This document shows positions 1 to 64,000 of a stretch of DNA of 64,000 nt, in pieces; position 1 is the first letter of the stretch, and each line of letters begins with the position of its first letter. The notes beneath the pieces were generated by a model that saw only the letters and a program-made list of their open reading frames with translations, had not been told where the DNA came from and did no database searches. A program made the position numbers and the translations under genes. The stretch spans positions 1-64,000 of the forward strand of contig NZ_WIXM01000001.1 in assembly GCF_010993965.1 (NCBI RefSeq), in the 5' to 3' direction. The stretch comes from Gracilibacillus sp. YIM 98692. Lineage in GTDB: Bacteria > Bacillota > Bacilli > Bacillales > Amphibacillaceae.

Positions 1-27
1 GAAGAAAGCCTTGACAGTTTCGTTCAT
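1..27 (-). CDS. Possible 5' end of a gene leaving the window
   Basis: On the minus strand an ATG at 27-25 is preceded six bases upstream by GGAG, and nine codons (MNETVKAFF) stay open to the window edge. The fragment is too short to identify. It would be transcribed away from the window, after the terminator of the larB operon. It could also be chance. Confidence 0.3.
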
Positions 28-142
28 ATCAGTCTCCGTATTCTACCTTCGCTAATAAAGGTGTTCTGCCTTCTGGGAGAATAGACCCATTGGAATTCAT
101 TTCTTTGTACTATTTCTTTTTTCAATCAGAACACCACACAAA

Positions 143-335
143 GCGGAGGCAAGATACGAAGACTCCTGCGGAAACAACACGTGTCCGAAGACCCCGCAGC
201 GAGGGACGAGCGAGGAGGCTGAGGCCGTGTCCGCGGAAAGCGAAGTATCTTGCCGAAGCGATTCTTTGCACTCATCTAAGAAAGAATGTTAGAAAGTCAT
301 GATAGGATTACGTCGTAGTTTATGGATATTACGAA
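143..335. repeat. Long structured intergenic repeat, copy 1
   Basis: Copy 1 of a roughly 190-bp element found again at about 27030-27222. Perfect 10-bp outer arms (GGCAAGATAC at 148-157, GTATCTTGCC at 245-254) enclose a GC-rich core that is much richer in G+C than its surroundings. Both copies share cacgtgtccgaagaccccg, then a variable segment, then gaggaggctgaggccgtg, then ccgcggaaagcgaa, and a downstream tail around GTCG-AGT-TATGGATA and ACGAAC. The open frame at 90-302 runs through this GC-rich segment and is not convincing as a gene. The rest of 1-401 shows nothing else I can name apart from the terminator. Confidence 0.75.
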
Positions 336-364
336 CAAATTTTTCACTATCTTTTGTGGAAATA

Positions 365-403
365 AAAAAAGTGTATCGCATGACATATGCGACACACTTT
401 TTT
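365..403 (-). terminator. Rho-independent terminator after larB
   Basis: Imperfect hairpin with arms AAAAAAGTGTaTCGCAT and ATGCGAcACACTTTTTT around a 5-nt loop. Read on the minus strand it overlaps the larB stop codon and ends in a T run, so it should end the lar operon. The symmetric A/T tails also allow action on the other strand. Confidence 0.85.
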
Positions 404-1142
404 ACGAATTGGCTAAACGGTGAATCATCACGGCATTATATGCTCCGCCAAAACCATTATCTATGTTGACAACACTAATACCTGAAGCACATGAATTTAA
501 CATGGTTAGCAATGCGGATAATCCATTAAAATTCGCTCCATACCCGATACTTGTCGGGACAGCGATAATTGGATGCGAAACGAGCCCTCCTACAACACTA
601 GGAAGTGCGCCCTCCATCCCTGCGATCACAACAGAAACGGTTGCTTTTCTAATCTCATCGATATTTTCTAATAAACGATGGATACCTGCTACACCGACAT
701 CGTAAAACCGTCGTACTTCTATTCCGTATGCTTCTGCTGTTAAAGCAGCTTCTTCAGCTACTTTCAAATCAGACGTACCTGCACAGACGATAGCAATATA
801 GCCCTCAAATCGACATTCTTCCTCTTTATTTTTCAAAAATAGTAAGTTTGCTGTTTCATGATAAGTGAATTCAGGCATTTCTTGCAAAATAGTTTTCGCT
901 TTGCTGGATTCGACTCTAGTGACTAATATGTTTTCGTTTTTTGCCCTTATTGCCCGGGAAATATCAATAATATGGGATGGCTCCTTGCCTTCTCCAAAGA
1001 TCACTTCAGGGAATCCTTGCCGTTTTTTTCGGTGATGATCGACTTTAGCGAATCCTAAGTTTTCAAATGTGGATAGTTTGGTCTTAGCTTCTTCTGCCGT
1101 TAACGTTCCATTTTCGATTTGTTTTAATATGTCTTCTAACAT
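402..1142 (-). CDS. larB: LarB, nickel-pincer cofactor biosynthesis (P2CMN synthase)
   Basis: LarB carboxylates and hydrolyses nicotinic acid adenine dinucleotide to pyridinium-3,5-biscarboxylate mononucleotide, the first step of the nickel-pincer nucleotide pathway. The protein (246 aa) has the LarB layout: an N-terminal helical part and a C-terminal PurE-like half with VCAGTSDLKVAEEAA, FYDVGVAGIHRL, VVIAGMEGALPSVVGGL, and GYGANFNGLSALLTMLNSC. I prefer the ATG at 1142 over an in-frame GTG nine bases upstream, because that GTG lies too close to the AGGG element. It is the last gene of the operon with the LarA homologue and LarE. LarC, which inserts nickel, is not in this window and must be elsewhere if the cofactor is made. 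Confidence 0.93.
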   Translation of the reverse strand: MLEDILKQIENGTLTAEEAKTKLSTFENLGFAKVDHHRKKRQGFPEVIFGEGKEPSHIIDISRAIRAKNENILVTRVESSKAKTILQEMPEFTYHETANLLFLKNKEEECRFEGYIAIVCAGTSDLKVAEEAALTAEAYGIEVRRFYDVGVAGIHRLLENIDEIRKATVSVVIAGMEGALPSVVGGLVSHPIIAVPTSIGYGANFNGLSALLTMLNSCASGISVVNIDNGFGGAYNAVMIHRLANS

Positions 1143-1270
1143 TCTGATCACAACCCTAACGAAAAAGTAGGACTATGGAGAAAGGTATGACCATAGCCCT
1201 CTTGATGAAAGCTTGTTAAATGTAAATGTCGATAATCAATATCAACACTGAGTTGAACAAAGCTTTTTAT

Positions 1271-2734
1271 TTAAAAATATTTTTCTACATCTTTTGCTAA
1301 TTTTTGATAGCGTGAAAATACTTCTTGATAGGCACGATGATTGTCCATATTTGGCTTTACCACATGGTCAATCGGGATGTTTTCCTTAATAGCTTCAAAG
1401 GAATCGACTTTACCAATGGCAACTAAAGAGGTCCACCCTGCGCCCCATGCTGCACCGTGATGTGTGTCAGAAAGCTGAATTTCCTGACCAAAAATGTCTG
1501 CTAAAATTTGCACCCACAATGGTGACTTACTCAAACCACCATTTACTGAGATACTTGTCGGAGCACCTGCAATTTCTTCTAAAGATTGACCAATTTGATA
1601 TAAGTTTAATGCAATCCCTTCTAATACAGCTCGAACTAATTGTGGTCGACGATGAGTCACACTTAATCCATAGAAATTTCCTCTTGCTTGTTGATTCCAA
1701 ACAGGTGCTCGTTCTCCATTCACATATGGCACAAATAACAACCCATCGGCACCGACTGGAACATCTTCAGCCCCTTCTAAAAAGGTATCATGAGATCCTT
1801 CATATTCTAATAAATCCTTTAACCACTGCAGCGCTATTCCACCATTATTCGTTGGCCCGCCAATAATAGACGAATCAGCAGTGAACGCATAGCTAAATGT
1901 TTCTTGATTATCATTTACCTTTTGGCCAGCAATCAGTTGACGAATCGCACCACTGGTTCCAACGGTTACTGCCACTTCCCCAGGTTTGATGGCACCATCA
2001 CCTAAATTGGCTAATTGTCCATCAGCTGCTCCTATCACTAATGGTGTTCCATCAGGCCATCCCAGTTGATCAGCAAGCTCTGGTTTCAGCCCTTCCATTA
2101 CCTCTGTAGGTCCAACAATTTGAGACAATTGAGAGCGGTTAACACCTGCTAGTTCTAATGCTTGTTCTTCCCAATCCAAGGATTTGACATTCATTAGACC
2201 AGTTGCAGAAGCCATCGAATAATCAATGACACGCTTTTCAAACCATTGATACAGCAAATATTCTTTCATGGACATAAAATAGTTTGCTTTATGGTACGGT
2301 TCATAATCCTGTTCCTTCATCCATAACAGCTTAAGCAACGGAGACATAGGATGAATAGGAGTACCTGTCTTTGTGTAAATCTCCTTTTTCAAGGAAGGAT
2401 CCAGTTGTTTTACTAATTCACTGCTTCTTCCATCCGACCAAATCAACATGTTCGATAACGCTTTTCCTTCCTCATCGACACAAATCAGTGAATGCATGGC
2501 ACAAGAAATCCCGATCGATAACACTTGATTTTCTTTTGTTTTTGAAAAAATATCCGTTAAAACTTGTTGAGTGCTATGTACAATCGCATTAGGGTCTTGT
2601 TCCACATAAGACTCTTTCGGATACAATGTTTCGATCAATTGCTCAGATTCTTCGATGACATTCCCCTTTAGATCAAAGGCAACCGCCTTCGCACTTGTAG
2701 TTCCTAAGTCTAATCCAATTACTACTTCACTCAT
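1271..2734 (-). CDS. gntK: FGGY-family sugar/aldonate kinase, gluconokinase-like
   Basis: ATP-dependent carbohydrate kinase of the FGGY family (487 aa, normal length). The N-terminal actin-like domain starts with IGLDLGTTSAK. The phosphate and adenine region has ADGQLANLGDGAI and VAVTVGTSGAIR, the signature I associate with gluconokinases, and the C-terminal lobe has VNGGLSKSPLWVQILADIFG. Expected product is 6-phosphogluconate feeding the pentose phosphate pathway. A xylulokinase-like specificity cannot be excluded from sequence alone. The ribosome site is GAGGAGG. It lies between larE and larB, separated from larE by a hairpin. Its place in a lar operon suggests its substrate is made by the LarA homologue. 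Confidence 0.85.
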   Translation of the reverse strand: MSEVVIGLDLGTTSAKAVAFDLKGNVIEESEQLIETLYPKESYVEQDPNAIVHSTQQVLTDIFSKTKENQVLSIGISCAMHSLICVDEEGKALSNMLIWSDGRSSELVKQLDPSLKKEIYTKTGTPIHPMSPLLKLLWMKEQDYEPYHKANYFMSMKEYLLYQWFEKRVIDYSMASATGLMNVKSLDWEEQALELAGVNRSQLSQIVGPTEVMEGLKPELADQLGWPDGTPLVIGAADGQLANLGDGAIKPGEVAVTVGTSGAIRQLIAGQKVNDNQETFSYAFTADSSIIGGPTNNGGIALQWLKDLLEYEGSHDTFLEGAEDVPVGADGLLFVPYVNGERAPVWNQQARGNFYGLSVTHRRPQLVRAVLEGIALNLYQIGQSLEEIAGAPTSISVNGGLSKSPLWVQILADIFGQEIQLSDTHHGAAWGAGWTSLVAIGKVDSFEAIKENIPIDHVVKPNMDNHRAYQEVFSRYQKLAKDVEKYF

Positions 2735-2769
2735 CTCTTATGTTCCTCCTCTTTTTCACCACATAGAGA

Positions 2770-2795
2770 AAAGCTTTGGAATGATCCAAAGCTTT
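2770..2795 (-). other. Intercistronic hairpin between larE and the kinase gene
   Basis: Perfect 11-bp stem (AAAGCTTTGGA / TCCAAAGCTTT) with loop ATGA in the gap between larE and the kinase ribosome site. There is no T run on the minus strand, so it looks like an mRNA processing or stability element, not a terminator. Confidence 0.55.
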
Positions 2796-2805
2796 CGGCA
2801 CTTGA

Positions 2806-3606
2806 TTAGGATAGGGCCTTGTTCATGCTTCCACTTTTATATCCTACCAAGTCCATTGTAACAAATTTGTAGCCATAGTTTTGCAACTTTTCTGTTACTC
2901 TTTGATGATTGGCTAATAGTTTTGGCATATCTTGCGGTTCGACTTCAATTCTGGCAATGTCTTCATGGGTACGAACCCTTACTTGACGAAGTCCAATGGT
3001 TTTTAAGAAAGCCTCTGACTTCTCTACTTTTGTCAGCTTCTGTTTGGTAATCTTTTCTCCATAGGCGATTCGAGAAGATAAACAAGCGAAAGACGGTTTA
3101 TCCCATGTCGGAAGATCCATTTGTTTTGATAATTCTCGAATCTCTTCTTTAAACAAATTTGCTTCTTGTAATGGCCCTCGCACCCCTTGTTCTTTTGCTG
3201 CTTGCATGCCTGGACGATATTCACTCATATCATCCGCAATCACACCATAGACAATGTTTTGAAAACCTTTCGTCTCCATTATAGGTACGAGATGATCAAA
3301 TAAACTGTTTTTGCAAAAATAACAGCGGTTCTTATCATTCTCGGTATATCCTGGTATCGCAAGCTCACTAGTTTCGATCACTTGATGTCTAGCTCCTATA
3401 TGTTCTGCTAATCGCTTTGCTTCTTCTAACTCACTAGTCGGATATGTCTCTGAGTCTGCCGTGACCGCTAATACGTTGTCTTCACCTAGTGTATCGATAG
3501 CAGCCTTTAACAGAAACGTGCTGTCCACCCCGCCAGAAAAAGCAACGACAACTTGCTTCATTTCTTGGAGTATAGAGGTTAACGCATGATATTTTTGTTC
3601 GATCAT
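2806..3606 (-). CDS. larE: LarE, ATP-dependent sacrificial sulfur transferase
   Basis: LarE adenylates the carboxylates of the LarB product and converts them to thiocarboxylates. In the Lactobacillus plantarum type it gives up the sulfur of its own cysteine. Seen here (266 aa): the PP-loop SGGVDS at residues 24-29, CYFC at 95-98, and WDKPSFACLSSR with Cys175 in the position of the sacrificial cysteine (Cys176 of L. plantarum). The start at 3606 is chosen because the upstream in-frame GTG overlaps the GGAGG ribosome site. It is in an operon with the LarA homologue and LarB, which supports the assignment over other PP-loop sulfur or amide transferases. Confidence 0.93.
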   Translation of the reverse strand: MIEQKYHALTSILQEMKQVVVAFSGGVDSTFLLKAAIDTLGEDNVLAVTADSETYPTSELEEAKRLAEHIGARHQVIETSELAIPGYTENDKNRCYFCKNSLFDHLVPIMETKGFQNIVYGVIADDMSEYRPGMQAAKEQGVRGPLQEANLFKEEIRELSKQMDLPTWDKPSFACLSSRIAYGEKITKQKLTKVEKSEAFLKTIGLRQVRVRTHEDIARIEVEPQDMPKLLANHQRVTEKLQNYGYKFVTMDLVGYKSGSMNKALS

Positions 3607-3637
3607 GGCTCTCACTCCCTCCTTTTCTTTTCCTTCA

Positions 3638-4408
3638 TTATATCGTCATGCCGCCAAATCCGCCATCTACTCGAATGAAGGTACCTGTCACATAACCACT
3701 TGCTTTGTCAGATGCTAAATAAATAGCTGCCCCTTGAAGTTCTTCTGGGTCACCAAAACGATTCATTGGTGTATGACCCATGATTTGATTGACACGCTCT
3801 TCACTTAAGATTTTACGATTTTGCTCTGCAGGGAAGAATCCTGGGATAATCGCATTTACTCGAATATTGTTTGGTGCAAATTCACGTGCTAAAAATTGAG
3901 TCACATTGTTCATAGCCGCTTTGGATGCAGAATATGTGAATACTTTTGATAATGGTGTGGTCGAAGACACGGACGATATGTTAATGATGCTCCCGCCACG
4001 GTCTTGCTCTACCATTTTTTTCGCAAAAATTTGAGTAGCAAATACGACTCCGCGAAGATTAACGTCCATGATTTTATCCCACTCTTCTGTTGCTAAGTCT
4101 AAGAATGGAGTAGTGCTGTTCATACCTGGTGCATTTAGGAGGATATCCCATCCGCCTGCCCAATCTTCAATTTCTTGCGCTACTTTTTCTACTGTTGCTA
4201 GATCACTAACGTCGGCTTGAAAGGATTTTGCTTCTCCCCCTGCTTGTTTTATTTCATTAGTGATTTCTTCTGCGGATTCCATGTTACGTCCGACAATGGC
4301 TACTTTTGCACCATGTTCAGCGAATCCTTTAGCGATAGACCCCCCTAACGTACTGTTTCCTCCAAGTGCTACTGCTACCTTCCCTGTTAAATCAAAAAGT
4401 TTACTCAT
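3638..4408 (-). CDS. SDR-family oxidoreductase (aldonate/uronate type)
   Basis: Classical short-chain dehydrogenase (256 aa) with catalytic Ser in NISSVSS, Tyr/Lys in YSASK, and C-terminal GYVTGTFIRVDGGFGG. Two features deviate from the norm: the nucleotide loop reads GGNSTLGGSIA instead of TGxxxGxG, and the NAG motif is NAPG. The overall style (LFDLTGKVAVALGG, SRNM-like NADP loop VGRN) resembles D-mannonate oxidoreductase or gluconate 5-dehydrogenase enzymes of Bacillus, acting on open-chain sugar acids. It sits between the LarA homologue and larE. A role in interconverting keto-aldonates and aldonates such as fructuronate and mannonate is inference. Confidence 0.8.
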   Translation of the reverse strand: MSKLFDLTGKVAVALGGNSTLGGSIAKGFAEHGAKVAIVGRNMESAEEITNEIKQAGGEAKSFQADVSDLATVEKVAQEIEDWAGGWDILLNAPGMNSTTPFLDLATEEWDKIMDVNLRGVVFATQIFAKKMVEQDRGGSIINISSVSSTTPLSKVFTYSASKAAMNNVTQFLAREFAPNNIRVNAIIPGFFPAEQNRKILSEERVNQIMGHTPMNRFGDPEELQGAAIYLASDKASGYVTGTFIRVDGGFGGMTI

Positions 4409-4427
4409 GTTACATTCCCTCCATCAA

Positions 4428-5696
4428 TTATTTTAGATTTCCATTTTCATCAAAAGCCATGTCATATAGATCTGTTAATTTTTCTAAATTATTATGTGTG
4501 GTAATATCCTCTAACATATTTTCCGACACTTCGATTTCTCCAATTTCAAGAGTGTTTTTAATTCTTACTACTCGCGCTTTGCTGAAATCCAATATATTAC
4601 ATGTTTTTATAGCTGCTTGAATCGCCATTATATCGTTTGGCATCGCTGTTGAGATGTGAGTAGGACCTACAACGGTTGAGGTTAGACCATTAGCATATGT
4701 AGCTTCACGGTCCATTTGGTCGACAAGCTTTTGAGTAGTAAAGTCTGCTGTTCCAACACCATTTGCGTTTCCTTCTGTTTCTTCTGTTAGATCGAGCACG
4801 ACCATTTTCGATACTTCCGGACCGCCGTAAGCATATGGTGTCGGATAACGGCCTGTAACATTTGGATCCATACCGTCACCGCTAATGTTTTTGCCAATTT
4901 CATCTATAACTAGTACATCTATTTGATCAAAAAATAACTTTGGCAATGTTTGTTTGGAAAGCTTTTGAAGCTCTTTTTCTCGTTCTTCAATCTCTTCTGG
5001 TAATAACACTTCAAGTTCAGCCACTTTGTCAAAAGCGTTTTCCACAGTAGCAACAGCAAAAAGGATTGGCATTTTATCAATGATGATGTTTGCCATTGCT
5101 GGGACATGCTCTGCCATGTGTTTAAACCCTAACTGATGACAAGCCTCGGCCCCTTTTTGCTTTCCTAACCCAATGCTAATCATCTTCATGATACCGCTTT
5201 CCACCTGTCCACGAAAAGCTGTATGCGGCTTCACACGGTTAATGACGACAATTCCATCTGCTTCGGAAGCAATTTTATCAATATAAATCGGTAAACCGTT
5301 TTCTAATTGATCAATTTGAATAACTTCCATCGAAGAACGAATTTCAGCACCGACTACTTCTTCTTTTACACCTAAATGCTCTAGAACTGCTTTTTGTCCT
5401 GGACCTGATGCACCACCATGACTACCCATACAAGGTACGATAAATGGCTTTGCTCCTAACTTTTTTAAAAAGTCAATGGTCACTTTCGTTGTTTCTACAA
5501 GTCGATCAAGTCCCCGACTACCGACTGCAACCGCCACTTCCATTCCAGGTTTGACTTGGTTTTCTAGTCCCTTTTGATTTAATTGCTGTTCCAGTTCTGC
5601 CCCAAGATCTTCTATTTTTGCATCATCAAAATACTGCTTGACTTTTGTCATTTTAGGAATTGGTATATCTTTTACAAGTTCCTGCAGGATCCCCAT
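4428..5696 (-). CDS. LarA-family nickel-pincer 2-hydroxyacid racemase/epimerase
   Basis: Member of the lactate racemase superfamily (DUF2088 plus C-terminal domain, 422 aa). Residues matching the LarA active site: His93 in MGSHGGAS, His158 in KPHTAFRG, Lys171 in ESGIMKM (the likely covalent attachment point of the pincer cofactor), and His187 in EACHQLGFKH. Spacing from His158 to Lys171 and His187 is shifted by three residues relative to L. plantarum LarA (174/184/200), so this is a LarA homologue, not a plain lactate racemase. Known homologues act on malate, phenyllactate, hydroxyglutarate, short-chain hydroxyacids, or D-gluconate (2-epimerase). The neighbouring gluconokinase-like and SDR genes favour an aldonate. 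Start chosen by AAGGAG eight bases upstream. Confidence 0.88.
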   Translation of the reverse strand: MGILQELVKDIPIPKMTKVKQYFDDAKIEDLGAELEQQLNQKGLENQVKPGMEVAVAVGSRGLDRLVETTKVTIDFLKKLGAKPFIVPCMGSHGGASGPGQKAVLEHLGVKEEVVGAEIRSSMEVIQIDQLENGLPIYIDKIASEADGIVVINRVKPHTAFRGQVESGIMKMISIGLGKQKGAEACHQLGFKHMAEHVPAMANIIIDKMPILFAVATVENAFDKVAELEVLLPEEIEEREKELQKLSKQTLPKLFFDQIDVLVIDEIGKNISGDGMDPNVTGRYPTPYAYGGPEVSKMVVLDLTEETEGNANGVGTADFTTQKLVDQMDREATYANGLTSTVVGPTHISTAMPNDIMAIQAAIKTCNILDFSKARVVRIKNTLEIGEIEVSENMLEDITTHNNLEKLTDLYDMAFDENGNLK

Positions 5697-5906
5697 AAAC
5701 TTCACTCCTTATGTTCTTATTTATTGTGGTTAGTATATCATCTATTTGTTTGGCGGACAAATTAATGTAAATAGGTTGATGTTTAACTTTTCATAGTATA
5801 AGTTCAAATTACTTCCTTATTCATGAGCTATCCAAATCTAAGCTCCCTGTACACGCATCTGGAATCTGAATTAATCATAGCCTAAAATTATAAAATAGAT
5901 CATTGA

Positions 5907-6830
5907 CTAGAAAATAACTTGAGCTACATAAACCACAGCAGTAACTGTCACCATACTTGCGACGGTTGAAAATAGAACTGTTTGTGCCGCGAAGTCTGGA
6001 TGGCTTTTATATTCTTCTGCAATCACTGCACTATTCACTGATGTTGGCATAGCAGAAGCGATAAATAACGCTTGGGCCATTACCCCTTCCAACTGAAAAG
6101 CAAAAATAATGCCAAGTGCTATAAGTGGTCCGCCAATCAATCTTACGAGTACACTAATATAAACAGAAATGAGACCTTTCTTAAATTGCATTTTTGCCAC
6201 TTGTGCACCTAACGTAATAAGAGCAAGTGCAATCATCGTGTCTGCAATATAATTAGCGGATACCCAAATTGGTTCTGGAATCGGAACATCCCATGCATTT
6301 AATAAAACTCCTGACAACATTGCATACAAGACAGGCATTTTAAAGTAGCCTAATGCCGCCTTTAACTTTCCTTCCTTCGCCGCTCTTAAAGAAAAAATAC
6401 CATAGGAAAACAAAAAGATATTTTGCAAAGTTAACATGATGACTTGTATCGACATGGCAAAGGGATCGCCTCGGAAAGCTAAATCATTGACAGGTACGCC
6501 ATAGTTACCTGAATTAAAAAACATCACACTATTGGCAAAAGTCGTACGCTTTCCACCATTAATTTTAATAATTCTCGCTAGTATAAAAGCGATCACATAC
6601 AATAGTGCTACTAATAATAGAAAAAATAATAGTACTTTGCCAAATAAGTCTAATCCAAACGTAGCTTCATATAAGTTTACAAAAATAAAACCTGGTACGA
6701 CGAAATAAATATTTAATTTTGCTAAAGTAGATAAATCCAACCGAAATTTCATCTGAAGAAAAAATCCGATTGCCATCAAAATAAAGACAGGGAGAATTAC
6801 ATCTTTAAAGATTATTAAAAATTCTGACAT
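5907..6830 (-). CDS. AEC-family permease (auxin efflux carrier fold)
   Basis: Very hydrophobic 307-residue protein with about ten predicted membrane segments. It carries AEC family marks such as FNSGNYGVPVNDLAFRGDPFA in the middle and ASAMPTSVNSAVIAEEY near the C-terminus. AEC proteins include malate/malonate and other carboxylate carriers. The downstream neighbour on the same strand is the LarA-family operon, so transport of the hydroxyacid handled there is plausible but inferred. The 210-bp gap before that operon suggests its own transcript. A perfect 18-bp palindrome lies just upstream of the start. Confidence 0.85.
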   Translation of the reverse strand: MSEFLIIFKDVILPVFILMAIGFFLQMKFRLDLSTLAKLNIYFVVPGFIFVNLYEATFGLDLFGKVLLFFLLLVALLYVIAFILARIIKINGGKRTTFANSVMFFNSGNYGVPVNDLAFRGDPFAMSIQVIMLTLQNIFLFSYGIFSLRAAKEGKLKAALGYFKMPVLYAMLSGVLLNAWDVPIPEPIWVSANYIADTMIALALITLGAQVAKMQFKKGLISVYISVLVRLIGGPLIALGIIFAFQLEGVMAQALFIASAMPTSVNSAVIAEEYKSHPDFAAQTVLFSTVASMVTVTAVVYVAQVIF

Positions 6831-6854
6831 TCACTCACTCCCTTACCAACGACG

Positions 6855-6872
6855 AATAACAACGTTGTTATT
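6855..6872. promoter_or_regulatory. Perfect 18-bp palindrome upstream of the AEC permease
   Basis: AATAACAAC followed directly by its reverse complement GTTGTTATT, ending about 25 bp upstream of the AEC start codon. Position and symmetry fit an operator for a dimeric repressor, but no regulator gene adjoins it, and I did not find a second copy upstream of the lar operon. Confidence 0.4.
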
Positions 6873-7029
6873 ATTATTGTATCACATTATTATGACAATG
6901 AGAACGAAAACGTGATATTTTTTCAACAAATATAGTAGCTTCTCAAAAATTCAAAATTTTTACTTAAAGATTTTGAAAATTCATCCGAAAGCTCTAATGT
7001 TTGGATTCATTCGGATGCTTCTTAGAATA

Positions 7030-7055
7030 AAAATGGGTGCTGCTGCACCCATTTT
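7030..7055 (-). terminator. Terminator after the tandem AhpD-like gene
   Basis: Perfect hairpin AAAATGGGTGC / GCACCCATTTT with loop TGCT. It lies immediately after the stop codon of the minus-strand gene and is flanked by A/T runs on both sides, so it can work in both directions. Confidence 0.8.
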
Positions 7056-7712
7056 TTATTCATCATATGCATTTAAAGCATTGACACTATGTGCTATCGC
7101 AGAACCAGCTTTAAGAGCAGTGGCAACGAAAATGGCTTCTGCTAATTCATCCTTCGCTGTCCCTTGTTGTTTTGCCCCTTTTGTATGGATATCAATACAG
7201 TAAGGACAGCCTGTCGTATGTGCAACAGCAACGGCAACCAGTTCTTTTTCCTTAGCTGAAAGAGCACCGTCTTTCATTGTTTTCTGATCGAAATCAACAA
7301 ACGCATGAAAAGCATCCCCATTTAGTTTGGATAGTTCTTCCAATCGGTTGAAATAGGATGCTTTGTATAAAACATCATCTTCTTTCTCATCGTATGTATT
7401 CAAAGCATTGACACTGTGAGCGATAGCAGAGCCAGCTTTTAAAGCAGTAGCAACGAAAATAGCTTCTGAAACCTCTTCCTTCGTAGCTTCCTGCTTCTTT
7501 ACGTTTTTCACATGAAAATCGATACAATAAGGGCATCCCGTTATATGGGCAACGGCTACAGCAATCAATTCTTTTAATTTGCCGCTTAGCTTTCCTGGTG
7601 CTACAGCCTTTTGATCAAACTCGACAAAAGCATTAAACGCTTCAGGCGCAAGATCTTTTAATTCTGGCAGTCTTTCAAAGTACGATTTTGCATATAACAC
7701 ATCATTCCCCAT
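7056..7712 (-). CDS. Tandem-duplicated carboxymuconolactone decarboxylase/AhpD-like protein
   Basis: 218-residue protein made of two near-identical AhpD-type units with a 109-residue period. Each has the redox or catalytic CxxC-H signature: C60-P-Y-C63 with His67, and C169-P-Y-C172 with His176, each followed by a shared IFVATALKAGSAIAHSVNALN segment. Single-domain relatives are small all-helical proteins of about 100-150 residues that oligomerise; peroxidase or disulfide reductase activity is known for AhpD itself. Here a recent internal duplication is obvious at protein level. It stands alone with its own ribosome site (GGAGGAACTGGTT) and terminator. The physiological substrate is not evident; a general antioxidant role is a guess. 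Confidence 0.88.
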   Translation of the reverse strand: MGNDVLYAKSYFERLPELKDLAPEAFNAFVEFDQKAVAPGKLSGKLKELIAVAVAHITGCPYCIDFHVKNVKKQEATKEEVSEAIFVATALKAGSAIAHSVNALNTYDEKEDDVLYKASYFNRLEELSKLNGDAFHAFVDFDQKTMKDGALSAKEKELVAVAVAHTTGCPYCIDIHTKGAKQQGTAKDELAEAIFVATALKAGSAIAHSVNALNAYDE

Positions 7713-7916
7713 AACCAGTTCCTCCTCTATAATACTTTAATACCATTGTTCAGGATAATCTTACCATTATTCATAATTTTAGTAAATCAGAATAGGCTTT
7801 TTATAACTCTTTTTCATTCCGATATTTTATCCTCATATCGTTCAATAAGAAGATATATTAAGTTGTGATGACCTAGGGAACTATACACCACTTGCCTTCT
7901 GATATTACATGAAGAA

Positions 7917-7947
7917 AAGCTGTTTCCGCCTCATAACGAAAACAGCT
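7917..7947 (-). terminator. Terminator after Gfo/Idh gene
   Basis: Stem AAGCTGTTT / AAACAGCTT. On the minus strand it follows the stop codon at 7954 and runs into TTTCTTC. The rest of 7713-7953 shows nothing else I can name. Confidence 0.7.
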
Positions 7948-7953
7948 TCACCC

Positions 7954-9048
7954 TTATTTATTCGTTACGCCTTCTTTTGTAACATCAATCGCTTGAGCTT
8001 CTGCTTTCAAACATAATTCAGCAGCTTTAAAAGCATGCTTCTGTGTCATGGCATTTTCCGTTCTATTGATACAATCTAGTATTAGCTCACCGAAGAAAGG
8101 AAAACCTACTTTCCCATTTAAATCATAGTGTTTTTCTCCTTCTTGATTTACTAGATATAACTGATTTCCACCAGAATCACGGGCAAGATCGACATATTTG
8201 CGAATCTCAATCATACCTTCTGTTCCAATAATAAACGTCCTGCCGTCTCCCCACGTACTGAGTCCATCTGGTGTAAACCAATCGACACGGAAAAATTGGG
8301 TAGCCCCATTATCTCCTCTTAATGTAGCATCCCCATAATCTTCTAACTCTGGATACTCTGGATTGGCATAGTTCCCCACTTTACTATGTAACACTTCTGC
8401 GTCCTCACAGCCTGTGTAAAATAAAAATTGTTCAATTTGATGACTGCCGATATCACACAGAATACCGCCATACTTGTCTTTTTCGAAGAACCAGTCTGGA
8501 CGATTAGGTGCTCTTAAACGGTGCGGGCCAAATCCTGTTAACTGAATGACCTTTCCAATCGCACCTTCCTCAATCAATTGACCAGCAAATACTGCACTTT
8601 CTACATGCAATCGTTCACTGTAGTATACCATGTATTTTTGACCTGTTTCTTCCACCACTTTTTTGGACTCTTCCAACTGCTCTAACGTAGTAAATGGTGC
8701 TTTATCTGTAAAATAGTCTTTTCCTGCTCGCATGACACGGTTCCCCAATGCGCCGCGTTCCGATGTCACCGCTGCAGCAGCTACTAACTTTACTTCTGGA
8801 TCCTCCAGAACTTGCTCAAGCGAATCTGCTGGTTTCGCTTGTGGAAATTTCTCTAAGAAATTTTTCACTTTTTCTGGATCTGGATCATAGACCCACTTTA
8901 ATGTCGCTCCTGCCTCTGTCAAACCATTACATTGTCCAAAAATATGGCCATGATCTAATGCAACCGCTGCAAAAACAAACTCCCCTTCTTTTACAACAGG
9001 ATTCGGCTTTCCTTTAGGTGCATAATTCATTCCATCAGCACTACTCAT
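7954..9048 (-). CDS. Gfo/Idh/MocA-family oxidoreductase, divergent type
   Basis: 364-residue protein of the Gfo/Idh/MocA fold: an N-terminal Rossmann domain and a C-terminal alpha/beta domain with GGILCDIGSHQIEQFLFYTG, the region carrying the usual catalytic Asp and His. Unlike its neighbours it lacks a clear GxGxxG at the N-terminus (FAAVALDHGHIFGQ instead) and has DKAP where the family normally has EKP, so cofactor binding may differ. These enzymes are NAD(P)-dependent sugar dehydrogenases or act through transient keto intermediates. Start at 9048 because the in-frame GTG upstream is part of the AGGAGTG ribosome site. A cre-like box at 9084 suggests carbon catabolite control. Confidence 0.85.
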   Translation of the reverse strand: MSSADGMNYAPKGKPNPVVKEGEFVFAAVALDHGHIFGQCNGLTEAGATLKWVYDPDPEKVKNFLEKFPQAKPADSLEQVLEDPEVKLVAAAAVTSERGALGNRVMRAGKDYFTDKAPFTTLEQLEESKKVVEETGQKYMVYYSERLHVESAVFAGQLIEEGAIGKVIQLTGFGPHRLRAPNRPDWFFEKDKYGGILCDIGSHQIEQFLFYTGCEDAEVLHSKVGNYANPEYPELEDYGDATLRGDNGATQFFRVDWFTPDGLSTWGDGRTFIIGTEGMIEIRKYVDLARDSGGNQLYLVNQEGEKHYDLNGKVGFPFFGELILDCINRTENAMTQKHAFKAAELCLKAEAQAIDVTKEGVTNK

Positions 9049-9083
9049 CTCTATCACTCCTATTAAACAGTATCTAACTCTAT

Positions 9084-9097
9084 TGTATACGTTTCCA
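9084..9097. promoter_or_regulatory. cre-like CcpA box
   Basis: TGTATACGTTTCCA, one mismatch from the usual TGWAANCGNTNNCA consensus, about 36 bp upstream of the Gfo/Idh start at 9048. Confidence 0.55.
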
Positions 9098-9161
9098 AAT
9101 AAAAATCAAACGTTGTTAATTATAAATTTCACTAAAGGAAATTTTTCGATTAAAGAGCACT

Positions 9162-9230
9162 TGACGAAGTTAGAGAGATGGCTGCACTTATCTATCTTTC
9201 TAATCGGGGTATCTACGTCAAATTCACTTC
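9162..9230. repeat. Fragment of a dispersed intergenic repeat
   Basis: TGCACTTATCTAT, then TT-CTAA, then CTACGTC, also present in the same order at about 31090-31140. It lies between two minus-strand oxidoreductase genes. It looks like a decayed or partial copy of a dispersed element, with no coding content. Confidence 0.45.
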
Positions 9231-9271
9231 ATCTGTAACACGATATATTATGATATCTTATGACTGCTTGT

Positions 9272-10282
9272 TTATACCGTCGCCATCGTCACAGGCGTTT
9301 TCTTTGCTGAAGAATCTCGGATTAACTGAATCATTTCCATCGGCACATATGCTTCACTAGCTGGGATATAGTCACTCGTATTTTCTAAAATCGCTTGATA
9401 AAACTGGTCTATCAATTTTTGATGGCTTGCACCATAATAAAATTTAGAACCTGGTAACTTTTCGTCCTCTACTAATTTGCGTTTTGTTCCGTTGTCATCT
9501 GCAATCGTTAAAATACTATCTTTAATCGTTAATTTGGCCTTTTCTAATACGACTTGAAATTCAACAGATGAATTTTGTGCATTGCTAACCGTAGCAAAAA
9601 ATAAACCCGTAGCACCATTTGCATAAGTGATGTGTGCCGTTGCGGTATCTTCGACATCTAACCCATAATCGAGCAGACGATCAATCGATCCTCTAATGGA
9701 TGTTATATCTCCACCGACAAGCTGCATTAAATCCAGTGTGTGAATCGACTGGTTAATCATCACACCTCCACCAGCTTGCTCCATTTTCCCTCTCCACGGT
9801 TTCGCCTCATAGTAAGATTTTGGTCGATGCCATGTCACAAGTCCTTTTACCCCAAGCACTTCGCCGTACTTTCCTTCTTTCACCATTTGATTTAATACTT
9901 CTACCGTTTCATTAAGGCGATTTTGCAAGGAAACACAAATTTTCACCTCTGGATGCTGTTGTTCCAGTGATACGATAGCTCGACTATCTTCTATGGTATG
10001 AGCTAATGGCTTTTCTAAAAAAACATGAATGCCATGTTCTACAGCCTTTTTCGTTACAGGGTAATGTAAATGGTGTGGTAAACAAATGTGAACACAGTCT
10101 AAAGCTTGCTCCTTAAACATCACTTCATAATCGGTATAAAACGGAGCGCTTTTTCCTTTCGTTTTTGCTTTTGGATCAACATCACATACCGCCACAAGCT
10201 CTGCTTTTTCACTTTGCTGCATGACTGGTAAATGGATGTTCGAAATATCACCTAGACCAATGATACCAATTCGCAATACCAT
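9272..10282 (-). CDS. Gfo/Idh/MocA-family oxidoreductase
   Basis: 336-residue NAD(P)-dependent oxidoreductase. Seen: the nucleotide loop GIIGLGDISNIH at the N-terminus, VHICLPHHLHYPV, the EKP motif (FLEKPLAHT) near residue 92, and the C-terminal GGGVMINQSIHTLDLMQLVGG with the catalytic His and Asp. It is preceded by the close paralogue at 10307 in the same transcript (24-bp gap) and by a CUT1 importer, so it most likely oxidises a sugar or sugar derivative taken up by that importer. Substrate is unknown. The ribosome site is GGAGGG. Confidence 0.88.
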   Translation of the reverse strand: MVLRIGIIGLGDISNIHLPVMQQSEKAELVAVCDVDPKAKTKGKSAPFYTDYEVMFKEQALDCVHICLPHHLHYPVTKKAVEHGIHVFLEKPLAHTIEDSRAIVSLEQQHPEVKICVSLQNRLNETVEVLNQMVKEGKYGEVLGVKGLVTWHRPKSYYEAKPWRGKMEQAGGGVMINQSIHTLDLMQLVGGDITSIRGSIDRLLDYGLDVEDTATAHITYANGATGLFFATVSNAQNSSVEFQVVLEKAKLTIKDSILTIADDNGTKRKLVEDEKLPGSKFYYGASHQKLIDQFYQAILENTSDYIPASEAYVPMEMIQLIRDSSAKKTPVTMATV

Positions 10283-10306
10283 GGTTTTCCCTCCATTTCA
10301 TTCCCT

Positions 10307-11461
10307 TTAATAGATTCCTTGCTTTTCCTCTTCTCTTCTTTTATTTAACTCCTCTAAATACGCCTCTTCATCTACTGGTAAAGACACTTCTTTCCCCAGC
10401 CAACTGGACAAGTGCATCGCATTAGCAAGCTCAACACCATGAATACCGTCCGTCCCAGGTGCAATTAATGGCGTTCCATCTAAAATATTGGCAGCAAAAT
10501 TTTCTAAAACCGTGGCATGCTGACTGCCCCAAGCACTGTTAAACTCTATAACTTCCTCTTCATAGATTTGATCCGTATCTCCACCTTGTATAAGCTTGCC
10601 GATTTCTTGCATCGACATCGTGTCGCTCATTTCTTTTTCTGGTCTGTGCAGTCGTTTGACCGTCACTTTTTTGCTATCATCTACTACAATTTTTCCCTTA
10701 TCTCCTAAGATTTCTAGGCGGTCTGTTCCAAGCACATCATGTGTACATGTGACAAAAACACCCGTTGCTCCATTTCCATAGTCGAGAAGTGTTGTGACAT
10801 CATCCTCCACTACAATGTCACGTTGATAACCATACTGTGCTTTCGTATACACTTTCTTTGGCATGCCGCAGATCCATTGAAATAAATCAATTTGGTGCGG
10901 GGCTTGATTAACTAACACACCTCCGCCTTCTCCATCCCAAGTTGCACGCCATGATCCTTGGTCATAATACCCTTGAGGGCGCCACCATGTCGTAATAATC
11001 CAATTTGTTCTTCTTAATGCGCCAATTTCCCCGTCATCAATTAATTGTTTAACTTTTTGATAGAGCTGGTTTGTACGTTGATTAAACATGATCGCATAAG
11101 TGAGATCAGGCTTTGTTATGGCATAGTCATTAATTTCTTTAACTTGTTTTGTATAAACACCTGCCGGCTTTTCAAGCAACGCATGAACATCTTGACTCAA
11201 TGCTTCGATCCCCATTTCTGGATGTAAATAGTGCGGTACACAAGTCACAATCGCATCCACATAGCTGCTTTCTATCATTTCTTTGTAATCCTGGTAAAAA
11301 GGCACATCTGGAAACTGTTCTTTCGCGCGCTTTTCTTTATCTGGGTCGATATCACAAATCGCCCCGATTTCCATATTAGGAACTTTCCCTTCATTGATTA
11401 AATTTGCATATGCTCCACCTTGTACACCAAAACCAATAATGCCAAGTTTTACCTTTTGCAA
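10307..11461 (-). CDS. Gfo/Idh/MocA-family oxidoreductase
   Basis: About 385 residues. Rossmann loop GIIGFGVQGGAY, VTCVPHYLHPEMG, EKP motif (LLEKPAGVY) and C-terminal GGGVLVNQAPHQIDLFQWICG with the conserved His and Asp. I take TTG at 11461 as the start: AGGAG lies nine bases upstream, while the ATG at 11467 is only three bases from it, and the longer frame from 11500 would run through the ribosome site. Probably cotranscribed with the Gfo/Idh gene at 9272, and in series with the ABC importer upstream. A cre-like box overlaps the leader at 11479-11492. Substrate unknown. Confidence 0.87.
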   Translation of the reverse strand: MQKVKLGIIGFGVQGGAYANLINEGKVPNMEIGAICDIDPDKEKRAKEQFPDVPFYQDYKEMIESSYVDAIVTCVPHYLHPEMGIEALSQDVHALLEKPAGVYTKQVKEINDYAITKPDLTYAIMFNQRTNQLYQKVKQLIDDGEIGALRRTNWIITTWWRPQGYYDQGSWRATWDGEGGGVLVNQAPHQIDLFQWICGMPKKVYTKAQYGYQRDIVVEDDVTTLLDYGNGATGVFVTCTHDVLGTDRLEILGDKGKIVVDDSKKVTVKRLHRPEKEMSDTMSMQEIGKLIQGGDTDQIYEEEVIEFNSAWGSQHATVLENFAANILDGTPLIAPGTDGIHGVELANAMHLSSWLGKEVSLPVDEEAYLEELNKRREEEKQGIY

Positions 11462-11478
11462 TACCATCCACTCCTTTT

Positions 11479-11492
11479 TTAAAACGCTTTCT
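11479..11492. promoter_or_regulatory. cre-like CcpA box
   Basis: TTAAAACGCTTTCT, two mismatches from TGAAAACGCTTTCA, directly upstream of the ribosome site of the Gfo/Idh gene ending at 11461. Confidence 0.5.
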
Positions 11493-11581
11493 CTTAACAC
11501 TTATTCTATGAAATTCGGAAGTATAAATAAATAGTTAAAATTGTTTCATTTGAGTAATAAATTGACTGAGAATGCTTTCTA

Positions 11582-12427
11582 TTATCCTTTAACACTACCA
11601 GCTGTAATCCCTTCCACTAAGTACTTTTGGAAGAATAGGAAAACAAGCAGCTGTGGAACAATCGATACAACAGACATCGCAAACATTGGGGCCCAAGCCG
11701 ATACAGAGGATGGATCTGAGAACATTTGCAGTCCAAGCGCTACCGTATACAATTTGGTATCATTTAAATAAACAAGTGGTGTCATAAAATCATCCCATGT
11801 CCAATAGAAAGAAAAAATCGCAACCGTTGCGAGTGCTGGTGTCGTTAATGGCAATACCACTCGCCAAAAAATACTAAAAGTACTCGCACCATCCATATAA
11901 GCCGCTTCATCCAATTCTCGTGGAATCCCTCGAATAAATTGAATCATTAAGAAAATGAAGAAAGGAATTCCCCCGATAAACGCTGGCACGATTAATGGCA
12001 AATACGTATTCACCCATCCTAAATTGTGAAACAAAATATATTGCGGAATTAATGTTACCTGTTGCGGCAGCATTAACGTGACAATCATACAAACGAATAA
12101 TGGTGTTCGAAAGCGGAAATTCACTCTTGCAAAACCAAATGCTACCAAAGTAGAAGAAAACAATGTCCCAATAACTACCATGGTTGTGACAAATGTTGAA
12201 TTGATAAAGAAAGTAGTAAAGGTTAAATTACCAAAACCTTCCCATCCTTGAGCATAACTCCCCCAATTCCATTCTGTCGGAATTAACGAGGCAGCATTTC
12301 GGAATATTTCACTTTCGGGTTTTAGTGAGCTTGCTATCGTCCACAAAATTGGATAAATCATTAAAAAGCCTAACGCCCAAATACCACCATGATAAAGGAG
12401 TGTTCTCGTTTTTTTATTTTTCATCAT
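11582..12427 (-). CDS. CUT1 ABC sugar permease, MalG type
   Basis: 281-residue integral membrane protein with six predicted segments. The cytoplasmic EAA loop (ELDEAAYMDGASTFSIFWRVVLP) docks the ATPase, and the C-terminus QKYLVEGITAGSVKG is typical of MalG-like subunits. It follows the MalF-like gene by two bases and is in one operon with the lipoprotein at 13428. Together they import an oligosaccharide or glycoside that the downstream Gfo/Idh enzymes may modify. No ATPase gene is present. Confidence 0.93.
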   Translation of the reverse strand: MMKNKKTRTLLYHGGIWALGFLMIYPILWTIASSLKPESEIFRNAASLIPTEWNWGSYAQGWEGFGNLTFTTFFINSTFVTTMVVIGTLFSSTLVAFGFARVNFRFRTPLFVCMIVTLMLPQQVTLIPQYILFHNLGWVNTYLPLIVPAFIGGIPFFIFLMIQFIRGIPRELDEAAYMDGASTFSIFWRVVLPLTTPALATVAIFSFYWTWDDFMTPLVYLNDTKLYTVALGLQMFSDPSSVSAWAPMFAMSVVSIVPQLLVFLFFQKYLVEGITAGSVKG

Positions 12428-12429
12428 CT

Positions 12430-13368
12430 TTAATTCCCTCCTTCTGATTCATAGTAAACCCAGCTCTTCGCTGTACGGAAAATAAAAGCTGTGAAAAGCG
12501 CACAAATTAACAAGAGAACCCAAGCTAAAGCAGAAGCGTAACCCATATCAAAGTGAGCAAAAGCTTTTTCATATAGATACACGGCATAGAACAGTGTGTT
12601 ATCCATCGGACCACCTTCTGTAATTAAAAAGCTTTGTGTAAAAGCCATGAAACCATGAATTGTCTGCATCACGAGATTGAAGAAAATAACCGGTGATAAC
12701 ATTGGAAGCGTAATTTTGAAAAATTGAACAACTGGATTCGCTCCATCTACTGAAGCAGCTTCATACAATTCATAAGGAATCGCTTTCAATCCTGCTAAGA
12801 AAATAAGCATCGGTGAACCAAATTGCCACACCACTAAAATAATTAAAGTAGATAGTGCAAAATCGGGACTTGCTACCCAATCCGTTCCGGAAATGCCGAA
12901 AAACCCTAATACATCATTGATGGCACCGTTCATTCCAAACAATTGCTTCCAAACAACTGCAATTGCCACACTACCACCAAGTATTGAAGGAACATAATAT
13001 AATGTTCGATATAAACCTACCCCACGGCGTTTCGTATTAAAAAGCATGGCCACAAATAAAGCGAATGCTAGTTTTAAAGGTACACTACCAAATACGAAAA
13101 TAAATGTAACTCGTATCGCCTTCCAAAAGCGATCATCATTAGTAAACATCTGTACATAATTTTCTAAACCAATCCAAACCGGTGTAGATAATAAATCATA
13201 GTTTGTAAAGGAAAAATATAATGATACTAACATTGGTCCGACTATAAATCCTAGAAAACCTACTAACCATGGAGCAATAAATCCCAGGCCAATTAAATCT
13301 GTTCTTAATTGACTTCGTAATTTATTTGATTTTTGAACTCTACCCTCCACTTTCATTTCTTGTGCCAT
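12430..13368 (-). CDS. CUT1 ABC sugar permease, MalF type
   Basis: 312-residue permease subunit with an N-terminal cytoplasmic tail, about six membrane segments, and EAA loop ELYEAASVDGANPVVQFFKITLP. The start at 13368 has GGAGGTG six to seven bases upstream; the upstream in-frame ATG is inside the ribosome site. Partner of the MalG-like subunit at 11582 and the binding protein at 13428. A 12-bp stem hairpin separates it from the binding-protein gene. Confidence 0.93.
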   Translation of the reverse strand: MAQEMKVEGRVQKSNKLRSQLRTDLIGLGFIAPWLVGFLGFIVGPMLVSLYFSFTNYDLLSTPVWIGLENYVQMFTNDDRFWKAIRVTFIFVFGSVPLKLAFALFVAMLFNTKRRGVGLYRTLYYVPSILGGSVAIAVVWKQLFGMNGAINDVLGFFGISGTDWVASPDFALSTLIILVVWQFGSPMLIFLAGLKAIPYELYEAASVDGANPVVQFFKITLPMLSPVIFFNLVMQTIHGFMAFTQSFLITEGGPMDNTLFYAVYLYEKAFAHFDMGYASALAWVLLLICALFTAFIFRTAKSWVYYESEGGN

Positions 13369-13390
13369 TTTGAACACCTCCATTTATAGT

Positions 13391-13420
13391 AGAAGCCATC
13401 TATCTATATAGATGGCTTCT
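13391..13420 (-). other. Intercistronic hairpin between binding protein and permease
   Basis: Perfect 12-bp stem (AGAAGCCATCTA / TAGATGGCTTCT) just after the binding-protein stop codon. On the minus strand it is not followed by a T run, so it likely protects the upstream message, giving more binding protein than permease. Confidence 0.6.
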
Positions 13421-13427
13421 TTTTCAT

Positions 13428-14795
13428 TTACTTATTTTTAGCCAAAATTTCCGTTGCTTTTTCTCTAAAGTTTTGCGCAGCTTCTTCTGGCGTCACTTCT
13501 CCGTAATAAATCGGATCCTCTACTTCATTTTCAAATAAGGATTCAATTTCTGTTGCACCTTGTGGATCTGGTGGATCAATTTCTCTTGCATAATCTTGTA
13601 CTAACTCAACAAATTCGAACATTTTTAAACCAGCTGGAGCCAAATTGGATTTTAAATGCTCGCGAACTTCACCTGCAATAGGAACACCGCGCTCTGCATT
13701 CAAGATCTCATTCGCCTCTAAATCATTGGTAATAAAGTCAATAAACTTTGCTGCTTCTTCTTGTTCTTCTGAATGGGTAGAAACAGAGAAGAATTGACTA
13801 GGTTTAATATAATGTCCCTTTTCTCCGCCTTCAATCATTGGTTGAACCATTAATTCCAAATCTCTACCGGCAGCTTGTTCTAATGCTACAAGCTGGTTAC
13901 TATGCAACTCCATCAAAATTGCTGACTGCTCACGTACAATAGATTGCTGTTCAATGTTAGATCCTGCACTCTTAAATAACTCTGGAGGTGTACCTGCACC
14001 TGAATCAATTAATTCCTTAATAACCTGCAAGAAGTCTACTAATAGCTGATCATCCTCATAACCTAACCCTGTACCATCATCATTATATAACCATTTATCA
14101 TGCAATCGTAAATAATGTTTGAATCCCATCACATTGGCACTTGGCTGAATTCCATATACATCATCGCCTAATTTTTCAGAAAGCTCTTGTGATTTAGAAA
14201 TAAGTTCATCATAGGTGTAACCTGGCTCTAAAGGCTCCACACCTGCTTTTTCATACATTGCAGGGTCATATGCTTGAGCATGAGAGTTAGCTCCTAAGTT
14301 AACAGCATATAAACCTCCATCAATTTTTCCACCATCAATATATACATCTTCTACATCACTTAAATCTAATGCACCACTTTCTACGTGTGGATTCAAATTA
14401 GCTAATAAATCTTTCCCTACATATTCTGATAAGTATTTATAGTCCATTTGTACAATATCAGGGAGATTACCACCAGCTGCCTGTGTGGCCATTTTTTCCC
14501 AATAACCATCCCAGCCAGTAAATTCTGGTGAAATAGTAACATGTGGGTTTTTTTCCATATATAAATCGATCGCTTCTAATGTACGATCATGCCTGTCCTG
14601 AGAGCCCCACCACAATATCCGTAACTCGACTTCTTCCTTACCTGAATCTTGGCTTGCTTCTTCATTATCTGAGGCATTATTATCAGTGTCTTCATTTGAC
14701 GCATTTGATTCCTCACCACTACTACATGCGACCAACACTCCAACTAAAAATAATAACATCATAACCCATAATAGCTTTTTAACTTTTTGTCGCAT
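13428..14795 (-). CDS. ABC sugar-binding lipoprotein
   Basis: 455-residue extracellular solute-binding protein, family 1. It has a lipoprotein signal peptide with lipobox LVAC and acylated Cys24, then an acidic Ser/Asn/Asp-rich linker, then the binding fold beginning VELRILWWGSQDRHD. The start at 14795 has GGGGAG upstream; the longer frame from 14855 adds 20 residues in front of the signal peptide and is unlikely. First component of the importer at 11582-13368. The ligand is not predictable, but YesM/YesN regulation and oxidoreductases nearby point to a plant or microbial glycoside. Confidence 0.93.
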   Translation of the reverse strand: MRQKVKKLLWVMMLLFLVGVLVACSSGEESNASNEDTDNNASDNEEASQDSGKEEVELRILWWGSQDRHDRTLEAIDLYMEKNPHVTISPEFTGWDGYWEKMATQAAGGNLPDIVQMDYKYLSEYVGKDLLANLNPHVESGALDLSDVEDVYIDGGKIDGGLYAVNLGANSHAQAYDPAMYEKAGVEPLEPGYTYDELISKSQELSEKLGDDVYGIQPSANVMGFKHYLRLHDKWLYNDDGTGLGYEDDQLLVDFLQVIKELIDSGAGTPPELFKSAGSNIEQQSIVREQSAILMELHSNQLVALEQAAGRDLELMVQPMIEGGEKGHYIKPSQFFSVSTHSEEQEEAAKFIDFITNDLEANEILNAERGVPIAGEVREHLKSNLAPAGLKMFEFVELVQDYAREIDPPDPQGATEIESLFENEVEDPIYYGEVTPEEAAQNFREKATEILAKNK

Positions 14796-14832
14796 TTTTT
14801 TCTCTCCCCTTTTCCTAAAAATTTTATATTCA

Positions 14833-14860
14833 AAACAATGACCTGTCATAATCATTGTTT
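14833..14860 (-). other. Intercistronic hairpin
   Basis: AAACAATGA / TCATTGTTT arms between the YesL-like gene and the binding-protein gene. No strong T run follows on the minus strand. Confidence 0.4.
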
Positions 14861-14864
14861 CAAA

Positions 14865-15500
14865 TCATGTTTGATTGTATTGTGCTTTTAAGATACTGAT
14901 TTGCTCTACAGATCGACAACCTACAATCATAATGATAAAAAAAGTTAAGCTTACTCCAATAGACATTAAAATTTGAGGAAAATATAAGGACAAATAAATC
15001 ATCCCCCATAATGCAATCCCCATACCAATCGTTTTAAGCGGGTTAACCATTCCAATTACAAAGGCATATTGAATATATTTCCACCATTTTAGTTGATAGT
15101 GTACATATGTTGGAAAAATATAAATTAAGATAATTATATACCATATTGATAGAATAAAGATAAATAGACTGATGATTTGATTAAACAGTCCATCCTTTTG
15201 AACAAAAAACTTCAGATCAAAATAGATTAAGTACCCTAAAATCAACATGGTAAGCGCTAACAAATTAGACTTTTTAAAATGCTTTTTATATTCCTGCCAA
15301 AATAAAGAAAAAATAGATGGGACATGCCGCTCTTCTAACCACATTTTTTGAACTCGGCAAAGTGCTACGGTTGCCGGAGCTATTCCCAAAACAACCAATC
15401 CTAATAAAGTAAATAAAAACCATAGTATATTGAGATAAACCAATTTTACTATATAGATACAAAATACTCTTGTCATTTCCGTAAGAGAAACCGCATTCAT
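14865..15500 (-). CDS. YesL-like membrane protein (DUF624)
   Basis: 211-residue membrane protein with about five hydrophobic segments and the DUF624 N-terminal pattern GLVVLGIAPATVALCRVQKMWL. Proteins of this family are regularly encoded beside CUT1 importers and YesM/YesN-type two-component systems, as in the Bacillus subtilis yes locus. Their function is not established. Here it leads the transporter operon and is divergent from the two-component system at 15735. Confidence 0.82.
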   Translation of the reverse strand: MNAVSLTEMTRVFCIYIVKLVYLNILWFLFTLLGLVVLGIAPATVALCRVQKMWLEERHVPSIFSLFWQEYKKHFKKSNLLALTMLILGYLIYFDLKFFVQKDGLFNQIISLFIFILSIWYIIILIYIFPTYVHYQLKWWKYIQYAFVIGMVNPLKTIGMGIALWGMIYLSLYFPQILMSIGVSLTFFIIMIVGCRSVEQISILKAQYNQT

Positions 15501-15654
15501 CTTATCACCTTCTTTCCCTTTTTCAAAAGATGAATTGTCATAACTACTAATGTAGATTAAAATAGAATCAAAGCTTATCTTTTATGTGATTATCTTTAGT
15601 ATACCTTGTTGAAGAATCAAAAAAAGATGCTTCACTTAATAAAAACACCAAATA

Positions 15655-15669
15655 ATTAAGCGCTTACAT
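15655..15669. promoter_or_regulatory. cre-like CcpA box upstream of the two-component system
   Basis: ATTAAGCGCTTACAT, whose reverse strand reads TGTAAGCGCTTAAT, two mismatches from a perfect cre. It lies in the intergenic region between the divergent transporter operon and the response regulator, about 65 bp upstream of the latter, so it could control either direction. Confidence 0.6.
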
Positions 15670-15734
15670 TTAGAGGTATCATTATTTTAGAAATGGAAGA
15701 TATAATGATACCTTTTCATGGAAAGGAGTACCTT

Positions 15735-16508
15735 ATGTACAAAATACTGCTTGTCGATGATGAAAAAGAGATTCGGTATGGATTAAAAAATTACTTCCCT
15801 TGGAATCAATTAGGTTTTGAAGTGATTGAGGAGTGTGAGAATGGGAAGGAAGCTCTTAAATATCTACGCGATCATTCTGTCGATGTGGTATTAACCGATA
15901 TTAGGATGCCAGTAATGGATGGGATTGAACTAGCGAAACAAATTCAACAAATGAAACAATCGATTCAGGTTATTTTTTTAAGCGGTTATAAAGATTTTTA
16001 TTATGCAAAAGAAGCGATTAAATGCGGAGTATTAGATTATATTGTGAAACCCGGGAAATTTGAAGAAATACAAGCCGTTTTCACTTCCTTAAAAGAAAAG
16101 ATGGATACAACAGTAAAAGAACATGATATTTTAATAGACTCTCAATCAGGACAGAAGAACTACACAGAAAATATTATCCATACGATTAAAACATATACAC
16201 AGAAAAATTATGCAGACATTACATTAGAAGACTTAGCTAGTATTTTAAAAATGTCACCCAATTATATTAGTACCTATTTTAAAGAAAAAACAGGCTATAA
16301 TTTTTCCACGTATTTAACAGAAGTCCGCATGAAAAAAGCGGCAACATTGTTAACAGACTATCATTATAAAACATATGAGATCAGTAGCTTAGTTGGATAT
16401 AATAATCCGAAGAATTTTACGAGAATGTTTAAAAAATACCATGGCATGACACCTAGGGAATACAGAAATAGAAATACTTTGGAAGTGGCTGACCTAAATG
16501 AACAATAA
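15735..16508 (+). CDS. Response regulator, YesN type (REC + AraC HTH)
   Basis: 257 residues: a receiver domain at 1-120 with Asp8/Asp9, phosphoacceptor Asp55 in LTDIRMP, switch Ser in FLSGY and Lys in IVKP, then a C-terminal AraC/XylS DNA-binding domain from about 155 to 255 (ITLEDLASILKMSPNYISTYFKEKTG). The start at 15735 has AAAGGAG upstream; an in-frame ATG 14 codons earlier has no such site. It overlaps the kinase gene, so translation is coupled. It most likely activates the divergent importer operon in response to an extracellular sugar. Confidence 0.93.
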   Translation: MYKILLVDDEKEIRYGLKNYFPWNQLGFEVIEECENGKEALKYLRDHSVDVVLTDIRMPVMDGIELAKQIQQMKQSIQVIFLSGYKDFYYAKEAIKCGVLDYIVKPGKFEEIQAVFTSLKEKMDTTVKEHDILIDSQSGQKNYTENIIHTIKTYTQKNYADITLEDLASILKMSPNYISTYFKEKTGYNFSTYLTEVRMKKAATLLTDYHYKTYEISSLVGYNNPKNFTRMFKKYHGMTPREYRNRNTLEVADLNEQ

Positions 16509-18258
16509 AATTTTATTAAAAAATACGGCATTATTTTTATTTCCTTTACTTATTCCATTATTTATATTAGGGTCGTTTGCTATCGTAATTACAGATAAAT
16601 ATATGAAGGAATCTATTACAAGTAACACAATTAATGTGTTACAGCAATTAGAACAGCAGACTAATGCAACGTTAAATGATATGTATCTACTGAATTTAGA
16701 TTACAACTGGAACCCAGATATCATTCTATCCCTTCAGAATATTTTTGATTCAGATTATTTAACTTTTGAACAAAACCGAAACATTTTAAATGGAGAAGGT
16801 GCTATCCGTAGACGAGAAATTGCAACACCTGCGATTCACTCGATTTATGTCTATTATCAAAATAAACATAATAGAGTCTTAACCTCTCGTTCAGGGGTGA
16901 TAGGTTTTGATAAAATGTATGACCAAGCTTGGTATGATGAATATGACACCACTTCTACAAAGGAAGGAATTTGGATAAAGAATAGAAAAATGTCTCAGTT
17001 TTCCTTTGAAGATCCAGAGGAAGTCATCACGGTTTTTAAGAATGTATTCAAAACAAACGCGAAAACCTCTCAAGGATTGATAGTACTTAACCTTTACCAA
17101 AGCTACTTTGAAAACTTAATCAATGAATTAAATAATTATCACAACCAGAGCGTCTTTGTATTAGACGAACATAACAATAAGTTATACGGAAACGCAAATA
17201 GTAATCAGTTAGATTTAGATAATATACCGTTAGAGAGAGAGGAAGAAACATTTGAAATCCAAATAGATGGTACTAAATATATCGTGAATCAACTACCTTC
17301 ACAGGAATATCGATTACGTTATTATTCCATTGTAGAGAAAAATATTATTTACTTAATTCCAAACCAACTGCGTATTTTAACGATTGTGTTTGTTCTTATT
17401 TCACTTGTATTAGGTATTGCCATCATCTACTATTTAACTAGAAAAAACACCCAACACGTAAGTGATATCATTTCTTTATTAAACTCATCAAAACAGGATG
17501 AAGGAGAGTTGACCAAAAATATTTCATTTAAGGATAACGAATACCAATATATTGTTCGTCGTATTTTGAAAAATTACGTAGATCAGAATAATTTAGAAAA
17601 AGAACTTAATGATAAAAAATACCAATTACAAACAGCAGAGTTACTGGCACTGCAAAATCAAATTAATCCACATTTTTTATCTAATACTTTAGCGATCATC
17701 TACTGGCGTGCAATGGCTCTTACGGGCAAACCGAATAAAGTAACCCAAATGTTAGAAACATTAACAGATATTTTGAATTTCTCTTTAAGAATCAAAAATC
17801 ATACCGTGACTTTAGAAGAAGAAATTAATAATACGATGAATTATTTAAGCATTTTAAGAATTCGATCTGATAAGGACTTCAACATTATATGGGATTATTA
17901 TGAAAAAGATTTGCATTTACAAGTTTTAAAATTTGTTTTACAGCCATTAATCGAAAATAGTATACAACATGGCATGCATTATGAAAATAGTGAGGAAAAG
18001 CTGACCATAAAAGTCAGAATCAAAACAAAGAACGAAAAAGTTATCATTTCAGTAACGGATAATGGAAAAGGGATGGATCAAGAAAAGCTGGAGAACCTCT
18101 TAACACAATTAGATAAAGACGAATATGTTACCAACCATATCGGGTTAGCCAATATTAAAAAAAGGCTTTCGCTTATTTATAACTATGATTATAGGTTTAA
18201 GATTCGAAGCAAAGAAAACTATGGAACAACTATTTTAATTGAGCATCCTTTGTCATGA
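16498..18258 (+). CDS. Sensor histidine kinase, YesM type
   Basis: 586 residues: membrane segment near 8-30, a large extracellular sensing region, a second membrane segment near 290-312, then a HisKA_5-type phosphoacceptor region LLALQNQINPHFLSNTL and HATPase motifs PLIENSIQHGMHY, TDNGKGMD, GLANIKKRL. It starts 11 bases before the end of the response-regulator frame. Such kinases sense extracellular carbohydrate directly or through the binding protein. Downstream it runs into a long hairpin followed by T residues. Confidence 0.93.
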   Translation: MNNKILLKNTALFLFPLLIPLFILGSFAIVITDKYMKESITSNTINVLQQLEQQTNATLNDMYLLNLDYNWNPDIILSLQNIFDSDYLTFEQNRNILNGEGAIRRREIATPAIHSIYVYYQNKHNRVLTSRSGVIGFDKMYDQAWYDEYDTTSTKEGIWIKNRKMSQFSFEDPEEVITVFKNVFKTNAKTSQGLIVLNLYQSYFENLINELNNYHNQSVFVLDEHNNKLYGNANSNQLDLDNIPLEREEETFEIQIDGTKYIVNQLPSQEYRLRYYSIVEKNIIYLIPNQLRILTIVFVLISLVLGIAIIYYLTRKNTQHVSDIISLLNSSKQDEGELTKNISFKDNEYQYIVRRILKNYVDQNNLEKELNDKKYQLQTAELLALQNQINPHFLSNTLAIIYWRAMALTGKPNKVTQMLETLTDILNFSLRIKNHTVTLEEEINNTMNYLSILRIRSDKDFNIIWDYYEKDLHLQVLKFVLQPLIENSIQHGMHYENSEEKLTIKVRIKTKNEKVIISVTDNGKGMDQEKLENLLTQLDKDEYVTNHIGLANIKKRLSLIYNYDYRFKIRSKENYGTTILIEHPLS

Positions 18259-18274
18259 GCAAGGCTGAATTTGA

Positions 18275-18379
18275 CTGGCGGACATATGGTTCGCTATTTC
18301 TGTAAAGTAAGGCTTCCATCAGCAGGGGGGTTCTTCATCCCCCACTGATGGTTAGCGAAACTTATCATTGCCAGTTTTT
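18275..18379 (+). terminator. Long hairpin acting as terminator after the kinase gene
   Basis: Nested hairpin: outer arms CTGGC (18275) and GCCAG (18370), middle arms around TTCGCTA / TTAGCGAA, inner stem CCATCAG--GGGGG / CCCCC-CTGATGG at 18316-18351, followed by TTTTT. Larger than a normal terminator, so probably a structured repeat that also ends transcription. Confidence 0.6.
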
Positions 18380-18420
18380 CATAAAATAACGGCGCAATCG
18401 CCTTGGTCACCCTAGGGCAA

Positions 18421-18470
18421 TAAGTCGAGCCTCTATGTGGTTCTTTTTTGCCACAAAGAGGCTCGACTTA
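18421..18470. repeat. 19-bp-stem hairpin
   Basis: Stem TAAGTCGAGCCTCT-a-TGTGG with its complement, one A/A mismatch, loop of ten mostly T bases. It sits in the 387-bp gap between the kinase and ROK genes, which holds no gene; 18471-18540 continues GC-rich with CTGGATCTAGACAGCG. Function unknown; a mobile-repeat remnant is the simplest reading. Confidence 0.55.
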
Positions 18471-18542
18471 AGACCTCGAGGGGGTAGGCGCTGGATCTAG
18501 ACAGCGAAGCGTAAATTTTTATACTTACTGATAGTACAAAAA

Positions 18543-18588
18543 AGAAAGCGATTACCTATATACTATATAACATAACCTTTGATATAAT
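18543..18588 (+). promoter_or_regulatory. Possible promoter with cre-like box for the ROK gene
   Basis: AGAAAGCGATTACC (18543-18556) is two mismatches from a cre box. A TATAAT -10 element lies at 18583-18588, about 60 bp before the start codon. No good -35 is visible at 17 bp, so the promoter call is tentative. Confidence 0.4.
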
Positions 18589-18645
18589 AAGTATTAGTTT
18601 GCTGTCTAAATAAATATATCGTGACACAGGTGGGGGTTATGAGTA

Positions 18646-19842
18646 ATGCTAACAGGTGATGGAGCGTATATTAAAAAAATTAATAGAAGCTTTATTTTAA
18701 ACACCATTTTTGAACACTATAAAATTTCGCGTGCCAATCTATCCAAAATAACGGGTTTAAATAAAGCAACGATTTCAGTTCAAGTCAATGACTTATTAAA
18801 GAACAAACTAATTTATGAAACACGCGAAGAACATAAAGGACTTGGCAGAACGCCTATTTTGCTGTCTATTAATGAAAGGGCTTCCTATTTTTTAGGTGTT
18901 GATTTAGATCGTGATCACATTTTGTTTAATATCACAGATTTAAAAGGAGATACGGTAAAATACAAAAAGCTGGAGCTTCAAACAGATGTTTTTGAAGAAA
19001 TTGTTTCTATACTTGCTAAACAAATCAAAGCATATAAAGAGGAATATGCTTTTGCTCAATATGGCCTTGCACAAACTATCATCGCCATACACGGAACGAT
19101 TACAAATGAAGGGGAACTTCACTTTGTCCCATCTTATCAATGGCGAGATGTAAATATCAAAGAAGAGCTAGCAAAGCATGGTGTATATGATGTACATGTA
19201 GAGAACAATGCCAACCTCTCTGCTTATGCAGAAAAAGCCATTCAGTATAATCAAAGCAATAATCTATTAAACATCAATTTGGCTTCAGGAATTGGTGCTG
19301 GAATTATTATAAACGGGGAATTACATAAAGGATTTCACGGTCATGCAGGGGAAATGGGGCATATGATTGTTTATCCTGATGGTCGTTCTTGTCGTTGTGG
19401 TAATAAGGGTTGCTGGGAAAAGTATGCATCTGAGCCGGTATTCTTCAATTATGCCAATAACACCTTACAGGATCCAATTCGGTCAGATTCTGATTTCAAA
19501 AAAATGTTAGATAAAGGTGATGAACATATTCTAGCTTCTATAAAAAATTGGATTCAAGACATCGCCATTGGCTTAAATAATGTAATAAATTTATATAACC
19601 CGGAAATGATTGTATTAAATAGTCCCATTTTAAAGGCTTACCCTGATTCCTTAAAAGAAATAGAAAAACATCTACACTCTTCCGTTTGTCACTATCGAGA
19701 AATTGTACTTTCGGCTCTTGGTGCCAAAGCTGGTGTGATTGGCGCCTGTGCTATGGGGATACAACACTTTCTCGAACTGCCAAGACTCACGCTTTCCGAG
19801 ACAAATAATTGTATTAATAATGAAAAAGAGCTCACGATTTAA
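18646..19842 (+). CDS. ROK-family transcriptional regulator (NagC/XylR type)
   Basis: 398 residues: an N-terminal winged helix at about 15-75 (YKISRANLSKITGLNKATISVQVNDLL) followed by a ROK sugar-kinase-like domain with GHAGEMGHM and the zinc motif CRCGNKGCWE. The DNA-binding half marks it as a repressor of the XylR/NagC group and not a kinase. Ribosome site GGTGGGGG nine bases upstream. It is convergent with the nitroreductase and divergent from nothing, so its targets are not obvious; the sugar genes on either side are candidates. Confidence 0.9.
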   Translation: MLTGDGAYIKKINRSFILNTIFEHYKISRANLSKITGLNKATISVQVNDLLKNKLIYETREEHKGLGRTPILLSINERASYFLGVDLDRDHILFNITDLKGDTVKYKKLELQTDVFEEIVSILAKQIKAYKEEYAFAQYGLAQTIIAIHGTITNEGELHFVPSYQWRDVNIKEELAKHGVYDVHVENNANLSAYAEKAIQYNQSNNLLNINLASGIGAGIIINGELHKGFHGHAGEMGHMIVYPDGRSCRCGNKGCWEKYASEPVFFNYANNTLQDPIRSDSDFKKMLDKGDEHILASIKNWIQDIAIGLNNVINLYNPEMIVLNSPILKAYPDSLKEIEKHLHSSVCHYREIVLSALGAKAGVIGACAMGIQHFLELPRLTLSETNNCINNEKELTI

Positions 19843-19874
19843 TCATGTATTTCCTCGCAAAATAAAGTCCTAAT

Positions 19875-19916
19875 AAAAGCAGCGACCACTGATAGATAGT
19901 AGTGATCGCTGCTTTT
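19875..19916. terminator. Bidirectional terminator
   Basis: Strong hairpin AAAAGCAGCGAcCACT / AGTGaTCGCTGCTTTT between the convergent ROK and nitroreductase genes, with A/T tails on both sides. Confidence 0.88.
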
Positions 19917-19925
19917 AAAATTTTT

Positions 19926-20603
19926 CTATTTAACCCATTTAACTATATTATCAAACGGGCGACGTGTTTTGGCTTTTGGTTCATTTAAGCGGTATCCAAA
20001 TGCAGCCATAGCGGAAATAGAAAAGTTGCCATCTTCCAGCAATCCTTCCTCGATTAAAAATTGATTCATTTTCTTGATCGAAAAACCTTCAATCGGACAA
20101 GAATCAATGCCAATTTGTGCTGCTGCTGTCATCATGTTACCTAACGCAATATAGGTTTGCTTAGATGCCCAATCTTCCATCCGTCTTTCATCTTCGATTA
20201 ATTCAAAATCGGACTTTTGGAAGTTTTCTATCATGCCCAAAAGACCATCTGCCGCTTCTTCAGGAAAACCTAATACATTTTTATAATGATCGTTGGCATA
20301 ATCCGAATCAAATTGAGTATCTTTTTGTGTACGAGACAATAGAATCACAAAATGACTGGCATCCATTACTTTACCTCTTGCACCCCAAGAAATATTTTTA
20401 ATTTTCTCACGTAATGCCTCATTTTCTATCACTAAAAATCGCCATGGTTCCATCCCGAATGAGCTCGGGGATAAATGAGCTGTTTCCATGATAAATTGAA
20501 AATCATCTTCTGGAATTTTCTTATTCGGATCAAATTGCTTGGTCGCATGACGAAAATAATAGGCATCTATGATAGATTGCTTAATCTGTTCTTTATTTTT
20601 CAT
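19926..20603 (-). CDS. NAD(P)H nitroreductase-family flavoprotein
   Basis: 225-residue nitroreductase of the NfsB-like group using FMN. Seen: YYFRHATKQFDPNKKI at the N-terminus (FMN phosphate binding), AHLSPSSFGMEPWRFLVI, and the central QIGIDSCPIEGF that contacts flavin and dimer partner. It reduces nitro, quinone or enone compounds in the family. It lies 115 bp downstream of sulfatase 1 on the same strand with its own ribosome site, so its link to sulfatase metabolism is uncertain. 20604-20717 shows no clear terminator. Confidence 0.9.
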   Translation of the reverse strand: MKNKEQIKQSIIDAYYFRHATKQFDPNKKIPEDDFQFIMETAHLSPSSFGMEPWRFLVIENEALREKIKNISWGARGKVMDASHFVILLSRTQKDTQFDSDYANDHYKNVLGFPEEAADGLLGMIENFQKSDFELIEDERRMEDWASKQTYIALGNMMTAAAQIGIDSCPIEGFSIKKMNQFLIEEGLLEDGNFSISAMAAFGYRLNEPKAKTRRPFDNIVKWVK

Positions 20604-20717
20604 CGTCTAACACCTTTCTATGAGAAAATTTCGTCCTTTATTATACAATTATTGGATAAAAAGAACGAAAGAATTGCTCAAGAAAGTTATAAAATGTTTT
20701 CAGATTCAATTGTTTAA

Positions 20718-22187
20718 TTATGACATATTAAGTTCTTTTGAATATCGCTTCATTAACTCTTTTGCTCCTTCTTCTCTACCGGTTTTTTTCAAATGCTCTA
20801 AATATCTTTTTAAATCCTTTATTTGTGCATGATACGGTCCACCCTCTTTCATCACTGTCCACATTGGATCTACATCATGATCCATCGTCATCATCATATG
20901 GTCATGCCATTCATTTAAGTAATAAACTGCTTGCATGCAAACATCTTTACGTTGTTCTGCTACATTATTTTGTTCGTGAGGATCTTCTTTAAGATTGAAT
21001 AACATCTCTTTCTCAAATAAATGAAACCCATCATGATAGGTGCGAATATAAAGCCAATCATCAAACCTTACACTTCGCTGACATACATGAGCATTTTGAG
21101 AGACTACTAAATAATCCCTGCCACAACTTTCTCCACTTAGTAAAGCCGGGGCATAACTTTTTCCATCCCACGATTTTTTAGGTTGCTGATTTAACAATTC
21201 AGCGACTGTTGGAGCAAAATCTAAATGGTAATGCAAGTCATGGTCAACATATCCCTCTTGCATACCTGGCCAACGAACTATCATCGGGATTCGACAAGTC
21301 ATTTGATCAGCCGTACCATGTTCAGCATAAATGCCTAATTCACCTAAGTTTTCTCCATGATCAGCAGTCACAATGATAACCGTATCTTCCATTATTCCCT
21401 GCTTTTCCATTTCATTAAATAGCATGCCGATGTTATCATCCATAAACCGAAGACCTGTATCGTATCCATCAATCACTTTTCTTAATCCTTCCCTATCTGT
21501 GATTTCGCCTGGATGTCTAGGGAATTTTGGATTCGTATTGTTATCATACATATTAATCTCCCTTGCAGAGTGCGGTCCAACACTTTGTAAATGCTCTTGG
21601 AGCACTTCATCTGTAATCCATTCTGGCAAAGGTTTATCCTTAAACGGATCACCATAACTTTCAGGTGCTCTATACGGTGTGTGTGGATCCCAATAATTCA
21701 CATATAAAAACCAATCATCCTCTTGTCCATTGCGCTGCATCCAATCTAACACAGTTGGCGTCACTTCTTCTGCTGATTCATCTCCTGTTTTCCCTGTGTT
21801 GTATATTTCATTAAACCCAGCATAAAATTGCCATGATGAATGTCGCTCAGCAAACGGACTTATTAAAGCAGTTTTCATTCCTTCTTGACGGAAAATATTT
21901 GGAAAACTATCTGTTTTCAATTGATCATGAAATTCACGGTTAGGACCCTCGATTCGCATATCTCCTGCAGTCCCACCATGCCCGATATTACCTGTATGAA
22001 TGCCGAATCGGCCCGTCATAAACGCATTTCTAGAAGGGGCGCAAGGAGCATCGGTGGTATAATAATTGGTAAAACGAACTCCCTTTTCCGCAATTCTGTC
22101 TATATTTGGCGTTGTATTTCGATGGTATCCATAACAGCCTAAGTGATCAGGTCTTGTAGAATCTAAATCTAATAATAATACTCTCAT
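20718..22187 (-). CDS. Type I (formylglycine) sulfatase, cytoplasmic, paralogue 1
   Basis: 489-residue arylsulfatase-fold enzyme. Cys49 in CAPSR is the residue converted to formylglycine. Metal ligands are visible in LDLDSTRPDH at the N-terminus and in VTADHGENLGE in the middle. No signal peptide, so it acts inside the cell on imported sulfated sugars. It needs a maturation enzyme (anSME or FGE), which is not in this window. The start at 22187 has TAGGAGG upstream. It is closely related to the sulfatase at 28585 (same length, same Cys position, shared HNT-type GYHRNT motif). Phosphodiesterases or phosphonate hydrolases share this fold and motif, so the ester type is not certain. Confidence 0.88.
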   Translation of the reverse strand: MRVLLLDLDSTRPDHLGCYGYHRNTTPNIDRIAEKGVRFTNYYTTDAPCAPSRNAFMTGRFGIHTGNIGHGGTAGDMRIEGPNREFHDQLKTDSFPNIFRQEGMKTALISPFAERHSSWQFYAGFNEIYNTGKTGDESAEEVTPTVLDWMQRNGQEDDWFLYVNYWDPHTPYRAPESYGDPFKDKPLPEWITDEVLQEHLQSVGPHSAREINMYDNNTNPKFPRHPGEITDREGLRKVIDGYDTGLRFMDDNIGMLFNEMEKQGIMEDTVIIVTADHGENLGELGIYAEHGTADQMTCRIPMIVRWPGMQEGYVDHDLHYHLDFAPTVAELLNQQPKKSWDGKSYAPALLSGESCGRDYLVVSQNAHVCQRSVRFDDWLYIRTYHDGFHLFEKEMLFNLKEDPHEQNNVAEQRKDVCMQAVYYLNEWHDHMMMTMDHDVDPMWTVMKEGGPYHAQIKDLKRYLEHLKKTGREEGAKELMKRYSKELNMS

Positions 22188-22232
22188 TTTTAAATTCCTC
22201 CTATCCAATGTTTTAAAATTTATTGACTTTGG

Positions 22233-23201
22233 TTAAAACTCGAATCGTCTATATCCAGCAGATCGATACATTCTTTCTGTTAATTCGATTACTTGCTTAG
22301 CGTAATCCCCTGGAACATGTACCTTCGATTTGTTTTGAATGGCATCGATAAAACTCTTATCTGTGTTTGTCTGTTGAGTAGGTAATATGGGAACAATTGG
22401 TTCTTCATTTTGTTTATGAATAGTAACTTTACCATTATCAAAGAAGATTCCTCCATTTTCACCACAAAACGCGTAACTTTCATACCATCCTGGTGCACTA
22501 CCAATAATGTTTACTCCTGCTATAACTCCACTTTCAAACCTAATGGCTGAAATAGAATCAATTTCTACAGGTGTATGATGCCTGTCTATTTTGCTAAACA
22601 CTTCAGTTGGCTTTAAACCTGTTGTCCATAAAAGGACGTCCATAATATGACTGCCAGAGTCCATCAACATACCTCCTCCAGACAAAGAAGGGTTTTGCCG
22701 CCATGTTCCAATCGTAAGCTGTTTCCAATTTTGATACAAAGAAGCCGTTATGGAAGTTAATTTACCGATTTCGTCATCTTCAATAACTTGTTTTATTAAT
22801 AAAAAGGCTGGTTCAAAATGACGTTGATAGGAAACTTGTATCACTTTTTTCTCTAGTTCCGCTTTATCAATTAGCTGCTGCGCTTCTATTGCATTAGTTG
22901 TCATAGGTTTTTCCATTAATACATGGCAACCACTGTCTAATGCATCCATACCTTGTTTGAAATGCAGTGTATGTGGTGAACAAATAACCACTGCGTCTAC
23001 TTCCTCATAACGAAGCATCTCTTTATGGCCCGAGTATTCTTTCACATGTAACAAAGGAAATTTATCCAGAATGTGATTTCTATTTTCAATATTCGGATCT
23101 ACTATCACCATAATCTCTACACTTTCTAATTTCAATAATTGGTTAATATGACCATGTGAGATACCACCAACTCCTATGATCGCTATTCTTATCTTGTCCA
23201 T
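22233..23201 (-). CDS. Gfo/Idh/MocA-family oxidoreductase
   Basis: 322 residues. Rossmann loop IIGVGGISHGH, VICSPHTLHFKQ, EKP motif (LMEKPMTTN), and GGGMLMDSGSHIMDVLLWTTG with the conserved catalytic Asp/His. The start at 23201 is preceded by GAAGGG; the frame from 23219 begins upstream of the ribosome site. It lies between an AraC regulator and sulfatase 1 in a minus-strand cluster that also has a TIM-barrel epimerase-like protein and another Gfo/Idh enzyme. Such pairs often oxidise a sugar at C3 or C5 to prepare it for cleavage or epimerisation. Confidence 0.88.
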   Translation of the reverse strand: MDKIRIAIIGVGGISHGHINQLLKLESVEIMVIVDPNIENRNHILDKFPLLHVKEYSGHKEMLRYEEVDAVVICSPHTLHFKQGMDALDSGCHVLMEKPMTTNAIEAQQLIDKAELEKKVIQVSYQRHFEPAFLLIKQVIEDDEIGKLTSITASLYQNWKQLTIGTWRQNPSLSGGGMLMDSGSHIMDVLLWTTGLKPTEVFSKIDRHHTPVEIDSISAIRFESGVIAGVNIIGSAPGWYESYAFCGENGGIFFDNGKVTIHKQNEEPIVPILPTQQTNTDKSFIDAIQNKSKVHVPGDYAKQVIELTERMYRSAGYRRFEF

Positions 23202-23233
23202 TTGTTTCCCTTCTTTCATTAATCTGAAAAAAG

Positions 23234-24106
23234 TTACGAAGAATAACTTTTATTTTTTTCCAGGCTGTTTTGTGTTCGATAAAATTGTGGTGAAACACCT
23301 ACGTATTGCTTAAATAATCTACTAAAATAATAAGGATTTCTTATTCCAATATTGATAGAAATACTTACAATAGAATCATTTGAAGTGAGTAGAAGCTTTT
23401 TTGCTTCCCTGATCCTGCGATGTAATAAAAACTGTTGAATAGTAATACCTGTTATATCTTTAAAACAGTGACACATATAATACTTGTTTAAATGTATGAT
23501 TTTCGCTAATAAATCCAATGATAATTCTTTTTTATAATTGTTGTTTATAAAAGCTTTAATATGCTGTACATGATTCTCTTTAAAAGATGTTACTGGTGAA
23601 TTATATGGATATAATTCTTTTGATCTATTACTGATCCTCCAAAAAAGCTGAGCTAAATAAGTTTTTTCCATCACTTCATAGCCAAACTTTTCACTCTGCC
23701 TTTCTTCATTTATCGAGGAAATAAAGGCATTCATTTCTTGCTTTTCTCTTTCACTCCAACTTACCTTAACCCCTGTTGGTGTATTAAAAAGAAAATAGCT
23801 ATCTTCAAAAATAGTTTTTGGTACAATCTTTTCCACACATATAGGATCAAAATGAGTGACATTGATTTGATATGACTGACTATTTATTTGATCGTGATAG
23901 TATGCATATACTTCGTTTGATATAAGCATATCTCCAGCAGTTAATTGGTGTTCCATACCACCGGCACTCATTCGTATTTTTCCACGAGTGACAAGAACAA
24001 TATGACAATTATTATTAGCATCTAAGCCTTTAGCTTTTATAAACTGGCTATCATACACGAAATGACCGACAATATTTTGATTTATGTTCCATTCTGAGTA
24101 AGACAT
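23234..24106 (-). CDS. AraC-family transcriptional regulator
   Basis: 290 residues: an N-terminal cupin-like sugar-sensing half (KGRIRMSAGGMEHQLTAGDMLISNEVYAYYHD type) and a C-terminal AraC/XylS double HTH (LSLDLLAKIIHLNKYYMCHCFKDITGITIQQFL ... GIRNPYYFSRLFKQYVGVSP). It lies inside the sulfatase/Gfo/Idh cluster and probably controls it. AAAAGGATTGG provides the ribosome site. Confidence 0.9.
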   Translation of the reverse strand: MSYSEWNINQNIVGHFVYDSQFIKAKGLDANNNCHIVLVTRGKIRMSAGGMEHQLTAGDMLISNEVYAYYHDQINSQSYQINVTHFDPICVEKIVPKTIFEDSYFLFNTPTGVKVSWSEREKQEMNAFISSINEERQSEKFGYEVMEKTYLAQLFWRISNRSKELYPYNSPVTSFKENHVQHIKAFINNNYKKELSLDLLAKIIHLNKYYMCHCFKDITGITIQQFLLHRRIREAKKLLLTSNDSIVSISINIGIRNPYYFSRLFKQYVGVSPQFYRTQNSLEKNKSYSS

Positions 24107-24144
24107 TGATAGACCAATCCTTTTCCCATTATAGTTAGTAATGG

Positions 24145-24906
24145 TTATCCATTATGCTGTTTATTTAATTGATTTAGATAATCTAAGCTAATTTGCAAAC
24201 TATCAATAGGGTCTCCAGGACACTCATCTTGTTCTACAACATACCATTCGATACCATTTGCTTCGCCCCATGATATGATAGGCTCAAAGTCTATAATACC
24301 TGTACCAAGTGCAGCGAAATCCTGATTATCTGCTGCCATATCTTTTAAATGGATGATTGGCATTCGATTCGCATAAGGTTTGATAAACTCTAGTGGATCA
24401 CGCCCAGCTTTTTTGACCCAATATACATCAATTTGTGCCAATACTTCATTATTCTGTGTGGGCTCAAGCATAAATTCCAAAGCTGACTTAGAATTGATCC
24501 ATGTATCAAATTCAAAGTCATGATTGTGGTAACTTATTCGATAGCCTTTATTCCTTATTTTTAAAGCGGCTTCATTTAATACTTTACGTATAGCTATATA
24601 GTTTTCCTCATTTCTTTTTTCTTCAGGTATATATGGCAAAAATAAATCCTTTGTATTAAATAAATCTGCTTCATTTAGTACACTTGTTAAGTCATTTTGC
24701 ATTCGTTCTATATCCACAGGAATACCTGCGACAAATAATCCTAATTCTTTTAGCAATGCAGCAAGCTCTTTTGGATGATAACCATGATATCCAGCTAATT
24801 GAACTCCTGACCACCCCATTTCTTTTAGGTTCTTTAAAACTTGTGGTAAATCTTTATCTAACTCTTTCCTTAATGTATAAAGTTGAACAGCAAATTTTCC
24901 TCTCAT
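24145..24906 (-). CDS. Sugar phosphate isomerase/epimerase-like TIM-barrel protein
   Basis: 253 residues of the AP-endonuclease-2/xylose isomerase-like TIM barrel. Conserved metal-site patterns visible: KGYRISYHNHDFEFD, VLAQIDVYWVKKAGRDP, PIIHLKDM, and WYVVEQDEC near the C-terminus. Family members epimerise or isomerise sugars, or cleave keto-glycosides when paired with Gfo/Idh dehydrogenases. The adjacent Gfo/Idh genes on both sides favour this last type of role here. The start at 24906 is preceded by GGAAGGG; an in-frame ATG at 24930 lies upstream of that site. Confidence 0.88.
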   Translation of the reverse strand: MRGKFAVQLYTLRKELDKDLPQVLKNLKEMGWSGVQLAGYHGYHPKELAALLKELGLFVAGIPVDIERMQNDLTSVLNEADLFNTKDLFLPYIPEEKRNEENYIAIRKVLNEAALKIRNKGYRISYHNHDFEFDTWINSKSALEFMLEPTQNNEVLAQIDVYWVKKAGRDPLEFIKPYANRMPIIHLKDMAADNQDFAALGTGIIDFEPIISWGEANGIEWYVVEQDECPGDPIDSLQISLDYLNQLNKQHNG

Positions 24907-24929
24907 TTTTTCCCTTCCTTTACAATGCA

Positions 24930-26042
24930 TTAACGGTGATTCAATAATTCTAATCGATCTATTGATATATCAATCGGCAAGGCTGATGGGCGTTCGCAAC
25001 TACTTGATAAATGAATATGTTTCTCGTCATGTGATGATTGGTGTATAGCATGCATAACTTCCAATACGTGATAAGTTAGTTGACCACTTGCCCGATGATT
25101 TCTATCATTTTTGATCGCATAGGCCATATCTGCTAAACCAATCCCTCTGCTATTATCCGTAAAACCATGAGTTAAAGGAACTTCCTGCCACTCTCCCATA
25201 TGTCTTTTAACCTCTATTTTCCCACTAAAATAATTCGGATCAGGTACACTCATGACTCCTTCTGTACCATATATCTCCATATTAGGAAGTTTGGTTCCCC
25301 AAACATCGAAACTCGTAATAATATTACCTATCGCTCCATTAGCAAAGTTCAATACACCATTTACATGAGTGGGAATTTCTACATTTATTTTTTGACCGTA
25401 TTTTGGTTGACTCTTGATAGTTCTTTCTGAAAAAGTAATATTAGTAGATCCTGTAACAGATTGAACAGAGCCTATCATGTTAACGAGAGCCGTAAGATAG
25501 TATGGACCCATATCAAACATCGGTCCGCCCCCCGCTTTGAAAAAGAAATCTGGATTCGGATGAAAGGCTTCTGGTCCGCGATTCATCATATAGGCAGTAG
25601 CACCTATAGGTTCACCAATCCAACCGTCATCTATCAATTTTCGACACGTTTGTAAGCTCCCCCCTAAAAAAGTATCCGGTGCTCCTCCGATACGTAATCC
25701 CTTTTCTTTTGCTTTGTCTAATACCTTCTTGCCATCTTCCAATGTTACAGCTAATGGTTTTTCAGAATAAACATGTTTTCCATGTTCTAATGCTGCTAAA
25801 GCGATCTCAGCATGTGCTTGTGGAATTGTTAAATTTAAAACAATGTCAATTTCCGGATCAGCTAATAACTCCTCTACCGTGTACACTTTTTCAATATTGA
25901 ATTTATCAGCCGCTGCTCTTGCCGCATCCATATTTAAATCAGCACAAGCGACGATATCATAAATATCAAATTTCTGATTAGATTCTAAATAAATACCACT
26001 AATGTGTCCGCAACCAATCAATCCAATTTTTAATCTGTCCAT
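24930..26042 (-). CDS. Gfo/Idh/MocA-family oxidoreductase
   Basis: 370 residues. Rossmann loop GLIGCGHISGIYLES, EKP motif (YSEKPLAVT), and GGGPMFDMGPYYLTALVNMIG with the conserved Asp; the family His position is Tyr here. Linked to the TIM-barrel gene that follows within 25 bp, so the two probably act in sequence on one sugar. Ribosome site ATAGGAG. Confidence 0.88.
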   Translation of the reverse strand: MDRLKIGLIGCGHISGIYLESNQKFDIYDIVACADLNMDAARAAADKFNIEKVYTVEELLADPEIDIVLNLTIPQAHAEIALAALEHGKHVYSEKPLAVTLEDGKKVLDKAKEKGLRIGGAPDTFLGGSLQTCRKLIDDGWIGEPIGATAYMMNRGPEAFHPNPDFFFKAGGGPMFDMGPYYLTALVNMIGSVQSVTGSTNITFSERTIKSQPKYGQKINVEIPTHVNGVLNFANGAIGNIITSFDVWGTKLPNMEIYGTEGVMSVPDPNYFSGKIEVKRHMGEWQEVPLTHGFTDNSRGIGLADMAYAIKNDRNHRASGQLTYHVLEVMHAIHQSSHDEKHIHLSSSCERPSALPIDISIDRLELLNHR

Positions 26043-26079
26043 GCTAATTTCTCCTATCTATTTTTTTAATCGTATATTT

Positions 26080-26874
26080 CTAAAGTTCTAGTGTTGCAAT
26101 AATGAGGTAATGATCAGAAGGATATGTTCCATTACATCTACTCCTATCCACCTCTGTCCTTAAAACCTTAAAGTTTGTTGAACAAAATATATAATCAATA
26201 GGATCTCCTTCTGTTCCTCCTGAAAAATGGTGGAATGTTTGGCCTGGCTCCCCATATAATGCTTTAAAAGTATCTTGTAATTTTGAAGTCTTTTCTTTGA
26301 TTGTTTCTTCCCCACGTAGAAAATGAATGACTTTATTATCTGAATTACTATTCAAATCCCCTGTTAAAATAACAGGAACCTTGCAATCTAAAGCATGCTC
26401 TCTAAGGTTTTCTGAAATTAAAGCGATTCCATTTTCCCTTGCTAATTGACTGACATGATCTAGATGCGTATTATACAACATAAACTCTTTGTCCAAGTCA
26501 TGTTTGAATCGAAAATGTCCCCATGTACATATTCTCGGAAAGTCACTTTCCCAACTAATACTGCCTGGTATATGAGGCGTATCTGATAACCAAAACTGCC
26601 CTGAATCTATACATTCGACTTTTTGTTGATCATAGAATATAGCACAATATTCATCATTGTTACCGCCTCTTCTTCCCTCGCCAATCCAACTATATTCCGG
26701 TAAAGTATTCTCGATATCTTGGATCATCCTTAACAATCCTTCTTGAATACCGAAAACACAAGGATGATGGTTTAGTATAATTTTGGGAACGATCGCAGCT
26801 CTATACTTCCAAGCATTCAATCCATCCTCCGGGACATCAACTCTTAAATTAAAAGTCATCACTTTCAGTTCCAT
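26080..26874 (-). CDS. Endonuclease/exonuclease/phosphatase (EEP) fold hydrolase
   Basis: 264 residues with the EEP-fold catalytic set: MTFNLRVD at the N-terminus, metal ligand Glu in FGIQEG, YNTHLDH, GDLNS, and SDH near the C-terminus. EEP enzymes are metal-dependent phosphodiesterases or phosphatases acting on DNA, sphingolipids or inositol phosphates; members in sugar-utilisation loci are of unknown substrate. No signal peptide, so cytoplasmic. The start at 26874 has GGGGAG upstream. A role removing a phosphoester decoration from an oligosaccharide is only a hypothesis. Confidence 0.82.
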   Translation of the reverse strand: MELKVMTFNLRVDVPEDGLNAWKYRAAIVPKIILNHHPCVFGIQEGLLRMIQDIENTLPEYSWIGEGRRGGNNDEYCAIFYDQQKVECIDSGQFWLSDTPHIPGSISWESDFPRICTWGHFRFKHDLDKEFMLYNTHLDHVSQLARENGIALISENLREHALDCKVPVILTGDLNSNSDNKVIHFLRGEETIKEKTSKLQDTFKALYGEPGQTFHHFSGGTEGDPIDYIFCSTNFKVLRTEVDRSRCNGTYPSDHYLIIATLEL

Positions 26875-27029
26875 TTTTTTCACTCCCCTTTCCCCATAAG
26901 AACAACCGTACAGTTATCGGATTATAATTAATTAGCACTCTGCATAGCTGAACAAAACTTCAACATAACCTGATAGGGATCTCTTACCAATCTAATGACT
27001 GATGAGTGCTAAATCCCCGCTGTGGAAAA

Positions 27030-27222
27030 ACACTCGCTTTCCGGGAACAGCACGTGTCCGAAGACCCCGGAAGAAGCGTCCTTTGCTTCTGAGGAGGCTG
27101 AGGCCGTGCCCGCGGAAAGCGAAATATGTTGGCGGAGCGTATTCTATCACTATTTTTCAAGAAGATTGGCAGAAAACCTAAAGAAAAGTAATGTCGCAGT
27201 ATATGGATACAACGAACTAGTT
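27030..27222. repeat. Long structured intergenic repeat, copy 2
   Basis: Second copy of the element at 143-335. Arms CTCGCTTTCCGGG and CCCGCGGAAAGCGA enclose the shared core, and a small inner stem AGAAGC / GCTTCT fills the variable segment, where copy 1 has an unrelated sequence. The tail GTCGCAGTATATGGATAC-AACGAAC matches copy 1. The remainder of the gap 26884-27292 has the promoter side of the EEP gene and the terminator at 27241. Confidence 0.75.
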
Positions 27223-27240
27223 ATTTCCTTTCTTTAAAAA

Positions 27241-27266
27241 AGGATCAACTTTTAATAGTTGATCCT
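27241..27266 (-). terminator. Terminator after the glycoamylase-like gene
   Basis: Perfect 10-bp stem AGGATCAACT / AGTTGATCCT. On the minus strand it lies just after the stop codon at 27293 and is followed by TTTTTTAAAG. Confidence 0.88.
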
Positions 27267-27292
27267 ATATCATTGACATCAAGGTGTTTCAT

Positions 27293-28570
27293 TTATTTTC
27301 TGATTGGACTCATGCGATCCGTAAAAAATGACATCCCTCTTTTAAAAGCAGTCAAACCATATAACATAGAGCTCCAATCTATTAACGTCACTTTCGTTGG
27401 ATACCACCTCTCTGGCTGTTCAAGATGCCACCAAGAATATCTGTGTAAACCATATTTGTAAGATGCACGAAGCTTTTGCTCATCCTCTTTATCATTATTA
27501 TTTGTATACTTATCATACGGTAAGTGAAGTTGGTATAACGCATATAAGTCATGAATCCCTGCAGGATATACTGGTAAGAAACCTGCAACAATATATGCGG
27601 ATGCTATATCTCCTGGCGAGTTATTAATTTGATCTGCATGATATCCTCCATGTAAACCATCATTAGGACCTGCACCATACCCCCATACATAGGAAGGAAC
27701 ATCGTCTAATTCCTTCCATTTTAATCGATCAGCCATACATGCATTTCGATAAAAATCCTGGTATACTGCACTATTTGCATATTCCGGCACTAAATAAAAA
27801 GGAAACTGATGAACAAACGAAGATAAAAAGGATTCTTTTCCATTAGTATCTGTCAGTACAGGAATATCTCGATATTCTAATTGTGGCAATTCATTTATTT
27901 TACTCTCTGCAAAATTTTCATTCCATAAAGCTTGAACCGCTTGATTTTCAGGGTTACCTAACATCGCAAGATATGCTACTAATACATATTCGTTATATGC
28001 AGGTAGCGGCATTATCCCTTCCCCATCTTTTACCACCATATTAATAGATCCAGTTTCTACATCCGCAACAACTATACTCCAATCAATTTCATGGAGAAGC
28101 TCATTCGCCATTTCATTTATCTCAGGATTAGAATCCTTAAAATGACTTCCTGCAAAAAGGGCTCCTGCGACTAATAATGACGTATCAATTGTTGATAGTT
28201 CTGACTGTAAATTCTCTCCTGTGTTCATATCAACAAAGTGAGCAAAGAAACCAGCCTTTTCATCACGAGCTACTTGACATCCATCAATTCTTCCTGTAAC
28301 AGCATGTAAGGTGGTTACCGCCTTTTTAGCGGCATCTTCATCCCAACCTTCCTCATCTGCTACACACAGACCTATGAGACCAACTCCAGTTGCAGCGATG
28401 GAACAACGTTGATCAGGATTTTTTTCAAAAGTCATATAACCATCCGCATATAAACCTGTCTTAGGTTGCCTGGATGCATCTAATAACTGATACGAATCTT
28501 GATATTGACGATCAAAAAAACCCTTTACATGATTTGGTAAATATTTATAATTCTCTGTCGTAATACTCAT
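27293..28570 (-). CDS. Cytoplasmic glycoamylase-domain-like (alpha/alpha)6 glycosidase, divergent
   Basis: 425-residue protein. Its first half follows the glycoamylase domain pattern (PF10091, the fold of GH144 beta-1,2-glucanases): CSIAATGVGLIGLC, GFFAHFVDMNTGE, LSTIDTSLLVAGALFAGSHF, then a YNEYVLVAYLAMLG segment and SFVHQFPFYLVP. The second half diverges (YVWGYGAGPNDGLHGGYHADQINNSPGDIASAYIVAGFLP). No signal peptide, unlike the paralogue-like protein at 34829. Cotranscribed with sulfatase 2, 14 bp away, and ended by a strong terminator. Probably cleaves a desulfated or sulfated oligosaccharide inside the cell; substrate unknown. Confidence 0.7.
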   Translation of the reverse strand: MSITTENYKYLPNHVKGFFDRQYQDSYQLLDASRQPKTGLYADGYMTFEKNPDQRCSIAATGVGLIGLCVADEEGWDEDAAKKAVTTLHAVTGRIDGCQVARDEKAGFFAHFVDMNTGENLQSELSTIDTSLLVAGALFAGSHFKDSNPEINEMANELLHEIDWSIVVADVETGSINMVVKDGEGIMPLPAYNEYVLVAYLAMLGNPENQAVQALWNENFAESKINELPQLEYRDIPVLTDTNGKESFLSSFVHQFPFYLVPEYANSAVYQDFYRNACMADRLKWKELDDVPSYVWGYGAGPNDGLHGGYHADQINNSPGDIASAYIVAGFLPVYPAGIHDLYALYQLHLPYDKYTNNNDKEDEQKLRASYKYGLHRYSWWHLEQPERWYPTKVTLIDWSSMLYGLTAFKRGMSFFTDRMSPIRK

Positions 28571-28584
28571 TTTCGAATGACTCC

Positions 28585-30054
28585 TTAATTCAGCTTATTA
28601 TAGATTTTTTGAAATTTCTGATGCCGTTTTTCTAGTTTTTCTGCAGCATCGTCTCTACCTTCATTTCTTAGCTTTTTTACATAATTCTCGAAATTTCCTC
28701 TTGTATGGAACGGTCCGCCTTCTTGAATAACGTTCCACATTGGATCTGTTGGAGAATCCGATGTAACCATTTGCTCGGCCACCCATTCATCCAATAATCT
28801 TAGACCTTTAGCTACAACTTCTGGCTTTTCATCTACCAAATTAGTTGTCTCATGTGGATCGTTTTCAATATCAAACAACATTAAATCAGGAAAATCCTTT
28901 AACCCATCATGATAAGTGCGAATTAATATCCAATTATCAAAACGAACCCCTCTCTGGCAACTCCATGCAGCTTGACTAACGACTAAATAATCACGACCTG
29001 CTGCTTCTCCATTGGTAATCGTTGGGAGAAAACTTGTCCCATCCCATCTTTCACGTGGTTCTGCTCCAATTAATTCGACTAAAGTTGGCCCTAAATCAAT
29101 TTGATAGTGAAATTCTTCATCTACATGACCTTGCTTTATATCTGGACCAGCCATAATTAATGGGATACGGCTTGTAATATGATCTGCTGTCTGATGATCA
29201 CCGTATATATTTAACTCACCTTGATTTTCACCGTGATCAGCAGAAATAATAATTGTTGTTTCTTCTAACATTCCTTCCTCTTCTAATGCTTGAAGAAGTT
29301 GACCTACATGATCGTCTACATGTCTGATCGCTGTATCATAACCATCGATCCAACGTTTAAAATCTTCACGGCAAGAGATTTCTTCAGGTAAATTTGGCCA
29401 TTGATCTCTTGCTGGTAACTCTCGAGCACTCATTGGGCCAAAACTCTCCCGATGCTGTGCAATGATATCATCTGTCAACCAATCAGGGGCCGGAGCGTGT
29501 TCGAATGGATTACCATAGTCCGCAGGTGTACGGTAAGGTGTATGCGGATCCCAGAAATTAAGGTATAAAAACCAGTCTTCTTTTTCCGTTCCTTTACCTT
29601 TTATCCAATTTAAAGCTTCTTTTGATACATCACCTGCTGTTTCACCAGCATGTTTACCTGTATCATGCATTTCCAGAAAACCTTCCAACACATTCCACTT
29701 TGCATGACGTCCAGGAAATGGACTAATCATAGCAGTATGATGACCTCTAAACCGAAGATCTTCTACCCAAGCTTGATAAGGTGTGTGATGATGATTAAAA
29801 GGTCTGTCTGCACCTATTGGTCGAACATCTGCATCTAACCCACCATGATTAATGGATCCAGTATGAATACCAAATCTTGAATTAAACATCGCATTACGTG
29901 ATGGTGCACATGGAGCATCGGATGCATAATAGTTTGTAAAAGTAACTCCATTTTCAGCAATACGGTCAATGTTTGGTGATGTATTGCGATGGTATCCATA
30001 TGCCCCCAGATGGTCAGGTCTTAATGAATCAATATCAATATACAATATTTTCAT
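28585..30054 (-). CDS. Type I (formylglycine) sulfatase, cytoplasmic, paralogue 2
   Basis: 489 residues, paralogous to the sulfatase at 20718 with the same architecture: IDIDSLRPDHLG metal site, Cys49 in CAPSR for formylglycine, and ISADHGENQGE. No signal peptide. First gene of a two-gene unit with the glycoamylase-like protein, divergent from the AraC gene at 30269, which probably controls it. A duplicated pair with conserved active-site surroundings suggests two positions or linkages on the same substrate class. Confidence 0.88.
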   Translation of the reverse strand: MKILYIDIDSLRPDHLGAYGYHRNTSPNIDRIAENGVTFTNYYASDAPCAPSRNAMFNSRFGIHTGSINHGGLDADVRPIGADRPFNHHHTPYQAWVEDLRFRGHHTAMISPFPGRHAKWNVLEGFLEMHDTGKHAGETAGDVSKEALNWIKGKGTEKEDWFLYLNFWDPHTPYRTPADYGNPFEHAPAPDWLTDDIIAQHRESFGPMSARELPARDQWPNLPEEISCREDFKRWIDGYDTAIRHVDDHVGQLLQALEEEGMLEETTIIISADHGENQGELNIYGDHQTADHITSRIPLIMAGPDIKQGHVDEEFHYQIDLGPTLVELIGAEPRERWDGTSFLPTITNGEAAGRDYLVVSQAAWSCQRGVRFDNWILIRTYHDGLKDFPDLMLFDIENDPHETTNLVDEKPEVVAKGLRLLDEWVAEQMVTSDSPTDPMWNVIQEGGPFHTRGNFENYVKKLRNEGRDDAAEKLEKRHQKFQKIYNKLN

Positions 30055-30268
30055 GATTATCTCCTCGCTTTTTTAATATTGGATAATTCATCATATAAAA
30101 CACAAATTTTCAATCAAATATTTTATAATATTAATGCCTTAACAAGGCACTAACATTACTATATATTGTCTATAGATATCATATTAGTTATAGAGTATAA
30201 TTTAAATAAACAAAATCATAATATTTGTATAATTCATCAAATTATTTCACAAGGAGAAATCGGAATTT
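30055..30268. promoter_or_regulatory. Divergent promoter region
   Basis: 214-bp very AT-rich gap between sulfatase 2 and the AraC gene, which start away from each other. Ribosome sites are GAGGAG on the minus strand and AAGGAG on the plus strand. A small inverted repeat GCCTTAACAAGGC lies near 30135. No convincing -35/-10 pair could be fixed by eye. Confidence 0.45.
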
Positions 30269-31042
30269 ATGTTTAAAATAGAAGGTGTATATCATGATGT
30301 AGATCCATATTGGAGTACGGAAAAAGCAAGGGGATTATATACATTCGTGTATGTTACAGAAGGTACAGTCGTCTATTTCATTGAAAATAAACAGATAGAA
30401 TTAGAAAAGGGAGAATGTTTATGGATACCTGATAACTTATATCGTGCATGGAAAAATCACGAAACCAAAACCCACCGTAAATATACAGTGTTATTTTCGA
30501 CTGAAACACATACCTTAGATTTTCCATTACCATTTCCAAAGAAAGATCAACTCTTTCGATATACTCCGAGGAATTTAGCTTATTTTGAACAACGTCTCTC
30601 ATTTTTATATGTACAGTGGCTAGGTAAAAGAACTTATTACGAGCATTTATCTAGCAATATATTATCCGAGCTATTACTACTAATTTCTCAAGAAAGGTTT
30701 GAACAAAATGCTTCACCTGAAAAAGAAAAGTTGGTTAGGAAACTTCAAGAGTACATCCTTTACAATTTTCGAGAAAACATTACAATTGATGAATTATCCA
30801 AAATGGCAGGTATTTCGCCAAACTATGTTACTGTATTATTTAAAGAAGTAATCGGGGTAACACCCATACAGTATTTACATCAAACACGTGTTAATATGGC
30901 ATGGAATTTATTCAATAATACACAAATGACTGTAAAAGAAGCAGCGGAATATCTAGGTTATTGTGATCAATCCTATTTTAATCGGATGTTCAAAAAATGG
31001 ATGGGGATACCCCCATCTCAAGCTAGTTCAAATAAAAAATGA
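30269..31042 (+). CDS. AraC-family transcriptional regulator
   Basis: 257 residues: cupin-like sensing half (TFVYVTEGTVVYFIENKQIELEKGECLWIPDNLYRAW) and C-terminal AraC HTH pair (ITIDELSKMAGISPNYVTVLFKEVIGVTPIQYLHQTRV ... GYCDQSYFNRMFKKWMGIPP). Ribosome site AAGGAGAAATCGG. The only plus-strand gene of the region, divergent from sulfatase 2, which suggests it activates that unit. Confidence 0.9.
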   Translation: MFKIEGVYHDVDPYWSTEKARGLYTFVYVTEGTVVYFIENKQIELEKGECLWIPDNLYRAWKNHETKTHRKYTVLFSTETHTLDFPLPFPKKDQLFRYTPRNLAYFEQRLSFLYVQWLGKRTYYEHLSSNILSELLLLISQERFEQNASPEKEKLVRKLQEYILYNFRENITIDELSKMAGISPNYVTVLFKEVIGVTPIQYLHQTRVNMAWNLFNNTQMTVKEAAEYLGYCDQSYFNRMFKKWMGIPPSQASSNKK

Positions 31043-31059
31043 AATGTACTTAAAGAAAA

Positions 31060-31150
31060 CTAGGCGATTGCCGAGCCCTTTAGGCGACAGCAGAGCCGTA
31101 GTTGCACTTATCTATATTCCTAAATTGTCCACTACGTCGAGATGGCTTCC
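31060..31150. repeat. Dispersed intergenic repeat fragment
   Basis: GCGATTGCCGAGCCCTTTAGGCGA, then AGAGCCGTAGT, then TGCACTTATCTATATTCCTAA, then CTACGTCGAGATGG; the second part matches about 9162-9230. It follows the AraC stop codon. Confidence 0.45.
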
Positions 31151-31186
31151 ATGCTGACAATTTATGCTTTCCTATAAGGTAAAGAA

Positions 31187-31216
31187 AAGGAGCTGTCTCA
31201 AAAGTCAGCTCCTTTA
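31187..31216. terminator. Bidirectional terminator
   Basis: Perfect 10-bp stem AAAGGAGCTG / CAGCTCCTTT between the convergent AraC gene and the GH172 gene. On the minus strand it ends in TTTTCTTT, closing the long catabolic operon. Confidence 0.85.
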
Positions 31217-31244
31217 CATGGTCTTTCATAATTGGAAAACCCTC

Positions 31245-32327
31245 TTAAATAACTTCGAGGTCATCTTTTCCTGGCAATTCTGGAAACGGATGATGCGGTT
31301 CGGTTTGATACCAATAGGAAACAGAAGCAATATCATCTTTTCTAGCTTCGTACCGGCCGCCTGACCTCCAGCCTAATGCTTGAATCGTTACTTTCAAGTC
31401 TTCTTCAAAACGTATAGGGTCCATAATATGCCAGCGATACATACCAAATCGTTGATTGGCTTGATAAAGTCCATCTGGTTTTATTACTTGATGAAATCCT
31501 AAAAACGGGGTGGAAAATGTTCCATATTCACCCTTAGGCTGTTCAAAATTCCATGCTCCTCCAAAATAATCTTCTGTACCCGTGCCACATATAGTCGGAA
31601 ATTCTACATCACCATCTAAGTAAAATTTAATTTCTCCTTCTCCCCACCAATTATTACTATTAACTTGCCAAGCTAAATACGTTCCAACATAATGACCTTT
31701 CCCTTTAATACCATCGACTAATGTATGAACTTGTTTCTCTTGAAGTGGATTACTTCTGCGCCATTGCGCATGAAAATATGCCATGTCTTCGGGGATTTCG
31801 GTTAAAGCATAATCGATTTGGTAATATAAAATCGTTTCATAGTCTGCTCTATTTTCTATTATTATTTTTGCGGCACGTCGAAACGGCATTTCCCAATAAC
31901 TATTAAAGCCACCTGCCGGGTTTACTGAAACCGGCAGTGAATTAACATTTGTTCGTTCACACCACCCGTTACAAAAGAAATCACCTAAAGGGACCCTTAC
32001 CGATGGTTCTTTTTCATCATCCCAATAAATATGAAAGATAAAATCTCTCCAAGCATGTGGTGCACAAGTCATCCACATATGCTGAATAACACCTGGCCCT
32101 TCTATATCCGCAAGGACAAATGAGCCATTAGCAGGAATGGCTACAGAAGGAGAGACTTTCCAACCTTGTCCTAAATCTCTTGCAGCCTCTGATCCCGTTC
32201 CTTCTACCGCCATTCCAGCTTTTCCTTTTTCCCCTGTGAAATTTTCAGCACTAATCGAACGTGATTTAGCATTTGATAGCTTAGCTAAATTACCTAATCC
32301 CATACCCAAACCATTAAATAGATTCAT
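31245..32327 (-). CDS. DUF2961 / GH172-family glycosidase-like protein
   Basis: 360 residues of the DUF2961 family, now GH172, whose characterised members cleave furanosides such as alpha-D-fructofuranoside and D-arabinofuranoside bonds with two glutamates. Seen: GPGVIQHMWMTC, VPLGDFFCNGW, and the conserved GTGTEDYFGGAW with a candidate catalytic Glu near residue 250. No signal peptide, so cytoplasmic. Last gene of the operon, 50 bp downstream of the GH35 gene. Its substrate here is not predictable; its presence beside a GH94/GH144-like set suggests the imported oligosaccharide has a second type of sugar. Confidence 0.87.
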   Translation of the reverse strand: MNLFNGLGMGLGNLAKLSNAKSRSISAENFTGEKGKAGMAVEGTGSEAARDLGQGWKVSPSVAIPANGSFVLADIEGPGVIQHMWMTCAPHAWRDFIFHIYWDDEKEPSVRVPLGDFFCNGWCERTNVNSLPVSVNPAGGFNSYWEMPFRRAAKIIIENRADYETILYYQIDYALTEIPEDMAYFHAQWRRSNPLQEKQVHTLVDGIKGKGHYVGTYLAWQVNSNNWWGEGEIKFYLDGDVEFPTICGTGTEDYFGGAWNFEQPKGEYGTFSTPFLGFHQVIKPDGLYQANQRFGMYRWHIMDPIRFEEDLKVTIQALGWRSGGRYEARKDDIASVSYWYQTEPHHPFPELPGKDDLEVI

Positions 32328-32376
32328 AAATGAATTTCTCCTCCTTTAATATGGTTAATATAAGCTGTCAGGACTT

Positions 32377-34794
32377 TTAAACTCGGAACTGAACCACGCA
32401 CTCATCATCAATCTTTGCATTCTTCTTTGAGAAAATATAAGTTACCTTACCATCTTTTTTGATAATATAGTCCTCACTAGGAAGAATTTCGCGTTCTGTT
32501 TCTATAGAAATAATATCCTCCTTTTGTGTGAGACGAAATGCAATAAAATCCTTGTCCACTTTTGTAATCTCGGCAGTGGAATAATTAATTTGCACATCTT
32601 CAAACCTAACATTTATAGGTAGCATCACACCTTCTTTACTTTGAAGGGATAATTTTCGTCCATCGAAAAGCTTTTGATCGTCATAATATATATGCGTTTC
32701 TTTTTCAAATCCATCTAAATTAAGAATATGCAAAAAGGCTTCTCCATTAGCTGTTGCTGTTGACGTCATAAAAATGCCGTGGTATTTACTATCATTTGTT
32801 AATCGTGCTTTAGATCCTAACCTCTCCAATGCTTGCTTGAACAAGTCCATATCACAAACAAATGGGGTTGCAATCACAATCGCCTTTCCTTTACCGACTT
32901 GACATTCAAAACCACACGTTTCATCTGTCCCATACACACGGAAAAGCGACTCTACTTGTCGATCAAAATCAAAAACTTGCGCTTTATGAACGCGAATTTC
33001 TGCGCGATCTTTTGCCCATCCATCAGCATATACCGATAAAGCAAATTCTGGACCAGCTAAACTCATTCCTTTAGGCCGTGCTCCCATTGCATTTGCTAAC
33101 AACTCACATGGATTACCTTCCATATCATGGGTAGGTACTTCACCATAAAGAAGTATAGCGCCTCCATCCTCTAAAAACTGTACCAATTTTTCTTGGATTT
33201 CTTTATGCATGTAACGTGCTGAAGGTAATGCGATCACCGATGTATCAGAAATATTTATAGGTTTATTTTGAATATCCACCGAACCATAACGATAGCCATT
33301 AAGCAACATTGCCCGTGCCATATTTTCCCATGCTGCCGTCGATCGATTTGCCTCAATATTTTGATAGATCTCACGCGTTTTAGAACTTTTTGGATAGCAT
33401 GCCTCTGTCATATAGTAATCCGGAATAAAAGCAAAAGCCACGTTGTCCCGTTGCTCATTCATTTCTGCAAGTTTATCTGAAACAGCCATGATCGTCTTAA
33501 TAGATCTCGCCATTCTAGGAAATGTATAATTCAATTCTCCTTCAGGACTTATTGGCGCGGCAAAACCATGTCGTTCTCCCGTATTCGCAATTCGATCATT
33601 ACCGTCATGATATTTTTTGTCAAAACGATAGTTTCTGCCACCTGTCATCAGGTAGTAATTGAGGAGACGATTTCCTTGTGCAATACACATACGCGCCTTA
33701 AAATCAGATGCTGAAGGATCTAATCGCCCGCTAAAATTATTACCAAAATTTCCATCCCCACAGTTAAATTCAACGGAAGTTAACGGCTGATCTGAGTTTT
33801 GAACAGCATCCATAAAGCCATTAATTAAATATAGGTCTTGGAAACTTTGCATGTTACAATCACCAAAGTAAATATCAGAACCTGAAAGGTAACCTTCTCC
33901 CTGTATATACGATTCATATAACTGACTAATCCCTATTGGAAAAGTAAATCCTCTTCCACCGCCAGTTCCGTGAATATTCACTACGAAAGGAATATCTTTT
34001 ACACCAAACTCTTCTGCATATTCTCTTAATATGGCTACATAACGAGCAAATCGATATCTCATATAGTACCCTAAATCAAAATGAAGCTTTGTTGCATACG
34101 CTTCTTTCGGTGAACGAATCGCTTGATTGCGTTCTACAGTATCATTTAAAGGAAAGGGATATCGTTTCTTTAACGTTTCTTCATCATAACGCCCCTTTAA
34201 CCAATTGGTAAATTCATTCAAATTATGCTCTGTTAAATCAGGGCAATTGCTAACCCATGAGAGCATACCAATCTCATTATCCAATTGAACCGCTATAATA
34301 TTCCCGCCATTTTTCTGTAATCTTGGTGCAGCAATATCCATTACAGCAGCATACCAATTCTTTACATGCTGTAAAAAACTTGGAGCAGTATAATCAAGTG
34401 TTTTTGCTAATGTTTTCTTTCCATCCCATGTAACCGGAATGATTTCAGGATGTTCTTCGATTACCCAATTGGGAATACCTTCATTCTTCATTTCAGCCAT
34501 GATGAAAGGACCTGGACGCAAGAAAAAATACAAGTCATTTTCAGCACATAAGTCAATAAACCCTTTTAAATCGAGCTCTGGCCGTGTCGAACCGTCCAAA
34601 TCAATCTCTCCTTGCACTTCTTCATGGCAAAGCCAAGGAACATAGGTTGCCACAGCATTACACCCAGCCATTTTTAATTTATCAATACGATCTTGCCATT
34701 CGGATCGATCTAATCGAAAATAATGGATTTCTCCACACATAATGATTTGAGGTTTTCCATCAATGATAATCTGTTTATCTTTTATCTCAATCAC
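32377..34794 (-). CDS. GH35-family protein with GATase-like domain (beta-galactosidase or beta-1,2-glucosyltransferase type)
   Basis: 805 residues. N-terminal GH35 TIM barrel: CGEIHYFRLDRSEW, TYVPWLCHE, acid/base Glu in VQLDNEIG near residue 174, nucleophile Glu in SVEFNCGDG near 340. Middle part (about 480-590) resembles the GATase-like trimerisation domain, then a C-terminal beta-rich region. No signal peptide, so cytoplasmic. GTG start at 34794 with AAAGGAT upstream. Most GH35 are beta-galactosidases, but one GH35 enzyme is a beta-1,2-glucosyltransferase; the adjacent GH94 gene makes the latter worth testing. A second copy lies at 53403. Confidence 0.87.
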   Translation of the reverse strand: MIEIKDKQIIIDGKPQIIMCGEIHYFRLDRSEWQDRIDKLKMAGCNAVATYVPWLCHEEVQGEIDLDGSTRPELDLKGFIDLCAENDLYFFLRPGPFIMAEMKNEGIPNWVIEEHPEIIPVTWDGKKTLAKTLDYTAPSFLQHVKNWYAAVMDIAAPRLQKNGGNIIAVQLDNEIGMLSWVSNCPDLTEHNLNEFTNWLKGRYDEETLKKRYPFPLNDTVERNQAIRSPKEAYATKLHFDLGYYMRYRFARYVAILREYAEEFGVKDIPFVVNIHGTGGGRGFTFPIGISQLYESYIQGEGYLSGSDIYFGDCNMQSFQDLYLINGFMDAVQNSDQPLTSVEFNCGDGNFGNNFSGRLDPSASDFKARMCIAQGNRLLNYYLMTGGRNYRFDKKYHDGNDRIANTGERHGFAAPISPEGELNYTFPRMARSIKTIMAVSDKLAEMNEQRDNVAFAFIPDYYMTEACYPKSSKTREIYQNIEANRSTAAWENMARAMLLNGYRYGSVDIQNKPINISDTSVIALPSARYMHKEIQEKLVQFLEDGGAILLYGEVPTHDMEGNPCELLANAMGARPKGMSLAGPEFALSVYADGWAKDRAEIRVHKAQVFDFDRQVESLFRVYGTDETCGFECQVGKGKAIVIATPFVCDMDLFKQALERLGSKARLTNDSKYHGIFMTSTATANGEAFLHILNLDGFEKETHIYYDDQKLFDGRKLSLQSKEGVMLPINVRFEDVQINYSTAEITKVDKDFIAFRLTQKEDIISIETEREILPSEDYIIKKDGKVTYIFSKKNAKIDDECVVQFRV

Positions 34795-34828
34795 ATTTCA
34801 TCATCCTTTCATATTCTTGATAGATTGG

Positions 34829-36157
34829 TTACTCCACTTTCTCTAAACCAATTTCTTCTATTCCTTTTTGTACAAATTCGTTCTTCATAAAGTTCTCCCA
34901 GACAAAACCTGTTCGATAGTTTTCGATCATTAGCAACGTTATACCCTTATCAATACCTATCACATCTTGCGCATACCAATCAGGTGAAATCTCTAGATTA
35001 TAAGCATCTTTAAAACCATAATCTCCCCATAATTCAGGAATAGTTTCGTAGTGTTCTAGAGCTGCTATCGATTCTTCTGGTGTAAAAACAATAGAACCTG
35101 CAGCACCTGCTGGTGGAATCGTCCCATCTGTAAAATGAGCTGAATTATTTGAACCAGACGGACTTGCGCCATATTTCCCATTATATCCATTCGGTCCATC
35201 ACTAGCGGTAAGCCCCCAAGCGTTTGGTCCAAATGTTTCAAACTTATCGGCTTGATCCATCACATAATCACGATTGGCTTTTGAGGCCTTAATGGAGTTT
35301 TCAAACCAGTTAATCCCTTCTCTATCTTGATAATGACGAAAATCAAACCAAGCATGAGAGAATTGATGGGTAAAGATAGACCCAAACCATGAATGGATAA
35401 AAGGCTCCCCTTCTCCATACGCACGCTCTTGTCTAGTAAAGTCATAAAACATTTCTGGGTTTGTTGGGTAAGTTGGGGAACCCGCACCTAGGAAATACAT
35501 CATTAATTGTTCCGCATAAAAGTCCCATGCACCCGCAAATCCACTTTCTGGTGAATAAGACATATAGAATAAATTATTGTTTGGATTTCTATACCAATCC
35601 CAATTCACACGTCTATATATATCTTCAGCCTTTTTCTTGATATCCCCTTCAAAGTATTCACCTGCTGTAATAGCTCCACTGATCAAGATGGCTGTATCAA
35701 TAATAGAAACCTCACTAGTGCCTGCTCTTGTTGCATCATCTATATTTAAAAAATGATAGAATACCCCATTTTCATGTTCAGCATGCAATAATAAGGTATC
35801 CAATGTACCTTCAATCCGCTTTTCCGCTTCTTCTTTCGTTATCCAATTTCTTTCAGCACCTATCGTTATAGCTGTTAAGCCGAATCCAACAGAAGCAATA
35901 CTAGCAAGTTCCGGGTTATTTGGCGCTCGATCTCTAATTAATCCATAACCTGTACTTCCTTCGTCTGTATTAGCCTCATCCCAGAAAAACTCAAAACTTT
36001 TTTTGCTTTCCTTTTCTAAAATAGGCGGCCCTTCTATCTCGAGTTGGCTCTCAGTTTGCTCCTTTTGCATATTTAAAAGCCAATATCCACCTACCAAAAA
36101 TAATAAAAGGAGTATACTTAACAAAATGACCTTATTTTTTGCAGCCCATTTATTCAT
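34829..36157 (-). CDS. Membrane-anchored glycoamylase-domain (GH144-like) glycosidase
   Basis: 442 residues: an N-terminal membrane anchor (about 12-29) without a lipobox, a linker, then the PF10091 glycoamylase domain: SIASVGFGLTAITIGAERNWIT, GVFYHFLNID, TSEVSIIDTAILISGAI, FGSIFTHQFSHAWFDFR, NAWGLTASDGPNGY, and GIDKGITLLMIENYRTGFVWENFM. GH144 members are endo-beta-1,2-glucanases, and the domain also occurs in cyclic beta-1,2-glucan synthases. It should act outside the membrane to shorten the polymer for import. It follows the GH94 gene, separated by a hairpin. Enzyme class by family, exact linkage by context. Confidence 0.85.
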   Translation of the reverse strand: MNKWAAKNKVILLSILLLLFLVGGYWLLNMQKEQTESQLEIEGPPILEKESKKSFEFFWDEANTDEGSTGYGLIRDRAPNNPELASIASVGFGLTAITIGAERNWITKEEAEKRIEGTLDTLLLHAEHENGVFYHFLNIDDATRAGTSEVSIIDTAILISGAITAGEYFEGDIKKKAEDIYRRVNWDWYRNPNNNLFYMSYSPESGFAGAWDFYAEQLMMYFLGAGSPTYPTNPEMFYDFTRQERAYGEGEPFIHSWFGSIFTHQFSHAWFDFRHYQDREGINWFENSIKASKANRDYVMDQADKFETFGPNAWGLTASDGPNGYNGKYGASPSGSNNSAHFTDGTIPPAGAAGSIVFTPEESIAALEHYETIPELWGDYGFKDAYNLEISPDWYAQDVIGIDKGITLLMIENYRTGFVWENFMKNEFVQKGIEEIGLEKVE

Positions 36158-36201
36158 TTAGCAATTCCCCTCGGTAATCAGTTTGACAAATTTTAGAAAA
36201 A

Positions 36202-36232
36202 CATCCTCCTACAATAAAAAAATAGGAGGATG
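36202..36232 (-). other. Intercistronic hairpin between GH94 and GH144-like genes
   Basis: CATCCTCCTA / TAGGAGGATG, 10-bp perfect stem around an A-rich loop. The arm CCTCCT pairs with ribosome-site-like AGGAGG. No T run on the minus strand. Confidence 0.5.
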
Positions 36233-36248
36233 AATCGTAGCCTTCCAT

Positions 36249-39200
36249 TTAGAGATAAATGTCAATAACATTATCCTGATTATGAAACTTCTCTTCTATT
36301 TCCTGTTTGAAGATGCGGAAGCCTCCTTCACGATAACGATTTTCCACGACCTCTATTTGCTCCGCCGCTTTACCATTGATCATGACTTTTTTAGCCTCAT
36401 TTCCTAAATGATAGACAAAGGAGACTGGCTTGTTATTAAATTTAAATGTTAGGGATAATCCATCAAACTTATTATCCAGAACCGGATCAATCACTAAACC
36501 TTTTTCTTCTTCGCGAATGCCGAGACAGTTAGAAATTAATTGATTCATATAAATACCAGGACCGCTGGAATAAATTTTCCAACCACCTTTAACAGCAACT
36601 GTGCCATCTCGTAATTTCCCAAAGTTTTCTTGCGCATCATAACGTGTGTTAAATTTTCCATCAGAACTGCTAAAGTATGCATTACTTTGTCGGATTTCAG
36701 CATTTGGCACAGCATCTTGGATACCGATTGGGGTAATCATTTGCAGTCCTTGCCAAACTTCATCTTTTTTCCCTAGCTTCGCCATTGCCTCTATATAACG
36801 AATATGGGCATGTACATATTGCAAGCCAATTTCCCGACCGAAATTAGACGCTTGTTCTGCCCGTTTAAAGTGTTTACTTACACCACCCTCGTAATTAGCA
36901 GGACGATTCATTAATCGCACACCGTCTGGACAATATAATTTTTCTTTAATAAGTTGATAATGTTGATCTGCTTCTTCTGGCGTCAATAGTTCACTAATCA
37001 TACTTCGCTGCATTGGTAACAATCGATAATCTATTCCTGTCTTCGTGTCCTCTGGATGTAACATTAATTCCACTTCATCCGGTTTTTCCATATATACAAA
37101 ACCAGGAAGTACATCGGTTTGTAACATATACTTTCTAAAATCTTTCTTTATACCATTTGCGAGTAATTCTAGCTCTTCTGCTTCTTCTGGATTTACCTCC
37201 TTTAATACATTTGCTAATTTATTTATTACTTGATAGGTTAAAGCTACCGTCCAGCTGCTAACCATATACTGCTTTAACTGTGCATTTGCTGGTTGAAGCG
37301 TATCATCCCAATCCCCATCACCATAGGAAGATAGGAAGGTATCATGTAAGAAATGGTCTTTTATATACTGAATCTCTTTCTTCACATGATCCAAAATCGA
37401 GACTGGCTTATCGGTTAGCTTAAAGCCATCATCACGTTTTGAATATGGTACTTTTTCCTGTAAAATGTCATAATCCTTCGTAGCTGCTAAATAATCACCA
37501 ATCACCTTTAACGGCCAAACAATAACATCTCCGTGACTTTCCCCTGCTTGGATATGAAAATACTTGTCAAACATAAACCACTGCGGCCAATTACCATCTT
37601 CTTCAAACTGATGCGTATAAACCGTTTTAATGATTTCCTTAACAGAACCATAATTTTGTGTCGCCATAAAGTATTCTGTTGGGCCTTGACATACATCCCT
37701 TGTTCCCCAAGCAGCACCGCTATATTGTTCTAAACCATGTGGTACAGAAAAATGAACGAGCATATTGTGTGTATACCACCATGCTAAAGCATTCATTTTG
37801 TTAAGTTCCTCAGTGATTTCACCTCGATGCGTTAATTGGAAGCCATTCATTACATTTCGATAGTAATCACGGTATCTAACTCTTTCCGTCTCCCAATCCT
37901 CTGTTGCAACAGGGATATCTCCCCCATACAAAAGTCCCTGAACCGTCATTTTCCATCCATTTGTTTCCTCTATTTCATACACTTGCAATGATGCTGCATT
38001 TGCTTCCACATTCTTCACTAATCTTTGCTCATCTGTAAGTTGAAAATCTGCTCCTTCCAAATGAAGCTTATATGTCAAATCTGGATAAACCGGTGCATTC
38101 ATCGAGGCTTGATCTGCCGTAATAGTGACAACATTGCCATCTCGACTGACATGATAAGCTACCTCATATTCATTTGGATGCATCACCACTTGATTGGTTA
38201 CAAGATAGCGATAGTGTTTGTCACTTTCTGATTCTACGGTTAAGGTAACCTCTGGATTATTTAATGTCGTGTAGCTTGTAATAATAAATAATTCCTTTCC
38301 CGTTTTGTAATACCAGCGAGCATAATTAAAACCTACTTCATACATAGACGGCATCGTAAGCAAATGAAACACACCATCTACTTCCACATAAATTCTTTGC
38401 CCTGATGTCTTAGCAATATTTAAAGCATTACGTGCATTGGTCAATAGCTTGTTAAAATTAGTATTTCCCACGACCACTTGAGCATTAAAAATCCCATACA
38501 TCCATGACGTTGACGTAATCGTATCTTCTTTTAATTTATGATTATTCCCAGACATAATAATGTGTCCATGCGGGCGTTCCACTAATAACTCTTTTTCTTT
38601 CAATACGACATGTTCATGAGTATCTGTGAAAAAGGACAACATGTTACCATCTAGTTTTTCTTCTTGATGACGATTAGGAAAATAGTGTTCTATTTCCTCT
38701 GCTGACATTGATGTCGTCTTAAGCGGAAGGCCGATATCCGCTTTTTTATCTGTTTTTTCAACTTTATTAGGAATAGAAGGAGATGTTGAAGCTACTTCTT
38801 GCCAAGCCGTGTTAATCAAATCCTCATATTCTAGCTCCGTTACTGCTGTCTCATGACTTTCGCGAAATAACCCATAAAAGACAAATTGTGCTTCACCAGA
38901 TAGATTTACTTTCTCTGATTGCAACGCTGTATAAGCGAATTCATATTGATAAACCTCATTAGGTAATGATGGTTTTGTTAAAATACTAGGCTGATTTGTT
39001 TCTTTATATTCTTTTCCAAAGAATTGAAAGCCGTCGGTCGAATATCCTATTGCTTTCGATAACGAACCTTGCTGCATATAAGGAAAGCCTGAGGATTGCC
39101 CCTGATTTTGACGGGAGCAAATTACGTACCCTTTGTTTTCGTCATTAAAAACGCAATGATCAACGTATTGTGAAACATAAGCCTCATTATTTCGAATAGC

Positions 39201-39596
39201 ACCTTTATCCGCCAAGCCTACATCTTGTCCATAAATAATATCTATTTCTTGACCATTTCCTTTTACTTTTACATCCCAAAACCATACACCTTTAGAAGTT
39301 AAAGTAAAGATAACTTGATATTTTATGTCATAAATGGTCCCTGTCCATATCACTGCATTATCTCCATAGGCTACTTCACTTTTAGAATCAACTCCAAGTA
39401 ATGGAAAATATTGAATTACATCATCTTGATGAATCCGTAAGAAAAGGTTATTTAACGAACCGTCTACAGGGTTCGACATTAACTGATTTAGCATAATAGA
39501 CTTGTAAGTAGCTTCATACATATCACCACTATTTAAAAAGGAAAAACAATAATCTCCTGCTTCTAATTTAATGGTTGTGTTTTCTGTCATCAACAT
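36249..39596 (-). CDS. GH94-family phosphorylase, resembling 1,2-beta-oligoglucan phosphorylase
   Basis: 1115 residues, the large size typical of oligoglucan phosphorylases as opposed to about 800 for cellobiose phosphorylase. The C-terminal (alpha/alpha)6 catalytic part has AAWGTRDVCQGPTEYF, HQFEEDGNWPQWFMFDKY, GESHGDVIVWPLKVIGDYL and SYGDGDWDDTLQPAN with the general-acid Asp near residue 760; the N-terminal part is beta-sandwich. It would split beta-1,2-glucooligosaccharides with phosphate to glucose 1-phosphate. No signal peptide. Strong AGGAGG ribosome site. A LacI-type operator lies 34 bp upstream of the start. The identification rests on motif style remembered from Listeria SOGP; other GH94 specificities are possible. 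Confidence 0.85.
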   Translation of the reverse strand: MLMTENTTIKLEAGDYCFSFLNSGDMYEATYKSIMLNQLMSNPVDGSLNNLFLRIHQDDVIQYFPLLGVDSKSEVAYGDNAVIWTGTIYDIKYQVIFTLTSKGVWFWDVKVKGNGQEIDIIYGQDVGLADKGAIRNNEAYVSQYVDHCVFNDENKGYVICSRQNQGQSSGFPYMQQGSLSKAIGYSTDGFQFFGKEYKETNQPSILTKPSLPNEVYQYEFAYTALQSEKVNLSGEAQFVFYGLFRESHETAVTELEYEDLINTAWQEVASTSPSIPNKVEKTDKKADIGLPLKTTSMSAEEIEHYFPNRHQEEKLDGNMLSFFTDTHEHVVLKEKELLVERPHGHIIMSGNNHKLKEDTITSTSWMYGIFNAQVVVGNTNFNKLLTNARNALNIAKTSGQRIYVEVDGVFHLLTMPSMYEVGFNYARWYYKTGKELFIITSYTTLNNPEVTLTVESESDKHYRYLVTNQVVMHPNEYEVAYHVSRDGNVVTITADQASMNAPVYPDLTYKLHLEGADFQLTDEQRLVKNVEANAASLQVYEIEETNGWKMTVQGLLYGGDIPVATEDWETERVRYRDYYRNVMNGFQLTHRGEITEELNKMNALAWWYTHNMLVHFSVPHGLEQYSGAAWGTRDVCQGPTEYFMATQNYGSVKEIIKTVYTHQFEEDGNWPQWFMFDKYFHIQAGESHGDVIVWPLKVIGDYLAATKDYDILQEKVPYSKRDDGFKLTDKPVSILDHVKKEIQYIKDHFLHDTFLSSYGDGDWDDTLQPANAQLKQYMVSSWTVALTYQVINKLANVLKEVNPEEAEELELLANGIKKDFRKYMLQTDVLPGFVYMEKPDEVELMLHPEDTKTGIDYRLLPMQRSMISELLTPEEADQHYQLIKEKLYCPDGVRLMNRPANYEGGVSKHFKRAEQASNFGREIGLQYVHAHIRYIEAMAKLGKKDEVWQGLQMITPIGIQDAVPNAEIRQSNAYFSSSDGKFNTRYDAQENFGKLRDGTVAVKGGWKIYSSGPGIYMNQLISNCLGIREEEKGLVIDPVLDNKFDGLSLTFKFNNKPVSFVYHLGNEAKKVMINGKAAEQIEVVENRYREGGFRIFKQEIEEKFHNQDNVIDIYL

Positions 39597-39629
39597 TATA
39601 ATCCTCCTATATATAATTACGTTTTTATT

Positions 39630-39643
39630 TTGAAACGTTTCAA
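39630..39643. promoter_or_regulatory. LacI-type operator TTGAAACGTTTCAA before the GH94 gene
   Basis: Perfect 14-bp palindrome in the 82-bp gap between the permease gene and GH94, 34 bp before the GH94 start. The same core precedes the binding-protein gene at 51990 and both LacI genes, so it probably marks a second, internal promoter controlled by one of them. Confidence 0.75.
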
Positions 39644-39678
39644 TTTAATTGCATAAGTAGTCATACCTACTTGATACC

Positions 39679-40644
39679 TTATTCTCCAGTAATACCTGAG
39701 CGGTCTACTCCTTCCACAAACCATCTTTGGGTAAAAATATATACAATTAACAACGGTAAAATAGATAACAATGTTCCAGCCATACTTATCCCTTCATTTA
39801 TATCCTGTGCACCTTCACTATTCTGACTATTGTTCAATTCATCGAATGTAGCCGAAAATTTTTCGAGCTGAATTGGTATGGTTGTTAGTTCATTTCCAAG
39901 ATAAAGACTTGCTAAAGTCGTTTCATTCCAGTACCAAACAAAGGAAAATAAGAAGGCAATGATAATCGCCGGTACAGCCATTGGAATAGCAATCGTTAAA
40001 AATACTCGGAAGTTTCCAGCACCATCAAGGTTTGCAGCTTCCTCTAATGCTTTAGGCATCATACGGAAAAACTGATAAAAAATAAGAATAAAAATCGTAC
40101 TATTTAAACCTTGCCCAAACAAAGCAGGTAGTAAGAAGGAGAAAATACTTCCAATCAACTCTAACTCATTAAAAAACACATATCTTGGTATCATCAACAC
40201 CTGTGGCGGGATGATAAAAGTGATTAATACAATTCCAAATATTATTTTTTTAAAAGGAAATTCATACCTTGCAAAACCATAACCAATAATAGCTGCAATT
40301 GCTGTTTGAGCAATAGATGGGATTATGGTTACATAAAGTGTTTGTCCCAGTGTAGGAAAAAAGTTTAATACCTGAAAAGCTATCATGTAGTTCTCTAAAT
40401 ATACAGTTGATGGAATCCAATTGATTAATGGATTTAATAAGTCTTCTAAGGACTTAAAGCTATAGGATCCCATATAGATAAGTGGATACAAGTATACGAA
40501 CCCTATAACAATCAAAAGACTGTATACACAAAGCTTTAAGAAAAAACCATTGTTCCCCTGAACACCTAAGAAAAAACTCTTGATCTTCGTTAGGTAAGCA
40601 CTCATATTCTTTTTTTGAATCATTTTTTGCTTCGAATCCATCAT
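39679..40644 (-). CDS. CUT1 ABC sugar permease, MalG type (pair 2)
   Basis: 321 residues with a longer N-terminal tail and six predicted membrane segments. EAA loop ALEEAANLDGAGNFRVFLTIAIP, C-terminus TQRWFVEGVDRSGITGE. It forms a heterodimer with the MalF-type subunit at 40658. The upstream genes of its operon include two binding proteins, so which one serves this pair is not decided by order alone. Confidence 0.92.
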   Translation of the reverse strand: MMDSKQKMIQKKNMSAYLTKIKSFFLGVQGNNGFFLKLCVYSLLIVIGFVYLYPLIYMGSYSFKSLEDLLNPLINWIPSTVYLENYMIAFQVLNFFPTLGQTLYVTIIPSIAQTAIAAIIGYGFARYEFPFKKIIFGIVLITFIIPPQVLMIPRYVFFNELELIGSIFSFLLPALFGQGLNSTIFILIFYQFFRMMPKALEEAANLDGAGNFRVFLTIAIPMAVPAIIIAFLFSFVWYWNETTLASLYLGNELTTIPIQLEKFSATFDELNNSQNSEGAQDINEGISMAGTLLSILPLLIVYIFTQRWFVEGVDRSGITGE

Positions 40645-40657
40645 TTTAATTCATCCT

Positions 40658-41521
40658 TTATCGATACTTTTTATTCCCCAATATCAACACCCCTACACCA
40701 ATAACCAAGACTAACGTAATGACTAAGAAGTAAATCCAGGACAACGCAGAGGCATAGCCGAAGCCTGTCGAAATTTCAAACATTTGACTCTGAATATGTT
40801 CGACTACCGGATTTAGCGCAAATATGGAATACGTAACAATGGTATAGATTAAATTGACGATTATCATGGGAAATAGTGTAGGTAATGTTACTTTCCAAAA
40901 ACATTCCCAGTTTGAGGCACCGTCAATTTTTGCAGCTTTGTATACTTGTCGATCCGTTTTCTGTAGTGCTGCTAAAAACATTAAAATTTGTACACCTGAG
41001 TACCATAAAATAATGACTAAATTTTCCATTAAATAAGTCAAAATAGTATGGAATAAGCCTTCTGTATTAGAAAGTACCGCATCAAAGATTGCATATTCTT
41101 CAATCGATGGGATTGAAGTAACGTCTTGTTCCATTAAATCCATGATTACTGGACCACTTGCAATAATAACCGGGAGGAAGAACACCATTCTAAAGAACGT
41201 TCTCCATCGTATCGGTTGATTTAATAGTAAAGCAATAATTAATGAAAATACGATGATAATCGGAGTAGAAATAACTAACTCACGCAAAAATCTTAATAAT
41301 ACTTGTGTATATTGAATATCCACCGTAAAAGCATAAATATAATTTTCAAATTTCACGTAAGTTGTGACAATACCATTAGGTGTTAACTTGACTTGTTGAA
41401 AACTAAGAAACAATGAATATACTAAAGGAAAAGCAGTGAAAATGAGAAAGCCTATAATCCATGGAAAAATAAAGGAATACCCGACTAAGCTTTTTTTATT
41501 TTTTAAAGACAACTGTTTCAT
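40658..41521 (-). CDS. CUT1 ABC sugar permease, MalF type (pair 2)
   Basis: 287 residues, six predicted membrane segments, EAA loop QVYKAAKIDGASNWECFWKVTLP. Its ATG overlaps the TGA of the DUF5696 gene (ATGA), a strong sign of coupled translation and of a functional link. The ribosome site GGAGG lies within the end of the DUF5696 gene. Confidence 0.92.
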   Translation of the reverse strand: MKQLSLKNKKSLVGYSFIFPWIIGFLIFTAFPLVYSLFLSFQQVKLTPNGIVTTYVKFENYIYAFTVDIQYTQVLLRFLRELVISTPIIIVFSLIIALLLNQPIRWRTFFRMVFFLPVIIASGPVIMDLMEQDVTSIPSIEEYAIFDAVLSNTEGLFHTILTYLMENLVIILWYSGVQILMFLAALQKTDRQVYKAAKIDGASNWECFWKVTLPTLFPMIIVNLIYTIVTYSIFALNPVVEHIQSQMFEISTGFGYASALSWIYFLVITLVLVIGVGVLILGNKKYR

Positions 41522-43788
41522 GACTGATTCCTCCGGTCCACAACGTTATAGCCTTTTTCTTCAATCGATATGCCATCTATATCTTTTTTCCTATTTGTAT
41601 AGTTCACGTAAATGGATATACCATTTGAATACTTCACTTCAACTACACCTGTTTCATGAACAATACGATCCTTTATGGTTTCTCCTTCTACTTTCCCTAA
41701 CGTTTCCTTCATTACTTTATACTGCTCAACTATGGTATCTTCCCAATCGTCAAATTGAGATGTATACAAGTCATTTGACGGCGTGTGCATCAGCTCATGA
41801 GATGGCTCTGATGTTAAATAAAAGGATGGATATGCACCGTATTCTATCATTCTCAACAATTCGTCCTCTGGGTTATAGTGAAAGTTAGAGAATGATGCAT
41901 AATATGGTATATCACCTTTTAATACAATTTGTAAAAACGGAACCGTATCTGTTACAAATTGATAATTAGATGTATACATCGGTATATCAAGATAACGATC
42001 CGTTAAAGCAAGCATATAATCATTAGGTTGGTAAAATGACAGAGATTTCATATTTTCACTTAATTCTTCAAACATATCTTGATAAAATGAAATAGCATCT
42101 GATCGCATCATATCACTATTAAAATCTGAAAATAGTGTGTTTGCGGTTGTATCTACGGCTAAATGGTTGATATGATGCTTTTGGTAATTCTCCTTATCTT
42201 TCTCCATTATTTCCAATGACTTCTTAGGACTCAAATGATAATAATTGGTTTTCTTAGTCGTAATAATTGGTTCTGCATTTATTTTTCTTGCTATATCTGT
42301 ACTTCCCGAAAATCCTTTAGCATTGTTAAATGCCTTCGTGTAATCAGTATAATAATAAAATGGAATATTATTTTTTTGGAACAACTGATTTACTTCCTCG
42401 AAATCATTTTTGTCTCCTAATACACTTTCAAATGGGAACTTATTCGGCAAGGTTCCTGTTAATCCGCCATCTGACCAACCACGATAGACAAGATGAAAAT
42501 CATTTACTTCTTGTGCTCTTAACCTTTCTACATATTGAGGTAACTCTTGGATTTTGGTCATTGGTACAACCGAATCCCAGATAAGACCACTTTTCACTTC
42601 GCCCCCAAGGAACTCTAATCGAGTATCAACCTCATCACCTTTAGACAATAACATGTTATTATCTTTTAAATATTGTTTGTAAGTTTGTGCCATTCCGACA
42701 TAATCTGCTTTCTCATCACTTAAGAAGGTGATCTTTTCTTGAATATCGAATTGGTTTATTTCTTCCTGGTACACATTATAGCCGTCCATTTTTTGACTTG
42801 TTGGCTGAAAATATTGATAACGGTAATGATACTCCGTGGCTATCCAATGAAAGTCGGTTGAAATACCGGATGGATAAGCTAATATCTCAGCAAAATTCTT
42901 ACCTTCCTCAATCACCGTAAAATAGGCATCTTTATTTACTGTATCGACAAGACCGTACACAGGCAACGTAACTTGTTGAGGTGGTACAATGCGGTTATCT
43001 TCCTCATTATTACGACTTCGTGTAAACCCTTGGTCCTCTCCATATACCGTTGCTTGGAACGGAGAGGAAGAGGCTAGATGCCTTTCTGAAAAGCGCATTA
43101 ATGCACCACTTCCATCAGGGATAAATAAATACCCATTACTTTCTTCTACACTTTCAACTGCTCCTAAAAAAGGATACACTCGCATCGTTGCTAATCGATT
43201 ATCCTCTTCTCTAATTCCTTCTTGTCGAACAGAAACATTAATAGAACCTCCATCTAATCGAACCTCTAATGGCACTGCTATGCCAGCTTCTTCAAAACTT
43301 ATCTCGGCTTTAAAACCATTATCTAACTGCTCCATTGTTATTTCGGATTGATTTGTTAATATACTTTCTGTTGATTCCTTGCCATCATCATTAATATAAT
43401 CAATCGTAACTGCTGAATGAGCCATGTTAGTCCAAGTGTTGTTCAAATTGTATTCTTGATCCATATCAAGACCAGACATCCAAATAAATCCTGTCTTTTT
43501 GTTTTCTATTTGGAGCGCAAGGGAATCCTCTTCCACATATAAAGCCAAACTGTCATTTTCCGCTATTAATTGATAGGAGTCGATCAAAGTATTTCCTTCT
43601 GATTCTGCACCGTCAACTTCTGGTTGAGTGTATTGGTTGGATTGATATCTTAACATTTGATTTGTTCGTTTTTCTTCAATTTCTGAGACCTCTGTATCTA
43701 CTTCACCTTCTGTTAATGCATTAGCAATAGCATGAATAGGGAAAAAAAGCAGTAGAATGAGTATTAACCATTTCACCTTCTTAAACAC
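41518..43788 (-). CDS. Secreted DUF5696-type protein
   Basis: 756 residues: a signal peptide (about 1-23, cut near AIANA), a beta-rich N-terminal half that contains a GYLFIPDGSGALMRF segment, and a C-terminal half that reads like a TIM-barrel glycoside hydrolase (FHLVYRGWSDGGLTG, IPFYYYTDYTKAF, HLAVDTTANTLFSDFNSD). No anchor visible. I match it to DUF5696 by memory of its style and neighbours. GTG start with a perfect GGAGGTGAT ribosome site; it overlaps the YIP1 gene by 8 nt and the permease gene by 4 nt. A glycosidase or glycan-binding role outside the cell is inferred; no function is established. Confidence 0.78.
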   Translation of the reverse strand: MFKKVKWLILILLLFFPIHAIANALTEGEVDTEVSEIEEKRTNQMLRYQSNQYTQPEVDGAESEGNTLIDSYQLIAENDSLALYVEEDSLALQIENKKTGFIWMSGLDMDQEYNLNNTWTNMAHSAVTIDYINDDGKESTESILTNQSEITMEQLDNGFKAEISFEEAGIAVPLEVRLDGGSINVSVRQEGIREEDNRLATMRVYPFLGAVESVEESNGYLFIPDGSGALMRFSERHLASSSPFQATVYGEDQGFTRSRNNEEDNRIVPPQQVTLPVYGLVDTVNKDAYFTVIEEGKNFAEILAYPSGISTDFHWIATEYHYRYQYFQPTSQKMDGYNVYQEEINQFDIQEKITFLSDEKADYVGMAQTYKQYLKDNNMLLSKGDEVDTRLEFLGGEVKSGLIWDSVVPMTKIQELPQYVERLRAQEVNDFHLVYRGWSDGGLTGTLPNKFPFESVLGDKNDFEEVNQLFQKNNIPFYYYTDYTKAFNNAKGFSGSTDIARKINAEPIITTKKTNYYHLSPKKSLEIMEKDKENYQKHHINHLAVDTTANTLFSDFNSDMMRSDAISFYQDMFEELSENMKSLSFYQPNDYMLALTDRYLDIPMYTSNYQFVTDTVPFLQIVLKGDIPYYASFSNFHYNPEDELLRMIEYGAYPSFYLTSEPSHELMHTPSNDLYTSQFDDWEDTIVEQYKVMKETLGKVEGETIKDRIVHETGVVEVKYSNGISIYVNYTNRKKDIDGISIEEKGYNVVDRRNQS

Positions 43789-45802
43789 GCAGCATCACCT
43801 CCTGTAAGATAGAGCTTATGAAGTCATATACTTGATCAAACAAGACATACAAGACAAAGAAAACTAATACGGTTAAAAACATGCCAAATAAAGTAAGCAA
43901 AATATTACGGACGGTTCCCCAAAATGTATAATCATGTATTTCCTTAATCGTTATAAATAAAAGTATAAGCGACCATGCCGTAATTACTTGCATAGACAAA
44001 GTGTAAACAAATGCCTCATTATAAGTGAGAACATTTGAGATTAAAGTAATCGGCAAAATAAATAATAGATATGGGGCTAGAGAATAAATAGTGCCATTAA
44101 AAACATCTCTAAATCTTCCCTCACCATCTGTAATGGTACTTACTAAATAGTTAACAACAATAAACAGTAGAATCGGAATTAGAAGTTTGCCTATTTCGAA
44201 GAATATATTCATTTCTTCTAAGGCTTGATCCGTAAATAAAAACCCTGTCCAATAAATCATTAAAACATATTCCACAAGCAAGATAATATATAAGACGGCG
44301 GATGATAAGATGGACACCTTTTCATACTCTTTTAGATAATACAAGCTATCAAGTGGATGTTTAATAAAATTTTTAATATAGAGAATTTCACTCAGCAATT
44401 TATTACGATTCCAATTTGACTTGAAAGCTCTTAATGGTTGCAAAATATTCCGTTTTTTATCCAACAATTTAACCACAAAACGTATGAAAAGCAGGATTAG
44501 AATAATGAGTATTACATTTGCTAAATGATCTTCCATCCACTTATATCGCACTTCCCAAAAAGCGGTGGAATAGCCTTCTTTATCATTAGCTAATTCAAAT
44601 TCATGAAGTGCTTCTTCATACAATTGTTGCTTATATAATGCTTCCCCTTTTGCCGTATGCGCTAGTCCATATGAAGAGTTCAACTTTAATACTTCATTCC
44701 AGTATTGCTCACTTTGAACATAGTAGCCTTCCTCAAACAAAGCTAAACCTTGATGCAGTATTGTCGTAAATTCCGTTGGTTCAAATACCTGAATGACACC
44801 TAACTCTCGATCTGTCACATAGACTCTGCCAGAACTGTCTACATCGATACTCGTTGGCTGAACCGTTAACCCTAATCTATTCGTTGCTTTTGTCTGTCCT
44901 CCAAAGGAAAATAATAGATTACCAGAACTATCATATTCAGATATCACACCATCACTACCTACTGTGTATATGTTACCAATAGGACCAGTAGCGATGTCTA
45001 CTAAGTTTGTATCCTCTGTAATACTAGGAGGCAAAATATTACCACCAGCAATGTTTAATTTTCGAACAGCCTCCCAAGTGGTGCCTGAAGTCACTGTATA
45101 GACGAGTCCCTGTTCATCAATAGCAACATTGCTAGCGGCAGGTGGTTCCTTTAAAAACAGGTTAGCTCGTTCTCTTTGAGTCGTGATAAAATTTTGCAAA
45201 GCACTTCCCATAGTTGGCTCTAGTGTGTTTGCCCCATAGTACCCCAAGAAAGTTCCGTCTTGACTTAATTGGATAATCCCATTTGTTGCACCTTCACCAA
45301 TAATGTAAATATTCTGACGTTGATCAATTGCGATTTTTTCTGGTTTATAAGGGGCATTCTTCCCAAACAATGGCTCATCAGGCCTAGTATACTCTTCGAT
45401 TAGTTCTCCATTTTCTTCAAATTTAAATACAGTTTCGTTTCCATAATCTGCTGCATAGACGCTACCATTTTGATCGGTGTAAACTCCTATTGGTTTCTGT
45501 AAAATTTCTTCACCATATTCTTGAATGAGTTTTCCTTTAGTATTAAATTTTTTTACAGTTTGAGTGCCCGAATCTGCGATCAACACGTGATCATTCTCAT
45601 CAATATATATATCCTCGGGATTTACAATCTCCGAACCCTTTGCAAATAATCCAATCGGGACATAAGCCGTTTGTGTTTCAATTACATTTCCATCAGCTGT
45701 TAATGTTTCTGTCTTATATGGTACAGAAACGGAAGCAGAGGAATATGTGGGAAACAGTAGGATTAACCATAGGCCAAACGCTGCAATGAAAAACTTCTTC
45801 AT
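43781..45802 (-). CDS. NHL beta-propeller / TPR / YIP1 membrane protein
   Basis: 673 residues: a signal peptide (1-23), an extracellular NHL-type propeller (about 50-350, repeats such as PEDIYIDENDHVLIADSGTQTVKKFN and GVYTDQNGSVYAADYGNETVFKFEENG), a short TPR-like helical pair (about 360-410), a membrane segment (about 432-450), then a YIP1-type domain with about five membrane segments (480-665). So a large sensor-like head is tied to a polytopic membrane domain. It is translationally coupled to the DUF5696 gene and sits between two CUT1 permease pairs. The role is unknown; sugar sensing or assistance of uptake is a guess. Confidence 0.82.
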   Translation of the reverse strand: MKKFFIAAFGLWLILLFPTYSSASVSVPYKTETLTADGNVIETQTAYVPIGLFAKGSEIVNPEDIYIDENDHVLIADSGTQTVKKFNTKGKLIQEYGEEILQKPIGVYTDQNGSVYAADYGNETVFKFEENGELIEEYTRPDEPLFGKNAPYKPEKIAIDQRQNIYIIGEGATNGIIQLSQDGTFLGYYGANTLEPTMGSALQNFITTQRERANLFLKEPPAASNVAIDEQGLVYTVTSGTTWEAVRKLNIAGGNILPPSITEDTNLVDIATGPIGNIYTVGSDGVISEYDSSGNLLFSFGGQTKATNRLGLTVQPTSIDVDSSGRVYVTDRELGVIQVFEPTEFTTILHQGLALFEEGYYVQSEQYWNEVLKLNSSYGLAHTAKGEALYKQQLYEEALHEFELANDKEGYSTAFWEVRYKWMEDHLANVILIILILLFIRFVVKLLDKKRNILQPLRAFKSNWNRNKLLSEILYIKNFIKHPLDSLYYLKEYEKVSILSSAVLYIILLVEYVLMIYWTGFLFTDQALEEMNIFFEIGKLLIPILLFIVVNYLVSTITDGEGRFRDVFNGTIYSLAPYLLFILPITLISNVLTYNEAFVYTLSMQVITAWSLILLFITIKEIHDYTFWGTVRNILLTLFGMFLTVLVFFVLYVLFDQVYDFISSILQEVMLRV

Positions 45803-45820
45803 TTCCCTTCCTCCTCTAAA

Positions 45821-46702
45821 TTACTTAATACCTGAATGTGCCATTGTATTCATTACTTTACTTTGCATAAATATAAAGATAATGAGGTTTGGAACGAACA
45901 TTATTAAGGAAGCAGCTGCTGCCATTCCTTGCCCTGCAACTGTATTACCACTACCCGCATCAACAGCTAATGTGGACATAAAAAAGGCGAATGTCTTTAA
46001 ATTTTCATCATCCACAAATAAAGTGGAAGTTTCCGCATTGTTCCACACTGCTTGAAAAGCTAAGATCGAAATAGTCGCAATAGCCGGCTTCACTAATGGA
46101 ATGATAATCTTCCTAAAAATTTGAAAATCTGTAGCACCATCTATTAATGCCGCTTCAATTAGTTCGTCTGGTATTTGATCAATAAATTGCTTTACCAAAA
46201 ACAACCCTACTGGCATTGCCAATAATGGAAAAATATGTGCGAAAAATGTATTTAACAAACCTACTTCATCGATTAATAGATATCGAGGGATAGTAACAGC
46301 AGCAGGTACGAACATCAATGCAAGAGTATTAATTTCAAAAATAGTTTTCTTTAATTTAAACTGTTTTTTCGATAAAGCATAACCAGCCATTGCACTAAAC
46401 ACCACTGTAAAAAACACGACAATAATCGTTACTACTATGCTATTAAATAAATACCTTGACATTGGAACACCTGTTGCATTCGAGTTATTCACAAGATCCT
46501 GGAAATTTTGTAAAGTTGGTTTTTGAACAAAAAATCTTGGCGGATAGGCAAATAGCTCATCTATTGGCTTTAATGCATGTGAAAATATATAAACAATTGG
46601 AAGCATCATTAGCACTGCCATCGGAATTAAGATAAAGTAAAATTTAAGCTGACTTCTATGAAATCGGTCTGGATTAATTTTTGATCCATGAAACGAGGCC
46701 AT
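45821..46702 (-). CDS. CUT1 ABC sugar permease, MalG type (pair 1)
   Basis: 293 residues, six predicted membrane segments, EAA loop [23 protein letters not shown]. Ribosome site TTAGGAGGGATT. Partner of the MalF-type gene 31 bp upstream. Confidence 0.92.
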
Positions 46703-46733
46703 CCAATCCCTCCTAATTAGTTAATTTATCTAT

Positions 46734-47621
46734 TTAATCTTTTTCAGCAAATAACTTCATAGCTATCTTAGAGAACCCATAAATAAACAAGAGTAATAAA
46801 ACGGATAAAGCTGCTGCATAACCCATCTCATATCGAATAAACCCAAAATCTTCTAAGTGATTTACTATTAACTGTCCTGCGTATTGTGGTGTAGGGTTCT
46901 GTCCAGATAATTCCACCCCTATTGCTCCGGCTTGAAATGTTTGTACGACAGCCATAACAGCCCCAAACAACATTTGCGGTTTCATAGAAGGAATGGTAAT
47001 ATATACAATTTCTTGAAACCTATTTTTAATCCCATCAATATATGCCGCTTCATATATTTCTTGATTGATGTTTAAAACACCAGATAACATGGCTAAGAAA
47101 CCTACTCCCATACTTCCCCATAATGTCACAACAATCATAATTATCATCAAGTATTCAGGGGATTGAAGGAATTGAATGGGTTCATTAATAAAACCTATCG
47201 ATATTAATAAATTATTTAAATAACCTGTTTCATCCCCGCTAAAGATAATCTTCCAAACTACCGCCATTGCAACTCCTGCAGTCATGGAAGGCGAATATAA
47301 GATCAAAGCAAGTACTGTCCTAGGTCCTTTTGAAATTTGCGCTAACATCCAAGCTAATAAAAATGCTAGAATATAGCCTCCAGGTCCGACAATTAAAGAA
47401 AAAATCAGTGTATTTGGTAATACATATTGCATAAATGTATTATCTTGTGTCAGGATATTCACATAATTCTCTAAACCTATAAGAGATGGCATCTCTATCG
47501 TGTTAAAATAGGTAAAAGATAAGCCTATTGCGATGACCACTGGGATAATAATAAACGTCGTAAATAAAATTAAATAAGGTGCTAGAAACACTGATGTACT
47601 AACATGATTATTATTATTCAT
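46734..47621 (-). CDS. CUT1 ABC sugar permease, MalF type (pair 1)
   Basis: 295 residues, six predicted membrane segments, atypical EAA loop [24 protein letters not shown]. The start at 47621 (ATGAATAA) overlaps the stop of the large binding-protein gene by 8 nt, so the two are translationally coupled; a longer frame from 47651 would add ten residues inside that gene. The coupling ties this permease pair to the large binding protein. Confidence 0.92.
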
Positions 47622-50544
47622 TAACTTCCAGCCACCCTTCAACCTTCTCAATTGTTGGTATTGGGTAAGGTTTTATTACCTCACCATTTTCCATATACCC
47701 AAATTCCTCTAGCTTTCTCCGCATCTCTCGATTAATTAATATGACGCTGTCATCTACTGAAGCCCTTACATTCTCACCATCAAACACCGCTCTATTCCAT
47801 GCGTTACTAATCTCTCTTTCTACCATATAAGAATAAGGCGTTTTCGGTACTTCTCTTAAATACTCCCATTGTTCTAGAATCACGTCTTTATGTTCTTCTG
47901 GCAAAGGTAATTCTTCAAACGCTTCTAGATTAGCTGTATTCCACATGTATTCTGGTCCAAATAGCGTTTGCATCGTAACGGCATACTCCGTTTGGGTTTC
48001 TGTTGACATCCACCATTTTAGTAATTCCCATGCTTCTTCTTCTTTCTCATTTCCATCAAAGATCATCGAAGCTTGTCCAGATCCTGCTGCCCACCTTTCT
48101 ACAGTTCCGTCTTCCTGTTCTATTCCTGGTTGTGGTGTTATATCCCACCAACCGGAAATCTCAGGTGCAGCTGTCGTTAATTCTACATAAGTACCAAATG
48201 GTGCTACACCAATTGGTAAAGTAGAATATCGAAAATGGTTATAAAACCTTGGTACTTGTAGCGGCATACTGTAAATCGTGCTAAGATCTGACATAAACTG
48301 AATACCTTCCAAGGCTTTATCTTCATCAATGGCAGCACCAAGTCCATCTTCTTGATATATTTTTCCGCCGAATTGATAGATGAATGGCGAAGTAGTCTGA
48401 AAAGCTTTAAACGCTGACTCTTCCGCTAACGGAGTATAATAGTTTAAACCATACCTTTGTAACTCAGGAAGAATTTCTGTTACTTCATCCCAAGTATTAG
48501 GGATAGGAAGATTAAGTTCCTCCATAATATCCTTGCGATAGAACTGTACAAAAAAGTCCTGTGTTTCTGGCAAGGCATATACATTATCTTCAACAATTAA
48601 TGGCAAAAAGGCACCAGGAGAAAATTGCTGACCCACTTCTTCAAAATCGTCAAATTGCCTGAGATCTACTGCAGCTCCACGAATGGCTAACTCGTAAGGA
48701 ACCCAGTTACTAATTCCAATTGCTAAATCAGGCTGTGTATTAGCTGCACTAGCTAATACTAGTTTTGATTCATCTGGCATAAGCGAATATTTCACTTTAA
48801 TACCCGTTTCCGGTGTGAAATTTTGATCTGTCATATTTTGTAATAACTCTACATATTGTCTCGGACGATTTACCCACACCTCTAATGTGTCTTCTGACAC
48901 ATCTGATGTAGCAAGGTTTTCTTCTGTGAAAGATTTAAAAAAACTAAGTGTAGAGTCTTTCGTCTTTGTCCATAAATCCGCCTCTGCATCTGGAAGTCTC
49001 ACATCTCCATGCACATAAAATTGGTCTAACAATAACGGTTGGTTTGTTAACTGTGTTCGTATATTACCTAAAAATTGTGCTGCCGAATTAGACCCCGTCG
49101 ATAACTCTGTTAAACGACTCGGAATTTCATCCGGCTCAGCAGCTAATTTCTTTAATTTATCAATAGCTATTTTCATAGAAGAAATCTCAGTAGATTCAAC
49201 ACCATTATTTAAAGACATTAAATACGCCATTTCTTCTTCCAATAGATTAGCCCATTCTAATAATTGTTCATCAATACCAGGAATGTATTCTTCAATATCC
49301 CAATCACGAGTTCCCTGTTGATTCCCTGTTAATTTACGAATAGACAGGGATAACTCATCAATCTCTTGCATGACATCATCAATGGTAAATATGACACGTG
49401 CATGTGGAGAGGTATCCGCTTTTAAACTTATCTTATTTTTACCTTCTTCTAGATAAAACCAGTAGGGATCTCCTTCATTATTACTAAATGTTTCGTTATA
49501 CCATTTCTTGCTGTGCTTAAATTGATATTGCTCTACTTCCTCAAAAGGAACTTCATCATTTATAAGCAATGTTCGATAAACTGGTGCATTAGATGCTTTA
49601 TCCTGTAATGCTTTGAATGATAAACGATAGAAACCTGTTTTTTCTACTTCAACTTCCCAGCTGACTGTTTGCCCAGCTGTATTCCACGAATCTCCACCTA
49701 ATGTATTTAGATACAACCTGTCTAGGTCATAAGGTGTAACAGCAGGGTCTTCTGTAGCCATTGGCCTTATATATGAATTGTTCTTTTCTGAAGGGTGTTC
49801 TGCTTGATACTTGATTAAACCTTCTTGTTGTTCAGCTTCTGAAAAGCTATTCAGATATTCCTCATATGTTTGCACTTGTTTTACGGAGGTAATGTATACA
49901 TTACCGACTAACATTTCTCCTCTTAAGTTATTTAAAGTAATGGTATTCTTTCCTTCATTCAGATGAAATTGCAACGGACGTTTATACAAATATTGAGAAT
50001 CTTCTGCTTTTAAGTGTTGCCATTCTTTCAATCGAACCTGCCTTGGAATGATTTCATTTCCTGATCGATCTGTTTTAAAATCTTCTGTTTCATTCTTCCA
50101 ATAGCTTGGAAAAACAATCCGCCTACTCTCTGAATAAGGGTATTCACCATTCACTTGGATGGCACCTTCTATTGGAATAATCGAATCACCTTGCGGCAAA
50201 TAATCAAAACCAATTTCATACAACCCTTCTTTATCCACCTCTACTTCAACAGTTAAAGAATCTTGATTACGCCAATAGAACACACTATCCTCATAACCAT
50301 TGCTTTGTGATGATGGTAATAGCTCTTCATCATCAATATTTATAAAAGCAGATGGTGGGATAGATTGCTCGTAATGAGCAATACTATCCAAACCTTGATT
50401 CTGCCATTCGTTGAGTTTGAGGTGATAACGCTGTTCTTCCAATTGTTCATCAACTTCTGATTCACTTTGTTCATTAGCCTGTACCATTGACACTGGAATT
50501 AAAGACAGCATTATTAGTGATACAAACATCGCTTTAATCTTCAA
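47614..50544 (-). CDS. Large extracellular solute-binding protein with two beta-sandwich domains
   Basis: 976 residues, about twice a normal binding protein. A signal peptide ends near VQA-NE without any lipobox Cys. Residues about 70-230 and 285-395 are two similar beta-sandwich units ([17 protein letters not shown] and [29 protein letters not shown] and [13 protein letters not shown]) that look like carbohydrate-binding modules. A helical linker (400-500) leads to a family 1 solute-binding fold (525-960). TTG start with AGGAGG seven bases upstream. How the protein is held at the surface is unclear; it may bind wall, polymer or the neighbouring membrane proteins. Confidence 0.85.
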
Positions 50545-50571
50545 GTTGTTACCTCCTCAACTTTTCTTCCC

Positions 50572-51990
50572 TTACTGACCCATTGCTTCCGACGCCTCTT
50601 GATACTTACTATTTGCTAATTCATTTACTTGACTAGCATAATTCTCATAATTGATCTCACCAGACACTGCATTGTTAATAAGAGTTGATATTGTCGCATT
50701 TGGTTCATCGCCGATTTCTACACCAGTTGGTGCCTTCCAACGAGCTTGCGCATAACCAGGCGTTGTCTTAAATGGCTCCACCACAGCATTATCTATATTT
50801 TTAAATGCTTCTTTTAATCCTGGAACATTTACTGTCTCAAAATATGCGTTTATTACTTCATCATCTGTAATTAACGGTAAACGATCTAAGGTCACTTCCT
50901 CTACTTCGTCAGCTATAGCGAGTCGCTCTAAATAGCCATCTTTGCCAAAGCCCATCCATTTCGCTAACAAATAAGCCTCTTCAGGATGTTCGGTAGAGCT
51001 GGAAATACCATAATAATCATGTGTGATAACATCTCTTTCACCTGGAATTCCTATAAAGTCCCATTCAAAATCCGCATTCTGTGAAAAAGCACTGATTGCC
51101 CAAGTGCCATCCCATTTAATACCAATTCCTTCGTTATACCAAACTTCATTAGCATTTTCACCATTGAAATTAGCTTTTTGATCGTCACTTAAAGGCTCAA
51201 AAGCATAACCATTACTATTAATATTTTGAGTAAACTCAATCCCACTAATAAATTCATTACTATCTAAATGAAAACCTTCTTCATTATAGGTATACCAACC
51301 AAGATCTTCATTGGCTGCTGCAGGATACCAATCCACTATAGAGAAAGTTTGATTTAAACCAACTACCCCTTGGTTAACGTTTGTAACATTACGAATTGCT
51401 TCATTAAATTCATCGAGGCTCATGCCTAAATATGGTACATCAAGATTTGCGTCTTCATATAAATCTTTATTGACATAGTACCCTAACATATGTTGTGAAG
51501 CAGGGATTGCATAAATTTGATCACCAACAGTAATGGAAGCAATAACGGAATCCGGCAATAATTCGAATTCTTTATCCTCTTTTGCAAGCTCACTTACATC
51601 TAACATCCACTCATTAGCAATACCAGTTGGTACAGTCGCAAGGGAAAATACATCTGGCATTGCACTTGCACTTGCAGCAGAAGCTAATGATTCCTCCCAA
51701 GGATCACTAATCGATTCGTCTATTTCTACGGTAATATGTGGATATTCCTCCATAAAAGCTTCAAGCATTAGCCGGTTGATATTTGTATCTCCTTCTGCAC
51801 CAAAAGACCAGCTAGCCATTGTAAGTGTTACTTGCTCTTTATCTTCATCGGAAACGTTATTGTTATCGGTTTCATTTGATTCATTTGTGTTATCAGCCTC
51901 TGACATTTCTGAACTTTCTGAATCATCACTACATGCGACTAACAAAGAAAACAATGCAACAAGAACCATTAGCGAGAACCACTTTTTCAT
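50572..51990 (-). CDS. ABC sugar-binding lipoprotein
   Basis: 472 residues: lipoprotein signal with LLVAC and acylated Cys20, an acidic Asn/Glu/Asp-rich linker, then a family 1 solute-binding fold. First gene of the long operon, 28 bp before the large binding protein. With two binding proteins and two permease pairs in one operon, it may serve the pair at 39679-41521, but this is by elimination. A perfect LacI-type operator lies 86 bp upstream. Confidence 0.92.
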   Translation of the reverse strand: MKKWFSLMVLVALFSLLVACSDDSESSEMSEADNTNESNETDNNNVSDEDKEQVTLTMASWSFGAEGDTNINRLMLEAFMEEYPHITVEIDESISDPWEESLASAASASAMPDVFSLATVPTGIANEWMLDVSELAKEDKEFELLPDSVIASITVGDQIYAIPASQHMLGYYVNKDLYEDANLDVPYLGMSLDEFNEAIRNVTNVNQGVVGLNQTFSIVDWYPAAANEDLGWYTYNEEGFHLDSNEFISGIEFTQNINSNGYAFEPLSDDQKANFNGENANEVWYNEGIGIKWDGTWAISAFSQNADFEWDFIGIPGERDVITHDYYGISSSTEHPEEAYLLAKWMGFGKDGYLERLAIADEVEEVTLDRLPLITDDEVINAYFETVNVPGLKEAFKNIDNAVVEPFKTTPGYAQARWKAPTGVEIGDEPNATISTLINNAVSGEINYENYASQVNELANSKYQEASEAMGQ

Positions 51991-52075
51991 AACATTACAC
52001 TCCTCTGTATTTGTTTTAATTTATATCACTTTGTCTAATCTGTGCTGATATTCATGAACCGCATAACAAGTGTTA

Positions 52076-52089
52076 TTGAAACGTTTCAA
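52076..52089. promoter_or_regulatory. LacI-type operator upstream of the transport operon
   Basis: TTGAAACGTTTCAA, a perfect palindrome (extended by one base on each side), identical to the site at 39630. The gap 51991-52272 holds nothing else identifiable. Confidence 0.75.
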
Positions 52090-52272
52090 TTGAAGTCAAA
52101 TAAAAATGATTACCATATCTAACATCTAGTAACCAGCAAAAATGCAGCTAATAGGATATATACTTTTCAACAATCTAGCTGTCTTTATAATCAATTATGA
52201 ATCCGTTTTCACATTTTGGATTAATTAATTCTCCACCGCTCCTTAAAACTATATAAATGAAACTTTCCATTT

Positions 52273-53241
52273 TTAAGACGAGGAACGCGATATAAATTGA
52301 ATTGGAATTTGGTCAATTTCGAAATCTTTTTCTTTATGAATCATTTTGAATAAAGTTTTTGCAGCTGTCTCTCCCCATTCTTTTTTCTGAACACGAACTG
52401 TAGACAATGGCGGTTGAAAATATTTAGCTAATTCAATATCATCAAATCCCACAAAGGCTATATCAGTTGGTATATTCAAACCTTTTTCCTGGGTGGCTTG
52501 AATGGCTCCCATTACCATCTCATCATTTGCTGATATAAATGCTGTGGGATAATCGGTGTTGGTTTCTAAGTATTTTTTCATACTTAACAATCCGCTGACT
52601 TCAGTAAAGTCTGCTCTGATAATGTCTCTCTTATTATAAGACATCCCTCTTTTGGCAAGCGATTCTTTAAAACCTTCTAAACGTTTTTCTCCATCAAACG
52701 ATGTTTCTGAACCTGCAATGAAACCAATTTGCTGATGTCCTTTTTCCACCAAATAATTGACCGCACAGTCAATCCCATATTTATTAGGTAGTAATATTTC
52801 CTTTATATAAGGATTTTTAATCTCTCGATCTAATACAACAACAGGATATTTCTCGCTTGCTAACACCTCCAGCAAATCATTAGGAATATGGTAATTTAAT
52901 ATAATTGCTCCTCCTACATATCGTTCTTTTAGTAAACGATGCATATCTGCTGATGCACAAACCACCATCTCATATCCATTTCTTTCCACTTCATTCTGAA
53001 TACCTTCTAACAATTCGTTGAAAAAGGGACCTCTAAATCCGCTTAAGAAGAGTCCGATAATATCACTTTTATTCCTCTTCAAATTTTTAGCGTTCCCGTT
53101 AGGATGATATCCTAATTCATTAGCAACTAGTAAGACTCTGTCTCTTGTAGCTTGTGAAATTAATTTACTGCCATTAATAGCATAGGATGCAGTGGAGATA
53201 CTCACATTAGCTTTTTTCGCAACATCTTTTAACGTAGTCAA
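52273..53241 (-). CDS. LacI-family transcriptional regulator
   Basis: 322 residues: LacI HTH at the N-terminus (TTLKDVAKKANVSISTASYAINGSKLISQATRDRVLLVA) and a periplasmic-binding-like sensing domain. I take TTG at 53241 as the start: GAGG lies seven bases upstream, and the longer frame from 53385 would run through the operator at 53282-53297. Probably represses regions 5 and 6 and itself. Close relative of the LacI gene at 61125. Confidence 0.92.
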   Translation of the reverse strand: MTTLKDVAKKANVSISTASYAINGSKLISQATRDRVLLVANELGYHPNGNAKNLKRNKSDIIGLFLSGFRGPFFNELLEGIQNEVERNGYEMVVCASADMHRLLKERYVGGAIILNYHIPNDLLEVLASEKYPVVVLDREIKNPYIKEILLPNKYGIDCAVNYLVEKGHQQIGFIAGSETSFDGEKRLEGFKESLAKRGMSYNKRDIIRADFTEVSGLLSMKKYLETNTDYPTAFISANDEMVMGAIQATQEKGLNIPTDIAFVGFDDIELAKYFQPPLSTVRVQKKEWGETAAKTLFKMIHKEKDFEIDQIPIQFISRSSS

Positions 53242-53281
53242 TTGCTTACCTCTTCTCAATTCTACAAATTTTTCAGACTCT

Positions 53282-53297
53282 ATTGAAACGTTTCGAT
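53282..53297. promoter_or_regulatory. LacI-type operator upstream of the first LacI gene
   Basis: ATTGAAACGTTTCGAT, one half-site base different from the perfect palindrome at 52076. It lies 41 bp before the TTG start, fitting autoregulation. Confidence 0.7.
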
Positions 53298-53365
53298 TAT
53301 TATTATACAACACATTGAAACCGCATTCAATATCTTTTTGGTTATTTTGTAAAATTGATGGAGGG

Positions 53366-53391
53366 GGAGACATGAAATAGTTCATGTCTCC
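53366..53391 (-). other. Hairpin downstream of the second GH35 gene
   Basis: Perfect 11-bp stem GGAGACATGAA / TTCATGTCTCC with loop ATAG. On the minus strand it is followed by CCCTCC and not T residues, so it is not a standard terminator. It may protect the 3' end of the GH35 message. Confidence 0.5.
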
Positions 53392-53402
53392 GTACTTACT
53401 TA

Positions 53403-55766
53403 TTACTTAGCACAAAATGCAATGTGACTTTCATCGCCTGTTTCAGTAATTGTTATCTTATATTCATTTTCATCATTCATTTCCTCAATAGAGATATGCT
53501 CTTGTTCAATCGGAATCCATTTATCTGATTGGATAACCATTTGCTCTTGTGGCTGGTGTGCTTTCACACTTATGAGCAATTGATCCTTACTTTCTTTTAG
53601 ATGGAATATTTCAGCCGTACTATATTTAATCAATAGCTCATCTGTTAATGAAATATTTACAGGAAGAATCAGCCCGCTTTTTCCCGGAACCGTCACAACA
53701 TTTCCGTTGAATAATGTATGATCTTTATATTGAATGGTTGTCTCTTTTTCATATTCATCGAAATTAGTTAAGAATAAAAATTGGCCGTACCCAGTTAATC
53801 TAGTAGAAATATCCACTTCATCATTTAACTGGAAGCTTGATTTTACATTTACCTTTGCTGCTAAGTTGATATATACGTTGTCCTTATATTGATAATCATG
53901 CTCCATGCTTATACCAAACATGACTAGCTTTCCTTTTCCTAAAGTCTTTTCAAATGCCACTACTTCTTTGTTCTCATCTTCTGACCACCCAAAAGCACCA
54001 TGATTAATATCATACGTTTCCATGCTATCTACTTTTATACTATCCACATCATCAATTTGAACAAACCCATTTTTCTTCCGAGATTTTGTGGATACACCAA
54101 TATAATCTTTTAGTATCGTGCACGGTTCATTATTCATATCTTTTGTTGGTATAACAGGGAACATGACTAATTGCCCCCCGTCTTCCATATACTGAATTAA
54201 CTTTTCTTGAATCTGTTTACTCATTCTTTGATGGGAAAACAACCATAAAGTTGGAACCTCGCTGACATCTATATCGCCCTGATTTAATAAGTTATATCCT
54301 TCATATATAATATTATTTTGCCTTAAACCTCTAGCAATCCCATTATTCATATTGGTTTCTCTTTCATCTTCTAAAGCTTGATCCTCAGAGACTGTATAGC
54401 TATTGCTGAACTCTGTCATATAATATTCAGGATTAAAGGCAAAATGTGTATCAAAATCTGGCTTTGATTGAGCTAACGACTCATTGTACGTAGATAACAC
54501 ACTGCCTAAATGCTGTATGACCTTATAATGTGGTCGTTTACGCCCATTCATATCTAAAGCGGCTTGCCATTCATGCCGCTTACCTAGCAGGCCGATCTCT
54601 TTATAGTTTTCACCACCAACAAACATATAATAATTGACAGCATTCATCCCATTCGCAACACATAACCTGGTCGTTAAATCGAAGCTGCTCGGCTGTAATC
54701 TCGGCTTATCCGGTATACTGCCGCCTTGAAATTCTGCTGAAAATAGCGGCTGTTCTTTCCACTGTATTGCTTTGGTAAAGGCATTAGCTAATACAATATC
54801 AACATAATTATCATATTCAATATTACCGATATAATAATCTCCAGCCATTAAAACATCATCGATTTTTGCCGCCTCTTGTAACTGTGAGATACCTATCGGA
54901 TACTTTGTCCCTCTTTTCACGATATCGATGGTATCAAATCCATGGATGTTTACCACAAAAGGAACTTTAATCCCTTCATTATCTGCTAGCTTCTGTAAGT
55001 ATTCAATATACTGGCGATAATGTATTCGCATGAAATAGCTAAATTCATTTTTTACTACCATACCATGGCTTTCATCCGGATCGGTTAGCTTGGAAGAAAC
55101 AAACTGATTGATATTGTCAGCATTTACATGAAACAATTGATTGAATTCTTCTAAAGAATATTTTTGTTCGAGATACTTTACAAATAATCTTTGTGTTTCT
55201 TCATTATAATCACCGTTATTGGTTACCCAATGAAACATACCTACTTCATTATCTAACTGAAATAAAATGACAGAACCGCCATTGTGTATTTGGTATGGTG
55301 CTAACACACGGCATATAAATTGGTACCAACGATCTACCTTTTCTAAATAAGTAGGATGCATATAGCTGACGACTCTAGTAGGGTGTATTTCCCCATCAGC
55401 TGTTTTAGCTAATGATTCTGGGTAATTTTCTATAAACCAAGTAGGGACACCATGATCCACCACCTCAGCCATAACATAAGGTCCTGGTCTTACTAAGCAG
55501 TACATATTTTCCTCTTGCACGATATTAAGAAACGTTACAAGGTCACGTTCTTCCCTTGTATTACCCTCTACATCTATTTTCCCTTCCTCATATTCATGTA
55601 CTACCCACGGAATATAAGTACTTACCATATTCATTCCCGCTTCTTTCATCTGTTTAATTCGGTTTCTCCATTCAGATTTAGGCACACGGAAATAATGTAA
55701 TTCTCCCCCAAAAATCATAACGGATTCGCCATTAATGACTAAACTTTGGTCTTTAACTTTGATCAC
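53403..55766 (-). CDS. GH35-family protein with GATase-like domain, paralogue 2
   Basis: 787 residues, paralogous to the GH35 protein at 32377: GGELHYFRVPKSEW, TYIPWVVHE, acid/base Glu in FQLDNEVG near residue 174, nucleophile Glu in FSAEFQGGS near 344, and a GATase-like middle domain (VPTLWLFSHQRMSKQIQEKLIQYMEDGGQLVMFP). No signal peptide, so cytoplasmic. GTG start at 55766 with AAGGAG nine bases upstream; the longer frame begins before that site. Adjacent to the GH3 gene, which argues for step-wise breakdown of one imported oligosaccharide. Confidence 0.87.
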   Translation of the reverse strand: MIKVKDQSLVINGESVMIFGGELHYFRVPKSEWRNRIKQMKEAGMNMVSTYIPWVVHEYEEGKIDVEGNTREERDLVTFLNIVQEENMYCLVRPGPYVMAEVVDHGVPTWFIENYPESLAKTADGEIHPTRVVSYMHPTYLEKVDRWYQFICRVLAPYQIHNGGSVILFQLDNEVGMFHWVTNNGDYNEETQRLFVKYLEQKYSLEEFNQLFHVNADNINQFVSSKLTDPDESHGMVVKNEFSYFMRIHYRQYIEYLQKLADNEGIKVPFVVNIHGFDTIDIVKRGTKYPIGISQLQEAAKIDDVLMAGDYYIGNIEYDNYVDIVLANAFTKAIQWKEQPLFSAEFQGGSIPDKPRLQPSSFDLTTRLCVANGMNAVNYYMFVGGENYKEIGLLGKRHEWQAALDMNGRKRPHYKVIQHLGSVLSTYNESLAQSKPDFDTHFAFNPEYYMTEFSNSYTVSEDQALEDERETNMNNGIARGLRQNNIIYEGYNLLNQGDIDVSEVPTLWLFSHQRMSKQIQEKLIQYMEDGGQLVMFPVIPTKDMNNEPCTILKDYIGVSTKSRKKNGFVQIDDVDSIKVDSMETYDINHGAFGWSEDENKEVVAFEKTLGKGKLVMFGISMEHDYQYKDNVYINLAAKVNVKSSFQLNDEVDISTRLTGYGQFLFLTNFDEYEKETTIQYKDHTLFNGNVVTVPGKSGLILPVNISLTDELLIKYSTAEIFHLKESKDQLLISVKAHQPQEQMVIQSDKWIPIEQEHISIEEMNDENEYKITITETGDESHIAFCAK

Positions 55767-55801
55767 ATTTAGACACTCCTTGAAAATATGTAGCATGTAT
55801 A

Positions 55802-55829
55802 AGGAGGGTGTAAAAACTTACATCCTCCT
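55802..55829 (-). other. Intercistronic hairpin between GH3 and GH35 genes
   Basis: Arms AGGAGGgTGTAA / TTACAtCCTCCT. As at 36202, one arm is CCTCCT and the other AGGAGG. No T run on the minus strand. Confidence 0.5.
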
Positions 55830-55847
55830 CCCCTTATTTTTTACTTT

Positions 55848-58004
55848 TTATTTTCTCAATTCAAACGACTGCTCCAAGCATTCTTGACTATTAGGTCCAA
55901 CAAACACATTGAATTTTCCGGCATCACTTTCGAACGATAGGTCTTCATGATAATAACGCAGTTGCTCTTCCGTTAATGTGAAGAATATTTCTTGTTCTTC
56001 TCCAGGATTTAATTCAATTTTTTGATATGCTTTTAATTCTTTTAGTGGTCGAACAACTTCACCCACTAGATCCCGCACATATAATTGAACAACCTCTTCA
56101 CCCTTAATAGAGCCTACATTTTTTACTTTTACAGATACTTTTATTTCATCATCAGCTGCTAAATAGTCTTTCGATAAAGTTAAATCATTGTATTGATATT
56201 TTGTATAGCTTAACCCGAATCCGAATGGAAAGAGCGGTTCATTTGGAACATCTAAATATTGAGATACATATCGTTCTTGTGCATCTGGCGCATCCTTTGG
56301 ACGACCTGTATTATAATGATTATAATAAACTGGCACTTGACCTACATTATAAGGAAACGACATCGTTAAACGACCTGAAGGATTAACATCCCCATACAGT
56401 AAATCAGCAATCGCTCTTCCACCTTCTGTACCAGGGAACCATGCCTCTAAAAGGCCATCAGACTCTTCATATACTCCATGCAAGTCTAGTGGTCGACCGT
56501 TAATCAATACAGATACGATAGGTTTATTCAATTTCTTCATTTCTTCTATCAATTTTAATTGCACATCAGGTAGGCAAATATTGGAACGACTCCCCGCTTC
56601 ACCACTCATCTCAGATTTTTCTCCTAAAGCTAACACAATAACATCTGCATCATTTGCCACTTTAACTGCTTCCGAAAATTGATCCTCTGTAGCAGATTCA
56701 ATGTCACTACCTTGAGCCATGAAGACATTATCTGCCCCCGCTTTTTGAGCAATTCCATCGTAAATCTTGACAGCATCCTCTTTAGAACCTTGCCAAGACC
56801 ATTGCCCAAGGATGTCACCATTATTTGCAAACGGACCAATAAGCGCTATTTTTTTATCTTTTTGAAGCGGCAGAATTTCTTCGTTCTTCAATAAAACGCA
56901 TGATTTAGCAGCAAGTTCATAAGCTGCCTCACGATGCTCTGTACTCATGATTACTTCTTTTTCTAATTGTTCATCTGCACCTCTATAAGGATTTTCGAAC
57001 AATCCTAGTTTTTGTTTAAGTTCCAGTATACGTAAAACAGCTTCATCAATAAGCTCTTCCTTAACAGCGCCAGAATCCACTAATTCCTTTAAGTTTTTCA
57101 CATAACATGCAGTCATCATTTCGATATCCACACCAGCATTAATTGCTTTCCGTGCTGCTTCACTTTCATCTCCAGCTACACCATGAGGAATTAATTCTTT
57201 GACAGCACCCCAATCGGAGATCATAACACCATCAAAACCCCATTCTTCTCTCAATAAATCTCTCATCAGTTTTTTGTTACCTGTTGCCGGTACTCCATCA
57301 ACTGTATTAAAAGCTGTCATCACCATTTCACAGCCTTCATCAAGAGCTGCCTTATAGGCTGGTAAATAATTCTCTCTCAGTTCTCTTTCTGACATATTGA
57401 CGGTATTGTAGTCTCGTCCACCCTCTGGTGCTCCATAAGCGGCAAAATGTTTAACACAAGCTGCAACTTTGTTTTTATCATTAGTTAAGTCATTTCCTTG
57501 GAAGCCTCGTACAAAAGCTTTTGCAAATACACTATTAAGGTACGGATCTTCACCAGTCGTTTCCATAACTCTTCCCCAACGCGGATCTCTAACTAAATCC
57601 ACCATTGGTGCAAAGGTAACATGTACGCCCGAGACAGCAGCTTCTTTTGCCGCAATTTCCGCACTGCGTTCTGCAAGTTTTTCATCCCATGAACAACCTA
57701 TTGCTAATGGCACCGGAAATATCGTTTTAAATCCGTGTACAATATCAGCCATCATTAGTAATGGTATTCCTAATCTATTGTTCTCTAGGTGAACCTTTTG
57801 TATATTTGTAACTTCCTTCGCACCTGATGCACCAAGAACAGAACCACTATTTTGAATCATTTCTTCAGTTATACCCATATCTTCCATCGGTCCCGTAATT
57901 TCACCTTGGGTTTCTGCACCTGCATAAAACAAAGTTGCTAGTTGAATTAATTGATCTTTCTTCTCATCTAAAGTCATATCATTTAGTAATTGTCTTAGAT
58001 TCAT
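55848..58004 (-). CDS. GH3-family beta-glucosidase
   Basis: 718 residues with the three-part GH3 layout: N-terminal TIM barrel (APMVDLVRDPRWGRVMETTGEDPYLN, KHFAAYGAPEGGRDYNTV), nucleophile Asp in VMISDWGAV near residue 263, the second alpha/beta domain (VLALGEKSEMSGEAGSRSNICLP with a candidate acid/base Glu), and a C-terminal fibronectin III-like domain. No signal peptide, so it acts on imported sugar. A GH3 beta-glucosidase with 1,2-linkage preference accompanies the oligoglucan phosphorylase in Listeria, the pattern seen here. Ribosome site GAGGGGG. Confidence 0.9.
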   Translation of the reverse strand: MNLRQLLNDMTLDEKKDQLIQLATLFYAGAETQGEITGPMEDMGITEEMIQNSGSVLGASGAKEVTNIQKVHLENNRLGIPLLMMADIVHGFKTIFPVPLAIGCSWDEKLAERSAEIAAKEAAVSGVHVTFAPMVDLVRDPRWGRVMETTGEDPYLNSVFAKAFVRGFQGNDLTNDKNKVAACVKHFAAYGAPEGGRDYNTVNMSERELRENYLPAYKAALDEGCEMVMTAFNTVDGVPATGNKKLMRDLLREEWGFDGVMISDWGAVKELIPHGVAGDESEAARKAINAGVDIEMMTACYVKNLKELVDSGAVKEELIDEAVLRILELKQKLGLFENPYRGADEQLEKEVIMSTEHREAAYELAAKSCVLLKNEEILPLQKDKKIALIGPFANNGDILGQWSWQGSKEDAVKIYDGIAQKAGADNVFMAQGSDIESATEDQFSEAVKVANDADVIVLALGEKSEMSGEAGSRSNICLPDVQLKLIEEMKKLNKPIVSVLINGRPLDLHGVYEESDGLLEAWFPGTEGGRAIADLLYGDVNPSGRLTMSFPYNVGQVPVYYNHYNTGRPKDAPDAQERYVSQYLDVPNEPLFPFGFGLSYTKYQYNDLTLSKDYLAADDEIKVSVKVKNVGSIKGEEVVQLYVRDLVGEVVRPLKELKAYQKIELNPGEEQEIFFTLTEEQLRYYHEDLSFESDAGKFNVFVGPNSQECLEQSFELRK

Positions 58005-58044
58005 TATTTTTCCCCCTCATAAAAACATAACCATAACAATAAAG

Positions 58045-58866
58045 CTATTTTATTCCTGATACATTGAAACCTTCTACTAAATATTTTTGGAAAATCATAA
58101 AAATAATAAGAATAGGCACTACCATAAATGCCGAACCTGCCATTTGTAATCCATAGTTCGTTGCATATTGATCTTGCAATAGTGACAACCCTACAGATAA
58201 CGTGTATAATCTTTGGTCATTTGCTATAATTAATGGCCACAAGAAACTGTTCCATGATGCAATAAATGTCAGGATGACTTGTACTGATAAAATTGGCTTC
58301 GCTAATGGAATAATCAATTTAAAGAAAATATATATTTCTCCCGCACCATCTAGTCGTGCCGCCTCTATCAAATCATCCGGCACTGTAACCATAAATTGCC
58401 TGATTAAAAAGATCATAAAGGCAACTATTAAACCTGGAAGTACGATCCCAGTCATCGTATTTGTTAAACCCATCTCATTAATGATTAGGTAAGTCGGAAT
58501 CATTGTTATTTGTCCTGGTAGCATCATCGTAACAAGTACTACCATAAACCAAATTTCTTTTCCTCTAAATTCAAACTTTCCAAAACCATATCCCGCCATT
58601 GTATTTAGTAACAAACCTACCATCGAGAAAAACACGATAATTAACGTATTTACTAAATATACATCAAAATTTAGATTCTGGAATAACTCCAAATAATTTT
58701 GAAAAGTTGGATTTTGAGGAAATAATGTTGGCGGTATTTGCAAAACTTCTCTTTCGGTCTTAAAGGAACTTAATATCATCCATATAAATGGTAAAGAAAC
58801 CGAAATACCTCCAAAAACGAGTAAAAATGTTACGATAAACTTTTCTAATTTACTCTTAGGTTCCAT
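58045..58866 (-). CDS. CUT1 ABC sugar permease, MalG type (pair 3)
   Basis: 273 residues, six predicted membrane segments, EAA loop DLIEAARLDGAGEIYIFFKLIIP, C-terminus KYLVEGFNVSGIK. The start at 58866 has GAGGTG upstream; the in-frame GTG nine bases earlier belongs to that site. Cotranscribed with MalF-type gene ten bases upstream. Confidence 0.92.
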   Translation of the reverse strand: MEPKSKLEKFIVTFLLVFGGISVSLPFIWMILSSFKTEREVLQIPPTLFPQNPTFQNYLELFQNLNFDVYLVNTLIIVFFSMVGLLLNTMAGYGFGKFEFRGKEIWFMVVLVTMMLPGQITMIPTYLIINEMGLTNTMTGIVLPGLIVAFMIFLIRQFMVTVPDDLIEAARLDGAGEIYIFFKLIIPLAKPILSVQVILTFIASWNSFLWPLIIANDQRLYTLSVGLSLLQDQYATNYGLQMAGSAFMVVPILIIFMIFQKYLVEGFNVSGIK

Positions 58867-58876
58867 TGAGAACACC

Positions 58877-59764
58877 TCACAATGTTTGGTCTTTTTTTCT
58901 AAATCTGAATTGAATGATAGTGGCTATAATGACAATGATAAACAGCACAAAAGATGCTGCTGCAGCGTATCCAAAATCGTTATATTCAAAACCTCTTTGA
59001 TAAATATATAACGCCATAGAATTTGTTCCATTTAATGGACCACCATCTGTCATTACAAACGGTTCTTCGAAAAATTGAAGCCAGCCTATCACTGTTGTTA
59101 CAGTTACAAAAAATGTTGCGAAACTCATGGATGGTAACGTTATCTTGAAGAACTTCTGCCAACGGTTTGCCCCATCAATATCAGCTGCCTCATAATAATC
59201 TCTTGGTATTGACTGTAATGCCGCTAAAAAGATCAACATACTCACACCATTACTTTTCCATACTGCTAGAATGATTAAGGAGAATTTTGCAACCAACGGA
59301 TCTTCTAACCATGGCACAGACTGAATATTCACGAGTGATAATATATAATTAAACAAGCCATATTGTTGGTTATATAAAAATCCCCAAACCACTGCTATTG
59401 CTACTATATTAGTGACGGAAGGCATATAGTAAATCAACCTAAAAGTAGAAGATAACCATTTCCCTACCATTGATAATAATAAAGCAATCACTAATGAGCT
59501 AGAAACAGCCAATGGAACACCTATGATGACATAGAAAAAAGTATTGAATATGGACTCCAGAAATACTTCGTCCTGAAATAATTTAACAAAGTTTTCAAAA
59601 CCTACGAAATTGACTTTTGACCAATCTGCTAAACCAATTAGAGTTAGATCGGTGAAACTAATTCCTAACGAGAGAAATATTGGTGCAAAAGAAAACACCA
59701 TTAGTAATAACACTGCAGGACCAATAAAGAATAGTGGCATTAATTTGTATTTCCATTTAGTCAT
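58877..59764 (-). CDS. CUT1 ABC sugar permease, MalF type (pair 3)
   Basis: 295 residues, six predicted membrane segments, EAA loop DYYEAADIDGANRWQKFFKITLP. Middle gene of a binding protein-MalF-MalG set, followed by GH3 and GH35 genes. Confidence 0.92.
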   Translation of the reverse strand: MTKWKYKLMPLFFIGPAVLLLMVFSFAPIFLSLGISFTDLTLIGLADWSKVNFVGFENFVKLFQDEVFLESIFNTFFYVIIGVPLAVSSSLVIALLLSMVGKWLSSTFRLIYYMPSVTNIVAIAVVWGFLYNQQYGLFNYILSLVNIQSVPWLEDPLVAKFSLIILAVWKSNGVSMLIFLAALQSIPRDYYEAADIDGANRWQKFFKITLPSMSFATFFVTVTTVIGWLQFFEEPFVMTDGGPLNGTNSMALYIYQRGFEYNDFGYAAAASFVLFIIVIIATIIQFRFRKKDQTL

Positions 59765-59788
59765 CTTTCATCACCCGCCTTAAGCAAT

Positions 59789-59818
59789 ATAGGGCGCATA
59801 ATTTAGAATGCACCCTAT
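59789..59818 (-). other. Intercistronic hairpin between binding protein and permease
   Basis: ATAGGGcGCAT / ATGCaCCCTAT, one mismatch, just after the binding-protein stop. Same position as the hairpin at 13391 in the first importer. Confidence 0.5.
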
Positions 59819-59828
59819 TTTTAAGTTT

Positions 59829-61040
59829 TTAATCTGCTAGAATATCTGATACTTTTGCTCGATATTCCTCTAAAGTTGACTCTAAATCTGCTCCGCCTCT
59901 ATACACTTCTTCCAGATACTTCAGCAATTCTTCACTTATTTCCGTATACTCCGTGATCATTGGTAATACCTCTGTTGATTGCAGCTGTTCACCAAACACA
60001 CTAAACATAGGGTCATCTGCTAGAACTGGATCTTCCCATGCTTCTAAATTGGCTGGTAACTCATTTACTTCTTTGTACCATTCTAATTGGGTATCTGCAT
60101 CAGCTAGGTAATTAATAAAATCTAAGGATTGTTCTACCTTTTCAGAATTATGGAACACCCCAAAGTGAGAGCCTCCGATCATAGAACGGTTTGTTTCTTG
60201 ACCTGGCATGACACGAACATCCCATTTTCCTTCAATTTCAGGAGCACCTTCACTGATTGTTTTAATATCCCATGGCCCGCTGAAAAACATTGGTTTAGAA
60301 CCTTCACTAAATGCTTGAACTAGTTCTTTACCTTCTTCTAATTGTGACAAACCTTCTTCATAAAAAGTTTTATACTTTGACATCGCTTCCAAAAATTTAG
60401 GATCTTCAAAATTACTTGCACCTTCATCTACGTTATAGTTCCAACCATGTTGCCAAGCAAGCATAAATGGATATTGTGGATCTTCTTGAGGCAGGTCAAT
60501 GGCATACTGATCATCGCCTCGTTCTGCCAGCTTTCTAGAAGCATCGACCATATCATCCCATGTTTCTGGTCCTTCTGGATAACCTACATCGGCTAACAAA
60601 TCTGTTCTATAAAATAAAACTCTTGTATCAACATGAAACGGTATCCCAATCGTTTCTCCTTCATATTTCGTTGTACCAATTGCACCTTCATAGAAATTGT
60701 CAGGATTGAAATTCTCATACTCACCTACATATTCTGATAAATCCTTAAACATTCCTGCACTTGCATATTCTGGTACACCTGTAGTCCCCACTTGTACTAC
60801 ATCCGGTCCTTCACCTGAAGCGATTGCCGTTAAAAACTTATCTCGTACTTCTCCCCAAGGAATAACTTGAACTTCTACAGATACATCATTTTCTTCTTCA
60901 TACTTTTTCGCAAATTCTTCCATCGAGTTATTCATTGTCCAAACTTTAATAGTGTTTTCATCATCTCCACCTGCACAACCTACCACCAATAACATTACAG
61001 CAACAAACAAACTCATCAATAAAACTATTTTATTTCTCAT
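59829..61040 (-). CDS. ABC sugar-binding lipoprotein
   Basis: 403 residues: lipoprotein signal with LVVGC and acylated Cys22, then a family 1 solute-binding fold (IKVWTMNNSMEEFAKKYEEENDVSVEVQVIPWGEVRDKF). The start at 61040 has AGGGGTG upstream; a GTG three codons earlier overlaps that site. Serves the permease pair at 58045-59764. By synteny with Listeria the ligand could be sophoro-oligosaccharides, but this is inference. Confidence 0.92.
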   Translation of the reverse strand: MRNKIVLLMSLFVAVMLLVVGCAGGDDENTIKVWTMNNSMEEFAKKYEEENDVSVEVQVIPWGEVRDKFLTAIASGEGPDVVQVGTTGVPEYASAGMFKDLSEYVGEYENFNPDNFYEGAIGTTKYEGETIGIPFHVDTRVLFYRTDLLADVGYPEGPETWDDMVDASRKLAERGDDQYAIDLPQEDPQYPFMLAWQHGWNYNVDEGASNFEDPKFLEAMSKYKTFYEEGLSQLEEGKELVQAFSEGSKPMFFSGPWDIKTISEGAPEIEGKWDVRVMPGQETNRSMIGGSHFGVFHNSEKVEQSLDFINYLADADTQLEWYKEVNELPANLEAWEDPVLADDPMFSVFGEQLQSTEVLPMITEYTEISEELLKYLEEVYRGGADLESTLEEYRAKVSDILAD

Positions 61041-61087
61041 TCTCTGCACCCCTTTTAGATTTAAATGTTGTGATGATTAAGAGTTTA

Positions 61088-61128
61088 GTAATGTTTTATC
61101 CACCCCCTTTAAAGAAGTAAAGCATTAC
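61088..61128 (-). other. Intercistronic hairpin between LacI and binding-protein genes
   Basis: GTAATG-TTTTA / TAAAGCATTAC at the LacI stop codon. No T run follows on the minus strand, so read-through from the LacI promoter into the importer genes is likely. Confidence 0.4.
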
Positions 61129-62114
61129 AGTTTTTTAACAGAATCTCTAATAATTAAATCCGTATGCAATTCAAAAGTTGAATTCACTTTCTCGTTATTA
61201 AGCATTTGAAAAATAACGTGTGATGCTGACGCACCCATTTCATACTTAGGTTGTCGTATAGTTGTTAATTTTGGATATACATATTTGGCTTCCAAAATAT
61301 CATCAAATCCAATAATGGAAATGTCATCAGGTATATCCATTCCTCTTTTTTTAAAAGCCTCCATGCCTCCGATAGCCATTTCATCATTAGCAAAAAAAAC
61401 AGCAGTAGGGACCTGATCTTGTGCAGCTAATATATTTGCAGCACTTTCTCCACCTTCCCGTGTAAAATTACCAGATACCATCCATTTATTTTGAAGTTCT
61501 ATGTTGTAAAATTGTAAAGCTTCTTGGTATCCAGCAAAACGCATTTGGTTGTCATAAGAGTCAGATGGACCATTCACAAAAGCGATGTCAGTATGACCAT
61601 TTTGTATTAAGTATTCTGTTGCTTTGAATCCACCTTTCTTATTATCAACTTTTACATGTACTGTCGAATCCACTTCTATTTCTCTGTCTAACAATATAAT
61701 GGGAAAATGATGATGAGCTACATCTTTTAACATCTCATCAGTGATATTGTGCGCCAATACAATACAGCCATCTACGCGATGTTCCGTCAAAAACTTTGCA
61801 GCTGTTGAATTTTCTCCACCTATAGCACTGCATGCGATTAAATCATATCCATGATCTGTTGCTACATCCTGCACACCTCTAATTAATTCAGAATAGAAAG
61901 GACCTGACAGATCACTCAATATCAGAGCCAACGTTTTAGTTGAGGCTCTTTTCAAGTCACTAGCAAACCCATTTTTTCGATAGTTAAGCTCTTTAGCTGC
62001 TTGTAATACTTTATCTTTCGTTTTCGGACTTACTTTTTTTACACCATTTAAAGCATACGAAGCTGTCGATACTGCAACATTAGCTTTCTTTGCGACATCT
62101 TTTATTGTTACCAA
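61125..62114 (-). CDS. LacI-family transcriptional regulator
   Basis: 329 residues: HTH VTIKDVAKKANVAVSTASYALNGVKKVSPKTKDKVL and a sugar-binding sensing domain. TTG at 62114 fits the GGGGTG ribosome site better than a GTG nine bases upstream. It precedes the importer-GH3-GH35 genes in one likely transcript and has three palindromes in its promoter region. Paralogue of the LacI gene at 52273. Confidence 0.92.
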   Translation of the reverse strand: MVTIKDVAKKANVAVSTASYALNGVKKVSPKTKDKVLQAAKELNYRKNGFASDLKRASTKTLALILSDLSGPFYSELIRGVQDVATDHGYDLIACSAIGGENSTAAKFLTEHRVDGCIVLAHNITDEMLKDVAHHHFPIILLDREIEVDSTVHVKVDNKKGGFKATEYLIQNGHTDIAFVNGPSDSYDNQMRFAGYQEALQFYNIELQNKWMVSGNFTREGGESAANILAAQDQVPTAVFFANDEMAIGGMEAFKKRGMDIPDDISIIGFDDILEAKYVYPKLTTIRQPKYEMGASASHVIFQMLNNEKVNSTFELHTDLIIRDSVKKL

Positions 62115-62130
62115 TTTTCTCACCCCTGTA

Positions 62131-62226
62131 TTTCATCGAAACGTTTCGATGAAATCGTTTTTAAAAATAGGTTTATTAAACCTATACTCTCCTAATAACA
62201 CAATACTTATAATTGAAACGTTTCGA
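62131..62226. promoter_or_regulatory. Operator cluster upstream of the LacI gene
   Basis: Three palindromes within 96 bp: a perfect 24-bp one at 62131-62154 (centre GAAACGTTTC), a perfect 19-nt one at 62167-62185 (ATAGGTTTA-T-TAAACCTAT), and a near-perfect TTGAAACGTTTCGA at 62213-62226. The two GAAACGTTTC sites are 77 bp apart centre to centre, about seven helical turns, which would allow DNA looping. The first sits 17 bp from the start codon. The rest of 62115-62565 holds only the terminator. Confidence 0.75.
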
Positions 62227-62422
62227 CAAATTGATTATAATATAGAATGTATTCGTTTTCAACATATTTTTGTGAATTTTTATTTTACTTTTAAAGAAAT
62301 ACTGTAACAAAAGAGCTAATAGTCCTTCATAAAAAATTCCACGGGTATTTTCAAACATATAATAAAAACATCATTTCTCAGAAAGGAGCTGATTTTAAGA
62401 TCCAACACTTTTTTATTTCATA

Positions 62423-62456
62423 AAAAAATCACTTATCTAAAGATAAGTGATTTTTT
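62423..62456. terminator. Bidirectional terminator after the aldo/keto reductase gene
   Basis: Perfect 16-bp stem AAAAAATCACTTATCT / AGATAAGTGATTTTTT with a two-base loop, about 110 bp after the stop codon of the minus-strand gene at 62566. Confidence 0.9.
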
Positions 62457-62565
62457 GCCCCTAGAGTTCATTCCTGTACTCATACCTCAATTTAGTAGGT
62501 TGTGCATTTTTCGTTAATTATATTGAAAAACATTATCATTCGAATGTTAAAAACTTGTCAAGTTA

Positions 62566-63483
62566 TTATGGCAATTTATTCCCTGCGATACGATACAGAT
62601 CATACCATTCTTCTCGGGTAAGTTCTACATCCGAAGCTTTCGCAATATCTGCTAAACGCTGGGTGTTCATGGTACCTAGTATTGGTTGCATGCGAGCTGG
62701 ATGACGGAGAATCCATGCAATGGCAATGGCGGATTTTGACACACCATTTTTCTCCGAATATTTTGCTAACGTTTCATTTAATACAGGGAATTGATCATTA
62801 TCAACAAAAACCCCATCAAAAAATCCGTGCTGGAATGGAGACCACGGTTGAATAGTCATGTCGTGAAGACGACTGTATTCTAATACGCCTCCATCACGAA
62901 CAATGGCTGGATCATGCTCCATATTAACATTGAGACCGGCATCGATCATCGGTGTGAACATTAAGCTCAATTGTAACTGATTAGCAATTAAGTCTTGATC
63001 TACATATTTTTTCAATAATTCGATTTGAGTTGGATTGTGATTACTTACACCAAAATGACGAACTTTCCCACTTTGTTTTAATTCATCAAAAGCAGCTGCT
63101 ACTTCTTCTGGTTCCACTAATGTATCTGGACGATGAAGCAACAACACATCTATGTAATCTGTTTTTAAACGTTTTAAACTTCCTTCAACGGAAGATAGAA
63201 TATGTTCTTTAGAAAAATCAAAAAAACCATTTCTAATTCCACATTTGGTTTGAATTACCATTTTTTCCCGAATACTTGGATTCATATCAATGGCATCAGC
63301 AAAAATCTCTTCTGACTTTCCACCACCGTAGATATCCGCATGATCAAACATATCTATACCATGCTCAAGTGCGTTTTTAATTACAAGGTTTGCATCTTGT
63401 TTGGATAGTTGATCCATGCGCATGCACCCGAGAGACATTTCACTAACTTGTAAACCACTTTTTCCTAATTCTAGTTTTTTCAC
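62566..63483 (-). CDS. Aldo/keto reductase
   Basis: About 305 residues, TIM-barrel NADPH-dependent oxidoreductase. Catalytic tetrad visible: Asp in MFDHADIYGGG, Tyr of the same motif, Lys in VIQTKCGIR, His in VLLLHRPDT; cofactor loop near the C-terminus (ILGTMNTQRLADIAKA). GTG start at 63483 has GGAG nine bases upstream; a second GTG at 63489 is too close. Resembles the YdhF/YtbE-like oxidoreductases of Bacteria. Its own terminator and a cre-like box upstream suggest independent, glucose-sensitive expression. Substrate unknown. Confidence 0.9.
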   Translation of the reverse strand: MKKLELGKSGLQVSEMSLGCMRMDQLSKQDANLVIKNALEHGIDMFDHADIYGGGKSEEIFADAIDMNPSIREKMVIQTKCGIRNGFFDFSKEHILSSVEGSLKRLKTDYIDVLLLHRPDTLVEPEEVAAAFDELKQSGKVRHFGVSNHNPTQIELLKKYVDQDLIANQLQLSLMFTPMIDAGLNVNMEHDPAIVRDGGVLEYSRLHDMTIQPWSPFQHGFFDGVFVDNDQFPVLNETLAKYSEKNGVSKSAIAIAWILRHPARMQPILGTMNTQRLADIAKASDVELTREEWYDLYRIAGNKLP

Positions 63484-63535
63484 ACACACTCTCTCCTTTC
63501 CCTCATCTATTATCTATCTTAGCATAGCAAGTTTA

Positions 63536-63549
63536 TGTAAGCGATTATA
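63536..63549. promoter_or_regulatory. cre-like CcpA box upstream of the aldo/keto reductase
   Basis: TGTAAGCGATTATA, close to the cre consensus except for its last pair, about 50 bp upstream of the start codon. Confidence 0.45.
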
Positions 63550-63554
63550 TTGCA

Positions 63555-63728
63555 TTATCCCTCTGTTGATTCTTCTTTCTTTTTCCATAACATGATAATT
63601 TCAGATAATTGGCCTGATATGTATAGTAAAATAGCTATGATTAATCCAAGAAAACAGCCTAGAAATCCAAATATGATTGCTCCAGCTACCCCGCCGATTA
63701 CTAAAAGCAATAATAGATTAGCATCCAA
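63555..63728 (-). CDS. Small membrane protein of unknown function
   Basis: 57-residue frame starting at TTG 63728 with AGGGGG seven bases upstream. It encodes one long glycine-rich hydrophobic stretch (LLLLVIGGVAGAIIFGFLG, then CFLGLIIAILLYISG) followed by a charged tail (LWKKKEESTEG), the usual shape of a small single- or hairpin-spanning membrane protein. No family recognised. The plus-strand frame over the same bases lacks a ribosome site and is likely a shadow. Confidence 0.5.
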   Translation of the reverse strand: MDANLLLLLVIGGVAGAIIFGFLGCFLGLIIAILLYISGQLSEIIMLWKKKEESTEG

Positions 63729-63767
63729 TTTATAACCCCCTTTTTGATTAGTGACTCTACTTTTTCC

Positions 63768-63861
63768 GTGTCACTTTTAAATGTTTTTGCGCCACTATAT
63801 ATGTTATTCGAGTCACTTTTTTGTGGTTTCGAGCCACTTTTTTAAAGTTTTGCTCCACTTT
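63768..63861. repeat. 21-bp-period degenerate tandem repeat
   Basis: Four complete 21-bp units and part of a fifth, starting at 63768, 63789, 63810, 63831 and 63852. The conserved core is G-N-G-Y-CACTTTT followed by a T/A-rich spacer and GTTT. Units differ at several positions but keep exact register. The period is two turns of B-DNA. It lies between the small membrane protein gene and the ROK-like gene end. Confidence 0.65.
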
Positions 63862-63875
63862 ATCCTAACCAGAAA

Positions 63876-63903
63876 AGGACCACACTTTTTCTAGTGTGAT
63901 CCT
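63876..63903 (-). terminator. Terminator of the partial ROK-family gene
   Basis: AGGA-CACACT / AGTGTG-TCCT hairpin. On the minus strand it follows the stop codon and runs into TTTTCT. Confidence 0.75.
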
Positions 63904-63912
63904 CCCATCCAT

Positions 63913-64000
63913 TTACGATTCATTTGGCATAGCTAAGTAAAGCGCACCTTTGACACCAGCTTCATCTGTTAAACCTGGTGATACAATATAGTTATCAATC
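63913..64000 (-). CDS. 3' end of a probable ROK-family sugar kinase
   Basis: Only the last 28 codons are inside the window: IDNYIVSPGLTDEAG, then VKGALYLAMPNES and stop. The SPGLxDEAGVKGAL pattern is that of the C-terminus of ROK kinases (glucokinase/fructokinase type), where GLGD-AG-GA is usual. Incomplete at its 5' end by the window edge. Confidence 0.6.
   Translation of the reverse strand, partial: IDNYIVSPGLTDEAGVKGALYLAMPNES

Follow-up and report, generated by a model that had tools for sequence, protein, structure and literature searches.

The closest described relatives of the locus reported here are the MsmX-dependent CUT1 importers of the Bacillus type, which lack an ATPase of their own; as in this locus, their MalF and MalG permeases carry an EAA loop, their solute-binding protein (SBP) is a lipoprotein, and the ATPase is encoded elsewhere in the genome. 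The Lin1841 importer of Listeria innocua, which handles beta-1,2-glucooligosaccharides, consists of an ordinary SBP and one permease pair. In Sphingomonas sp. A1, an ABC importer for alginate takes up very long glycan chains in a CUT1-like manner. The ABC exporter YknWXYZ of Bacillus contains a fourth component, YknW, a Yip1-family protein that aids assembly. To our knowledge, the uptake of long or complex glycans is much less clear in Bacillota than in Bacteroidota.

We analyzed a stretch of 64,000 nucleotides from Gracilibacillus sp. YIM 98692 (contig NZ_WIXM01000001.1, positions 1 to 64,000), referred to below as the window, in which the minus strand carried, in this order, genes for an SBP lipoprotein (SBP1), a 976-aa binding protein (BIG), MalF1, MalG1, an NHL-TPR-Yip1 protein, a DUF5696 protein, MalF2, and MalG2 (Table 1). 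An earlier note, made from the sequence alone, had described two CUT1 permease pairs around the NHL-Yip1 and DUF5696 proteins, and all seven ORFs lay where it had placed them; its gene block was incomplete, as the SBP1 gene directly upstream had been overlooked. The three start/stop overlaps that it had named were confirmed, with 8 nt at the BIG/MalF1 junction when MalF1 starts at ATG (38 nt with a TTG start), 8 nt at the NHL-Yip1/DUF5696 junction, and 4 nt (ATGA) at the DUF5696/MalF2 junction. Scans for promoter and terminator consensus sequences gave fewer sites in the window than in shuffled sequences.

Table 1. Positions of the cassette genes and neighboring features in the window
Feature	Position	Strand	Description
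SBP1	50572..51990	-	Lipoprotein of 472 aa, extracellular, solute-binding; adjoins the invariant seven without belonging to them, exchangeable
BIG	47614..50544	-	Secreted, 976 aa; N-terminal part with two beta-rich regions, then a helical segment and an SBP domain at the C-terminus
MalF1	46734..47651	-	CUT1 permease, BPD_transp_1; likely start ATG at 47621
MalG1	45821..46702	-	CUT1 permease, BPD_transp_1
NHL propeller - TPR-like - TM - Yip1 membrane protein	43781..45802	-	673 aa
DUF5696 protein	41518..43788	-	756 aa; GH129-like fold (predicted)
MalF2	40658..41521	-	Second F-type CUT1 permease, BPD_transp_1
MalG2	39679..40644	-	Second G-type CUT1 permease, BPD_transp_1
LacI-type operator candidate, palindrome TTGAAACGTTTCAA	52076..52089		5' region of SBP1 and cassette
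Second palindrome, identical to TTGAAACGTTTCAA	39630..39643		Between MalG2 and the 1,2-beta-oligoglucan phosphorylase gene
SOGP, 1,2-beta-oligoglucan phosphorylase family (GH94-like)	36249..39596	-	SOGP_N, SOGP_2nd, SOGP_4th (Pfam)
GH144-type endo-beta-1,2-glucanase relative	34829..36157	-	PF10091; PDB 5gzh endo-beta-1,2-glucanase, E 1.6e-42
GH35-type protein, beta-1,2-glucosyltransferase relative	32377..34794	-	PDB 7vkw, E 4.9e-54
SBP3 of separate ordinary importer	59829..61049	-	PDB 5ysb Lin1841, E 9.4e-99

The DNA of 139 DUF5696 loci (104 representatives below 90% identity) was read for the arrangement of these genes. The order BIG-F1-G1-NHL/Yip1-DUF5696-F2-G2 was complete in 133 of them, and the other six ended at a contig edge; all 133 had two different permease pairs, one pair per system being usual and not a strict requirement, with NHL-Yip1 and DUF5696 between them. 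The order was also complete in 20 of 20 further loci from outside the taxonomic order. Co-occurrence in other genomes, which the earlier note had set as a check on its proposal, was thus conserved, and a chance neighborhood was rejected because the order was intact in every locus showing the complete seven. Among 299 genomes, full-length DUF5696 and BIG occurred in an identical set of 44. An apparent absence of NHL-Yip1 from four DUF5696 loci in a table comparison (present in 54/58) was rejected, as reading of the DNA revealed the gene in 4/4. NHL and Yip1 were encoded by separate ORFs in 16/139 loci and in 18/20 loci from outside the order, and were fused elsewhere. ORFs overlapped at BIG/MalF1 in 109/135 loci, at NHL-Yip1/DUF5696 in 122/138, and at DUF5696/MalF2 in 96/137, counts that are inflated because starts were placed mechanically at the first start codon. 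A separate SBP gene adjoined 125 of the 139 cassettes in a script count. The unit consists of the invariant seven, accompanied by an SBP gene whose position varies. Carriers of the cassette included Bacillaceae, Paenibacillus, Thermosipho, Fervidobacterium, and MAGs from anaerobic lineages, with Halobacillus, Fictibacillus, Sutcliffiella, and Thalassobacillus as culturable hosts, and seven of the 44 genomes carried two to four copies.

All four window permeases matched BPD_transp_1 above the Pfam cut-off. The EAA-loop Gly was found by alignment in 136/136 F1 and 136/137 F2 proteins, with a gap in the remaining one, and a regular expression detected the EAA motif in 134/137 G1 and 136/136 G2 proteins; the same expression matched 126/137 F2 and 29/136 F1 proteins, being too strict for F1. 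Eight weaker ATPase matches were noted in cassette loci (E 7e-33 to 2e-21), the one in L060 being placed after MalG2. The host genome had one OB_MalK-type ATPase, encoded on another contig, which is a putative partner of the cassette. In three cassettes (L059, L066, and L081), a gene for an MsmX-like ATPase lay beside BIG (E 2e-121 to 4e-125); all three belonged to one genus and therefore represent one clade, not three events, and this linkage makes an ABC importer the natural reading. That the cassette chiefly senses glycans at the surface or adheres to them, with transport secondary, is scarcely plausible given its four permeases with ATPase-coupling loops and the ATPase gene linked to it in these loci, although histidine kinase genes were found near two cassettes (L036 and L059). 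Propellers and beta-rich binding domains, which are frequent in surface proteins, were also counted in favor of such a role.

The presence of two complete permease pairs with EAA loops, together with two SBPs, could also mean that two independent CUT1 importers, one pairing SBP1 and the other BIG with a permease pair, are only co-transcribed; NHL-Yip1 would then serve in assembly, DUF5696 would bind glycans as a free protein at the surface, and there would be no joint complex. Consistent with this, each permease was closer to ordinary permeases of the window than to its counterpart in the other pair: the second-best window permease for F1, F2, G1, and G2 was the ordinary F3 or G3 in 59/59 loci each, and a recent duplication of one pair was thus rejected. 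In addition, the distance matrices of the cassette genes (97 cassettes) correlated at 0.84-0.97, and the value for F1-G1 was the highest (0.97), against 0.84-0.92 with BIG, NHL-Yip1, DUF5696, and F2; however, this gap may come from slower evolution of F1 and G1. Operon linkage alone yields correlation of this kind, and the nearest neighbor of a gene was the same as for DUF5696 in only 57-70 of the 97 cassettes. Because the order was intact in every complete locus and NHL-Yip1 and DUF5696 always lay between the pairs, we judged two independent importers to be unlikely.

SBP1 matched SBP_bac_1 with 69.1 bits, its signal sequence ended in LLVAC, and PDB 22hh was a relative (E 1e-92); a literature search on its relatives, PDB entries 22hh-22hl, found no related paper. 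In BIG, SBP_bac_1 was located at 569-851 in the C-terminal half, and in the AlphaFold2 model (mean pLDDT 87.8) the part ahead of the binding-protein domain comprised two regions rich in beta structure and a segment of helices. Foldseek matched BIG with sugar-binding proteins, the best 50 matches being confined to the SBP domain. The extracellular family 1 SBP that a CUT1 importer requires is represented by both SBP1 and BIG. Whereas the description of BIG as non-lipidated in the earlier note held, with a simple lipobox pattern in 2/100 BIG proteins, its description as CBM-fused was weak: CBM_35 reached 19.2 bits, below the cut-off of 28, and the two matches among ten other BIG proteins were likewise under the cut-off. 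When BIG was searched among the 299 genomes, with an E limit of 1e-20 and scoring of two candidates in each genome, the only matches outside the 44 were to the SBP domain of three SBPs of the ordinary kind (E 2e-21 to 2e-23), and BIG as an SBP occurring elsewhere was rejected.

In the NHL-TPR-Yip1 protein, the proposed NHL (64 bits) and Yip1 (33.6 bits, cut-off 28.6) domains were borne out by Pfam, whereas the TPR matches fell under the cut-off (18.3 vs 27 bits and 17.6 vs 32.7 bits). Counting the one at the N-terminus, the protein had seven hydrophobic segments. A literature search combining Yip1 and sugar transport gave no relevant paper among the matches listed, and the accessible part of a Paenibacillus transcriptome paper (PMC4765114) does not name an NHL or Yip1 protein.

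The DUF5696 protein matched only PF18952 up to E 0.01 (618.9 bits, cut-off 25.6), with no match to GH129 in Pfam. Its predicted structure (pLDDT 90.3) consisted of a beta-sandwich, a TIM barrel, and a C-terminal beta domain, and the best PDB matches in Foldseek were GH129-type enzymes (5opq, E 1.1e-37, TM 0.64 and 0.73; NagBb, E 2.4e-27), with 11-13% sequence identity to GH129-like structures. The model thus has the fold of the GH129-like glycosidases NagBb and DagB/ZgGH129, the latter of which its authors placed in a proposed new family, according to the accessible part of their paper (PMC5698469). Comparison with a GH129 profile gave E 3.5e-5 and a probability of 71.6; the profile was limited to two sequences because GH129 was rare nearby (1/150 and 1/348 genomes). 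Of the 299 genomes, 15 more gave weak DUF5696 matches, and the one above the cut-off was a GH129-family protein (genome G060). Within the literature searchable, no paper naming DUF5696 was found.

At the position of Asp435 of NagBb, an Asp that is common to NagBb and DagB in the available part of their description, profile alignment to two GH129-like proteins placed an Asp in 51 of the 104 DUF5696 representatives, including that of the window (Asp546); the other 53 had Ser, Gly, Arg, Glu, Ala, Asn, Gln, or another residue, and about ten members of the long form had an Asp one place further on, in a part of uncertain alignment. The residue at 586, which corresponds to a Glu of the two GH129-like proteins that we infer to be catalytic, was Tyr in 66/104, among them the window protein. 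Asp546 was combined with Glu586 in 0/104 and with Glu587 in 13/104, whereas Asp225 and Asn635 were invariant and Arg562 was present in 102/104. The loss of the Asp in about half of the representatives suggested that DUF5696 is probably often a pseudo-enzyme, although the window copy keeps this residue. The window protein is probably a glycan-binding pseudo-glycosidase. Alternatively, DUF5696 might be an active glycosidase and the cassette a cut-and-import system, as the fold, the Asp retained in the other half, its combination with Glu587, and the conserved Asp225, Asn635, and Arg562 would allow. The missing second catalytic residue proves little, since this residue differs between the active enzymes NagBb and DagB in the accessible part of the report (PMC5698469). 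However, the frequent replacement of the Asp, the prevalence of Tyr at 586, and the lack of any Asp546-Glu586 combination argue against cleavage, the GH144 relative in the window already supplies cutting, and we regarded an active glycosidase as quite improbable.

Genes for SOGP, GH144, or GH35 were found nearby in 72/72 loci whose DUF5696 was at least 38% identical to that of the window, in 12/30 at 30-38%, and in 1/36 below 30%; SOGP or GH144 was near 67 of the 72 close relatives. The palindrome pattern, derived from the copy at 39630, had six matches in the window with up to two mismatches against 0.71 expected, and none of 100 shuffles reached six. This operator candidate, common to the cassette and SOGP, links the cassette here to beta-1,2-glucan. 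The window locus was accordingly taken as specific for beta-1,2-glucan, whereas a family-wide specificity was rejected, because SOGP, GH144, and GH35 were not found near 53 of the 66 loci below 38% identity. Among 30 hand-picked neighbors from other clades, glycan-linked ones were GH123, GH2, GH31, GH43, GH10, GH9, GH127, and arabinofuranosidase proteins and two FGGY kinases; a P-type ATPase, a tRNA synthetase, two ABC exporters, an FtsX-type protein, and one matchless protein had no clear glycan link. This variation of nearby enzymes by clade suggested that the cassette is a module for glycans in general. In genome G190, only one of four cassettes (L050) was beside GH144 and GH35 genes, so that one machine type may serve several glycans. 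A sulfatase-family neighbor was rejected as a clue to cargo, as its PDB relatives were distant (best E 8.8e-28).

Our proposal is based on computation, which showed the content and order of the genes, their co-occurrence, the folds, the variation in residues, the operator candidate, and the ATPase gene at three cassettes. The recurrence of these seven genes in one order across many bacteria pointed to an undescribed sugar-import apparatus, and we consider it reasonably probable that they encode one CUT1-type ABC glycan importer with accessory subunits, assembled, as we infer, into a single seven-protein complex. In such an importer, the two different MalF-MalG pairs would form two channels, both powered in trans by an MsmX-like ATPase, and the cargo-specific lipoprotein SBP and the giant secreted BIG would capture oligosaccharides. 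The NHL-TPR-Yip1 protein may tether the outer parts to the channels, and the GH129-fold DUF5696 protein may bind and guide the glycan chain instead of cutting it. The cargo here would be beta-1,2-glucan material, probably of greater length, or cyclic or substituted, because the cassette has beside it an ordinary Lin1841-type importer of beta-1,2-glucooligosaccharides (SBP3 with permease-type ORFs at 58045-58875 and 58877-59764). The earlier note had held that the gene products work together and may form an undescribed glycan-capture machine; conserved order supported their belonging together, and the EAA-loop permeases, the MsmX-like ATPase, and the glycan enzymes nearby supported a role in uptake, whereas one physical machine would be a further step. 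More tentatively, and with some doubt, the four different CUT1 subunits, Yip1 scaffold, pseudo-glycosidase, and giant receptor might form one obligate particle that, by swapping one SBP subunit, imports many polysaccharide-length or cyclic glycans, as a counterpart of polysaccharide-capture machines in bacteria without the classical outer-membrane SusCD system.

A fixed set of seven genes, which encode two pairs of permeases, a protein that is probably a pseudo-enzyme, and one that combines Yip1 with a propeller, provides a defined target for the study of glycan uptake in Bacillota, with a cargo that is guessable from neighboring enzymes. Compared with the MsmX-dependent CUT1 importers, the cassette adds a second permease pair, a giant second SBP, and NHL-Yip1 and DUF5696 as fixed members. 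The Lin1841 importer belongs to the same glycan pathway and has its SBP relative, SBP3, in the window; Lin1841 (5ysb), to which SBP3 had its best match, was absent from the 14 PDB matches of SBP1 and the 15 of BIG at E 0.001, whereas the SBP domain of BIG shares its fold (5yse, Foldseek rank 19). YknWXYZ likewise has a membrane partner encoded with the ABC transporter, in the available part of its description, but it exports a toxin peptide and has neither an SBP nor sugar permeases. The alginate importer of Sphingomonas sp. A1 resembles the cassette in the length of the chains that it imports; unlike the cassette, it is a Gram-negative system with one permease pair and without Yip1 or DUF5696.

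The seven-gene cassette was conserved well beyond the window. Among 299 genomes drawn from the order, full-length DUF5696 was present in 44 genomes at 58 loci, and a search of the same genomes with the NHL-Yip1 protein as query placed a relative beside 54 of these loci; in the remaining four, NHL-Yip1 was recognised on reading the DNA. A profile search for BIG, the 976-aa secreted binding protein, in which two candidates per genome were scored, gave full-length matches in exactly the 44 DUF5696-bearing genomes, as checked by script, and three further matches were ordinary SBPs. The compared set consisted of the window, the 57 other loci, one locus found via NHL-Yip1 (L089), and 80 genome-collection loci, which were the best 80 of at least 564 confirmed relatives and included 20 duplicates of another locus of the set. 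These 139 loci contained 119 distinct DUF5696 sequences, from which 104 representatives with less than 90% identity were taken. With profiles made from the first locus set, the order BIG-F1-G1-NHL/Yip1-DUF5696-F2-G2 (F and G, MalF and MalG permeases) was recognised in 133 of the 139 loci, and each of the other six (L127, L139, L142, L144, L147, and L150) was cut by a contig end. BIG was incomplete in two of the 133 (L163 and L168) and split over two ORFs in two more (L145 and L157). The genes mostly abut, the gap being 60 nt or less between G1 and NHL-Yip1 in 132 of 137 loci and between DUF5696 and F2 in 135 of 137; the overlaps described in the earlier note were present in the window (8, 8, and 4 nt using likely starts). 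Of 37 full-length matches beyond the order, 20 from 14 genomes of the class were chosen for spread, and in all 20 the seven genes kept this order, the first gene recognised ahead of BIG being one for an SBP. Conserved co-occurrence, whose absence the earlier note had set as a refutation of its proposal, was borne out.

According to organism titles, the hosts among the matches listed ranged from Bacillaceae, Paenibacillus, and Cohnella to a second group of Thermosipho, Fervidobacterium, Erysipelotrichaceae, Lachnospiraceae, Oscillospiraceae, Izemoplasmatales, and one Chloroflexi MAG; many in this second group are MAGs with binning as deposited. A 1030-aa protein adjoining a Thermosipho cassette (L161:17541-20633) had no Pfam match at 1e-5.

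Features of the cassette region in the window
Feature	Position	Strand	Remarks
Seven-gene cassette	50544 down to 39679	minus	BIG, MalF1, MalG1, NHL-TPR-Yip1 membrane protein, DUF5696, MalF2, MalG2
SBP lipoprotein gene (SBP1)	50572-51990		upstream of cassette, beyond the span of the earlier note
SOGP (1,2-beta-oligoglucan phosphorylase)			downstream of cassette
GH144 relative			downstream of cassette; related to endo-beta-1,2-glucanase 5gzh
GH35 relative of beta-1,2-glucosyltransferase			downstream of cassette; related to 7vkw
Lin1841 relative and adjoining permease-type ORFs	58045-61049		

The palindrome TTGAAACGTTTCAA occurs twice, once ahead of SBP1 (52076) and once in the gap separating MalG2 from SOGP (39630). 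Near copies lie at two LacI-type regulator genes (53283, 62136, and 62213), and a further near copy falls within another gene (63164). With the 39630 copy as the pattern and up to two mismatches, the window contained 6 matches versus 0.71 expected, and none of 100 shuffles reached 6. The operator-like copy at 53283-53296 falls within LacI-type ORF 52273-53385, in its 5' part, and the LacI domain of this ORF begins at residue 51; the true start of this gene is thus probably further downstream.

SOGP or GH144 occurred in the stretch read in 67 of the 72 loci with at least 38% DUF5696 identity to the window, and SOGP, GH144, or GH35 in all 72; at 30-38% identity the counts were 10/30 and 12/30, respectively, and below 30% one of the three was present in 1 of 36 loci. 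Hand-picked neighbours in other clades included GH10, GH43, GH9, GH127, GH123, GH2, GH31, and arabinofuranosidase, together with unrelated genes. Since the enzymes vary by clade, the cassette is a general module. The system of the Lin1841 relative (Lin1841 being a Listeria innocua beta-1,2-glucooligosaccharide SBP) is a second one for the same glycan in the window; the cassette may therefore serve that glycan in other forms, whether longer, cyclic, or substituted. The beta-1,2-glucan locus also encodes a DUF2961 protein (31245-32327; 331.6 bits), a family that we take to be GH172. A 425-aa protein (27293-28570) had no Pfam match at E 0.001 and resembled GH144 proteins weakly (34-40 bits). Its gene is paired with a sulfatase-superfamily gene (28585-30054), as in L090, L091, L093, and L094, where the locus end cuts the second gene; as a guess, it is possibly a divergent beta-1,2-glucanase, with a phosphodiesterase as co-actor on substituted glucan.

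The predicted model of DUF5696 (756 aa; mean pLDDT 90.3) matched GH129-type enzymes best in Foldseek (5opq, E 1.1e-37; NagBb, E 2.4e-27), followed by GH101, GH31, and GH36. In hhalign comparisons with two GH129-like proteins (E 3.5e-5; probability 71.6), Asp546 was paired with an Asp and Tyr586 with a Glu, which are presumably the catalytic pair of those proteins. According to the report on the Zobellia enzyme, Asp435 of NagBb is common to both enzymes (Asp486 in Zobellia), the second catalytic residue differs, and the authors would assign the Zobellia enzyme to a new family (PMC5698469). Position 546 was Asp in 51 of the 104 representatives, the window's copy among them; the other 53 mostly carried Ser, Gly, Arg, Glu, Ala, Asn, or Gln there. 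Position 586 held Tyr in 66 representatives and Glu in 10. Asp546 was combined with Glu586 in none of the 104 and with Glu587 in 13. Asp225, Pro617, and Asn635 were invariant, and Arg562 was kept in 102 of 104. Because of this variation, we read the family as a largely pseudo-enzymatic, glycan-binding one. That DUF5696 is an active enzyme, as its GH129-type fold would allow, appears improbable, although some members may be active or the active site may be another one. In L059, DUF5696 combines Asp546 with Glu587. The L190 gene, over two ORFs (frames of 783 and 128 aa), is probably broken or frame-shifted; its genome, G832, has one other copy (L187). No paper naming DUF5696 was found in a literature search with most subscription journals outside its scope.

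In the BIG model (pLDDT 87.8), the SBP domain is preceded by two beta-rich regions and a helical segment. All of its best 50 Foldseek matches lay on the SBP domain (about 400-450 columns). Many of them were MBP fusions, and binders of cycloisomaltooligosaccharide, cello-oligosaccharides, and beta-1,2-glucooligosaccharides were also among them. The CBM label given to BIG in the earlier note is weak, the CBM35 similarity being below the cut-off. As BIG carries an SBP domain and a separate SBP adjoins it, two receptors are thus predicted at one locus. The separate SBP gene was directly upstream of the cassette in 108 of the 139 loci and downstream of it in 16, and one locus had an SBP gene on either side; eight loci without it are incomplete at an end, and the script found none in six, L157 being counted only through its split BIG gene. 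The SBP gene therefore moves around a fixed seven-gene core.

Three loci from a single genus, L059, L066, and L081, had an MsmX-like ATPase gene (E 2e-121, 3.2e-122, and 4e-125) that either ends 13 or 11 nt ahead of BIG or overlaps it, and no SBP was seen adjoining these cassettes (the L081 stretch is incomplete). Eight weaker ATPase matches were found in other loci, including L060, and the host genome of the window encodes a single OB_MalK-type ATPase, which lies on a different contig. The natural reading is an ABC importer powered by a shared ATPase.

Pairwise distance matrices of the seven genes, compared across 97 cassettes, gave correlations of 0.84-0.97, in line with joint inheritance as a unit. 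In 57-70 of the 97, a gene had the same nearest neighbour as DUF5696; neither result proves contact between the products. Mean identity was highest for F1 (61%) and G1 (58%) and lowest for DUF5696 (33%). That the cassette encodes two separate, co-transcribed importers we regard as rather unlikely. On balance we lean towards one importer, in which the two MalF-MalG pairs would form two channels, NHL-Yip1 a scaffold, DUF5696 a pseudo-enzyme guiding the glycan, and BIG and the separate SBP the two receptors. NHL and Yip1 were encoded by separate ORFs in 16 of the 139 loci, of which L082 appears to be frame-shifted, and likewise in 18 of the 20 loci outside the order; genes fused in some genomes and neighbours in others are a usual sign of direct interaction. 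Among ABC systems, YknWXYZ offers a precedent for such a partner.
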